Positions 1-64,000 of a DNA stretch of 64,000 nt are shown here, piece after piece. Numbering within the stretch: position 1 is the first letter of the stretch; the number at the start of each line of letters is the position of its first letter. The stretch covers positions 7,783,001-7,847,000 of the forward strand of contig NC_089429.1 of the NCBI RefSeq assembly GCF_026210795.1, in the 5' to 3' direction. This DNA comes from Rhizophagus irregularis. Its lineage: Eukaryota > Glomeromycota > Glomeromycetes > Glomerales > Glomeraceae. A program made the position numbers and the translations under genes. The notes below the pieces were generated by a model. That model ran no database searches. It had not been told where the DNA came from and was given only the letters and a program-made list of their open reading frames with translations.

Positions 1-422
1 TTATTAAACGATTAACGAAAAACCAATAGATTAATCAGGGGGTCGATCAATGCGGCTTAGCAACCAGTTTATCAAGTCCATCAATAGGAATAATTAGGAG
101 GAGTAATTATAAGCCACAAAAGATAGATTATAAGAATAACATATAAAATGGGAGCGAATTAAAATCGAATTTAATGAAAATACATAAAATATTGAAAAAC
201 AAAAAGATAATATAAAAGATAATATAAAGGATAATATGAAAAGATGATACGAAAAGATAGCACAGCCACAAAAGATGGATTATTTCTTTACGATATAATA
301 TTTGAAAGATTATGTTATTTTAAAGAAAAGATAGCACAGCCACAAAAGACAGGTTATAAATTATTTCTTTAAGATGTAATATTTGAAAGATAGAAAAGAT
401 AACATATAAAATAGTATATAAA
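1..422. repeat. Left flank: AT-rich DNA with imperfect tandem units
   Basis: No gene is seen. A unit of about 75-80 bp beginning GATAGCACAGCCACAAAAGA occurs at about 256 and again at about 330, with a partial echo near 113. The same AT-rich style (AAAGATAGCATATTAAAA) continues on the far side of the large element after 20155, so the element seems to sit inside one repeat tract. Confidence 0.6.
418..422. repeat. Candidate target-site duplication, left copy (ATAAA)
   Basis: The five bases just outside the left terminal inverted repeat are ATAAA, identical to 20155-20159 just outside the right repeat. Polintons usually make about 6-bp duplications. Both flanks are A/T-rich, so a chance match is possible. 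Confidence 0.55.
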
Positions 423-903
423 GTCGTCGGGCTGATAGTGTAGTCACTACGTTCCTCCACCTCGGCCAGGGCCTCGCAGTACCTACATCCCCCCTCCGTG
501 GGGCGGGGAATCCCTATATATCTGAAACAATATGAAACAAGATCTGAAACATAACAATATAAGCAAAAAAGGATAAAATAAGGGAAAAGAGAGGAAAATA
601 AGAGAGAATCAGAGAGGGTGTTTCGATGTTTCAGATGTTTCGGCAATTTTGGTAAAAGTCAGGCGAGGACAACCCTCCCAGAAAAAGTTTTGATTTTACC
701 CCCCAGATCTGAAACTTCTGAAACATCTGAAACTGATTCAGGATTCCGTTCGTTTTCTTATTGGAGGCAGTGAGATAGCAAATCGAGTAAACAGATAGGT
801 TAATAACCCCTAGAAGGACTGTAGAACCACAGGAGGGTAACCGGGTAGGAGCACGGATCCTTGGAAAAAATATATTCGGCAATTGAAGATTAGGTAACTA
901 TAA
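423..903 (+). repeat. Left terminal inverted repeat of the Polinton-type element
   Basis: This is the reverse complement of 19673-20154. By eye I find two substitutions and one homopolymer length change (six C at about 699 versus seven G on the right). It begins GTCGTCGGGCT. It contains many TGAAAC/GTTTCA words (for example 522-527, 545-550, 710-715, 719-724 and inverted at 626-642). It ends with a promoter-like AATTGAAGATTAGGTAACTA just before the helicase gene. Confidence 0.93.
881..890 (+). promoter_or_regulatory. Upstream motif AATTGAAGAT before helicase gene
   Basis: The motif lies 41 bp before the ATG at 932, inside the left terminal repeat. The same word precedes four other genes of the element. 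It resembles the A-rich TTGA early promoters of large DNA viruses; that link is inference. Confidence 0.6.
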
Positions 904-931
904 ATTAGTACTCGATTTGATAGAACAAAAA

Positions 932-3475
932 ATGACCACTCAAGCTCAAGTTATCCCCAAGTTCGGTGAACAAACGAAAGCCTTCAGTATCGATGAGCTT
1001 AAACGGTTTATTGTCGCTGCAAAGAGTATGAATGATCTCGATCAAGCCAAGAGGTATCTTTGCAGTTATTTCATTCTCTGTGCAGATCCTCATGGGGTTT
1101 TCTGGTGGGACCCGGATAGTAAAAGTTTGAAACACGTTATTGACAAAAATATTGGTAAACTTATCCGTCCAATCACGAAGACATTCTACACACAACCTGA
1201 ACAAGGACCCTCTCAAAAGACCGAGTTCAACATCTACAAGTGGTTTATGGTCGAGAATACCGATGTATGTAATGCAACCTGTGATCCCCATAAACAGCGA
1301 ATCTTCAGATCCTTAACCGGCCAACTCTATCTAAATATCTTCCCGGGATTCCTCCACGTCTTACGTCCGATATCTACCTTTGAGTCTACAATTCACCTCG
1401 CGGTTAAATTTATCTTCTCTCGCATTCAGGATATCTGGTGTTCGGGTGATTGGAATCTCACTGAGTATATCATCAAGTGGTTAGCCGGTGTATCTGCTGG
1501 AAGGAAGATGTACTCGATCCTTTACCTGAAATCTGGACAGGGTTGGGGCAAAGGTATTATAACAGATTTCATTCAGCGCAGCGTCCTAGGCACTCAACTC
1601 GTTTATAAGACCAGCGATCCTCAAACGATTCTTGGAAGTTTCAATGGGCAATTACAGGGTAAGGTTCTTCTTCTCCTCGAGGAAATGCCCACGGAAAAAA
1701 GCCAGTGGAATAATCTGTATCGCTCTTTAAAGGATAAGGTAACGAGTGACATAATAGAAATCCATGAAAAATACAAGACGCCAACACATTACAAAAACTT
1801 TATGTCAACTATCGTCCTAACCAACGAAAATGCTCTCAGAGTGGAGAACGATGATAGGCGCACAGTGTTCTTGGATGTGTCACCATCCCGTAAGGGAGAC
1901 CTCAACTACTTCAAAAAACTCGGTGACGCTATGAAATACCCAGGCGCCAGTGAGGCGTTCTATGCTTATTTGAGACCCATCGGGCGTGATGCTTACCCGG
2001 ACTTCAATGGAAATCCGCCACCTATGACAACATCCAAACAGGAACATATCATCTCGACTCTTCCACCGCTATTCCAATTTATAAAGGACACTTACCTCGT
2101 AGTGAAAAATTATATGACCGACCTACCTGTTCAAGAATTTTATAGGGTATATACTTCATATTGCGAAACTCATTGCATTTCACCCCTATCAAAGATAAAC
2201 GCTTCTAGAATTCTATCAAATGAGTTGGGTATAAATAGCAAAGTAGTACGCAAGGGTGGAAAAACACCACGGGTTTACAGCATATCCAGGGAGGACCTCT
2301 ACAAGAAGTTCTTCGGCAAAAACTGGATCCACGAAACAGAAGAGATAGACATAGAAGGAATCGATATAGAGACTTCTAAAAAACCTGCATCAGACCCCAA
2401 AGCCTTGGAGAAGTTCTTGGCAAATATATATAATCCAGCCAACAATCCACAAGACGTACAAGAGAAACCCGCTGAGGAAAAACCTGCTGAGAAAAAACCC
2501 GAACCCGCTGAGGAAAAACCCGCTGAGGAAAAACCCGCACCTGTAATTCGCAAGACTCCTCCACCGCTTCCACCCAAGCCTGACCACTTAAAAGAACGTC
2601 CACAAGAGTTAAGGGAAGAACAACCGGATCCCGATGAAGATACTAGTGAGTCAAACACCGATGAACCTATAGATAACTTCTCAGACTGTTATCTATCTGA
2701 CGAGGAATCTGCTGAGGTTCTAGTTCCTGAAAAACCGTCTACCCCCGAGCCAGATAACTATGACATCTTAGACGACTTATTATCAGACTCGGATTCTACA
2801 ACCATGGACCCAACTCCTGAACAACAATCCGAGTCTCCCGCAGAATCTTCTGCATCTGTCACTAAGCCTGACCCAGAACCGGCTCCTGAAGAGCAATTTA
2901 TCCCAGAACCCGACACAGAACCAGAAGTTGACCGGGATCCTGAACCAAAGGAAGGCACTCGAGCGCATTGGGCTTGGCATGAAAGACACCGATGGGATCG
3001 CAAACCGTGGGTTAAAAATTCAAAAGACCAGGCCTTCGATGATCTCTACAATACAAGTAAGGAATTATGGGCCAAGTACCAAGACGCGTCAGACGAATAT
3101 GACTGGGAAATACTCGCGTTTAAAATAGAGGAATGTCCCACAATGCGTATTGAGGACGAGTACCAGTACTACCTTATGGAGGTAGTAGACCGCTTCAAGG
3201 ACTGGATCGAATATAATGGATACTTACCTAAAATACCTAGCCGTAAAGAACTCGCAGATTTAATAAGAATATACAAGGATAATCGTGATGCTGAGATTAT
3301 TCCCACCCCCTCTGGTTATGAAACTATGAGGGCAGATAAGGGTAAAGCGCGAGAGATCCCCGAGGAACGTCCAAAAACTGATATGGAACGTGAATGGGAA
3401 GCCGCCAATGGACTCATCGATGACTGGGATGAAGAGGGTCTTGATCGTGTATGCAGCAAGATTGACTCCTTTTAA
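932..3475 (+). CDS. SF3/DUF5906-type replicative helicase, about 847 aa
   Basis: This is the likely DNA-unwinding ATPase of the element's replication. The first in-frame ATG is at 932; an upstream TTG at 917 is less likely. A Walker A loop SGQGWGKG lies near residue 200 and a Walker B strand GKVLLLLEEMP near residue 245. A polar motif-C-like strand (TIVLTNEN) and a DDRRTVFLDVS segment follow, the arrangement known for DUF5906/virus-type superfamily 3 helicases. Walker A ends in GKG rather than GKS/GKT, which occurs in that family. No primase catalytic motifs were recognised in the N-terminus. From about residue 510 the protein is Pro/Glu-rich with a tandem EKPAEE repeat, then a long acidic region and a Trp-rich C-terminus. 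The reading frame is intact, driven from the terminal repeat. Confidence 0.85.
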   Translation: MTTQAQVIPKFGEQTKAFSIDELKRFIVAAKSMNDLDQAKRYLCSYFILCADPHGVFWWDPDSKSLKHVIDKNIGKLIRPITKTFYTQPEQGPSQKTEFNIYKWFMVENTDVCNATCDPHKQRIFRSLTGQLYLNIFPGFLHVLRPISTFESTIHLAVKFIFSRIQDIWCSGDWNLTEYIIKWLAGVSAGRKMYSILYLKSGQGWGKGIITDFIQRSVLGTQLVYKTSDPQTILGSFNGQLQGKVLLLLEEMPTEKSQWNNLYRSLKDKVTSDIIEIHEKYKTPTHYKNFMSTIVLTNENALRVENDDRRTVFLDVSPSRKGDLNYFKKLGDAMKYPGASEAFYAYLRPIGRDAYPDFNGNPPPMTTSKQEHIISTLPPLFQFIKDTYLVVKNYMTDLPVQEFYRVYTSYCETHCISPLSKINASRILSNELGINSKVVRKGGKTPRVYSISREDLYKKFFGKNWIHETEEIDIEGIDIETSKKPASDPKALEKFLANIYNPANNPQDVQEKPAEEKPAEKKPEPAEEKPAEEKPAPVIRKTPPPLPPKPDHLKERPQELREEQPDPDEDTSESNTDEPIDNFSDCYLSDEESAEVLVPEKPSTPEPDNYDILDDLLSDSDSTTMDPTPEQQSESPAESSASVTKPDPEPAPEEQFIPEPDTEPEVDRDPEPKEGTRAHWAWHERHRWDRKPWVKNSKDQAFDDLYNTSKELWAKYQDASDEYDWEILAFKIEECPTMRIEDEYQYYLMEVVDRFKDWIEYNGYLPKIPSRKELADLIRIYKDNRDAEIIPTPSGYETMRADKGKAREIPEERPKTDMEREWEAANGLIDDWDEEGLDRVCSKIDSF

Positions 3476-3500
3476 TAAGATAAGCACTTCTTAGTTATCT

Positions 3501-3510
3501 TATATTTTTT
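3501..3510 (+). terminator. Gene-end T-run TATATTTTTT
   Basis: A TATTTTTT run lies 25 bp after the helicase stop codon. Equivalent runs follow most plus-strand genes of the element, as with the T-rich early termination signals of poxviruses (inference). Confidence 0.4.
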
Positions 3511-3558
3511 GTATAAAAAACCTATATTACAACTGAACACAATTCATAAATACATCAA

Positions 3559-5412
3559 ATGGTTTATTCAGAGATTGTCCGTGCTTTACCTACAAGACCG
3601 GATATCAAAGAATTACAGTATTCAGGCGCAAGATTTTCCAGAGGAGCAATAGCAAAACTTGGACAGCGACTCCAATCCCGGTATCCAACACATAAGTTCC
3701 AGATCCTACTTCCCTATGAAAACTGGAAACCCGGTGGATGGACATCAGGAAACTAACCAGCCAGCCTCTTTTCACTATTAGACCACTACGACGAAGCACA
3801 ACTACCGGATGACGCAGACCCTGATTATTTTGAACGATTCATAATTTATGTGAGAGATGCCCCACCGGTTGCAGGGGGTTGCAACGGGGAGCTAAATGAT
3901 TGCCTGTATGAATGCCTGAAATATATCTACGGCACATTCTCTAAAATGCCAAAGTCAATCGAAAAGCCCGAGTATATCAAAAAGGCATTAGGTCTCAATC
4001 GTGATGCTTCCATCCCAGTTTCATGCATGGACAAGGTTGAACAACTCGCAGGAAGTCTCGCAATTAATATTGTGGGGGACATTACCCGAATCTCTAAGAG
4101 TAAGTCCGATAGACGTGCGACTCTCATCCTGTCAGAAGGCCATTACTCCCTCGCGTTAAATCCCGGAAGACTCCACTCCAGTAAATTAGATAAAAAGCGT
4201 AATTTACCCATTGTATACCATGAAGATGGGACCAATAATGTAGTCACAATATACAACGGCAAAACGGTTAAGTCTTGCACAATTGCGCAGTTTCAAAAAA
4301 CTAAGAATTCCAAAAGTTCTTTCATCCCCGTCGAGAAAAACCGTAAGACTGGAGTATATGAAACTCTTGAAGAAGCATATCAGAGAATCCACGAGGAGCG
4401 GAATTCCTTTCTACAGGAGACAAAGAAGTTCGGTTTAGGAATCGACTTATCATACCATAACTGGTCTTACAAAAGAACGGCTCTCTGGTTATTCGAACGA
4501 TTAAGTGTAGGGATTCCAGCCAATGATCCTCTTGACCCGATAGAAGCAGAGTGGTTAAGTGATGCAATGATGGGAGGATTAATCTGGGCAGATAACGAGT
4601 GGAAGGGCTATGGAAGACAGTACGATGCAACAAGTTTATACCCGAGTATTCAACAATCGAATGCAAACTTTCCAATCAGACGGGGTAAATTCCAGACACT
4701 TAATAACTTTGTTGACCACAGGGGTTATACCTTGTATGGATTATTCCGTGCCAAGGTAAGTGGGAATAATATTCTCTTCCGACAGAATAAAAGGGGAATC
4801 TATACATTCATCGACTTACAACGAGCAAAAAAACTTGGTCTCAATATACAGTTAATACAGGATGGGAAGCCAAATGCATTGATATATGATAGAGAAGCGA
4901 GAATCCCTGGAACTGTAATATTCGGTGAGTATGTACACTTCCTCTTCAAAATTAAAAACCAGGGTGGCGTAGCTGGCCGCATGGCAAAGCGAGTCCTCAA
5001 CACATTATGGGGAGCATTATGCCAGAGGAAGCGTAATTACAAGACACTCACCGCAGATCAAACAGACCCGTTTACATTTCCAGAGGGCCATACACTCGAC
5101 TCTATCATACCAGTAGGATCTGACCAGTGGCGATTCCAGTTCACAAACCCGGGTAATCCCTTCAAAGGTGAGTATCCCAGGATCGCCCCATTCTTATTAG
5201 CACGTGGTCGCAAAATCACATCTGAGGCAATTCAACCATACAAGAATAAAGTACGACGTATCCATACGGATGGATTTATTTTAGAAGAGCAGCCAGATAG
5301 CCCCGCGCTTTTCACTTGTTCAGAGAATGCAGATACGACTCTAAAGACTTTCAAGTTTGAAACCGCGGGATACTGCCATGTGAAAAATGCGAACAAGGTT
5401 ATCTGGACATGA
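3559..5412 (+). pseudogene. polB: Compact family B DNA polymerase with one in-frame stop
   Basis: Frame 1 is open from ATG 3559 to TGA 5410-5412 (about 617 codons) except for TAA at 3754-3756. The sequence continues sensibly across that stop, so it is probably a nonsense change or recoding. Polymerase motif A is seen as YDATSLYPSI, motif B as KRVLNTLWGAL, and motif C as HTDG in place of the usual DTDS. The region before motif A holds GGCNGELNDCLYECL and later GHYSLALN, a Cys...His pattern I recall from N-terminal domains of some viral polymerases and loosely like OTU proteases; its function is unknown. I could not identify 3'-5' exonuclease motifs. It is shorter than typical Polinton polymerases of 1000 residues or more. 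It probably copies the element, perhaps protein-primed as in Polintons. Confidence 0.82.
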
Positions 5413-5430
5413 TTGCTAAGAACTGGTAGG

Positions 5431-5440
5431 TTTATTTTTT
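5431..5440 (+). terminator. Gene-end T-run TTTATTTTTT
   Basis: A T-run lies 18 bp after the polymerase stop and before the next gene, matching the runs after neighbouring genes. Confidence 0.35.
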
Positions 5441-5475
5441 ACTGACATATCGTGATGGCATAATTGAATAAACCT

Positions 5476-5967
5476 ATGGGATATGTAATCTTACGAGATA
5501 CCCAAATGCAAAACACCGACGGATTAGGTAGACAAGACGACGAAAGTTTCCACGCGTGGGCTAAGCGCATTCAGAATGCTGTGCAATATTATGAGACTTG
5601 TAGTAGAATAGGTTTTCATAGGCGGCTACCTTATCCAAGGTCTCGTCAAGCTGTATATGCTTATATTGTGCACATTAGGAGAATAGTATCACGACTACCA
5701 AATAGGTGGTACTGTACCTACTGTAAATCTTTTATTGATCGCGGATGGGGAGCCGATGCTTCCATGGATCAAGCGGTACGACTACATTTATATAGTTGCC
5801 CAAAGCATTTTAATTTCGACTATTATACTCATCATGCTGAAATGATCCAGAAAGCCTTTAGGAGATATATAGAAAGAAGGAACAATAAAGCGGCTAGGAT
5901 TATCCAGAAAGTCGCTATCCCCTGGTTATATAGACCAGGCTCTCCATTGATACAAAAGGCCGAGTGA
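5476..5967 (+). CDS. Unknown 163-aa protein with C2HC-like finger and IQ-like tail
   Basis: The first ATG of the open frame is at 5476, preceded by ATAATTGAATAAAC, a variant of the element's upstream motif. The middle of the protein has WYCTYCK, then about 20 residues later HLYSCPKH, giving a C-x2-C...H-x4-C-x2-H spacing that could hold zinc. The C-terminus has two helical IQ-like stretches (MIQKAFRRYIERR and ARIIQKVAIPW), which in other proteins bind calmodulin-like light chains. The N-terminus is not recognised. It follows the polymerase by about 60 bp and may act in replication or packaging, but nothing in the sequence settles this. Confidence 0.6.
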   Translation: MGYVILRDTQMQNTDGLGRQDDESFHAWAKRIQNAVQYYETCSRIGFHRRLPYPRSRQAVYAYIVHIRRIVSRLPNRWYCTYCKSFIDRGWGADASMDQAVRLHLYSCPKHFNFDYYTHHAEMIQKAFRRYIERRNNKAARIIQKVAIPWLYRPGSPLIQKAE

Positions 5968-6010
5968 CACTTCTACTGCCTCGCAGTATCCCAAGTGTAA
6001 ACCCCGAGGT

Positions 6011-6025
6011 TTATATTTATTTTTT
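6011..6025 (+). terminator. Gene-end T-run after zinc-finger/IQ gene
   Basis: TTATATTTATTTTTT lies 43 bp after the stop at 5967. A second T-run (6056-6065) lies just beyond the next promoter-like motif. Confidence 0.35.
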
Positions 6026-6044
6026 CTCATTCGAATGAACAGGT

Positions 6045-6054
6045 AACTGAAGAT
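6045..6054 (+). promoter_or_regulatory. Upstream motif AACTGAAGAT
   Basis: One-base variant of AATTGAAGAT, 28 bp before the ATG at 6083. It is preceded by GGTA, and the terminal-repeat copies have GGTAACTATAA next to the motif. Confidence 0.5.
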
Positions 6055-6082
6055 TTATATTTTTTACAAAGTACAAAGAATC

Positions 6083-6555
6083 ATGTCAACATATACCGAA
6101 TTCACAAGCATTGTTAACAGCACTGACAGCACTAATGAGGAGGTTATTTACGAGGCATCGCGCATACAGCCTAGTGTTATCTCTGACGAAACTGTCCCCA
6201 AGATTATCCGCGCATTAAAAGATACTATAGTAGTCGCATTAGTATCTGGGTTTAGCAAAACCAGTTACCTCGTCCAGGACCACGTGAAGTATATCAAGCG
6301 AATCCAAATGGCAAATTCTCCTGTATCATATGTGAAGTTCGTGGCCAGAAAACTCTTCCCAGATAATGCGGCATATACTGCTAAAATAGCAAAAATCCGC
6401 GAATCATACAAGAATAAACAAGCTCTCCTAGATAAGCTTCGGAGGCCCTCTTCGAATTGTATTATAATGCGACTAAGGACTCATCAACCGGTCCTCCAAA
6501 GCGAGCTATTACTAAAAACGAGGCTGAGAAAACCTTAACAGAACTTCTTGCATAA
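6083..6555 (+). pseudogene. Unknown small protein, frameshifted near its C-terminus
   Basis: The frame from ATG 6083 encodes a helical protein with no domain I recognise. It runs on to TAA 6538, but after about 6440 its residues look unnatural. The -1 frame from about 6440 to TAA 6553-6555 instead gives EALFELYYNATKD and a lysine/glutamate-rich end finishing LTELLA, far more protein-like. A one-base deletion (or -1 frameshift) near 6440 is therefore likely. The intended product would be about 157 residues. It is flanked by the element's upstream motif and a downstream T-run, supporting a real gene. No function is assigned. Confidence 0.55.
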
Positions 6556-6594
6556 GCGGCTCCTGTGGTCCTACGATTCTGTACGAATTTAGTC

Positions 6595-6606
6595 TATATT
6601 TTTTAT
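6595..6606 (+). terminator. Gene-end T-run TATATTTTTT
   Basis: The run lies about 40 bp after the corrected stop at 6555 and before the next upstream motif. Confidence 0.35.
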
Positions 6607-6628
6607 CCATGTGTAATAGGCATACAGT

Positions 6629-6638
6629 AATTGAAGAT
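6629..6638 (+). promoter_or_regulatory. Upstream motif AATTGAAGAT before F-box gene
   Basis: Exact copy of the motif, 26 bp before ATG 6665. The text between it and the ATG (TATAAGTAACATA) resembles the stretch before the other F-box gene, whose copy sits in the right terminal repeat. Confidence 0.58.
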
Positions 6639-6664
6639 AGCTATAGTATAAGTAACATAACATC

Positions 6665-7070
6665 ATGTTGGACCGATTACCAGTAGAAATAGTCGAACGC
6701 ATTGTCGCAAAGATCCCGGATACTGACCTTATTGCAGCGAGTAAGGTAGATAGAGTGTGGTGGCAGGAAGTTCGTCGAGAGGCATATAAGAGGTGGAAAA
6801 ATTATGCCACTTACGATCGGGGATGTGTACTGTGAAATCCGAGCTCTCGGAAAGCATTATATAAAGAGGGAAATTGACTGGATAACGTTTGAAGATGTAA
6901 ACGACCTCTATAAAAGATGGATAAACCGCCTCACCGAGGATCAGCTTTATATTATGGAGAAAATGCTTAGGAATGGGATGGTCGTGGACCCCCAAGAGAG
7001 GGAAACCATAGAGCATGCATTAAGTGAACAAAGATGGGGAGGCGATCCTTGGAGACTGGGAGTGGTATGA
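6665..7070 (+). pseudogene. F-box protein, frameshifted after the F-box
   Basis: ATG 6665 opens a 56-codon frame, too short to be listed by many gene finders, encoding MLDRLPVEIVERIVAKIPD followed by an SKVDRVWW core. The LP-x-E-I start, the SKV-(N/D)R-x-W core and the spacing match the F-box, which docks proteins to Skp1 in SCF ubiquitin ligases. It ends at TGA 6833-6835. A +1 frame open from 6804 to 7070 continues with YCEIRALGKHYIKREIDW and LYKRW, apparently the rest of the same protein. One inserted base (or two lost) near 6828 would explain this. The intended length is about 134 aa. Fungal F-box genes are common, so capture from the host is plausible. A T-run follows at 7132. Confidence 0.65.
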
Positions 7071-7131
7071 ATGGACTCAACAGGAGTAAGCATTTTGTAC
7101 TTGACTTTCGTAGGAATTACCCTGCAGAGTC

Positions 7132-7140
7132 ATATTTTTT
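7132..7140 (+). terminator. Gene-end T-run ATATTTTTT
   Basis: The run lies 62 bp after the stop at 7070. Beyond it the DNA changes character, where the LINE-associated region begins. Confidence 0.35.
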
Positions 7141-7553
7141 AGATCCGGCCGGCATTACCGCGTAATCCCGAATTACCGAAAAAGGAAATTTATGTTACAC
7201 AAGATTCCAAACGCATTTTTACCAAAATCGATTTTTTGTGGAACGGGTATCGCCCAAAAAGGAAATGATCTACGTACCACATGAAGTCACGTGACACTCT
7301 ACACATTTGTTCAGGGTATCACGTGACATGAACTCCGTTCACATTTTCTGTAATATAATCCATAGTTTTTCCATGAATGCTTTTTAGGCCAATAATCCAA
7401 TAACTTATTCATCAGGTATCCTCGTGTTTTGCGACAAGGACTGATGACCATGTAACCTCATCATCAGGCATCCTCGCATTTTTTGACAAGGACTGATAAC
7501 GTACTTGGTCCACTCATTTCATTAGACTTCAAAAGATTCTTCATCTTTATAAG
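7141..7553 (+). other. LINE-associated 5' region with tandem repeats and CACGTGAC sites
   Basis: No coding frame is convincing here. Two CACGTGAC words lie at about 7289 and 7320. A unit of about 51 bp (CATCAGG-ATCCTCG...GACAAGGACTGAT) is repeated at 7411-7459 and 7462-7508. The GACAAGGACTGATGAC word recurs once more at 12152-12167, on the far side of the LINE. The stretch could be an internal LINE promoter or Polinton sequence split by the insertion. Confidence 0.5.
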
Positions 7554-10500
7554 ATGATTATTCCTTCTCCCCCTATTTTACCTACTTCTTTATCCTCATG
7601 TAGGCAAGACGATTTTAAACTTTTATTGGCATCTTTAAAGACTATTTCTGATGCCCTCCATGGTTTCCTTCTTCTCAAAGAAAAAGATTTTCAAGATTCT
7701 TCCATTCGTGCCAAATTGGAAGATAGGGACAATAATTTTGAAACCGATATTTCCTCCTTTATTAATTCTGCTCTTTCAAGGACTCGACGCCGCATCACCT
7801 TGGATCGTGTCTTTATCGACCATCCTACACAACCAAAACTTTTGACGGACCCGCATGATATTGATGACGCTGTTATCGACCATTTCCAGAATTCCGTGCC
7901 TATAAAGTCATCTCCCCCTGACAATATTTCCGCTCTTCCAGATAGATGGTCTTCTGCTTATTGCCCTATGGACGATGTGGATTCTTCCATTTACAACTCT
8001 TTGTTGGATCCTCCTACCCTTGATGAATGGCTGTCTACGGTCTCTTTGATGCCGAATGACAAAGCTTCTGGCCCTTCTATGCTTAGCCTATGAGATGCTT
8101 AAGCATCTGGGTTCCAACACTTCAGCTTTGGTTCTAATCCTGGTACAATCATGCTTTCGTACTGCTGATATTCCTGATTTATGGCGTCAAGCTATGGTTT
8201 TCCCTATCCCTAAACCTCACGAATGGAAATGTCAACTCAAGAATACGAGACCTATTACTTTACTTGAAGTAATTAGGAAATCTTTGGTTAAACTCTTTTA
8301 TAATCGTCTCGCTTCCATTTTGGCTTCAAATGAAGTTCTCAAAGGAGGTAACTTCGCCAGTCTCCCAGGTGGTTCTTGTCGCGACCCTATTGTCGTTCTT
8401 GAATCTATTATCCATGATGCTCATGTCAACAAATCACCGCTTTGGATCCTTTCGCAAGATATTTCAAAGGCTTTCGACTCAGTTGATCTCAAGATGTTGC
8501 GTTTCGCTCTAGAACGCATTAAACTTCCTGCTTTTGCTATCAAGTTTATTTTATCCCTCTTCATGAAACGCTCTAATCGCGTTTTTACTGCTCATGGAAC
8601 TACTCCTTCTTACCGTGTTCGCATTGGTATAGATCAAGGCGAAGTTATCTCTCCTTTACTCTGGGTCATATATATAGACCCTTTATTGATTGTTCTCAAA
8701 AATGAAATGATGGATCCATATACGCTTCATGCTCCCTCTTTAATTAATCCTTTGGCTCAGGCTAATCCAGGTGGATTACGAATCAACAATTTGGTCTTCA
8801 TGGATGACTCTACTTTAATTTCGTCATCCAAATCTGGAATGGAATCAATGCTCTCTATTACGGAAGAATTTTATCAAATCAACAATACTTCCGCTAATCA
8901 TAACAAATATGTTTTAATTACTAATTCGTTGCCTTCCACTTCAGTTTTATCACCTTCTCCAGTCGTGTTTGACTTGCAATTATCCGGATTGAACATAGTT
9001 CCTTCCATTTCTATTGTGCCTATCTCCATGAATAGCTCTTTCCGCTTCCTGGGCGTGTGGTTCAATGTCGCTGGTTCTCGTGATTTTGTCAAGAAGCAAG
9101 TTGCTAGAGAATGTAACTCCTTCGCCGCTACCGTACGCCCTGCCAAATTATCTGCTAAACAAATAGTTTATTTACACAACACCGTCCTTATCCCAAAATT
9201 GGAATATCGCATGCAAGTCACTCACCTCTCCGAATCTGAATGTGCCTCGGCAACCAGCAGTATCCGTTCCTTGGTTAAACACAAGGCCAATTTTTCACGA
9301 GTACTCCCTGATTCTATTTTGTTTTTGTCTCAAGGCTTGGGATTGATTAATTTATTTTTTCATCAATCACAAACACATTTAACTAATTTATTTTTGTTAG
9401 CTAATTCTTCTTCTTTTTTTATGAAAAATTTATTTTTATATAGATTACGTTTAATTCAATTTTCTTTTTTAATTCCTATTTCCCCATTGTTAGTTAAAGA
9501 TTGGACTATATGGTCTAAACTTTTTGCTTTTAAACAGGATTATATCGCTTGCACTATTGCTCTCCTGACCACCACTCCCTTCATGTTGTTGCGTTCACAA
9601 CTTTCAACTTTGCCTGACCTCACTATGTCTAATGGTCATACACCTTTATATGATGTTATGACTCCAAAAATTTTTATTTCTTACTTCCGACGTCTTAGAA
9701 GTTTGCAACTATATTACCTATCACAATTTATTACGCCTCAAGGAACCCATATGATTACTTGGAACGTCTATCTATCCAATTTATCGAGCAGGAAAGGTCA
9801 TCGTGTCCTCCCACACAAATGGTTCAATGACATTCACCAATGCGTCACTGTTCCAGGTTCCAACTCTCTCCTTTTGGATCGGTTCTCTTCTGATGCTATT
9901 CCTTCCAATATCGACTTGGTTCCCGCCTTTGGTTCCTCTCGAAAATCCATGAAATGGATCGTAACTTTGGATGATGATGGCTCTCCTCTTTTTGGAAAAC
10001 AGCTCAGTAAACAGCAATATTCCTGCAAGATTGTCCATTGGACTTCTGATTGTGTGACTCGACCTAATGATGTTATCACGCTCACTCCTTGTCCTGGTTG
10101 TTCTAAACATGTACCAGTTACCCATACTAAAAGCAATCCAACAGATGTTACTCCTTTATGTATCATCCCAAAACTCTCTCCTCTTCGATCTTTTCTTCTC
10201 CCAACAACGCAGGAGCGTATTAGACATGACACCACCACTATCGCTTCCCCTTTTACTTGGGCGGACCTTGACGAGACTGTAAGATCCTATTATGGTCGTT
10301 TGGACATTCAACCTAATTTTTCACAAGAAGATGTGGTTACTCTCCCCTCTCCTTCTCCTCTTCCCTCTTTGGGTTCGGCTGCCCCTCTTGCTTTTGCTGC
10401 CTCACCGTTAGCGACTCCTCCTGATAACCATCATTGTTTTTATACCGATGGTTCTTTAATTAACCTTGGCACTCCTGATGTTTCTATGGGTTGGTCTTGG

Positions 10501-12149
10501 GTTCAAGTTCTCGATGGCGCTGGTTTTTTCCAATCTATCGCTGCTCACGCTCATGGAATTATTCACAATTGGCCTTCTTCTACAAGAGCTGAAATTGCCG
10601 CTATACATGCTGCTCTTACAGTCACTCCCCCCTTTTCAACGGTCACTATTCATACTGACTCTCAATCTGCCATAGAGGGTCTTCGTCTATGTGCTACCTT
10701 TTCTTATTCCAACAGTAGGCTTTATTACAAGACCACTAATTTTGAACTCTGGGCTATTATTGAACGTCTCATTTCATCAAAATTTTTGTCCGTCACGGCT
10801 GTCAAAGTGAAAGGTCACTCTGGTAATTTCTACAACGACTACGCGGACTCTTTGGCCAACTCTGCGCATACCTCTTCTTCAGCAATTCTTCTTTCTGATC
10901 TGGATCAAGTATCTCCTCACGATTTCTTATTAAAATATGATGATATTTTATGCGAATCTAACCCACGACGCCTATTTAAGCAATATTCGCAAATGCTGTG
11001 GATGCATAGATTAACGCGTTTATCGCGGTTTAACTTTACCATTGCTTTATCTTCTACCTCAGATTTCGTGATTGATTGGGATCTTACCTGGTTCTCTTTA
11101 AACTCTGAACCTCAGCATGACGCTTCTTTTACTCGTGCTCATGCTTCCTCTCATCGCACCTTCAAATTCAAACTCTTTTTGGAAGATTTACCTACTTTGG
11201 AACATCTTAAAAGAATTCGCCCGGACTTATATATCGACATCTTATTGTGTCGTTCATGTCTCGACTCCAAGGAAGATTTCATGCACTTGTTTATGTGCAA
11301 ATGTAGACGAATCGCTATGGAACAGATTCTCCTTTTCTACCAACATCATTTTATCATCAAACTTCAAGAAGCTGGTGATCTCGTTAAGAAAGATCCCTCT
11401 TTAATTATTAACAAATTTAAATCTCTTCCTTGTTGGTCCTTCTCTTCTTCGAATTGGACTTCATATAGTCTCGTCCGTGGCTGCCTTCCGTTATCCTTTG
11501 TCGAATTTTTTGAAGAACTTTCTATTCCACGTAACTCTGCGATGAAGGTTATCTCTGCTATCCACAATCACTTTATCCAAAAGATCAGAAAACGAATTTG
11601 GCTACCGCGCTCCTATGATAAATCTAAATGGGAAGACGTGATGAATATTACTCATAAACTCAAACTTTCTCGGCCTTCAAATTTGCCAAAGTCCACGTAC
11701 TTACCTTTCTCAACTTTACCTCCTCCGACCCTTTCCGACGCCGCACGTGACTCCGACGTTGATTATTTAAAAAACTCGATGAAATATGGTTTGCCTTGGT
11801 TTAATCACTATTCGGGTTTTATGGGTCGTCTAACGGTGCAACTTACTAACAGCTTTAGCAGGGTGGTGTGTCGATTTTAACAATGGGCGCATTGTTCGTT
11901 GGTTTGTTTGCATAGTTGCTTCTTCTTAGGTTGGAATATATCTAGGCGGGGGATCAGAATAGTTTTAGTGTTATGCGATTTTTTCCTTTTCGAATTAATT
12001 TTATAGCTTTATTACTGTTTTGGAGACTATATAGTTTTGTTTTTAGTTAATTTTATTTTTCCTTTTTTGTACTTTGAAAATTTTATTTTATTTTTGTAAG
12101 TTCGTTAAATAAATTTAATAAAGATAAAGGCTACTATGCCATATTTGCC
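7501..12149 (+). mobile_element. LINE-type non-LTR retrotransposon, probably 5'-truncated
   Basis: A reverse transcriptase plus RNase H gene (7554-11880) with an A/T-rich 3' tail ending in AATAAATTTAATAAAGATAAAG (12107-12129 region). The word TTGACAAGGACTGATNAC occurs at 7483-7500 and 12150-12167, a candidate target-site duplication with one mismatch. The word also belongs to a small tandem array on the 5' side, so the exact limits are uncertain. The insertion falls in the gap between one gene's end signal and the next gene's promoter motif, leaving the host element's genes uninterrupted. Confidence 0.75.
7554..11880 (+). pseudogene. LINE reverse transcriptase-RNase H polyprotein, one frameshift
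   Basis: Frame 0 is open from ATG 7554 to TGA 8091-8093 and reads into the start of the RT domain (LMPNDKASGPS). The protein then continues in frame 1 (YEMLKHLG onward) to TAA 11880, so one base is gained near 8083-8090. RT motifs seen are DISKAFDSVD (motif A), GIDQGEVISPLLW (motif B) and FMDDST (catalytic F-x-D-D, near 8799). An RNase H domain follows with YTDGS (about 10441), RAEIAAIHAAL, HTDSQSAIEG and NDYADSLA, giving the four acidic residues. A C-x2-C...H-x4-C finger (CRSC...HLFMCKC) lies near 11250. No N-terminal apurinic-type endonuclease is present, consistent with 5' truncation; an endonuclease-less lineage is the alternative. It would copy its RNA by target-primed reverse transcription. 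Confidence 0.88.
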
Positions 12150-12187
12150 TTGACAAGGACTGATGACGATGTCACTTGGTTATTGTA

Positions 12188-12197
12188 AATTGAAGAT
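12188..12197 (+). promoter_or_regulatory. Upstream motif AATTGAAGAT
   Basis: Exact copy, 36 bp before ATG 12234, followed by AACAATTAGGTA, which echoes the TTAGGTAACTA next to the terminal-repeat copies. Confidence 0.58.
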
Positions 12198-12233
12198 AAC
12201 AATTAGGTATGTAGACACGTACAGAAAAAAGAC

Positions 12234-12818
12234 ATGTCATACCCTTATATAACTAATCCTATAACTGGACGTCCAATCCGTGTTGGTGGAGATACCTTTA
12301 ATCGAATAGTTATGGAATCCCATGATTATATCGATGGAAGGCTTGTCCGTAGACAAACCGTACCGCCTCCACCCCAGGAACAACCTGTATATTTAAATAC
12401 AGATACAGGACGCTATATTCAACACGGTACTAGAACGTATCATAGACTGGTTGAGAGTGACTACGAGGTAGTTGAGGACTACTACCTTGTTCATTCTGAA
12501 GAGGAGGAGCTTATAGAGGAAATCATCAATGAAACGCGCTATAATGAGGAAAATCTTGATGGCCAGCGGTTAACTTTTAATGATATACAACAAATCAGAG
12601 CCGCTATTCAGGCTGACCAAGATGAATATGATGATTTTATCTTACAGCAAGATACGACTAACGGGACACCTTCCTCCGGTCCTTCCGGTCGTCCACGAAC
12701 TTTGGAGGACCATGCCCCGAGACTTGCAGAGCTTAATATTGAGTTGTGTAGGGAATGTCTCATGCCTGTGAGCCCAAGTGACTTAACGGACAAGTTGTGC
12801 AAGGACTGCGCTTCCTAA
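12234..12818 (+). CDS. 194-aa protein with two adaptor-like repeats and a zinc ribbon
   Basis: The N-terminus reads NPITGRPIRVGGDTFNRIV and, about 40 residues on, NTDTGRYIQHGTRTYHRLV. These are two copies of the N-x-x-TGR-x-I-x-x-G-x-x-T-(F/Y) pattern known from the '2-cysteine adaptor' domain of iridoviruses, mimiviruses and relatives, though the cysteines are not conserved here. An acidic helical middle follows. The C-terminus has LCRECLMPVSPSDLTDKLCK, a C-x2-C...C-x2-C zinc-ribbon pattern. The frame is intact, with an upstream motif and a T-run at 12881. Role unknown; in large DNA viruses this adaptor is found beside many enzymatic domains. Confidence 0.62.
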   Translation: MSYPYITNPITGRPIRVGGDTFNRIVMESHDYIDGRLVRRQTVPPPPQEQPVYLNTDTGRYIQHGTRTYHRLVESDYEVVEDYYLVHSEEEELIEEIINETRYNEENLDGQRLTFNDIQQIRAAIQADQDEYDDFILQQDTTNGTPSSGPSGRPRTLEDHAPRLAELNIELCRECLMPVSPSDLTDKLCKDCAS

Positions 12819-12880
12819 TGGTCAGTCCTCCGGTCCTCTGGTCTTCCGGTCTTTCCAACGGTTGATCCCTTAATGCCAGT

Positions 12881-12892
12881 TATTTTTTTTTA
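12881..12892 (+). terminator. Gene-end T-run TATTTTTTTTTA
   Basis: The run lies 62 bp after the stop at 12818, before the next gene's variant upstream motif (TATTTAAAGATAAC, 12906-12919). Confidence 0.35.
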
Positions 12893-12978
12893 TACAAATG
12901 ACAGGTATTTAAAGATAACAATATATAAAAAAGATTGTGAAGGATACTAAGTGAGCGAATAATCAAAGAAAGATAGCC

Positions 12979-13515
12979 ATGTCAACATCAATCGTAATAA
13001 ACCAGTGTCAGAACTGTGGAGTATTCTCTGCAAAAGCGGCATATAGAGGATTATCCAGCGTGTTGTATAGACAGATTATAAAGAAGATTGGTGACGAGAG
13101 TGAACCTTTACAAGCCTTGGGATTTGCCAGGGATAAGTTGGTCCAGATTATCCGTCGGGCAAGTAATGCGGATTTTACGCAATTATTCACACAAAGACTA
13201 GATATGAAAATTATGGACGGAGATTCATACGAGGATACTAGGAAGTGGCTTCTTGAACAGCTTATAGCCATTGGATGTGACAGTGGGGAAATTGCCTTAT
13301 ATCAGTTCTTACGGAATATATACCCGGATGGTATTGACGAACCCTTTACTACATTCTATGAGAACTATGTAAATCATGTAAGAAATCTGATGACTAAGAA
13401 CTTTGCTTCTCGAGCCTTAGGAGCTATTGGATTAAAAGCTAGGATGCTACGGATTGACTTCGAAGGACGTAAAAAAAGCGCCATGATTCTTAGGGCTTCT
13501 GCGAAGTTAACGTGA
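12979..13515 (+). CDS. Unknown 178-aa protein with N-terminal CxxC
   Basis: The frame is intact from ATG 12979 to TGA 13513-13515. The N-terminus carries CQNCG, which might bind metal with other residues. The rest is predicted helical, with no motif I recognise. It ends 26 bp from the convergent packaging ATPase gene. In Polintons and virophages genes beside the packaging ATPase are often virion proteins, but this one is too short and helical to suggest a jelly-roll capsid. It could be a small structural or assembly protein; that is a guess. Confidence 0.55.
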   Translation: MSTSIVINQCQNCGVFSAKAAYRGLSSVLYRQIIKKIGDESEPLQALGFARDKLVQIIRRASNADFTQLFTQRLDMKIMDGDSYEDTRKWLLEQLIAIGCDSGEIALYQFLRNIYPDGIDEPFTTFYENYVNHVRNLMTKNFASRALGAIGLKARMLRIDFEGRKKSAMILRASAKLT

Positions 13516-13541
13516 GATGGGTTGCTAAAGCAACCAGATTC

Positions 13542-14732
13542 TTACAAAATACTATTGATCCCTACTCGTAATGCTCGACGGTCCATATGACCCTTAGAAA
13601 AGATCTGTAAAAGGACCCCGATGCCTTCTATTATTTTTTTATTATCCAAAGGGTGACTAGACTTTAGGACTTCATATCGGAAGAATAACTCCTTTACGGT
13701 CTCAGATTTTGGAATTTCAGTCTTCGCGGTCCTATCCCGTACTTTTGCTAAGAATTTTTGGAAGTCTGATCCCAGGGTTTTACCAGATAGTCCGTAGGCT
13801 TCCCGAAAGACGTACTTAATCCAGGTATCTGCGTTCTTAGCTATAATACCAGATACGAGGAGGTGTTTTCTCTCTTTAGGTGATGGATATTCCCGAGCAA
13901 ACTCAATTAGCTGGGAGGACTTTTTTGCTTCAGCTACAGCTTTCTGGCCATAAGGACTAAACTTTGATCGAACTGGGTTCAAACTCGGATCGAACGGGGA
14001 TTGAACTGAGTTCGAACTAGGATTGAACTGAGATTGATCAGTGATCGAACTGAGACTAGTATCCCATCTAACCCGAATAGATAACGGATCGCTCTTGGAT
14101 CTTCTAAGATCAAATACTATAAATTCGCGTTGTAGAGTAAGGTCATCGATTACTGGAGCTAGTGACTCCGATTCTTCTGTATACTGGCGGATGATCCTCT
14201 TAGTATCGGTCAAACTTCCGTGACCTCCATGTAGGGAAATATAATTCACATTTTCACGAATAGCCTTGGGAATGGTAAAGAATCTTTGGGCCACATAGAT
14301 ACACGAGATATTTTTGTGACGCCCGTGTGTAAAAAATCCAGTGATGAGATCCTGGGTTTTTTTAGGCGCATCCATCAAATCCTCGAAGATTACCACAGTA
14401 GCCTGGGTGGAGTTGAAGTCCTTAACATTTGGAATCTCACTATGGGATACTGCGGTAAACGGAATTTCTTCTTCTTTGAAAAAATCACGTACGACTGCCC
14501 ACTTCGGTTCATCGAGGTATCTGCTAACTAGAATTACCGCATCACATAATATGTACCTTTCGCCATCCTCCTTTGCCTTCTTGTCTCCCATTAACAAATT
14601 AATAATCATAGTTGTCTTACCCGAGTCAGAACTTCCTGCTACGGCAAGACGGAAAGGCCATGATGGGGCAAACTCATTACCCTGTCTCGAGTCGGTCGTG
14701 TACTCGTCCAAATTGTATACATAAAGATCCAT
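13542..14732 (-). CDS. A32/FtsK-like genome-packaging ATPase
   Basis: A 396-residue protein starts at ATG 14732. Walker A is VAGSSDSGKTT (near residues 31-41) and Walker B is ATVVIFEDLMD (near 110-120). A GRHKNISCIYVAQRFFTIPK segment follows, typical of the A32 packaging ATPases of poxviruses, virophages and Polintons, which pump DNA into preformed capsids. The C-terminal third is less conserved and includes short SQFNPSSN/SPFDPSLN repeats. The frame is intact. It is convergent with the 178-aa gene and divergent from the Gag cassette, only 31 bp separating the two start codons. Its presence implies that a particle was, or is, packaged. Confidence 0.88.
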   Translation of the reverse strand: MDLYVYNLDEYTTDSRQGNEFAPSWPFRLAVAGSSDSGKTTMIINLLMGDKKAKEDGERYILCDAVILVSRYLDEPKWAVVRDFFKEEEIPFTAVSHSEIPNVKDFNSTQATVVIFEDLMDAPKKTQDLITGFFTHGRHKNISCIYVAQRFFTIPKAIRENVNYISLHGGHGSLTDTKRIIRQYTEESESLAPVIDDLTLQREFIVFDLRRSKSDPLSIRVRWDTSLSSITDQSQFNPSSNSVQSPFDPSLNPVRSKFSPYGQKAVAEAKKSSQLIEFAREYPSPKERKHLLVSGIIAKNADTWIKYVFREAYGLSGKTLGSDFQKFLAKVRDRTAKTEIPKSETVKELFFRYEVLKSSHPLDNKKIIEGIGVLLQIFSKGHMDRRALRVGINSIL

Positions 14733-14763
14733 TTGAATTTTATTCTATCTTAGTTTAAATACG
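14733..14763. promoter_or_regulatory. 31-bp divergent promoter between packaging ATPase and Gag cassette
   Basis: The start codons at 14732 (-) and 14764 (+) are separated by 31 bp of AT-rich sequence. Any promoter must be shared or lie inside the coding regions. This spacing leaves no room for a long terminal repeat on the left of the Gag cassette. Confidence 0.45.
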
Positions 14764-15469
14764 ATGTCGACACCAATTGCAATTTATACTCCTTCAGAGC
14801 CTACTGGACCGCCTCCCTAGGGATTTGCGTGATATGAATAATATACCATTAGTTGCGGTAATTAAGGATCTAACAGATTTTTTAACTGTCAGTGATCGCA
14901 TGGTTGTTAATCGAGATGTACAAAATGCAAACCATCGTCTTAAACATGCTCTTAATTTATTAATTCATCGCTGTAGAGAAACATATGAAGAACGCGATAT
15001 ATTAAAAGCAGAACGTGATCGATCTCGAAAAGAACGTGATGAATTACAAGATGAACTCGAGGTTCAAACGGGTTTGTTAGGTCTTACACAAGATGAGCTA
15101 AATAACGTACAAGATACTATTACTAGTTTAGAAGCTAATTTGGCTGAATTGGAACATGAGTTTGGTGGTATGCGGACGACTAATCGTCGTCTTCAGCAGC
15201 AATATAATCTTATGAGAGGAGAACATAATAGAGCTATAGGTGAACGTAATAGAGCTATAGGCGAGCGTGATGTGGCACGAAATCGGCTTGTATATGCCAA
15301 TAATCGGGTTCTTTTTGGAATTCGGACATTGGGACGTCTTAGGAATCGACTTTTCCAACAAATAGCCGCTCTGCGTATCCAAGTACAATGGTTTCGGATT
15401 AGACAATTGAACCCTCCTCCACCTCCTCTCAACCATCCACAAAATACGATATGGCTGCCGTTGGTATAG
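14764..15469 (+). pseudogene. N-terminal coiled-coil part of Gag-like protein, frameshifted
   Basis: ATG 14764 encodes MSTPIAIYTPSEPTGPPP and stops at TAG 14818. The +1 frame then reads RDLRDMNNIPLVAVIKDL and stays open to 15469, so one base appears gained near 14815. The body is a long charged coiled coil with ERD/ERN heptads (residues roughly 70-200), ending in a proline cluster (NPPPPP). The next frame begins MAAVGIAAPIFHG at 15451, the usual start of the Gag capsid-like part. The reading shifts -1 between 15403 and 15469, either by an old one-base loss or by restart at the overlapping ATG. I associate this coil-proline-Gag architecture with a large family in Rhizophagus. Confidence 0.65.
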
Positions 15470-16947
15470 CTGCCCCCATATTTCATGGTCGGGAAGATGA
15501 AGATCTTAATCTTTTTATTGATAACTTTTTAGGGTATATTAATACCGTTGGTATTGATCCATTAGACGATGCCGGTGCGCCTCCGGGTCGGGTGCGAGCG
15601 ATGGGGGTTCTTCGTAGCTGTATGAGAGATGAAGCGGCGAGGTGGTTTGATGCAGAACTTACTGGAAAAAATTGGGAACTCTCGAATATTCGGTTAGTGG
15701 CTACTGCAAATGGTGGAGCCGGTACTACTCGCCGAGCGTTCAGAGCTTTAGCTGTTCCTGAGGTTGCTAATGGATTACATGTTGGTACTTACTTACCCGG
15801 GTCTGATGCTGATGTATATTCAAGGGTTGCAGGTAATGCGGCGGTAACCGTTGGAGATGCATTTTTCCCATCACGCGCTGATATCGTTAGAACGAATTTT
15901 AAAGTTGAAGAGCAGTAGAGGCGTGCGGGCGGACGTCCTACTCATCAACCCGTTAATGGGTTGGGAAATCATGGAGGTCCATTTAATGCTGCTGCCCAGA
16001 ATCAACCAATAGTCTTACAGGGGATTCTCCTGGATCAAGCATTTATGCATATGCGTACAAATTTTCCAACCGTCGTGGAAGAAAGACTTCAGATACGATT
16101 TAGTAATCTTTACCAGGAACAAGGTGAACCTGTTCGATCTTACTATAAGCGAGTTGAGAGGGCTGGGGATATTGTAGGATATAATCGAATTATGGTTACT
16201 GACCAGTTCTATAGAGGACTTTTGCCGGAAAACGTTATTGAAGCTTCCAGAATCGGGGCGGCACCTCTTAATACATTAATCGATAGATTAAGTGATCTTG
16301 AGCGACGAAAGGGCGAAATGTTCTATGGATTACAAAGGCGTCAGGGTATTGAAAAGGCTAAAAAAGAGGAATTGGCTGGCTATACTCATCCCGCGACTCC
16401 ACACGAAGGTGCTGTAATACAAAGGTCGACAGACGTTATTACTCAAGAACGATTACAAGAATTGCTCAAGGCACAAGCCGAGGAACTTACCAAGAATTTC
16501 CAGGCACAATTTAAACAATTACAAGCATCTAAGCCAGTTCGTAAACCACCGGTCTATAGACAACAGATTAAACCTGTTCGGCCAAAGCCACGGCCACGCG
16601 TTGTTCAGGATCATCAGGATCCTGATTGGGATGATGGTTATGTAGATCATAATTTTGGTGATGACCCTGGTGACCCTGATGCTCCTGAGTGGACTAGTGA
16701 GGATGATCAACATGTTATTGATCTTATTATGGGATATGAGACGTCTAAAAGATTTCCAAAGAGACTTCAGAAGGCTAAAGATAGACGCGATGATCTGGAA
16801 TTAGCCCGAGCAATGAGAAACCTCGATCTTAATGATGATGCTATGGATATTGATACTAATACCGCGAGTTTTGATGACTTGAAAATTGTTCCCGATGAGG
16901 AAGGTGGTTTTCGGATTTGTGCGGTTCGAAGTACAAAAAAAAAGTAA
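15451..16947 (+). pseudogene. gag: Gag-like capsid protein with in-frame TAG
   Basis: Frame 1 is open from ATG 15451 to TAA 16947 except TAG at 15916-15918, in text reading EEQ-stop-RRAGGRPT. The N-terminal half (APIFHGREDEDLNLFIDNFL, then a conserved DEAARWFD) matches the Ty3-type retrotransposon Gag pattern of a helical capsid domain. The second half has the QGEPVRSYYKRVERAG and FYRGLLPENV segments of the Gag C-terminal capsid domain. A basic/proline linker and an acidic tail follow; no CCHC zinc knuckle is seen. The TAG could be a nonsense change (from TGG, for example) or a readthrough codon. Known role of the family: self-assembly of shells around nucleic acid. Confidence 0.72.
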
Positions 16948-17666
16948 ACTCAGATAAGGGTGTAAGTATCTCGAAACTTCTTAAATCTGTTCCAAAAAAA
17001 TCAGTTAAAATGACTCCTATTAAGATTCCTGTGAAGGTTACTAGTAGTAAGCCCACACTTATAAAAGCCGTCACCAAAAATGATTCATTAAGTTTATTAA
17101 GGTCTGCAGATTTTAGAAAATTACTCCGCGAGATTCTTCGGGAAGAATTAAAGTCTGCTCGTAAAAGTACGGAGATTCCGGAAGACCTAGTTGAGGAAAA
17201 ACAAGAAGAGGATATCAGGGAAGATGACCCGATGGATATTGACGTAGCTCGTTTGGAGAATACTAAAGATCTTTTAGCGCTGGATGGGAAGGTCAATGGG
17301 ATAGCAATTCAGTGTTTAGCAGACACTTGTGCTAACGCGTCTTTTATTCAGAGGGAAGCCGCTGAAGAATTAGGGTTGGATATCGACAAGAGTATTACAC
17401 ATAACATATCCGGCGCTCCGGGTTCTGGTAGGACATTCGGCATGGTAAAAGGTGTGTCAATCAAACTAACCCCTGATTGTGTAATCACTGAGAATCTCGC
17501 GGTTTTAAGCGATTACAAGCATAGGGAGATTGGATTGAGCCGGACGTGTCTGAAACGTTACAATTATGATGTCCATGAATCACGCGAACATATCGCCCTT
17601 ACTTGTAATGAGAAGAATGTTTTTATCCCGATAGTTTCTGATGTGAATCGAGGAGACAAAAAATAG
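16917..17666 (+). pseudogene. pro: Retropepsin-like aspartic protease, -1 frame relative to Gag
   Basis: Gag ends ACA AAA AAA AAG TAA at 16947 and the protease frame lies -1, overlapping across a run of nine A. A single -1 slip on A-AAA-AAA joins the two. The protease has AIQCLADTCANASFI with the putative catalytic Asp at 17322-17324; the usual D-T/S-G is D-T-C here. It continues through a flap-like ISGAPGSGRTFG and ends with HREIGLSRTCLKRYNYDV, similar to fungal Gag-protease proteins I recall. There is no reverse transcriptase behind it. The stop at 17664-17666 lies 14 bp from the convergent integrase stop. It would process Gag if active; the Gly-to-Cys change makes activity uncertain. Confidence 0.68.
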
Positions 17667-17688
17667 GGAATATTTATTTTTTATTCCC
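17666..17688. terminator. Bidirectional hairpin spanning two stop codons
   Basis: GGGAATA (17666-17672) pairs with TATTCCC (17682-17688) around a T-rich loop. One arm starts in the protease TAG, the other overlaps the integrase TAA (17681-17683). The loop holds TTTATTTTTT, like the other gene-end runs on the plus strand. Confidence 0.5.
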
Positions 17689-18772
17689 AAAATTTGCGAA
17701 TTAAATCGGGAACATCCTCCTCCAACCGGTCAGCGGGTTCCCAAGTGGCTTCGGTATCTGGGTATCGTTCCCACTTGATTAGATACTGGTCTTGACCCTT
17801 CCTGATGCGATGCCGGAGTATCCGCTCAGGTACAAATCTTTCAGGTTGCCCTCTTATCACGGAATCAGGTGGGGGATATTCATTTTCTGGAACAATCTGC
17901 AACTCTTTTTGGGTGTACGCACATCTGGATACACCTAGTCGCCCGTGTGGTCCATCAAGAAGATATGTAGGAGGTTGTTCGGGTGAGAGTATCATTTTTT
18001 TGATGACACGGATATTGGGATTCCATCTTATGTCTCCTGTACGAAATTTTCCATGAAGTTTATTACCGAGTACTGAGATAGGTTCATCTAACTTTACTCG
18101 GACTCGCATTCCTTCAGAGAGAAGTTCCGTCTTTTTTGACACCTTGGGTGACCCAGTCGGAATGTCTGGAGGATTTCTTTGCCAGATTTCATCTATTTTA
18201 CTAACCACATCATGGAAATCTTCTGACCATTCCACGGATGTCACCCCAGTCTTCAACTCCTGTGCCACCATTCGTTTTAGGAGAGGTTCCTGGATTGCTT
18301 GGATGGCTCGTTCAGCATATGATTGCTGTTTGTGTCTTCCTGGTTCGCCGAACCTCATCATCACCCCTAGGCTGTTCAGGAAAAAATCACGTACCTGATC
18401 ATTGGTGAATTCTGATCCGGAGTCTGTCTCTATTCGATGTGTTGGTGGCTTAATGCGATTTCTTCTGTAGATTTTAACAAATCCATTGAGAACCTTATTT
18501 GCGGTTTTATCCTTTAGGGGCTCTGCATCGACTCGTTTACCCGCGACTTCTACCACTACGAGGAAATAGTGGAATTTTTTGGGGTCGACTGGCATCTCTG
18601 CGAGATCTGCCTGATGCGTCGCATTTGGTTTCCATACAACTACTCGTGGACGCTCTGATGACTTCTCCTTTAGGGGCTTTTTGTATAGGTTGTAGTGCTC
18701 CTCACCTTTTAGAATTCGTGCTGGTACTCCGGAGAAATTGTAGTATTTGTAATAATTCTCTAAATGCGACAT
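17681..18772 (-). CDS. int: RVE-family integrase with C-terminal chromodomain
   Basis: The first ATG is at 18772, giving about 363 residues (an upstream TTG at 18808 is less likely). The DDE catalytic triad is visible as HQADLAEM, ETDSGSEF and SYAERAI, with about 36 residues between the second Asp and the Glu. After a linker the C-terminus reads RILRHRIRKGQDQYLIKWE then YPDTEATWEPADRL, a chromodomain with its Tyr-Trp-Trp cage residues, which in Polintons and chromoviruses guides insertion by binding modified histones. The classic N-terminal HHCC finger is not evident. The frame is intact. It inserts the element and would make the short target duplication seen at the ends. Confidence 0.92.
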   Translation of the reverse strand: MSHLENYYKYYNFSGVPARILKGEEHYNLYKKPLKEKSSERPRVVVWKPNATHQADLAEMPVDPKKFHYFLVVVEVAGKRVDAEPLKDKTANKVLNGFVKIYRRNRIKPPTHRIETDSGSEFTNDQVRDFFLNSLGVMMRFGEPGRHKQQSYAERAIQAIQEPLLKRMVAQELKTGVTSVEWSEDFHDVVSKIDEIWQRNPPDIPTGSPKVSKKTELLSEGMRVRVKLDEPISVLGNKLHGKFRTGDIRWNPNIRVIKKMILSPEQPPTYLLDGPHGRLGVSRCAYTQKELQIVPENEYPPPDSVIRGQPERFVPERILRHRIRKGQDQYLIKWERYPDTEATWEPADRLEEDVPDLIRKFWE

Positions 18773-18816
18773 ATTACGACAAATTAAAGGAAAGATTTTG
18801 GACTTCAAATCTTAAG

Positions 18817-19137
18817 ATGACACGATTTTACTGCCTAAAGTGTAAAAAGGAAACCGAAACTGCTAGTGAAATACAAGATATGACCACAAATGGGCGTTAC
18901 CGGCTGCATGGTGATTGCACAGTTTGTGGTATGCATAAGAATACTTTTACTGGGATAGACTGGGTTATCAAAAAGAAAACCAAGGAGAAGAAAAAAGAAA
19001 CTGCGGCTAAAAGACATCAGACGGCGTACAATCGGCAATGCAAAAAACTCGGGCAGAAAATCTTAGATTCTGATGACACGTGTAAGCAGTGTATTGATAA
19101 ATGCCTTAAGGAGGCAAAAAAGAGGAAGACGGATTAG
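18817..19137 (+). CDS. 106-aa zinc-ribbon/basic protein, DUF5679-like
   Basis: ATG 18817 starts MTRFYCLKCKKETETAS. With TNGRYRLHGDCTVCG this gives a C-x2-C...C-x2-C ribbon of the kind annotated DUF5679 in Polintons, adintoviruses and other DNA viruses. A very basic lysine-rich helix follows, then a second CKQCIDKC cluster. An open frame reaches upstream to 18499, but that part overlaps the integrase gene and is a shadow of it. The start is 44 bp from the integrase ATG, so the promoter is shared. Likely a DNA-binding core or virion protein; the exact role is inference. Confidence 0.7.
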   Translation: MTRFYCLKCKKETETASEIQDMTTNGRYRLHGDCTVCGMHKNTFTGIDWVIKKKTKEKKKETAAKRHQTAYNRQCKKLGQKILDSDDTCKQCIDKCLKEAKKRKTD

Positions 19138-19146
19138 TACCGCCTT

Positions 19147-19662
19147 CTAAAAGTATTCCTCATCATCTGAGTCATCGAGAGATACCTCTCCATCATCTGA
19201 TTCATCATCCGAGTCGTCAGGAGTGTGACCTTCCTTAAGCAATTGGATGTTGTACGTTATTTGAGTCCATTTCTCCCAGTCGGACCCTTGCGTTATAAAG
19301 CCGCATCTGAGGAGTGCTCTTTCTATTACTACCATCCCTGCAAACCTGGTGTATTTTTTCTGATCGGCTTCATTGAAATTGTCAATGGCTTCCTTGTAGT
19401 AGTCTACTGCCTGTTTGTATACCTCTTCGGCTTCTTTATGCCGCTTCCACAACTCAGCTTTACAACAGTTATACCAGAGTCTGTTAATCTTGAGATGTTT
19501 TCCGAATTCTTTAACCGGAAGGTTTCTGACCATCTCTGCTACTATATCCGGGTCATTGAGGGGTGATGCCCGAATTTGGATCCATTTACGGATTCCATAG
19601 ATGTCTACAAGATCAAGCCCGAGGTCTTCGGCAAGAGAAGTGGCGGCGTGTAAGTTTATCAT
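19147..19662 (-). CDS. Second F-box-like protein with acidic tail, 171 aa
   Basis: The N-terminal half contains DPDIVAEMVRNLPVKEF, then KINRLWYNCCKAELWKR, which fits the F-box pattern (hydrophobic-I-LP...N-R-x-W...LW-(R/K)). A helical, TPR-like stretch (AEEVYKQAVDYYKEAIDNF) follows and the C-terminus is strongly acidic (DDSDDESDDGE...DDSDDEEYF). Start ATG 19662 lies only 10 bp inside the right terminal repeat, whose AATTGAAGAT motif faces it. The frame is intact. It may recruit the host SCF ubiquitin ligase. F-box assignment is by pattern only. Confidence 0.62.
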   Translation of the reverse strand: MINLHAATSLAEDLGLDLVDIYGIRKWIQIRASPLNDPDIVAEMVRNLPVKEFGKHLKINRLWYNCCKAELWKRHKEAEEVYKQAVDYYKEAIDNFNEADQKKYTRFAGMVVIERALLRCGFITQGSDWEKWTQITYNIQLLKEGHTPDDSDDESDDGEVSLDDSDDEEYF

Positions 19663-19672
19663 TGTATGTTAC

Positions 19673-20154
19673 TTATAGTTACCTAATCTTCAATTGCCGA
19701 ATATATTTTTTCCAAGGATCCGTGCTCCTACCCGGTTACTCTCCTGTGGTTCTACAGTCCTTCTAGGGGTTATTAACCTATCTGTTTACTCGATTTGCTA
19801 TCTCACTGCCTCCAATAAGAAAACGAACGGAATCCTGAATCAGTTTCAGATGTTTCAGAAGTTTCAGATCTGGGGGGGTAAAATCAAAACTTTTTCTGGG
19901 AGGGTTGTCCTCGCCTGACTTTTACCAAAATTGCCGAAACATCTGAAACATCGAAACACCCTCTCTGATTCTCTCTTATTTTCCTCTCTTTTCCCTTATT
20001 TTATCCTTTTTTGCTTATATTGTTATGTTTCAGATCTTGTTTCATATTGTTTCAGATATATAGGGATTCCCCGCCCCACGGAGGGGGGATGTAGGTACTG
20101 CGAGGCCCTGGCCGAGGTGGAGGAACGTAGTGACTACACTACCAGCCCGACGAC
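19673..20154 (-). repeat. Right terminal inverted repeat of the Polinton-type element
   Basis: Reverse complement of 423-903 with three visible differences (about 20143, the G-run at about 19872, and about 19742). It carries the same TGAAAC-type iterated words and ends GACGAC next to ATAAA. Confidence 0.93.
19686..19695 (-). promoter_or_regulatory. Upstream motif AATTGAAGAT (minus strand) in right terminal repeat
   Basis: Mirror image of the copy at 881-890, lying 23 bp before ATG 19662, so both terminal genes use the same repeat-borne promoter. Confidence 0.58.
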
Positions 20155-20159
20155 ATAAA
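20155..20159. repeat. Candidate target-site duplication, right copy (ATAAA)
   Basis: Matches 418-422 directly outside the opposite end. Confidence 0.55.
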
Positions 20160-20986
20160 ATAGTATATTAAAAATAACATATTAAAAAGATAGCATATTA
20201 AAAATAGTATATTAAAAAGATAGCATATTAAAAAAGTATATTAGAAAGATAGCATATAAAAGATAGTACATAAAAGATAGTACATAAAAGATAACACATA
20301 ACATAAAATATTAGATAAGAAGTAAGAAAAAGAAAGAATAAGAAAGTTTGTTTAAATAGGAGTGGAATGGGAAGTGAGTTCGACAGTCGTCAGTTAGGAT
20401 TTTGAATTTTAAGTAATTAGATTAGTTGTGAATTTTATGAAGATTAAAATATAAATAAAATACTTTTTACACATTAATTAATTATTTTCAACTCTTTTAT
20501 ACTGTTTTCTTATGATGAAAAAGTACGTTAAATAATGAATTCCTTTACCATTTGATATATGAGAAACGCACGAACTTAATAGTTCGGTTAGTCAGAATAT
20601 ACACAATTATATGGATGAAGGGTTCATAAATGTTTGTAAAAATGTTAATTATTAAAAGTTATTTCAAATATACTTATGATTCGCCTAAGTTTTAATTAAT
20701 GTTAAATAAGTATTAAAATGATGAAATGAATATGAATATAAAGAATTAAGGAGTCCCAAATATGACTCGTATTATTTTGAGAAACCTGAGTGTGGTTTAT
20801 TGGGAAGCCCAAGTATGGCTTGTATATTAAGAAAGTCCGAGACCAGTGACTTTAAAGCCCAAATGTGGCTAATGTATATTGAGAAGTCCGTGTGTGACTT
20901 AGAAAATGATGAAAATTAAGTTAAAGATTTAAAACTAAACCAAGCAAGAATATGAATATTTCGCTGAGAGTACATATAACAGAAGC
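20160..20986. repeat. AT-rich repeats to the right of the element
   Basis: 20160-20340 is built of AAAGATAGCATATTAAAAA-type units. At about 20750-20910 four imperfect units of roughly 40-50 bp share AAGCCCAAGTATGGCT followed by a TGTATATT-like stretch. No gene is seen. Confidence 0.6.
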
Positions 20987-22365
20987 AGGGAACTTTATTT
21001 ACCGCCGGGTGGCAGACGGGGTGACAACGTTCAATTTCTGCATCTGATGGATTTTTGTTAGTTTGGAATAACTTATGACATGCTTCTGTCATTAGAGCCT
21101 ATAAAATAAAGAAATAAATATAATCTCAACTGATAAATATAATAAATTAATACAATAAATTAAAATACTTACGTCCCACACTCCCACCAAATGTGTTTCA
21201 TGTCTTTTCTTTTCAATTGTTGCTTTACCTTTCCCTCTTGTTGTGTTTGCTCAGTATTTAATGGTCCTACTGTAAAATTTGTAAATATCTCTTGAATAAG
21301 TTTACGATTTTCAAAAATTTCACATTTCAATTTCGTGTTACTCTTTTCTATTACTTCGATTGTGGTACGTTGTCTCAACTGTTCTTCAAGTATTTTTTCG
21401 AGAATAGATTGAGTATTTGCATTGGATTTAATATCTAAATCAAAGAAAATTGGTTAGATTTTTTGGCGGCCCTTAGAAACTTTCCTGAAAAATAGTATTC
21501 CAATATCTTATAATTAGAAATTAAAGATTTCATAATGTAACATGATCGTTACTTACATTTAGTTAGTAAATCATTAAATTCATCAAATTTCTTCTGTTTA
21601 ATACTAGATTCAATAGCTTCAGTTACAGAAAAAGATTTATTAGATAAATAATTATAAATATTATAAAGAATCATAAATGATTAAATTCGCTCACTTGTCT
21701 TTTCAGTATATTGAGATGATATTGCTTTTGTACTTGATCCAGATGTTGATGGCATTGAGTCATTTTGAATTGGTACATTTAGTGAAGTTGGTAACTGTTT
21801 CAAATTTATTACAGATCTCTGTTGACGCCTATAAGATAATATTTGATATGGAATATCTTGTTAATCTTCACATTGAATTAAATCAATACAATCAACTTTA
21901 TTCAGATATTCATCATCATCTTGGTATTATTTCTATCAACAATATTAATTTAACGTAATGTAAAAATTATTCAAAGAATATATACCTTTTTTCATTATTT
22001 GCAATTAAAGGTAAAGTTTCATTGACCACTAAATTATCAATCTCGTTATATATTTGAATATTAGGAATTGGCAAATTTTGAGGAATATCACATTTATCAA
22101 CGTTTATATATTCAATTTTTTCAGTTAATGTAGATTTTTCTCATGATGTAGTTTGCTTTTTGGTTTTAGATAAAGGTTGTTTTTCGCTTCTTTCTCTTGA
22201 TCCAACCTATAAATTTAACATATAAATAAATCTATATACATATCTAATATCAACAGTATAAAATAATTGAAATATTACATCTTTTTCAAGCATTTCTCGA
22301 AGAGATATAACAGATTTATTATTTGCATTGGTAATATTTTTCTTCCTTCCGCGCTTTGAAGTCAT
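20987..22365 (-). pseudogene. Spliced gene of unknown function with an in-frame stop
   Basis: ATG at 22365 begins MTSKRGRKKNITNANNKSV, a basic start; exon 1 runs to 22279, followed by GT (22278-22277). The next exon opens after AG at 22206 in the same phase but meets TGA at 22141-22143, after which sense continues (IEYINVDKCDIPQNLPIPN). Further exon-like pieces lie downstream, including SVTEAIESSIKQKKFDEF (about 21600) and a coiled segment at 21169-21378. The last piece reads TEACHKLFQTNKNPSDAEIE. Exon limits beyond the second are approximate. It looks like a host family with a nuclear-type basic start, here probably inactive. Confidence 0.5.
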
Positions 22366-22773
22366 TATTCGTTATAACTAAAAAAAATTAAAAAAAAGAG
22401 GAAAAGTAATGGAATCGTTGTAAATAAAAAATAAATGATAATTATAACTACAAAATTAAGAGAAGTAAAAAGTAATTGATAACAATGATTTGATTTACTT
22501 TAAATAAAAAAAAATTGATAACAATGATACGTGCATCAGAATATAAATTTATACATTAATAAGAGGATCCCAGAAAATACTTATATATGTAAGGTACCAA
22601 GGTGCTTAGTTAACATAGAAAAATTTTATGATGTAAGAATTTTATAATGCTTAATTTTGAGAAAATTTTATACTATGTAAGATAATTAAATTGCATATTT
22701 TTGGTATTATTTTAAAATACTAAGAGTTTTTAGTTGCTTATTTTTCATATTTATAGAACTTTTTAAAATATTA

Positions 22774-23528
22774 TCCCTTAAACTGTAAGCAATTGCGGGC
22801 AAATTTGCCTGCAATTTTACCAAATTTCAGCTCTCATCTAATTTTATGAAAAATAAAGCAATTTTAATAAAATTTTTTTCCAAGATAGTTTAAATTATAT
22901 ATTGTGCAGCAATTATTATCATTTATTAATTATATATTAGAAAATCGAAAATTACCCATTGGTCAAAAGTTGTATTTTAAGATAATCACAAAATTTTAAA
23001 AAACTTTGCATTTAACTTCGACGATTTCATTGATAATTAATTGTAGCTATATAAAAGCTTAATAGAATATGTAGAATTTGGTATGAGAAACGACTTTTGT
23101 TAATATGATTTTTGATATTTAAAAGTAGGATTTTGACTTTATATAGAATCTTAATGAAAATTTTATTATGCATTTTAATTATATATTCATAACAATTGAT
23201 TTTTTTTATCTCTATTTTGTTTATTATAATGCAAAATTTTTATAATAAAAATAAAAAGTTATAATAAATATTCAAATAGAGAAAAAATATGGTAAGAAAA
23301 GTTTAAATTTTATTATATAAAAATTCTGATACTATTTTTGCGGGTTAATTTCTAATCCAATTTTAATGATCAACTGTATATCTAACTCATACAATTTATG
23401 GCCAGAATGTAGATCAATTTGGTGCAAAATTATGTGACGATCTGGCCAAAATTAAAGAATTTTTTATAGCGTCATTTATTCTAATTTAGAAATTGCAGGC
23501 AAATTTGCCCGCAAAATAGTTTAAGGGA
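22774..23528. mobile_element. MITE-like element, 755 bp, TA duplication
   Basis: The ends TCCCTTAAACT and AGTTTAAGGGA are inverted and flanked by TA on both sides. The inverted match extends inward through GCGGGCAAATTTGCCTGCAA. There is no coding capacity. The TA target suggests mobilisation by a Tc1/mariner-type transposase. Confidence 0.7.
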
Positions 23529-23869
23529 TATATTGAATTTATAATTAATTTTTATTTTATTTTCACTAACGGTAAGTGTTAATTTTGTACTATTTCACAA
23601 TTTTATATAAATACATAAACAAAAATTTTTTTTTGATGAAATTTCAGTTTTTTTTTCAATATTTTATTAATTATCTTTCAACATGTATAATATAGTAATT
23701 TTATATTAAAAATAATACACTGAGTTTAATAAAAATTAAAAAAATACTATTTATTTTGTTAAATAAAATTACTGTAAATATATTTTACTTTAAAATATAA
23801 TTTCACTACTCACCACTTTGGTTATATCAAATTATCTTTTATACTTAAATTGTATTTTAATTCTCATAA

Positions 23870-24310
23870 GACTAAGTATGATATTTATATAGAAAAGCAT
23901 ATTTTTATAATGGTAATAACTTTTAAATTTTTTACTTTTTTGTCTACAACTTCAGAGCGTAATTACACCACTTCGGTCAAATGAAATCGACTTTCTAAAT
24001 TAATTGAAAGTTGTTCAGCAAGGTCGAAACTACTTATATATTAATTTTCATGAGTGTGGGTATAATACTTATGGAGAAAAGTGCATTTTTCATAATGGTA
24101 CTAACTTCTGAATTTTTCATTTCTCTATTTACAACTTCAGAGCGTAATTACACCACTTTGGCCAAATGAAATCGACTTTCTAAATTAATTGAAAATTGTT
24201 CAGCAAGGTCAAAACTACTTACATATTAATTTTTATGGGTGTAAGTATAATACTTATAGAGAAATTTACATTTTTTGTAATAGTATTAATTTCGAATTTT
24301 TCTTTTACTG
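23870..24310. repeat. Tandem duplication, period about 185 bp
   Basis: TACAACTTCAGAGCGTAATT occurs at 23945 and 24130, and the following stretch is nearly identical between copies; a partial third unit precedes them. Confidence 0.75.
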
Positions 24311-24403
24311 TTTAAATTGAATATTGTTAATCTACTTGTATATTATGCTTAGTTTAGCTTCACAATGTATTGATCATATTTAAAATTGGATTTAATAAAA
24401 GAA

Positions 24404-24717
24404 TGTAACAGCCTGTTACATATCTTATTTGTAACAACCTTTTTTTATTTTTTTTTTAATAATAAATTTAGTATATGTTTTACAAATAAAATTTTTATAT
24501 GCAAAATTTAATTTGGAAAACTTTTACTTAATGTACTTAAGACAGTTTCATAGACAAAATTTTAAGTTATAAGCAGTTTCTTGAAATTTTTTAAAAAATT
24601 CTTTTGTCTTAGTTACACGACTGATCTTTTGTTTTTGTTTACATTACGCCTGATTTTAAATTTTAATTGGATAAAATTGGGGGTTGTTACAAATAAGACG
24701 CGTAACAGGCTGTTACA
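24404..24717. mobile_element. MITE-like hairpin element, 314 bp
   Basis: Starts TGTAACAGCCTGTTAC and ends with its inverse GTAACAGGCTGTTACA; the inverted match continues inward as CTTATTTGTAACAACC. No clear target duplication or gene. Confidence 0.65.
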
Positions 24718-25421
24718 ATTAGATTTATCCTTAATAAAATATATTAAATTAATAAATATATTTTATAATTATATGTGTTATAATAAAAATTTAATTAGGT
24801 TAGAAGATTGATTTGCTTATTTTTATATAATTTTTAAGGTTAAATATCAACAATGCTTAGCGATCATAGTAAAAACCTATGCTTAGAGCTACTAATAAAA
24901 AATATTTTTGGGACCTTACCTATATAAGTATTTTTCGGGGTTCTGATATATTATATAGGGGAATACAGCATGAATACTGTACATAATAAGATATAAGATT
25001 TATAAAGTATCTAGGATACCTGCCATATATAATATCCGGATATATTTAATAAATTTAAAAAGTAAGAAAAATTACTTTTTCAGAAAAAAAGATTCATATA
25101 AATCACATTTATCTATTCCCCCTATTTTTATGTAATACATAAATTCTTTAAAATAATAAACACATATTTTTTTCTGTCTTTTATTTGTGATGTAAATTTA
25201 TTTTAAAGTAAAAATAGTTGTTATTAGAAACAGAAAAAATTCAAAAACACGTAATCGCTTACCATAAAAGAAAAGAAGTTTAATAAGCATATCAATATTC
25301 AGGAGAATATAACTTATAAGACTTATAAGGATATTATTAACAATAGTAGTATTAATAATACTATATATATTGTACATAATATTTTTTTTTATACTTCTCT
25401 TAAAATAAATATGAACATAAA

Positions 25422-26830
25422 ATGCTTTCTTGTCCATATGAACATTGTGAGAAAACTTTTTCAAAACGTGCTGCTCTTCATGAACATACAAAATCACATA
25501 AAGGCCAAGCATACTGGAAAATATTAAATAATATTTCAGACATTTCTAATTCTACTCATGTTAAAAATGTAGAAACTGTAAGTTTCTTACTATTCCTTTT
25601 TTATATATCATATGTATTGTACGACCAATTAATGTAATTTTTTTAAAAAAGAAAATTAATATCGAAGATGATGATACCGTAATAAACATAAATGAATGTG
25701 ATCGTGAAGATGATGGAAGTGAAACAGCGATGAAAATAAGGAAAGTAATAATTTAGAAGAAAGTGATAAAGAAAGTGATAATTGTGATATAGAAAGTGAA
25801 GAAAATAATGAAAACAATTTTGAAGAAAGCAATGGACGTGAAAGTGACATAAATGAAACTATCGAGGCTGAAGAAGAAAATATTGAGAATATTCCTAATT
25901 TTATTTTATATAATCCTGAATCAAATCAAACAACAGTAATTGATATAAGACCTGTTAGTGTAAATTGTAATACATTGCAGTTCCCTGATACAGCTTATGC
26001 TGAATTTATGGAACTTGTATCAACACATCATTTATCTAATTCAGCTGGGAATTCTGTATTGAAATGGTTTTGCAAACATTATCTTCAAAATAATGAATTT
26101 AGAGCTCCAAACAGATCAGCCAAATTCAGGTAACCTGACCTGACCTGACCTGAAATTCAGGTCAGGTATGAGATTTTTAAAAAAAATTCAGGTCAGGTAT
26201 GAAGATTGACCTGACCTGATTGACCTGTTGACCTGAAACTATTGATTCTACTATATAATAAAAGTGAGTTGCAGTATTGCGATTCACTTTTTTATATAGA
26301 TTCTATATAAAAATGTTGAATTGCAATATTTTAAGAAAAAACGTTGTGAAAACGTTTTTTTATAATATTATATTAAAAAAATGTTTCGTAACATTTTTTT
26401 TTTTGATATTTCAATAATAACGTTGCGAAAATATTTTTTTCATAATGTTATATTAAAAAAAACGTTTTGCAATATTTTTTTTCAATATTTTAATAAAAAA
26501 CGTTGTGAAAACGTTTTTTTTCATAATATTATATTAAAAAAAAAAAGTTTTGTACCGTTTTTTTTCAATACTTTAATAAAAATAGTCCTGAAATTTTTCA
26601 GATTTCAGGTCAGGTCAGGTCAAACAGACAACCTGATATAACCTGATTTGACCTGACCTGAAAAAAAATTTCAGGTCAGGTTTATCAATTAACCTGACCT
26701 GATCTGACCCATTCAGAGCTCTAGAAATAAATGATGTTATTTTGCCAACAAATGTAAAATAAGGTCGTGATTTTATTAATTCTATGAACATTGAACATTT
26801 TATAGTGGATTCAATCTATGAAAATATGAT
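25422..26830 (+). pseudogene. KDZ/Plavaka-like transposase remnant with C2H2 start
   Basis: Exon 1 (25422-25577) encodes a C2H2 finger, CPYEHCEKTFSKRAALHEHT, followed by GT; the acceptor is near 25650. Exon 2 (from 25652) is acidic, changes frame near 25725, then reads IENIPNFILYNPESN and FPDTAYAEFMELVSTHHLSN, with SVLKWFCKHYL after it. That matches the N-terminal region of Plavaka-type (KDZ/CACTA-like) transposases as I recall them. A foldback element interrupts the gene at 26108-26711. Sense resumes as LPTNVK-stop-GRDFINSMNIEHF. The catalytic part is absent or decayed. Confidence 0.6.
26098..26721. mobile_element. Foldback element of ACCTGACCTG repeats inside transposase gene
   Basis: Both ends are dense in ACCTGACCTG/CAGGTCAGGT words in both orientations. 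The middle has about four units built on AACGTTGTGAAAACG with T-runs. A 10-base direct repeat with one mismatch (TTTAGAGCTC at 26098, TTCAGAGCTC at 26712) flanks it, a probable target duplication of about 9-10 bp as made by Mutator- or hAT-like enzymes. Confidence 0.7.
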
Positions 26831-28294
26831 GTAACATCAATAGATAATCCAAAATTTTTTTTCTTTTGTAAAAATTTTTGTCGAATAATATTTATTTTGA
26901 TTATTATAGAAAGATCATCTGTAACTTAAAATATCGAGAGCCACTTCCTTTACATAAATAATTATCAGCCCAATTTTGTTTACCAAAAATTCTAATGTAA
27001 AATCATAAGATATAAACTTATATTGAACATTTTTCTATAGATTCACATGCAATAAATAGACTTAAGAAGGTTGCTGCCATTAGCCCATCACTTATAGTAG
27101 CCATCAAGCTGAAAAGATCTTACTTTTATAAATTAAGGATATTAATAAAAGGCAATTTCTATTTGTATACGAGGTGTTTAAACACAGGTCATATTAGTAG
27201 ATTAAAAACAGCATTCAAAACCTCCTTTAATGCCTTAAGTAAACTTGCAGAGCAGGTGAAAATACATATATTTATCTGTAATATAATAAGTAAAAGAGTA
27301 TAATGTCAGTAGCATTCAATTTCAAATTAAAAAACAAAAAATTAGTCTATTAAAAATTATATTTATATGACCTGTGTACAAACACCCCGTGTAAACTTAG
27401 AAATTTTCTTAATAAAAATAAGAAGAAAGGTCAAATTCGAAGTTTGAATCTACCTACTTAGTTTAGCAGATGAGACACTATTCGAAACTCTAGAATTTTG
27501 ATCATTTTAACTCCGCTCAGAATACATGGTTATTGTATCATAGTTAATAGTTTATTGTTAGGAACTTCTTGACTTAAAAGGCTGAAAAACCTTTATGTTG
27601 GGTTATTTTTTAAAAACTTTTGCATGAATTTTTTTATATTGATTTCTTTCGTATTGATTGTATTGATTTTCACGTTGATTTTTTTGTGAACTTTTACGTC
27701 TCTAAAAAAAACCCTATACAAAAGAATACTTTATTGCAAAGCTTGAATCAATTTAGGATTTTTATCATTCTTTATGCATAGAATTTATAAAAAGTGAGTC
27801 TATTGCTCTATGGTCTTTAGATTTCCAATAAGCATATAACATTCTTCCTTCTATGAAGATTCTTTGACATGTTTAGTGAATGTTATCCCATGTTCACTGA
27901 AATACACCCCATTATTGATTTCATCTTTTTAAGGAAAGTTTACATCTTATACAGTTATATTCCAATCATTTGTATTTTTGGTGAATGGTGATTATTCCAA
28001 TACTTATATACTAACACTGAAAAAGCTAAACTTTTAGATTCTATTTTTAATTAATAGAAACGCTAATAAAAAACTCCTTTCCCGATATTACCCTCCAAAA
28101 ATATGTTAATGGTGGTCTGATCTGCATCAATGCAAAATTGAGATCGATAATTTTGATGTAGTTCAGGTGCCAATAGTCCCAAATTATTTGACTACCATTC
28201 AGGCTTGAATTGACCAATATTTAACATTAAAACTTTAAGCTGAATTATAGTTAATAACAATCTTTTTTTTCTGAAAGCTGGAAAAGTAAATTAT
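26831..28294. other. Decayed DNA after the transposase remnant
   Basis: Short transposase-like scraps may continue to about 26960. No gene is otherwise seen apart from the MITE at 27165-27396. Confidence 0.4.
27165..27396. mobile_element. MITE-like element, about 230 bp
   Basis: GAGGTGTTTAAACACAGGTCAT at the left (27171 on) is inverted at the right as ATGACCTGTGTACAAACACC. No coding sequence. Confidence 0.6.
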
Positions 28295-29010
28295 ATGAAA
28301 TCAATTGTAAATTATCTTGCATTATTAGCAAAATATCCCAAACTTCATAAACTTTTAGAATTTGCATCATCAATTAATCCAACTCATGAAGAGTATTTTT
28401 ATGCATTTGATGAAGCATTGGAAACTTCTAGTGTCAAATACATAAAGTTTATAATATTGACAGAAAGGAAAAGGATGGATTTACTTTTTGGAGAATTTAT
28501 AGGTGATCGAGTAGTTGATGGAAGATATGAATTATTTTGGGGTCTTGTTAATTCTTTATTAACTGCATTTGATTTACCAAATCCAACAAGTCTTCCTTTA
28601 TTTCAAAATTGCAAGGAATTGACAGAGAATGGTTATGCTAAACTTTTTTCATGTTATAGCAAAGGAGAAGAAAGACTTGTGCAAATTTATAGGCAAGAAG
28701 TATTGAAAATTGATCCCATTAATACAAAAGGAAGAAGGGCTAGTTGCAACCAAAACAAAAAATATAAAAATTGCTGAACGTACATCTAAAAAATATCCTC
28801 CTCAATCTGAGGCAGGACTACCACAAGATTTAAGAAATCACGGCATGTAATAACTGATGAAGAAAAGTGTATTTTGACACCTTATCTTAAATCCAAATCC
28901 CAGCGATGAAGAACTTGATGCACTTCTAAAGCTATCAGCAGATTATTGGACAAAAAGGAAAGTTAAAGCCGCATGGAGATATGTACAAAAAAAAAGGACA
29001 AACCCCCAGT
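28295..29010 (+). pseudogene. Unrecognised gene fragment, C-terminus frameshifted
   Basis: The frame from ATG 28295 to 28777 encodes 160 residues, helical and charged, with YPKLHKLLEFASSINPTHEEY and YAFDEALETSSVKYIKF. After 28777 protein-like text continues in other frames (TDEEKCILTPYL, NPSDEELDALLKLSADYWTK, then KVKAAWRYVQKK) to about 29010, so one or more indels break it. It resembles a family of lineage-specific proteins in this fungal group, but I cannot name a domain. The start may be an internal exon. Confidence 0.45.
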
Positions 29011-29214
29011 TAATTGAGTTTTTTATTAATAAATTAAATATTTTAATTTAAATTGATAAAAATTTTACAACACATTCAATAAATGAATATCATTCTTCAT
29101 TCAAAGAATCAAATCACATCACATTACAACAAAAGTACCAATAATTGTTTGAAAATTTTCGTTCCAATGTTCCTAATCTGAAAATTCATATTGAAATCCC
29201 ACAGCGTAAAAGCA

Positions 29215-29805
29215 AAGACGAAAAAATAAAAGGAAAGTAAAAGAAACATTGAGAAAAAGAAGACAAAAACTATAAAAAAGAAAAAATACAGAGGATTGAA
29301 CACTTCAATTATGAACTACTTCAAACAAAGCGTAGTTTGAAATAAATGTAAAAAAGTGAAAACAAAACTAAAAATTAAATAAAAACAAAAAGAAGGTTAC
29401 AGATAAACATCAAACACGGATAGATGAATTGAACACATCCTAATAGTAAAGTCGCTTAAACTGAACGTAACCTAAAGTAAAGTAAGAACGGAAGTGAGAA
29501 CGAAGACAAAATCTAAAAAAAAAAAAGATGAAGGTTGAACATAACTTAAACTATAACCTAAAATAAAATAAGGACGAAAGTAAGAAAAAAGACAAAAATT
29601 TAATCAAAAACAAAGGTTGAACATACTTCGATCATAAATTGCTAAACCGTAACCTATAATAGAATCGAAGGTGAGAACAAAAGCAAAAATCCTAAATAAA
29701 AAAAAATAAAGGTTTAAACTTACCCTGATCATATGAGCAATTTCAACCCAAACCATAACCTAAAATAAAGAAAAAAACAAAAGTGAGAACGAAGACGAAA
29801 ATTAA
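29215..29805. repeat. Degenerate minisatellite, about five units of 100-120 bp
   Basis: Units share AAAGTGAGAACGAAGAC, GGTTGAACAT and AACCTAAAATAAA in the same order but have drifted considerably. Confidence 0.65.
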
Positions 29806-32688
29806 AAAAGGGGCATGTTACATGCGCGGTGATTGATAAGAGAAGGTATATTAACGTTATCAATTCGTGCGCTGTAAAAATGCAGCTAATATCGAAGAAC
29901 GTAATTGTTGTTGTATTTTTGGTAAAAGTTACTTATACCTACACATTCACCAATTATTATTATTACACACCAAACACTCTTGATCTCAACTTCATCAAAA
30001 AGAATTTAACGTTCCTTCCAAGCCAAGATATAAATACTACACACTCTTCTATTATACGCTCTACTCATCAACTCGTATACCTTCCTTAACTTCATAAAAT
30101 AATAAAGGAAACAATGCATCAAATAAAAATTTTCGTTACACACCAAACACACATGATCCGCAACTTCGTTAGTTTCATTTCTTTCCACATCACATGATCA
30201 AGAAATAGATCACATCCTATTAGGACCATAGCATGAATTTTCATCATCTATATCTCCGTAAGATATTGCAATAGCAGCTTTGAAAAAGACACTAGAGATT
30301 AAGAGATGCAAATCTTTTTATATAACGTTTTGATAGACTTCAGATTTTCTAACGGATCCGTTGATTAAATTCGTAAATTCTCCCTTGTTGAAATTGTCAT
30401 AATTTTTGATCTGACTTGTTCAATCGAGGTTCATTTCATGAATATAAAGCTTTGACGCTTGGGTTTTGAGCATTGATAACATTGCAGATGGAAACAATGG
30501 GTATTATCGTTTCTTGATCAAATTAATTAGTTTATCGATATCCTTATCACCTTAACATCTTCTCTTGGATCATGTCATCTCCTTCTCTCTTTACAATCAT
30601 CCTCGAAGTAATCATCGTACTCATTTCCTAACTAGTTCATCCTTCTTTCGTTCCTCCTATTATTACCTCTGTTTAGACAATCTCAAAACCAGCAGGCATA
30701 CCATTGAATTCGTCCATAAAATATACTGTATGTTTACCTCATTTGTACTTGAAGCTTAATTGGTTGTAAAAACTAGTAACTAGCGTATTTTTTGTTGTTA
30801 GGGCTCAAATTTTTTTGTTCGAGTACCACTAGCATTAAGTTATACCCTTGTATTTGTAACAATTCTGGTAGAACCAGCAATTAATAATGCCTGATCTTTT
30901 CTCTTAAATTTGAATCATTATCTCATTCGCTAAGCCATCTTTCCACATCTTTCACTTTACCACGAAATAACCAAGGTTTTGGCGATATTTTTTTCTGTCC
31001 ACAATTGTGCGGTATTAGATGAAGCGGGTGAAGCGACTGCAGTAATTGCATCAGAAAGTTTCGTAATAAGAGCTTTTGATTTAGAGGATTTTATATTAAG
31101 TCTTGGAAGAAGTTCTAACCAGTCCTAACGGAACTTTAACAGCTGATCCTCATTAGAATGGGTTCAAACTTGCCCGAGCACAATATTAAAGCTGTAATAT
31201 AATAAGATCTCGTGGCGTTTGGCGAGAAAACTTAAAGTTTTATAAGTAAACACATTTCTCCACCTCCGGAGTCGTTGGACCAGATCTATTCAAATAAGAC
31301 CAGGCCTACTATGATATCAGGAGAGTCACTTTCTTCAACTTTTATAGGGGTAATGACAGCAGCCGAACTTTATTAGGAATAATACTCGTCCGTCCTTCTC
31401 CTATACGATTGCCAAGTAATTAAGCGTACCACAGAATATTATACACTTATACGTCTCTTGCTTGTATGAATCGCCAATCCAAAATCCGAAATCTTTATCT
31501 TATCATCAAGTACATTAATATTTTTTCTGGCAAATCTCGATGAATGACATTTTTCTTTTGAATATAGACAAGAGCATCTGGATACCTTTTTATCGTTATC
31601 ATCCAAATTCTTTTTTTTTTTTGGTCGGGTTACAATGCCAGGTTTATTAGAAGGTTTGTTTCGTTTTTATAATTATAATTCTGTTATTAATAAATCAGGG
31701 TAGGGAAACCAGAAACAGATTTGAAGGAAGAACTTGCTATGTTTTATTTTACAAGATTGTATCAGTGTTTGGAAAAAAATGCCAACTACAAATTATGGTA
31801 TTATCATAAAAAAAATTCACCCGAAAATCTTTTATATGATGACACAGTGACACAAGTATCACGAAAAACTTTCAATTACTTAATACAGTGACACCTATAT
31901 AAATTCTCTTTAAGTGCTTAATATTTTACTGCACCCTCATTACATACTCTGGATTCAAAGACAAGTTAATACCCGTTGGAAGGTATTTGTGACAGGTGGC
32001 CAATGTAATTCCGTTTATTCAAAAATAAGGGGAGTACGTTAATCCAAAAAAAATGGGAAGGATGTTTCGATCCAAAATCATGGGGATTTTTGTGTTTACC
32101 AAAAAGCTGGGAGTACAAGTTTATCTATATAACGATATAAAAAGTTGTCAGACAACAAAGGGACACCTTCACCTCACTTTAGGGTGAATTAGGGCCACCC
32201 CCGGACCACCTACATAAGTAGGTATGGTGATGTATAGCATCTCGGCCCACTCCAAATCACGTGTTTGGCCCGTCGTGTTATTTGTCACTTCTGTAAACTG
32301 TCACATATAGTGCAAACTCTACTCATCACCCTGACCCGACCATACTCCTATCCGTAGCACTCATTTGGGGCAGTATATTATGAAAACAATATCTGATATA
32401 TCGATTATCGAGGTCGTGATTAATCACATGATCTATCAATTTCATTGGCTGGCAAATGTCAGATTTCTAATGACGTACTTATCGTATCAGTGATCAGACT
32501 GATCAGTCCTCTCAACAACTTTTCTGACTTTCAAAATGGCTTTTTTACTTTGCTCTGCTGTATTTCGTCATATTAAGCCACAAGAGTTTATTTTATTAGT
32601 CATGATTAAGAAAGAAAGCTTCGACAGTTTTTTTTATTATTTTTTATCAAACTTAAAGTCGACGTTTTAAACAGAGAATTTTTTAAAA
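29806..32688. other. Gene-poor region with relics
   Basis: Contains a kinase fragment (31440-31620, minus strand) and a block at about 30600-30870 that resembles 56850-57060. A TACAGTGACACCTATATAAATTC stretch near 31885 looks like a Tc1/mariner-type terminus. A GC-richer patch at 32165-32310 has an inverted ACCTACATAAGTAGGT and a CACGTG. No intact gene. Confidence 0.45.
31440..31620 (-). pseudogene. Protein kinase catalytic-loop fragment
   Basis: On the minus strand KNVIHRDLPE is followed, one frame over, by NVLDDKIKISDFGLAIHTSK. These are the HRD catalytic loop and DFG metal-binding motif of a eukaryotic protein kinase. No N-lobe or C-lobe was recognised, and a frameshift lies between the motifs, so this is a relic. 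Confidence 0.65.
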
Positions 32689-35263
32689 ATGAACAGTGAT
32701 CAAGATAGTAAGTCTCATTTGTTTCATATTCTTCCTATGTATTCTCACCACTTTCAGGAGTTAAAATTCTTTATTTGGTTTTAGAACTCCATAACTATCT
32801 TAAAGGACAAGAAAAATTATCGTATTTATCGTATTATGGCTTTCTACTACGCAACCGTAAGGTTATTGTTGAATCGATATCATTCCCAAATACGTGGGAC
32901 AATCTTAACATTATGTGGAAAACTAAGTTTCTAAAAGAAGCGGAACAAATTTTTGATAAAGAAAGCTATATTTATTTAAAAAATAAGGTGCGTTTTATAT
33001 TTCGCAGTTTGTGGGTAACTCCGGGTTGATTGCGATTGACTTTAGGAGAATTACTGGGTTTGACAACTTGGTATCCATCCCAAGTCCTCAATTCAGGCGC
33101 CCTAAATTTGTCGTTAATAAAGATTTTTTAATTCTGGAGGAGGAATTAAATGTGAAATATAATAAGTTAAGGCAACTCCGGGTTGATTGCGATTGACTTT
33201 AGGAGAATTACTGGGTTTGACAACTTGGTACCCATCCCAAGTCCTCAATTCAGGCGCCCTAATGCACTACTAACGAGTCTCTTCTTTACAACAGGTAGAT
33301 GCTGAAAATAGACGGTTATATAAAAAGTTAAGAATCCTATGGGAAGAGATAATAAATACATACAAGGAAAACAAAGAAAATCACAATGGTACTGGTAATA
33401 CATTCACACTCTATATTCATTAAATAATGTATTAAGTAATTACTTATTTGTATATAACGAAACTTTCAATGTAGGAGTTGATGTAAAGAAAGGAAAATAT
33501 TCCAAAGATAGCAGTGTAGCTCCTCTCGTAGAAACTATAGAAATTGTAAATTCAGGCGATGAATCAGAAATATATTCCAACATTAATGATAATGAGTACA
33601 AGGATGACCTGGATGTTGAGTTTTTCGGGTCTGAAGTTGGACCAAGCATCGCTACTACCGAATTTAAATCAAAGAATAGAATCTCTACTTCAGTATACCC
33701 CACTGAAGATAGCCCAATGGAAACTTGGATATTGCCTTCTGGCAAATCGGTAGTTGACGTAATAAGTGGCCATTCTTCTTTACATAAATCCCAGTAAGTT
33801 TTAGATCATTATTTCTTTTCCCTCTGCTTTTCAATCTAACTTATATTCATTTGCACATAGTCCATCTTATATGGGGATTATACGACTTGGAACGAAGATT
33901 CAACAGCCAGAGTGGATTGGGAGCGACGACTGGGAATATTTACAAGAAAGCGTTGAATTTCCCAAGGATTCACTAGGACCAGACGCGAAGAAACTATTTA
34001 ACGATTTATTAGAAACAGTAAGTATTTAATAAAACTCTTGATAATGTACTATTGTATATTTAATTCTATTATTAACTAATTGCAGAACTCCCTTGCGGAA
34101 TACTCGGAATGTATTAACAACGCAAAATTCGATGCAAAAAATAAACAAATGGTATTTGTTGTAAATGTACTTCGATGGTTGTAAGTATTTTGTATAACGA
34201 TGTCATTTAATTTTGTTATTGTTCTGATCATTAATTTATTTTTAATATTAAGTGCGGATGTAGTTTTCAATCCTACGAACGCGTTCCACTGTCCTTGTGA
34301 ACAAGAATCTATTTTGGGATCACTTCTATTGCATCCCATTTTACAATACGTCTCAAACATTTATAATAAATATGTTTATATTCCGTATGTTTCAGAATTT
34401 CATGTCAAATGTTTTTCACTTTAATAATTGAAATATATTGCTTTCTCTCAAAATAGAGGAGAATTCTATCTTCAAGCAAGCGCAAATCAGCGCTTGATTC
34501 GACGTAACATTAAGCCTGAGGACAATAAACCATTAGGTCTTAAAATTGATGGAGTTTTTGAGTCTACTGGTAATAGACCGTTTGAATTTGGGATGATAGA
34601 GATGTCCGGTGGGTATAACACCGATGATTTTCCTCGATATCTGAAAGACCACGTTCGTGGATGCTGGGGTATGCGAGACCTTCTCAATAACATTGCAACG
34701 ATGCTTCCATGTGGCGATTATAAGGTTATGAGACAACTTCGTGTATGGTTTCTTCATACACATGGTAAGTAAAGCGAAGTGTGAACTTTTGAGTTTTAAC
34801 TTTTCAATAATTATTAAACCAAGTGTCCACATTTACTAGGACAAGATGTGCAAATTTGGGGAATGGACATTCCTGCTAAGAAAGTTTATCGTATGTTTCT
34901 CCTCGGTACTTTCCGGTTCCCAATCAGTTGGGAGGATCACTACGAACTTATGCATGCGCTACCGATATTATGGAATTTCGGAGTAAGTTTATTATTTTTG
35001 GTTTTTCTTATAATGAAGCATCTCATTTCTGATCTTTTTTTGCACAGAAAGGTTTAAATGAAACTGTTGACGTACTTGAGAAGTTAAAGAAATCACACAG
35101 CCGCAATTCAATTTTATCCTCTAAAACTTCAGCATTGAAAACTTATATTCGGCCTATTAAGCAATCTCCAAAAAAACCTACTCGCAAAAAGGCGCGTACT
35201 ATAAATCCAATGAAGCGTGAACAGCTTGAGGATCCGCCTTCTCCATCACCTGTTTTTTATTAG
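32689..35263 (+). CDS. Ten-exon host gene, 563 aa, possible PD-(D/E)XK-like fold
   Basis: Exons by GT-AG and phase: 32689-32707, 32785-32987, 33295-33394, 33475-33793, 33861-34017, 34086-34180, 34253-34384, 34457-34764, 34840-34982, 35048-35263. Together they give 1692 nt with no stop before TAG 35261-35263. The N-terminus (LHNYLKGQEKLSYLSYYGFL) is helical; exon 3 continues a coiled segment, exon 4 is acidic and low-complexity. Exons 8-9 hold the conserved core: LGLKIDGVFES, EFGMIEMSGGY, LKDHVRGCWGMRDLLNNI, QIWGMDIPAKKVYRMF. The Asp...Glu-x-Ser arrangement recalls PD-(D/E)XK nucleases with a changed Lys, but this is inference. The C-terminus is basic (KKPTRKKART), possibly nuclear. It appears intact. 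Confidence 0.8.
33017..33105 (+). repeat. 89-bp direct repeat, copy 1, in intron 2
   Basis: Runs from AACTCCGGGTTGATTGCGAT to CAGGCGCCCTAA. Identical to 33174-33262 except one base (GGTATCC versus GGTACCC). More GC-rich than the intron around it. Confidence 0.9.
33174..33262 (+). repeat. 89-bp direct repeat, copy 2, in intron 2
   Basis: Same orientation as copy 1, 68 bp downstream. Probably a dispersed repeat family or a duplicated cassette that enlarged this intron to 307 bp, by far the longest of the gene. Confidence 0.9.
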
Positions 35264-38200
35264 AATATATTTTTTTTTGTGAATCGCAAAAAAAACAAAA
35301 TCTTATTAATATGATTAATATGTAATATTAAAATTTCGGCAGAAAAATAAATAAATATGCATATATGCAATTAATCTACTACTATTTTCATCATGATTGA
35401 ATATCAGTTCCAATCTCAAATTTTTGACAGAGCTCTCTTAATTATTGACCTATTTTGGTATTACACTGCAGGATAGCGCCAATCTAACATGTGATTTGTA
35501 TTACATATGATGAACATTTTTATTTTCTATAGATGGTTCTTATTGTATGCGATACAGGAGCAGTCCTACCGGTCCGTCTTTTTAAGGGTAAGACCGTAGG
35601 ACCGCGGTCTTTTAGGCATCCTTAGATGTTATACGCAAAATATTATTTAAGTCCGGCAGATTGAGAATTGACGTGTTTTATGAACAAATACTAAATTTGT
35701 TTAATGACGAGATTCAACGACAATTGCATTCAGAAACTTAGTGTCATATGAAAAGGTAACATGACATTTATTTGTATCAAATGTTAAAGATGAAATTATT
35801 TTCTGCGTTTATTAATTTGTATACTTCACGTCAGTGAATTGCCTTAACAGTCTGTCAATATTTCAGTAACTTCCATATTGGGTGAGAATTCTCTAGTTAT
35901 GTGTTGTAGATATTCACATAGATATTTTAGATACTTCTGCAATAAGATCATCTTCATAAATAATAATAATATTTTATATATTATCAAAGTTCATGGTTAA
36001 AAATTTTATAACGTTCAATAAAAAAAAAAATTTTTTATATTACAATTGACCATTTATTATTGTATTACACGGTGTTATACACACATCGATCCTACTCTGA
36101 TGCCACTAATGATAGAGATTTCTTCTTTTTCCATCCAGATCACAAGAAATAATCCTTCTCTCCGTCATGTATTATTCGGGATCAACTACGAGATATGCAT
36201 TTTGAGCCTTATAATTTCCAATGTAAACATTAACATTGTTTGCATTTCTTCCAACAAACTCTTGAAGGGTCTTTCTCTGTTCTGCATATTCCAGTTTGTC
36301 ACCTGCATTGAATTGCGATCACGTGCAACCAATCATTTTTGCTTTATTACCATTATTGAGACTCTCGGAGTATAATTTAACCGGTCAATTTTATTATTGG
36401 TTCACACAACGATCGTCGCCGAGTTTTCGACTCGAAATTTTTTTTCTTCCAGAACAAATCAACGGATTGTATATTTAACCGCTTTTTCTTGTCAAAGTTT
36501 TCAAATATTATGTTTCCAATCTTTACGATCGATAACAACCTTAATAGCATAAATATCTTTAATCTCAGTTCTTAACTTCTGAGTCTCAGCAAATTGCGTA
36601 ATTTCCAAAGATATTGTCATATTACTTTGATCACACCTCATTCTTTTTAGAATTACTATGAAAAGTTCTTAAAGAATGGCTTTAAAAATTAATGGAAGCT
36701 TTTATGGTTAGTCAAGTCGATATAGATACAACACCTCTTTGGGACAATATGCATAATTTTCAAAATAGTGCATTTAGAGAGGGTGTGCATTTATAGAGGT
36801 AAAATAGTTAGAGATCATATAAGCTTGGGACCGAACCAGAGGGTGCATTTAGAGAGCGTATACATAGTGCAATTATGGAGAGTGCAATTATAGAGGTCTG
36901 AATGTAACAAGATAAATACTGATTAGGCGAATAAATAATTACAACAAATGATAATGAATATTGAAGTATTACCATTTTCCTCGCGGCTCTTTATTTCTTC
37001 GAGGGAGTGGTAGGGACAATTTAAGTTAATATTCAGAATTTTCACTAATTTATTTTTGCCGTTTTTCATGAATTTCTTTCATTTTTTTATATTTTAGGTA
37101 ATCCTACTATGGATTTCTTTTATCTTTTTTAAAAACAGTTTGTAGAGGTAAATTTTGAAGCAGTCTTAAACTTAATATTTTGTTATTTTTATTTGAATTT
37201 TAATGAATATATTTCACAAAGGTAAATTGAAGGTAAATTTGAAGCGCTCGACCGGTTCCTGCGCCGGTTCCTGCTCGACTGGGCTCCTGTTCGACTGGCT
37301 CCTGCGTGGCGTGGCGGGCTCCTGTGACAGTTTCTTAACCACTTTGCTCTTAAGTTATAAATTAATCCTGTAATATTTTTATTTAATGAAAAACGTTTTA
37401 TCATTACTCTTTTTCTGATTTTTAATTGTATTGTGCTTTTTTTTTTAGATATTTTACACATTCCGATCAATGTCCTGTATTGGGAGTTTCGTTAAATGAT
37501 TGATAATTTAGATCTATGGATTTCCTTTTTTTAATGGATCTTCCGATTTCACATTCAGTCCAAAGAGATTCTTAATGTGGGAGCACCTTATTCAATGCAT
37601 TCTTTTTGCATCGCAACGACTAGGTACTGAATAGAGGTTTGACCAAAACATCATCTCACAGATGTGAAATATGTATACCGAAGAAAATCAATCCTACGTC
37701 TTGATATGATGTCTTGATGTTCAAATATAATCTGTGATTTCGTGTCAACAAGGTTACATATATAGGGAAATCTTTTTAACATTTGAGAAATTCATGATAT
37801 GGTGAATGCTGGACAGATTCAACATATGAAAATATGCATAGTATCACTACTATAATTGTTAATGTTAAGGCAATGCAAGCAGTTCGCAAAGAAAATCAAC
37901 TTTCTCGTCTTTTGATTAGTATCACTCCCTCATTAGATTTAGTATTAATTTAGGAGATAATACCTCAATGTATAATCTCAGAATATGGCTTTTCTTATCA
38001 ACAACAAATATTATTGAGAAGTGGCGAATACTACTCTCGTACTAAAGAGAACAGGAATGGAGTCGTTACGAACGTAATTGTTTCAGAAAACCAAATACTG
38101 GCCATAAAAAGTGACAATAATTTCACTGATTTTTTCAAAGTGTATTTTGTTTAATTTTGGGTTAAGTTACATCTTGGTACATTACAGCCAACCCATTCTC

Positions 38201-38891
38201 CTCCAGATTTGATGTCTTGAAAGAACAACTAATACAGCTCATGGATACATTTTAAGTTGTAATTTAGTTTATCTTCATTTAAATCACACTCCTTCATTTA
38301 TCAGAAAATTAATTATTGAACATTTATTAAGATCATTATGTGTGTCACTAAGTATAAGATAACTCATTAGGGTTCGGAGATAATGCTTACGAAGCCATTG
38401 ATGTTCTATCAACTGATGATCGTAAAAGGTTCACTCTTCCTAATTACAAGATCTTGCACTCTGCAACTGTAAACGCTATTTCGGTATTTTAAAGTTGCAT
38501 CTCCTTTCCCAAAGATGAAAATAATTTAGAGAATGCACGAATGCGAACGCATATATGATGCAGATATAAATCAATTGTTAATTATGACTGAAATTGTAAA
38601 TGGCTGAATTCGAAGCAACCAGTAAATGCATTATAAACAGATTCTATAATAGTTACTGGATGGTGATGGCGCTCCTCCTGGTGCTGGTGCTCTACCCGCT
38701 GGTGATGGAAGATCAAAAGATCATATTTCCGTCGATATGAGGTCAAAATAATTATCAATACTTGAATCCTTGAATCTAGATTACATTTTTCCATCAGATT
38801 TTGGTCATTTGCTGCTACACGACATAACCTAACTTTGGCTGTTATTTTGTCAGCGGAATGAGTGTTTATATTTTACACTTGTTAGATTCTA
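35264..38891. other. Gene-poor AT-rich region
   Basis: No intact gene. A GC-rich patch at 37236-37325 repeats GGTTCCTG/GGCTCCTG five times. About 36770-36910 carries repeated GTGCA(T/A)TTA(T/G)AGAG words as in a decayed MITE. Scraps such as DNAYEAIDVLSTDDRKRF near 38380 suggest a lost gene. Confidence 0.4.
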
Positions 38892-39840
38892 ATTCTGTTG
38901 AAAGAATCAAGAAAACACAACTTCTAAAGTGGCGGTGCGTGAATAGTCGCGTTTAGCGAGGAGGTATCCGGAGGAGTAAGCTCAATGGAAACCGGCTGGT
39001 GAGACGTTGTGTCAACATGTGCAGTTTCTGGATCAGGAGGAGTGGTCCAAACCTCAATGCAAAAATCATAGGTAAATTTTTCGACATACTGATTACATTA
39101 CAAAGTAGTGATCAACTATATTTTGAGTGACCCTTTCTATCACGCAACAAATACATGGGTATTTTGGAGTTGCCCTTCCGACAAACTCTCTGGTTATTTC
39201 CTGTTTGCTAAGTCGAATAATTTCCATGATTTGAGGTTAAGTTTCTTATCCATTCCAATGATGGTGAAATCTAATTAGTTTTTAGATGGAATGAGATGTT
39301 TATTCTGTTGAGAGAATCAAGAAAACACAACTTCTAAAGTGGCGGTGCGTGAATAGTCGCGTTTAGCGAGGAGGTATCCGGGGGAGTAAGCTCAACGGAA
39401 ACCGGCTGGTGAGACGTTGTGTCAACATGTGTAGTTTCTGGAGCAGGAGGAGTGGTCCAAACCTCAATGCAAAAATCATAGTTAAATTTTTCGACATACT
39501 GATTACATTACAAAGTAGTGATCAACTATATTTTGAGTGACCCTTTCTATCACGCAACAAATATATGGGTATTTTGGAATTTTAATTGCCCTTCCGACAA
39601 ACCCTCTAGTTATTTCCTGTTTACTAAGTCGAATAATTTCCATGATTTGAGGTTAAAAGTTTCAAGATGGTGAAACCTTGATTTTACCATCAGGATGAAT
39701 CTGGATTGCAATTTCCATCAGGATTTAGGTACATTTGTTGCTACATGAAAAATCCATATTGGCTGTTGTTTTTATCGATGAAATGAGATTTTTATTCTGT
39801 TGAGTGAATCAAGAAAATAATCACGCAACAAATGCGTTTT
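38892..39840. repeat. Tandem duplication, period 410 bp, plus partial third unit
   Basis: ATTCTGTTGA(A/G)AGAATCAAG starts at 38892 and 39302, and about 350 bp after each are nearly identical, including the GC-richer AAGTGGCGGTGCGTGAATAG and CCGGCTGGTGAGACGTTG. A third truncated unit begins at about 39795. No frame is conserved convincingly. Confidence 0.85.
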
Positions 39841-42800
39841 TTAGAATTTTATTTTGACTTTCCATGAATACGAGATCTGGTTTAGAAACAATATTGGTTC
39901 TAGGAAATCAAAGAAAATTGGATATCTTAATTCTTTAGATAAAGCAGTTCTTTAGATAAAGCAGTAATTTCTCCACAATAGCATGCGATGATGTATATTT
40001 TTTAGATTTTTTGGAACGGGTAATCAAATTAATCGAAAAAAAAATCGAGTAATATGTGATGATATATATTTTTTTAGTGAGGAATCAAATTAATAGAAAA
40101 AAAATATCAGATTTTTAGAGAGCAAGATAATTGAAAAATTGTCGGATTTTGAAATAAAACAAACAAACAAATAAATAAATTATTCAAATTTTATTTGAAC
40201 TTTAAGTTTTATCTTTTCATTTAATCAAAAGTTTTATTTAAATAAAATCAACTTTTACAAACTTTACAATTTTTAAATTGTTACAAAAAAAAAAAATTTG
40301 TACTCGTTCGTGTTTAAGATAGAATAAACCAAATCCAAATCGATTAATATGTGTACATATTTCAACTATAAAATTTACATATTTAAATCTATTTAAATAA
40401 CGAAAAATATCAACGCAAAATATCTCTTCCAGAACGTTCATCTGTTGCTGTTTCGTGATCGTAGGGAATAACGTATAACTTATATAAGAAAAAAGAATTG
40501 TAATATAAAAATGAATCTAAAAATTTAATTTACGAATTAATATTTTTCTTTTAAAGTTTTTACAAACTGAAAACAAATAATCATGACATTTAAATAACGT
40601 ACCAGCGTCGCAGCTAATACAACCTTTATAAACGTCAACGTCATCAGAAGTCGTAGGAGTTCCTTGATTTTTTTGTGGAGATTGAATGAATAACAATCGA
40701 ATTTGAATCATGAAAGTTAAGTGAGCTAAATGCCTATTGTAGACGTTTAGTCTAAATAATATGAAAAATAAATGCGAGATATTTCGCAGAGTTCGGGAGG
40801 GAGATAGTAATTTTTTCTCCCGATGATGCAAGGAAGAAAAGGGTAAGCTAAATGCCTATTTGTAAGCATTTAGTCCAATACTTCTCGTTGCATTTTACTA
40901 TATATAAGTACTGTCTTCTTGTTCACAAAGAGGTATTGTCTTTAGTCTGTAGGTGATGAAACTGAATATTTTGTAATCCATTTGATATTCCTTTGATCCA
41001 ATCCGAATTTTTTTTCAGTTGGACTTTATCTTTAATCCGTTTGAAGAATAATTTGTTATTTAAGTTGTTTGCCCAGCAGCTGAACCAATTGTACAAATTG
41101 TACAGTGTCTTTTTTAACTATTCATAATTAGAGATTGTTTCAGTTAGTTTTAGTCACGAAAAAAAATGAAAAACGTTTGAAAAACGTGAAAACCTTGCAT
41201 AATTCTGTTATTAATCATTAAAAACTTAAATTTGCGCTTGTTAGGAAACCAATTAAATGTTAAAAAAAGCGACAACTACAAAATTACGTTTAAAAAAATC
41301 GCGATGGATTATTGACAGATTATCAAATTAGCACGTGCACTCGTGTTGTTAGATCGTCTTCATTTATTATTAAAATTTCAACAAAGTATTACAATACTTA
41401 ATAATTGTATTAAAGAAACGTGGGGATTTTTTTAAAAACAAAAAATTTTAATCATAAACGAGAGATGTCTAACCATTTGATTTTCATCAATTTTTTTTTT
41501 TTTACCATACCCAAATTGAGAAGTTTAACCCAAATTGAAGTAGAACCTGATTCTTTTAAAAAAGAAATCTTATGAAAGTAGTCTACAATTCTACAATTCT
41601 ATAATTATTATTATAAAACACATTATTAATAATACATTAATAATAATACCTTTCAAAATTTTTTTCCCACCGAGATCAGGATATAGGCCAAAATTATATT
41701 CATTCAATTTGAATATGCATAATTTTTTTTTTTTAAAGATCATTAAGATAAAACGAATAGAATTTTCTTATAATTATATCAAACTTTAATTTTTTTTTTT
41801 CGTAGAATAGAAATACCAAGAACTACATGCGTTGAATAATTTTGGTTAACATTTTTTTTATCAATCAAAAAATTCAGAATATTAATTATGGCTTGCGGAA
41901 AGGAATATCCAAATTAGTTTAAAGTATACCTTTTTAAACTCTAAATGTTACCATGTATTTTACGTATTTGTAAATCAATTACTTTTTTATTCAAATCTTT
42001 TATTCGATATCGGAGAAACTCCAAGTAAAGATCACGTTAATTATTTACTTTTTATTTACAAATAATTGAGATTTAATCTTTTCATTTGAAAAAAAATAAA
42101 ATTCTGCTAAACCAAAAAAATTATATCCTTAAAAACAAAAATCAAAAAAAAAAAAATTTAACTTTTTTTTTGTGAACCACAATTTAAATTTGGATATTTG
42201 GCGTGATATGAAGTTGTAGGTATCAAGTTTTTTTTTAAAAAAAAATTTTTTATTTTTATTTTACCCCCAAAAAATGAAATCTTTTAGGAAAAGCGTATAT
42301 TATAAATGGGGTTATATATTGTATATTAAAATTATATTAAGCATTCGTAGGAAAGAATTGTTATAAAAAGATGCATTAATTTCCCAAATTCCAAAATACA
42401 AAAAAAAAACCAAATAAATTATTGGTTAAATATAATAATGATTCATGACTTTCCTTCCCCTCATGTCGATATATATTTGTAATTACAAACAATTAAACCG
42501 ATTTTTATATTTGTATATATTTTTCCACTACAAATATTATCGTCATGTTTAAATCATCAAATTCATCACCCTTAAATCATCAAATTCCTTTAACCTGATA
42601 AACCACACGTATTATTTATTGTGTATTACAACTCGCGTATTTATCTGTTCATGATTATCTCGTTTTTATCGTAAATAATCTATGGAACCGTCAAGGTAAT
42701 TGGGGCACAGCCATTGTTTAGCTATTTTGCCATGTGCCCCACTTTCCTCGGTGGTGGATCCCGGCCTCCGCCGATTAAGGTTTAAAATAATTAAGATTTT

Positions 42801-54240: not shown

Positions 54241-57200
54241 TAAAACAATCACGTGTTAGTGCATACTATAGAATAGGATCGACACATTTTGTTTAAAACT
54301 TATGACATCATAAATTACTAATTATCCTTATACATATTTAGATAACGTTATGTTGAACACCCTTATTTAGTAATTTACAATCTGGATATAAACCAGCCAG
54401 TCTCCTTAAGTTTTGAACCTGGGTACATAGGTTCAAGCCCAGTTGCTCTAGCAATAGCCAGAAATTTACAAAGAAGATATGTTTCGGAAGTTCCTTTAGT
54501 TTAATAATAGTCATCTCCTATTTACAATTTACTTGTACCAATTTTCGTATTTTTATTAAAAGTTGATATTATCTAATTCGATATTTTTTTATTTTTTGAT
54601 ATATAAAAGAGAAAGTATTGAGAAGCAGATTGTGTATTCGAAGCTTAATGCTTCGATTGTTCATCGATAAGAATGTTGATGTGATGAATATCGATGATGA
54701 TAGAAAATAAATGAAGAAATAAACAAATAACATATACGAATTGATATCAATATATTATCACATTGACCAATTCCTAATTCAATACATTATATAATAGTCA
54801 AAAAGTTAGTAACTCTCCCTACAATTAAACAAATCTTTGGATTTATTAGTCGTTATTAATCGAGGGGCTAACGAGAATTATCTTCCATATTTGATATTTG
54901 GGACATTAAAAGAATTAAAATTGTGAAAGAGGAAATAAAGAGGTTTATTAAATGAAGTCGAATATTTTTCTTCATGATTATTTAAAAGGTTAGAGACGGA
55001 AAAGGATGGGTTTCTTTTAATATTTATTAAATTTATCTCGGTGGAATTGGTTTTTTATTATAAAAGATATTAAATTTCCTCTCATAATTTTAATGAGAGG
55101 AAATAGAGATGGAGAAGGATTTTCTTTTAAAATTTATGTCGGTGGAATTGGTTTTTTTATAATAGATATTAAATTTTCCTCTCAGTCAATTTTAATGAGA
55201 GGAAATAGAGACGGAGAAAGATTTTATTTTAACGTTTTTATTAAGATAGGGGTGGTAGTGTTTTTTCATGATTAGCATTTCTTATGATAGTATTTCATGA
55301 ATTTAAATTTATGTCTGGAGGAAATAAAGACGAGGGTTTTCTTCATAGGGTTAGTATCGAAGAGTTGGGTAATCACCAATTTATGTTGGTCAAATGGTGA
55401 AAATATGATGATGAAGTGGTCCTATATGATGTATCGGTAATGGACTGATTGATCAAGATCTGAATTAGAAATTTGAAGACTAGCGTAAGACGCGTGAAAT
55501 AAGTAGGAATAATATTATTATCTATTTTTATTTAATTAAATTTTATAATTATTTTTAGCTTTACAAAAATGGGAATGCATTAGATCCCTGTTATAGGAAG
55601 GCAGAGAGATTGCATATACTACGAACCAAAGTCAACACTGTTTGGTGGTCGATGTAAAATATTTTACAATTGTAGCATCAAAAGTTTTATACTGGCATGT
55701 GAATCTATAGAAAAATGATGTTCCTTTCCGTTTCCAAGTATTTGCTAAATACAAAAGAATGATCCTCTCGTAAGGTAATATATACGAACATGTATTCTTT
55801 AATTATTTTAAAAATAATCGTATATTTTTTATTTTATAGGAGTATCCTTTGTACGATTATGCATCGATAAAGTTGAAAATATATTATGGTTTTCACATTT
55901 TGAATTTTTGATAAGCAAAATTTACAGTATTTATTTCAAAGGGAACTAGTCGCTTGTGACTTTGAGGATTAGGTATAGCTTATTATTAATTAGTGGGTAG
56001 AATTTAACCATTATAGTTCTATCGGTACGAAAATGTTTTAGAATTACGAGATTGGTATAATGAGCGTCGGACTAGATGGAATTGATGAAGCATGAAATTT
56101 ACAAATTTGATCACTTTGTAGTAGACTTACAGTATCAATCAAATTATTTTACGATTAGATCAAATCGTCAAAATATCAATTATATTATTTTATTGTGTGA
56201 AAAGACCGTGAACCACTACATCGTGATAATAAATTTTTTACTGACTTGTAAATAATGAATGCATCTGCATCGCGTGAAACTTATATGTTAAACTATAACT
56301 AAAATTTCATAATAAATTTTTATTTATACGATAAAATTAGGAAAAATGGATTAAATAAAATATATTATACAATTTAATTTAAATAATGAAAATTGTAATA
56401 ATTTTCGAGGTAACGTTAAAAAACATAAAACATATGAAGGAATATTAGATCTGCATTCTACAATGGTAGCAACTGGTGCAGCTCCATTAGATGTACAGAT
56501 GTACTTGAAGAATAAATATCACCAATTGTTTTTTTAGGACGGGAAATGTATGCTGAAAAATGTTTATATAAATATACAAGACATTTATTAATAAATTAAG
56601 ATGATATATTTATTTAAGAAAAGACGAGTATATGACTTACTAAGAGATCTTTAAGATTCGCGAGGAAGTACAAGATATGCCAAAAAACGAAGCACGAATT
56701 AATATCAATATGTACCGATAAATTATGAATAATAATCAGATGAGCATTTAAACATCTCTACTTATTCATCCCGTTCAATCTCGACCTATCTAACTCAAGT
56801 ACGATACAACTGCCAGTCCGAATACCGCCCTTATCATACGCCATCAAGATAAGTATTTCTTTCTTGTACCTCATTTGCATGTTCTTTACTTGAAGCTTTA
56901 TCGTTGGAAAAAACCAGTAATTGTTATTTTTGTTGCTACTTTGATAACCGACTTCAATTATTTGTTTTTTGCTCGAATTTCACTATCTTCGCCTTTAACC
57001 CGATAGCTCCTAAAGCCCTAGCATTAAAGCTCATCACTTGTGTCCTTCAGTATTTGTAATAAGATGAACAGAAGATATTTTTTTGATTCTAGAGTAATTG
57101 GACTAGCTTATTTAAATAGCCCTACTTTGAAATTAGGTAAACCATTTCTTCAACTTTCACATGATCACCACAGAGTTATCTTGATATTTATTATATTCCT

Positions 57201-58931
57201 TCCCATTACTTTTTCGTCGTACGTTTCTTTTTCTTGAAAGACGAAAGCGACTCCGATTTAAAATCGTCTCATCATTAATCTCTTTTTTTGAACGTTTTCT
57301 GGTTATTGCTTGGTAAACACCCGGGTTTCTTCAAGATGATGTTTCATCATCAATTTCAATCGGATAAAATCATCATTCTTATTTACATCAAATTTGTATC
57401 AGAGAGCTTACGCTATTTCTTGGTTGTTAATATTGGCCGTGTTGATTAACATGTGATTTTGAAGTAGAGTTTTCTTAGTTTTGAAGACCAAGTTCGTTGT
57501 CTAAATTGGAATTATTAGTAGAATTATGAATTTGTTGATTCATAATTATGAAAAGATTGATTTATTTATAACTTACATCATTTTCTTGAATAATCTGCCA
57601 CCTAAAGCCGTCTTTTCATACATGAAAAGTATCATAATAATGTTTCCGCATCTGCTAAAGCAACTGACTAGCTTGAACAAAAAGCACCAACTAAAAAATT
57701 ACGGCACTAAAAATAATTACATATAAAAACCCCCTTTTTTATTAGACTTTACATAATATATAAATTATAAAAATACGAATATACCCTATTTTAAAGGTGG
57801 AAAACAAATATTGCGGAGAAACAACACTTATAAATTCTAAAAATATGGATATATCCTATTTTAAAGGTGGAAAACAAAAAGGCGCGAAGAAAAAATCACG
57901 TTATCAGATTAGCGCGTGTACTCTTATTCTTATCAATTTGGATTTGCCTTTTGTGTCACCAACTTGAATGGTTATCATAGAATTTGATCTGACATCATCT
58001 GTTAATTTCACCAATTTCATTTCAATACAAAAATAACTTAATGTTACATTTTTATAAATAAATTGGTTCATTAGCATATGTTTAGGATCCTAAACATACT
58101 AGGAAGACAATAAGAAGTGCCGTGACCGGTCTTTGTTTCTTAACATTTGGCTTAATCTCTAGTTTTCTTTAACTATCACCGCCAAGATTTAAAAAATAGA
58201 TTGTTATGTTGTTGCAGCATTTATTTTTCGACTTAAAATCATATTAAATAATGCAGCTAAGGACTTTTTATTTATTTGGTAATTATTTCATTATTTAAAT
58301 TATTTAATTAACAATTAAATACATTTAAGTATTTAATAAAACTATTACTTATTGTGATTCATCAGAAAATATTCTGAGATTTTCGGGTTGGTGGAGTTGG
58401 TGGTATAGGTGTGATGTTTTGCACATAGCCTTTGCGGCTTCATGGCACAAAATCTAACACTTTTGTGGAACGACCGGACAAAACAAATCCAGATTCTGAC
58501 TCGCTAAAATCATCTAAAATGCTTTACAAAATTAAGAAGTAAACAATTAGTAATTGAGATCCCACTTTCCCTTTTTCATCCTTCACCTTTTCCCCTATTT
58601 TCATTTTTTTTTCGTCTTCCCCTTTTCCCCTCTCTTTTGTTTTTCCCTTTTAAATTAATTTCATTTATTAAGGTCCATTTCTTTCATAATCCACTTTCTT
58701 TAATTGTTCACCACTTATCATGTATAATTTAATCTATAACAATTAAAAACAAACAAAAAATAAATTTTTTCTCTTTAATATTTTTTATTCGTTCTAAATA
58801 ATAAATGATTAATTTTGTCCTGTGATTGCATCTCGAAAATACATTTAAGAAAATGGTTAATCATTTCAAAGTTATGCAATTGAAGACTCCCGAGTTCTTT
58901 ATTTAAATTTCATTTCTCGTATATAATATGG
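54241..58931. other. Gene-poor AT-rich region with short tandem repeats
   Basis: A repeat of period 104 bp lies at 55034-55250 (GTCGGTGGAATTGGTTTTTT, with inner CCTCTCA...TGAGAGG palindromes). A two-unit repeat with CCTATTTTAAAGGTGGAAAA lies at about 57761-57890. A block at 56850-57060 resembles 30600-30870. No convincing gene. Confidence 0.5.
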
Positions 58932-59165
58932 ATTATATATTAACATCACATTCAATTTAATAAATAATATTGTAAATTTTGCCCAAAAAATTGATCGGGA
59001 ATCACACGTAAAAATTTAAAAATTTAAAATAGATTTTCATTATTTTGAAGCATATATTAACATCACATTCAATATAAATAATATTGTAAATTTTTGCCCA
59101 AAAAATTGATCGGGAATCACACAAAAATTTAAAAATTTAAAATAGATGTTCATTATTTGAAGCAA
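58932..59165. repeat. Two tandem units of about 116 bp
   Basis: TATTAACATCACATTCAAT, then AAAAAATTGATCGGGAATCA and a TTTAAAAATTTAAAATAGAT stretch, repeated with few changes. Confidence 0.8.
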
Positions 59166-62100
59166 TTACATCACACGGATCTACATACAATCAAGTGGAA
59201 TATATAAAAAACTGATCAGTAATGTGATATTTTAATGATTGGATAAAGATGATTGGATAAAGAATGTGTCACAAATTTCATACTTTACTACTCAAATAAA
59301 ATAGCATATTATTGTAATTATTGTAAATTAATTTAATTCAGGTATAAGCGGATTAGATCTTTTATTTGAAAATATTGTTATGAGAAACATAAATTATTTC
59401 CGCTCTAAAAAAATAATATATATTACAGTATATATATATATATATTTGAATATATTTCAATAAAATAAATTTCCCTAAATGTTAATTCTTGAATATACTA
59501 TATACTGTGATAAATGGTCACATCACCGTCGCGTCTTGATAATATGATTTTGTCTTAATAATATTATTTAACTCATCATTATTTTTTTTCTCCTAAACAT
59601 AAGGGGCAAATCATTGAAATAAAAATCAATAAAACCAAAAAAAGAAAATATGACTGCCAAAAGAGGGACATAATAGCAATCGCAGAATCGCAGATCATCA
59701 TTGATAAAGGAGTATTTTATGCAATTCTTCCGTCAAAAGGAACAAAAATGAAAAAAAATGAATAGCGATTTAAGGATTATTTACATGCATGAGAATGTTT
59801 TTCGCATGATTTCTAACGAATAGAAAAGTGTCATGAGAACTTTAAAAAATCGGATTTATTTGATTCCATCAAGGTTTTAAAATGAACAACTATAAATGAT
59901 TACATTTAAGAAGAACCTAATGCACATTGGCGTTTCAGAAATGGTCATCTGGCATCTTTTGTTTAAAAAAAAAAAATAAATATTTCTTTTTTTTTTAGTT
60001 TAAATAAAATAATTATCAAAGTAAAAAGTATTTTATTTCTTTTAAAAAAAATAAAATTAGAAAAAAATAAAGAAAATATCAAAAAAAAAAAAAATTAATT
60101 CTTGAAAAATATTTTTTATAAAATTTTTGTATAGTATTTGTATAGTATATGCTATGAAAATTTTCTTTTTTTTTACCGTCGTATTATGTGTCGTATTATG
60201 TGGAATTTTAAAATTTTAAACCAGCTGATAGATGTGCATGTAGTATAATACTGTGCTACGTATATTTTTCGATAAGCCTAATTTGGTATATTCTATCTAA
60301 ACCTAATATAATAGGACCGCCAGAGATCACAAAATTTTGTGTTTCGATAAATGCATATATGATTTTTTTGACGAATAAAATTCATTTGATGCACCTTTGA
60401 TGCACCAATTATTAGTTTATTATCATTTATTATTATCATTATTTTCTTAGCTTGTTTTCCTTAAAAAAAAAATAATGAATATATTTATTATATATTTATT
60501 ATGTTATTATTCATTTTCTCAATATTATATTTATAATTACTATTTGTAACAGAAAAATATTTTAAGAAAAATAATTCCATTTAGGGTTAATTCAGAGAAA
60601 TGATTAGGAATTAATAAACAAAACCAAAAAAAAAAAATTGTGTTAGTTCACAAAATTTGTTATTTAATACCACATTTTTTGGCGTACTTAGGCCTTCATG
60701 TTCTATTAATAAATAAAATACTTATTTAGGCCGGACAAATAAATTTTTTAGATGATGCGGACGCAAAAATTGACGCGGGCCAGTTACGAGAATCTAGATA
60801 TTTCATTTACTCGGCCTTATATTTCTCTCATTTCTCATTTAAAAACCCTTAAATTTCAACTTCACAATGTCAAGCAAAACGATCATTGCCGACAACATCG
60901 TATTTACTTTCTAAAACGTCGACGAGTTTATAAAAGAAAAAGATACAAAATCAATAAACCATCTTTCGGAGACTACACTACTGTACTACTGCTATCATAT
61001 TAGCCAAATATTTGAATAAATAAATGAATTTATGGAGAAACAACAAAATGAGTTGTAGGTGTCTATCCATTTGTTTTTAAATAATTGCAAATATAATAAT
61101 ATATTATCAATGTATATTAATTTTAAATTTGATCTTAAAAGATACAAGAACGAATTCATTATAATTTTTTTTTTTTTCAAGGTTTTGTTCAAGTAATTCT
61201 TCGATGATGCAGGAAAAAATGCGTCGGATTCCGAAATTAAGGGATTTTTTTAAAAAAAATCTGGCAAATATACATAAAATTAGTATTCGTGAATTGAAAA
61301 ATTTTATAACATTTTAAAATATTTATGTATATATATAATTTTTTTTAAAAATATTAAGTTTTATTATATGTATCTACATTTTAGTTTTAAGTAAGTAAAC
61401 TTTAATAAAATTATTTTTTGAAATTTTAAAGATAAATATATAAGTCAGATAACAAACAATGAATTATTAATTAATCTCATCAAGAAAATAATTAAATATA
61501 AATATGAATTTTCTGTTCCACAGATTTTTTCAATGAAAAATAAAATTCTTGACATATAAATACTAATTTTCTCAATCGTTCATTCTTAATATTTATCGCT
61601 TGAAGCTTTTCATATGTTTCCAAAATACGTTCATAATTTATCGGCGGAGCTAATCAAAAACGTAAAATAAAAGATGGGTTAGAATTAATTTTTTTAAAAG
61701 AAAATATTAAAGAGGTCTGTTTTACTTACCTTCTTCGTCAAGGTATTTTTTATAACTAAGGTTTAAAATTGTCAAAAAAATATTAAAGTTTTGCCCTAAA
61801 AGAAAGAAAAAGAATATGCACAAATATTTTGTTACTTACTGGTTTTCAATTTGTTTTGGTGTGTATTGCGGCAATATCTTGCTAATCCTTATAAAACAAT
61901 CATCCAAATGTCCATACATTCTTACGGAATGTCTGATACGATTGTTTTCCTACAAGAGAAACATGTCTCGTTAAAAATATTTGATATTTTTTTTGAAAAA
62001 AAACAATAATAATATTTACTTCAAGACCGAATTTGCACATTTTCATTTCTTGTTGATTATTATGATTATTAATAAATTATTTTCAAAAATGATAAAAAAA

Positions 62101-62270
62101 TTTGAAATTTTCCTTGTCAAAAAAATGCGGTTTATATAAGGAAGGATTCAAAATAAAAAACAATAATAAGGATCAATCCAAATACAAGATAATATAAAAA
62201 AATAATAATTGAGATCAATATTACACGACAATGTTTGTTATCGCTTTAGCTTTAATATCTCTTTGTGTCG
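59166..62270. other. AT-rich DNA, nothing convincing
   Basis: Long A/T homopolymers and a TATATATA run near 59436. An 83-codon frame at 60752-61003 has no supporting features. Confidence 0.4.
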
Positions 62271-62275
62271 TTGCC

Positions 62276-63100
62276 TTTTTTACATTATTATCCGCATAGT
62301 ACTACTTCAATCATTGCATATGATCGTATAATCGCACATATTGCATTGCCCCTTATATTATTGAAATCATAATATCAATGACCGACCTAATCCATTTTTA
62401 GGATACTTAAATCCAATCCATCATTGTCGAATCTGAAAAAATAAAAACAATGTATACCTTTACTGTCTACTTTAGTCTATTTTAAGACGCTTCATTCAAT
62501 CCAATGGTCAATATGTGGTCAACATGTATCTTTGGTAGATCATCAAATAATATTACTATCTGATCTAGTCTATTTTGCTTAGCCCCAATCCAATCCCATT
62601 TTCGAATCTGGAGAAAATAAGTACAATGATGGATCATACCGTCTATTTTAAATATCGATAAATAAATCTACAGTAGTCAATGTGTATCTTTTTTATATTA
62701 TTATCCGCATAGTACTACTTCAATCATTACATATGATGATATGATCGTATTATCGCACATATTGCATTGCCCCTTATATTATTAAAATCATTATATCAAT
62801 GATCGATAATAATTAAAATTAAAATCCCTGATGATTTCATTCATCAATCCATCAAATAATATTATCTAACCTAGTCCATTTTTAGGATGCTTAAATCCAA
62901 TCCAATTCCATTGTCGAATCTGAAAAAAAAATAAAAACAATGTATACCTTTACTGTTCACTTTAAAATTTCGATAAATAAATCTAGTTTATTTTAGGATG
63001 CTTCATTTAATCCAATGGTTCATCAAATAATATTACTACCCGACCTATTCTATTTTAGAATACTTAGCCCAATCCAATCCCTGGAGAAAAAAAGAACAAT
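62276..63100. repeat. Tandem duplication, period about 411 bp
   Basis: TTATTATCCGCATAGTACTA followed by CTTCAATCAT occurs at about 62285 and 62696. The GCACATATTGCATTGCCCCT and CAATGTATACCTTTACTGT blocks follow in both. Both copies have small internal rearrangements of a TCTATTTTAGGATGCTT word. Confidence 0.75.
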
Positions 63101-64000
63101 GTGGATCATAAAAGAATTACCGTCTATTTTAATTTAAATTTCGATAAATAACTCTAGTCTATTTTTAGAATGCTTCAATCCAATCTGTGGATAAAATATG
63201 TATCTTTGGTAAATCATGAAGAAATACTTTATATTTTTAATCTCAATATATGTTTTATTTTAAATATATGTGGACAAATAAGAAATAAATAAAATTTTCT
63301 TTAAGACGGTTCGCCAAAAAAAAAGAAAAAAAAATTTAGTGGAAGTTTATACTATAAAAAATTTTATTAGCAGCTTTGCCACGCATTATTAATTGATCTG
63401 TGTTTTATATTCTATCATAACTTTAAATTTAAATATGATTTATAATATCTGATATGTGTTACATATTTGACGGGCGTCAGGTAGATCTGTCAGCGGTACA
63501 TCGAATTATCAAATTTTAAAAATTTTAGAAACCCGATCACGTGCCCGTAGGTGATCTTATAGCGCCGGCAAAACCCGTGACATAATTTCATAATTTTTAG
63601 TTCGTAATTTTGGCCAAAACACGTAATGTCGTGTTTCCTTTTTCGCTTTTGAACGTGTATGTTAAAAACTTCTAAATAGAGTTAAATAAAAAATGCAAAA
63701 AACCAATAAAGCATATTGAATTAAACTTATTATGGTAATGAAATTCTGTAAAAGGAATAATGAATAAGATCAATAAAACCTTTTTTATGTCGTTATTATA
63801 ATATTTATTTTTAAATTTTTTAAATCAAATTATGTAACAATTAATTTAAATATATAAATAATATGTGAAACATGATAAGAAATATTTTAAATGATTTGTA
63901 ATAGTTTATATAATGAATTTATAAGCATGCACAAAATATGTCATGAGAACTTTATTGTTAATGTGATTCTATGATTCTAAAAGATTCCGATTAATAATTT
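63101..64000. other. AT-rich end with a GC-richer patch
   Basis: At 63470-63620 a GC-richer patch holds GATCACGTGCCCGTAGGTGA, an inverted pair around CACGTG, and GCGCCGGC. It could be a promoter or a transposon edge. No gene is seen. Confidence 0.4.

What the first reader, a model, noticed from the sequence alone, without database searches (positions are those of the whole stretch)
14764..17666. Polinton-type element with a retroelement Gag-protease cassette in the capsid slot
The element has Polinton polymerase, helicase, packaging ATPase and integrase but no recognisable double-jelly-roll or minor capsid and no adenovirus-like protease. Between packaging ATPase and integrase sits a coiled-coil/Gag/retropepsin-like cassette without reverse transcriptase. 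It is 31 bp from one neighbour's start codon and 14 bp from the other's stop, so no LTRs and no sign of a later insertion. This suggests replacement of the DNA-virus capsid module by a retroelement Gag module: a DNA element possibly packaged by Gag. I know of no described example.
Basis: partly seen in the sequence, partly recalled or inferred. Interest (0 to 1): 0.88.

Follow-up and report, generated by a model that had tools for sequence, protein, structure and literature searches.

The report
Polintons carrying a retrovirus-like Gag-protease module
Large virus-like DNA transposons of a mycorrhizal fungus have no recognisable DNA-virus shell gene and instead carry, next to their DNA-packaging motor, a shell-and-protease gene pair of the retrotransposon kind, which suggests a DNA element that may package itself in a retrovirus-type shell.

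Summary
The element spans 423-20154 (TIRs, 5-bp TSD). Its Gag-like gene is a remote relative of Ty3-type Gag: 30 of 46 homologues match Retrotrans_gag (E<=0.5, best 5e-4); profile-profile 94.5%, E 8e-8, shuffles at noise. The retropepsin is confirmed (3e-8). In the genome, 94 of 104 close-family packaging-ATPase places have this Gag within 3.5 kb, all divergently transcribed; 13 of 28 distant ATPases have a far-diverged Gag (14 not examined). Against this, 51 of 68 rows of the other Gag families have no ATPase row within 15 kb. Relatives occur in three orders of Glomeromycota. An A-run frame shift joins Gag and protease in the families compared. Gag, protease, ATPase and integrase are jointly under purifying selection. 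A 15.3-kb LINE-free sister with 99.5% identical TIRs and a shown empty site, and a second copy, leave no room for a double-jelly-roll capsid in subfamilies A and B. Earlier work lists this fungus's Polintons as lacking a detectable capsid gene; I found no description of Gag in Polintons. That Gag encloses element DNA is inference (about 0.4).

The parts
418..422 (.). target-site duplication ATAAA, left (right copy 20155-20159)
   Evidence: same 5-bp length as TSD ACAGA of the C3 sister copy
423..903 (.). left terminal inverted repeat
   Evidence: (98.4% over 498 bp), trimmed by the TSD
917..3475 (+). SF3-type helicase (DUF5906) with a long C-terminal part without Pfam match
   Evidence: Pfam 2.1e-17
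3850..5412 (+). family B DNA polymerase, N-terminally shortened frame in this copy (626 aa open in L046)
   Evidence: DNA_pol_B_2 1.8e-6; L046
5464..5967 (+). small protein, unknown, weak IQ-motif match
6083..6538 (+). small protein, unknown (156 aa in L045)
12234..12818 (+). small protein, sub-threshold 2-cysteine adaptor match
   Evidence: 2C_adapt 9e-4 (cut-off not reached)
12979..13515 (+). small protein, unknown (186 aa in L046)
13542..14732 (-). packaging ATPase (A32/FtsK type)
   Evidence: Pox_A32 8.3e-11; 37% identical to the distant family-C ATPase
14764..15469 (+). coiled-coil gene upstream of Gag; frame shifted in this copy, 234 aa open in 18 of 30 A loci; fused to Gag in families C and D
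15451..16947 (+). Gag (Ty3-type capsid-like N- and C-domains with an inserted stretch between them); one in-frame stop in this copy
16935..16947 (+). A-run plus G with stop directly behind it: putative -1 frameshift site joining Gag to protease
16917..17666 (+). retropepsin-like aspartic protease, -1 frame relative to Gag
   Evidence: Asp_protease_2 3.1e-8
17681..18808 (-). integrase (rve) with chromodomain
   Evidence: rve 5.8e-9, Chromo 1.9e-17
18499..19137 (+). zinc-finger-like protein (DUF5679 in residues 111-150; the true start is probably behind the integrase start)
   Evidence: 1.6e-17
19147..19662 (-). small acidic-tailed protein, unknown
19673..20154 (.). right terminal inverted repeat

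Best explanation
This is one decayed copy of a lineage of Polinton-type DNA elements, resident in Glomeromycota, whose capsid module is a Ty3-type Gag-protease pair. Shown: the Gag-Pro pair belongs to the mobile unit, is conserved over several divergent families, is kept by purifying selection, and in the families with a detected packaging ATPase lies beside it; no jelly-roll gene was found. Inferred: the coiled-coil and Gag proteins assemble a shell; a minority Gag-Pro product, made by slippage at the A-run, brings in the protease for maturation; the packaging ATPase moves PolB-made linear element DNA into the shell (or Gag condenses the DNA and the ATPase was re-employed); the integrase inserts the DNA into a new site.
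For: Gag identity: 30 of 46 homologues match Retrotrans_gag at E<=0.5, best 5.3e-4; the next family has 7. hhalign with 8 LTR Gags of the same genome 94.5%, E 8.3e-8, score 67.8, over both capsid domains; 20 column shuffles at most 18.7. With the C-type members removed, the A/B-type alignment (36 rows) still gives 93.1%, E 3.2e-7 with those LTR Gags, and the D-type alignment (14 rows, none shared with it) gives 93.4%, E 2.5e-7 with a 5-row LTR set, shuffles at most 22.9; the two Polinton sets match each other at E 1.3e-34. The LTR Gags match Arc (1e-7) and Ty3 Gag (6e-5) in the PDB. Linkage: 94 of 104 close-family ATPase places have Gag within 3.5 kb, 94 of 94 divergent; 10 of 28 distant ATPases have a C-like Gag, all divergent; of four more that I read, three have a far-diverged Gag (best rows 2.6e-26 to 2.4e-29). 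Family D joins coiled-coil, Gag and protease to an integrase and an ORF that reads like PolB by eye. Range: Rhizophagus, Entrophospora, Paraglomus. Selection between subfamilies A and B: dN/dS gag 0.42, pro 0.14, ATPase 0.08, integrase 0.06, dS 0.6-0.9. Mobility as a unit: C3 copy with 99.5% TIRs, TSD and empty site. No room for a DJR in A and B: no unassigned ORF above 204 aa other than Gag in L045, L046 and the window.
Against: Of 68 Gag rows of other families entered, 51 have no detected A32 ATPase row within 15 kb, and the two family D loci read show none in 9-9.5 kb; the ATPase searches scored only the best candidates. In families C and D larger unassigned ORFs exist (289 aa L049, 263 aa L066), so exclusion of a capsid by size holds only for A and B. 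A32-type motors are known to me only with jelly-roll shells (recalled). The protease active site is altered: DTC-A in 30 of 30 A loci, DPGA in C, though DTGS in D and DSGA in Paraglomus P0224 look regular. No zinc knuckle was matched in A or C Gags. Many copies are broken, the window's included: 13 of 30 A loci have a Gag frame of 480 aa or more. In 9 of 27 A loci with a readable A-run (8 or 11 A's) -1 slippage alone would not join the frames. No Gag scanned reaches the Pfam cut-off alone, and the A/B-type alignment against the smaller LTR set reaches only 30.4%, E 5.4e-4, score 37.0 (shuffles at most 23.1).
Confidence: 0.55

Rival explanations
1. Gag-Pro is a working part of the element but not its shell: for example a trans-acting factor that interferes with LTR retrotransposons of the same genome (as Gag-derived Ty1 restriction does, recalled), or a nucleic-acid carrier inside the cell; the element is a capsid-less transposon.
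For: The genome is full of LTR Gags (150 Retrotrans_gag matches, the scored maximum). No zinc knuckle matched in A or C and an altered protease motif in A and C fit a changed role. 51 of 68 Gag rows of other families lack a detected ATPase nearby. PMC4028283 (passages) describes Polintons without capsid genes.
Against: In PMC4028283 nine elements without MCP also lacked protease and ATPase; in A and B the ATPase is kept under strong selection (dN/dS 0.08) beside Gag. The protease is kept together with Gag across families.
Confidence: 0.27
2. An LTR retrotransposon once inserted into a Polinton and its Gag-Pro persists as a passenger, copied with the element.
For: Gag and protease are the first two genes of Ty3-type elements; the copies share ancestry.
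Against: Purifying selection; presence in several divergent families; a conserved junction; no RT or LTR remnant seen in the window copy.
Confidence: 0.05
3. A jelly-roll capsid is still present but unrecognised in another ORF, or supplied in trans by another element or virus, and Gag-Pro is an addition.
For: Several ORFs of 130-204 aa in A and B and larger ones in C and D are unassigned; MCPs were later found for some 'capsid-less' Polintons (PMC7805220, passage).
Against: No unassigned ORF in A or B is large enough for a double jelly-roll; Pfam DJR families PF21738 and PF04451 had 0 matches in the genome, but the 14 control genomes were silent too, so this is weak.
Confidence: 0.13

Closest known systems
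Polinton/Maverick elements (Polintoviricetes)
   Same: TIRs of ~0.5 kb, 5-bp TSD, PolB, rve integrase, A32/FtsK packaging ATPase, 15-20 kb
   Different: no jelly-roll MCP, minor capsid or Ulp1-type protease found; Gag-retropepsin instead
Polintons of Glomus intraradices (Rhizophagus irregularis) without detectable MCP, named in PMC7805220 (passage)
   Same: homologues of the Gag are R. irregularis proteins, so probably the same group of elements; no MCP
   Different: that paper reports only the absence; 'gag' occurs 0 times in its main text
Ty3/gypsy LTR retrotransposons (Metaviridae)
   Same: Gag with capsid-like N- and C-domains, retropepsin behind it, frame shift between them; a CCHC-like knuckle in family D (zf-CCHC 0.023, below cut-off) and by eye in L069
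   Different: no LTR, no RT/RNase H; an inserted stretch between the two capsid domains; on the other side of a 100/100 branch from 7 LTR Gags of the genome
Mavirus-like virophages / polinton-like viruses with exonuclease-less pPolB (PMC11071308, passages)
   Same: short PolB with a separate helicase gene
   Different: those belong to viruses with double-jelly-roll capsids
Ginger transposons (PMC2836005, passages)
   Same: DNA transposons sharing a Gypsy-type gene, the integrase
   Different: in the passages seen: no Gag, PolB or packaging ATPase

Membership tests
Polinton/Maverick | long terminal inverted repeats and 5-6 bp target-site duplication | tested here: met
   two copies, TSD ATAAA and ACAGA; empty site in L066 and L067
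Polinton/Maverick | family B DNA polymerase (protein-primed type) | tested here: met
   DNA_pol_B_2 1.8e-6; DNA_pol_B 4e-24 in family C; protein priming not tested
Polinton/Maverick | rve-family integrase | tested here: met
   rve 5.8e-9
Polinton/Maverick | A32/FtsK packaging ATPase | tested here: met
   Pox_A32 8.3e-11; 88 matches in the genome
[quoted passage not shown]
   not listed by Pfam for 16 ORFs at E<=1 nor for 20 ORFs of sister and related elements at E<=0.05; no ORF of sufficient size in A and B copies; folds not available. PMC4028283 (passages) shows it is not universal in Polintons
Polinton/Maverick | adenovirus-like (Ulp1) cysteine protease | tested here: not met
   no match at E<=1
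Ty3/gypsy LTR retrotransposon | Gag with capsid N- and C-domains | tested here: met
   (profile level only)
Ty3/gypsy LTR retrotransposon | retropepsin following Gag | tested here: met
   active-site motif varies
Ty3/gypsy LTR retrotransposon | reverse transcriptase and RNase H | tested here: not met
   none between Gag and integrase; the RT inside the element belongs to a separate LINE
Ty3/gypsy LTR retrotransposon | long terminal direct repeats | tested here: not met
   (20 of 39 families shown); TIRs instead

The most novel reading that the evidence does not exclude
A lineage of mobile DNA viruses of Glomeromycota whose dsDNA genome, made by a family B polymerase, is loaded by an A32-type packaging motor into a retrovirus-type Gag shell matured by a retropepsin: a DNA virus built on a retroelement capsid.
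Probability: 0.4. Interest if true: 0.95.

Novelty: new variant of a known kind. Interest (0 to 1): 0.87.

Why it matters
Polintons are thought to stand near the origin of many eukaryotic DNA viruses built on jelly-roll shells. A phylum-wide lineage in which that module is a retroelement Gag-protease would show that capsid modules can cross between the RNA-copying and the DNA-copying world, would explain why the Polintons of this fungus seemed capsid-less, and would pose a testable question: can a DNA packaging motor serve a Gag shell? It would also extend Gag re-use (Arc, PEG10; recalled) from RNA cargo to a mobile DNA genome.

Tried and rejected
Chance or misassembly: rejected by 94 ATPase-Gag pairs with fixed order and orientation. 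Later LTR insertion: rejected (no LTR or RT, selection, many families). Loss of a capsid gene through the LINE: rejected, the LINE-free sister L045 has no capsid-sized gene there. PDB searches with P0062 or the A3 profile gave only noise; the D/C-type profile A6 reached a Copia VLP protein at 0.007 and nucleocapsid knuckles at 0.16 and above, among unrelated proteins. DJR Pfam searches in the genome gave nothing, but neither did the control genomes, so they count little. Four scans of viral contigs found no relatives; records near this genome may be left out there. Gag tree: unrooted, 17 rows. The A3 and A6 alignments share four members, so their match (1.9e-58) was repeated without shared or C-type members.

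Of the 10 ATPase places without Gag within 3.5 kb, 8 have a Gag row 4.9-11.6 kb away and 2 have none within 25 kb (both lie about 3 kb from decayed protease rows). Of the 28 distant ATPases, 10 were paired, 4 were read (Gag in 3; L071 none in 5.5 kb), 14 were not examined. Of the 68 Gag rows, 17 have an ATPase row within 15 kb, 51 none. In one search one locus (L015) gave no Gag frame by my pattern, so its count is a lower bound.
Full report
The window lies in a 146.7-Mb genome of 32 contigs; its Gag matches Rhizophagus irregularis proteins at up to 97-99%, so the host is that arbuscular mycorrhizal fungus or a close relative. The element has terminal inverted repeats (98.4% over 498 bp) and runs from 423 to 20154 between 5-bp target duplications. 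Inside are a DUF5906 helicase, PolB, several small ORFs, an A32-type packaging ATPase, a coiled-coil ORF, the Gag-like ORF, a retropepsin, an rve-chromo integrase and a DUF5679 protein. A LINE of about 4.65 kb (about 7502-12149; the matching ends overlap by 19 bp on the LINE-free sister) is a separate later insertion.

Is it a Gag? One sequence alone is not convincing in Pfam: Retrotrans_gag at E 0.015-0.42 in four of the six proteins scanned, and not in the family C Gag there. As a family it is: 30 of 46 homologues match that model at E<=0.5, far ahead of any other family, best 5.3e-4. Profile-profile comparison with 8 Gags of LTR elements of the same genome gives 94.5%, E 8.3e-8 over both capsid domains, against scores of at most 18.7 in 20 column shuffles. 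With C-type members removed, the A/B-type alignment gives 93.1%, E 3.2e-7 with those 8, but only 30.4%, E 5.4e-4 with a smaller set of 5; the D-type alignment, sharing no member, gives 93.4%, E 2.5e-7 with the set of 5; shuffles stay at or below 23.1 in score; and A/B-type matches D-type at E 1.3e-34. A profile of Polinton Gags also picks out two of the six LTR loci used as controls (L061 1.3e-4, L056 5.8e-4; the others above 0.4 or not listed). The LTR Gags match Arc and Ty3 Gag in the PDB. The Polinton Gags aligned carry a stretch between the two domains that the LTR Gags lack. In an unrooted 17-row tree the 10 Polinton Gags part from the 7 LTR Gags at 100/100, also with only 197 shared columns. 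This fits a single acquisition but does not prove it.

How common is it? Searches of the genome found Gag, protease, ATPase and integrase rows in great number (123, 153, 144 and 110 matches, lower bounds). Of 104 ATPase places entered, 94 have Gag within 3.5 kb and all 94 pairs are divergently transcribed. Two subfamilies, A (the window) and B, differ by 41-47% in Gag, 15% in protease, 12% in ATPase and 7% in integrase. A search with the Gag of a far relative (family C, L048) found further families: C, where coiled-coil and Gag are one 823-aa frame; D, with a CCHC-like knuckle, protease, an F-box protein and, in L067, a neighbouring integrase and a polymerase-like ORF that Pfam does not match; and others next to distant ATPases. 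Ten of 28 distant ATPases pair with such Gags, all divergent. Of four more that I read, L068, L069 and L072 contain a Gag that the earlier searches missed (best rows 2.6e-26, 2.4e-29 and 2.1e-28); L071 does not within 5.5 kb. In L069 Gag, protease, ATPase and integrase all run in one direction, so the order is not frozen. The other way round the picture is less tidy: of the 68 Gag rows of other families entered, 51, family D above all, have no detected ATPase row within 15 kb. Their ATPase may be too diverged or split, or absent; if absent, Gag does not depend on the motor there. Database relatives come from R. irregularis, R. clarus and metagenomes, and of family D also from Entrophospora and Paraglomus, that is, with Glomerales (recalled), three orders of Glomeromycota; their gene neighbourhoods were not seen.

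Is it kept by selection? Between A and B, dN/dS is 0.42 for gag, 0.14 for protease, 0.08 for ATPase and 0.06 for integrase, at similar dS (0.93, 0.61, 0.80, 0.64), so the four genes have travelled together and Gag, though fastest, is constrained. Among close A copies the gag ratios are 0.32-0.94, as expected of young and partly dead copies. Thirteen of 30 A loci have a Gag frame of at least 480 aa and 18 of 30 an open 234-aa coiled-coil; the window copy (L009) is among those without.

How is the protease made? Gag ends in an A-run with a stop directly behind it, and the protease frame lies -1 (A: nine A's and G then TAA; C: GTAAAAAAAAAGTGA). Of 30 A loci, 17 have nine A's, 8 have eight, one ten, one eleven, and 3 were not matched; by arithmetic ten A's put both in one frame, and eight or eleven would need another shift. 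In B copy L047 and D copy L067 Gag and protease are in one frame; L066 and L067 differ by one A. The same place and kind of junction in families whose Gags differ by two thirds is best read as a programmed or tolerated slippage site. Annotated gene models seem instead to splice across it (by eye), so splicing is an alternative.

Does it move as a unit? A LINE-free A copy on contig C3 (L045 with L070) is 15.3 kb, has 99.5% identical TIRs over 433 bp and sits inside a family D element; L066 and L067 show the empty site. Mavericks are among the recently expanded families of this species, with numerous copies of low methylation (PMC8647823, passages).

Is a jelly-roll hidden? In L045 the ORFs between PolB and position 9000 are 204 aa or shorter and include a sub-threshold F-box and an adaptor-like protein; the last 1 kb before the ATPase was not fetched for this copy but is covered by the window (178 aa ORF) and by B copy L046, whose largest unassigned ORF is 193 aa. 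The only unassigned large protein besides the C-terminal part of the helicase ORF is Gag itself. Double-jelly-roll proteins need more (recalled). Single-jelly-roll pentons cannot be excluded without folds, and in families C and D ORFs of 263-352 aa remain unassigned.

Literature. PMC7805220 (passages) names Polintons of Glomus intraradices (R. irregularis) as having no detectable MCP and says none was found there. PMC4028283 (abstract and passages) ties the loss of MCP in nine elements to joint loss of protease and ATPase. I looked for 'gag' in the main text of 15 papers. It occurs 0 times in PMC7805220, PMC4028283, PMC4409740, PMC11071308, PMC11075540, PMC3671162, PMC4642659 and PMC10120064. 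In PMC12220804, PMC2836005, PMC6431247, PMC8547959, PMC10328495 and PMC10175614 it occurs only in other senses, for LTR or Ngaro elements, in an abbreviation list or in references, and in PMC8647823 once, in an annotation filter. Ten searches of the open-licence library listed no title or abstract start describing Gag in a Polinton; one search listed 25 of 34 papers holding polinton, gag and capsid, most of which I did not open; subscription papers are mostly not held.

Verdict. That the module exists, is old and is conserved: about 0.95. That it is the element's particle-forming module: about 0.55. That the particle carries the element's DNA: about 0.4. I rate it a new variant of a known kind on the evidence held, and categorically new if DNA-filled Gag particles are found.

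Noticed in passing
window 917-3475 against L045 1868-4360 and L046 6712-9215: By eye, the N-terminal helicase part of the window copy differs wholly from that of two sister copies while the C-terminal part is nearly the same, as if helicase domains were exchanged between elements.
   Followed up: no
window 7502-12149: A LINE with RVT_1 and RNase H is nested in the element, with about 19 bp duplicated by comparison with L045.
   Followed up: partly
L048 1813-2871 (-); L069 3536-3898 (+): Distant Gag-Polintons carry a coiled-coil protein with a strong transmembrane stretch or a short transmembrane ORF (hydropathy 2.6 and 3.0) near Gag or ATPase: possible membrane or envelope part.
   Followed up: partly
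protease of subfamilies A and B; family C: The catalytic motif reads DTC-A in 30 of 30 A loci and DPGA in family C, but DTGS in D: a variable retropepsin active site in genes that are under purifying selection between A and B.
   Followed up: partly
L045 7548-7952; L066 5413-5925: F-box proteins (F-box 0.008, below cut-off; F-box-like 1.5e-6) are carried by two different element types: possible handle on host ubiquitin machinery.
   Followed up: no
L068 4538-6187; L072 1774-3369; L049 54-716; L069 5876-6415: A cysteine-rich domain with a nuclease-like look by eye is fused to the integrase in two elements and stands alone in two others.
   Followed up: no
L045 4445-6297; L046 4748-6628: PolB is short (626 aa in L046) and by eye carries an OTU-like cysteine motif before the polymerase motifs, with little room for an exonuclease, like the derivative described in PMC11071308 (abstract passage).
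   Followed up: no
L069 76-1134; L066 7007-9355: A CCHC-like knuckle follows Gag in family D (zf-CCHC 0.023, below cut-off) and by eye in L069, but was not matched in A or C, suggesting loss of the nucleocapsid motif in part of the lineage.
   Followed up: partly
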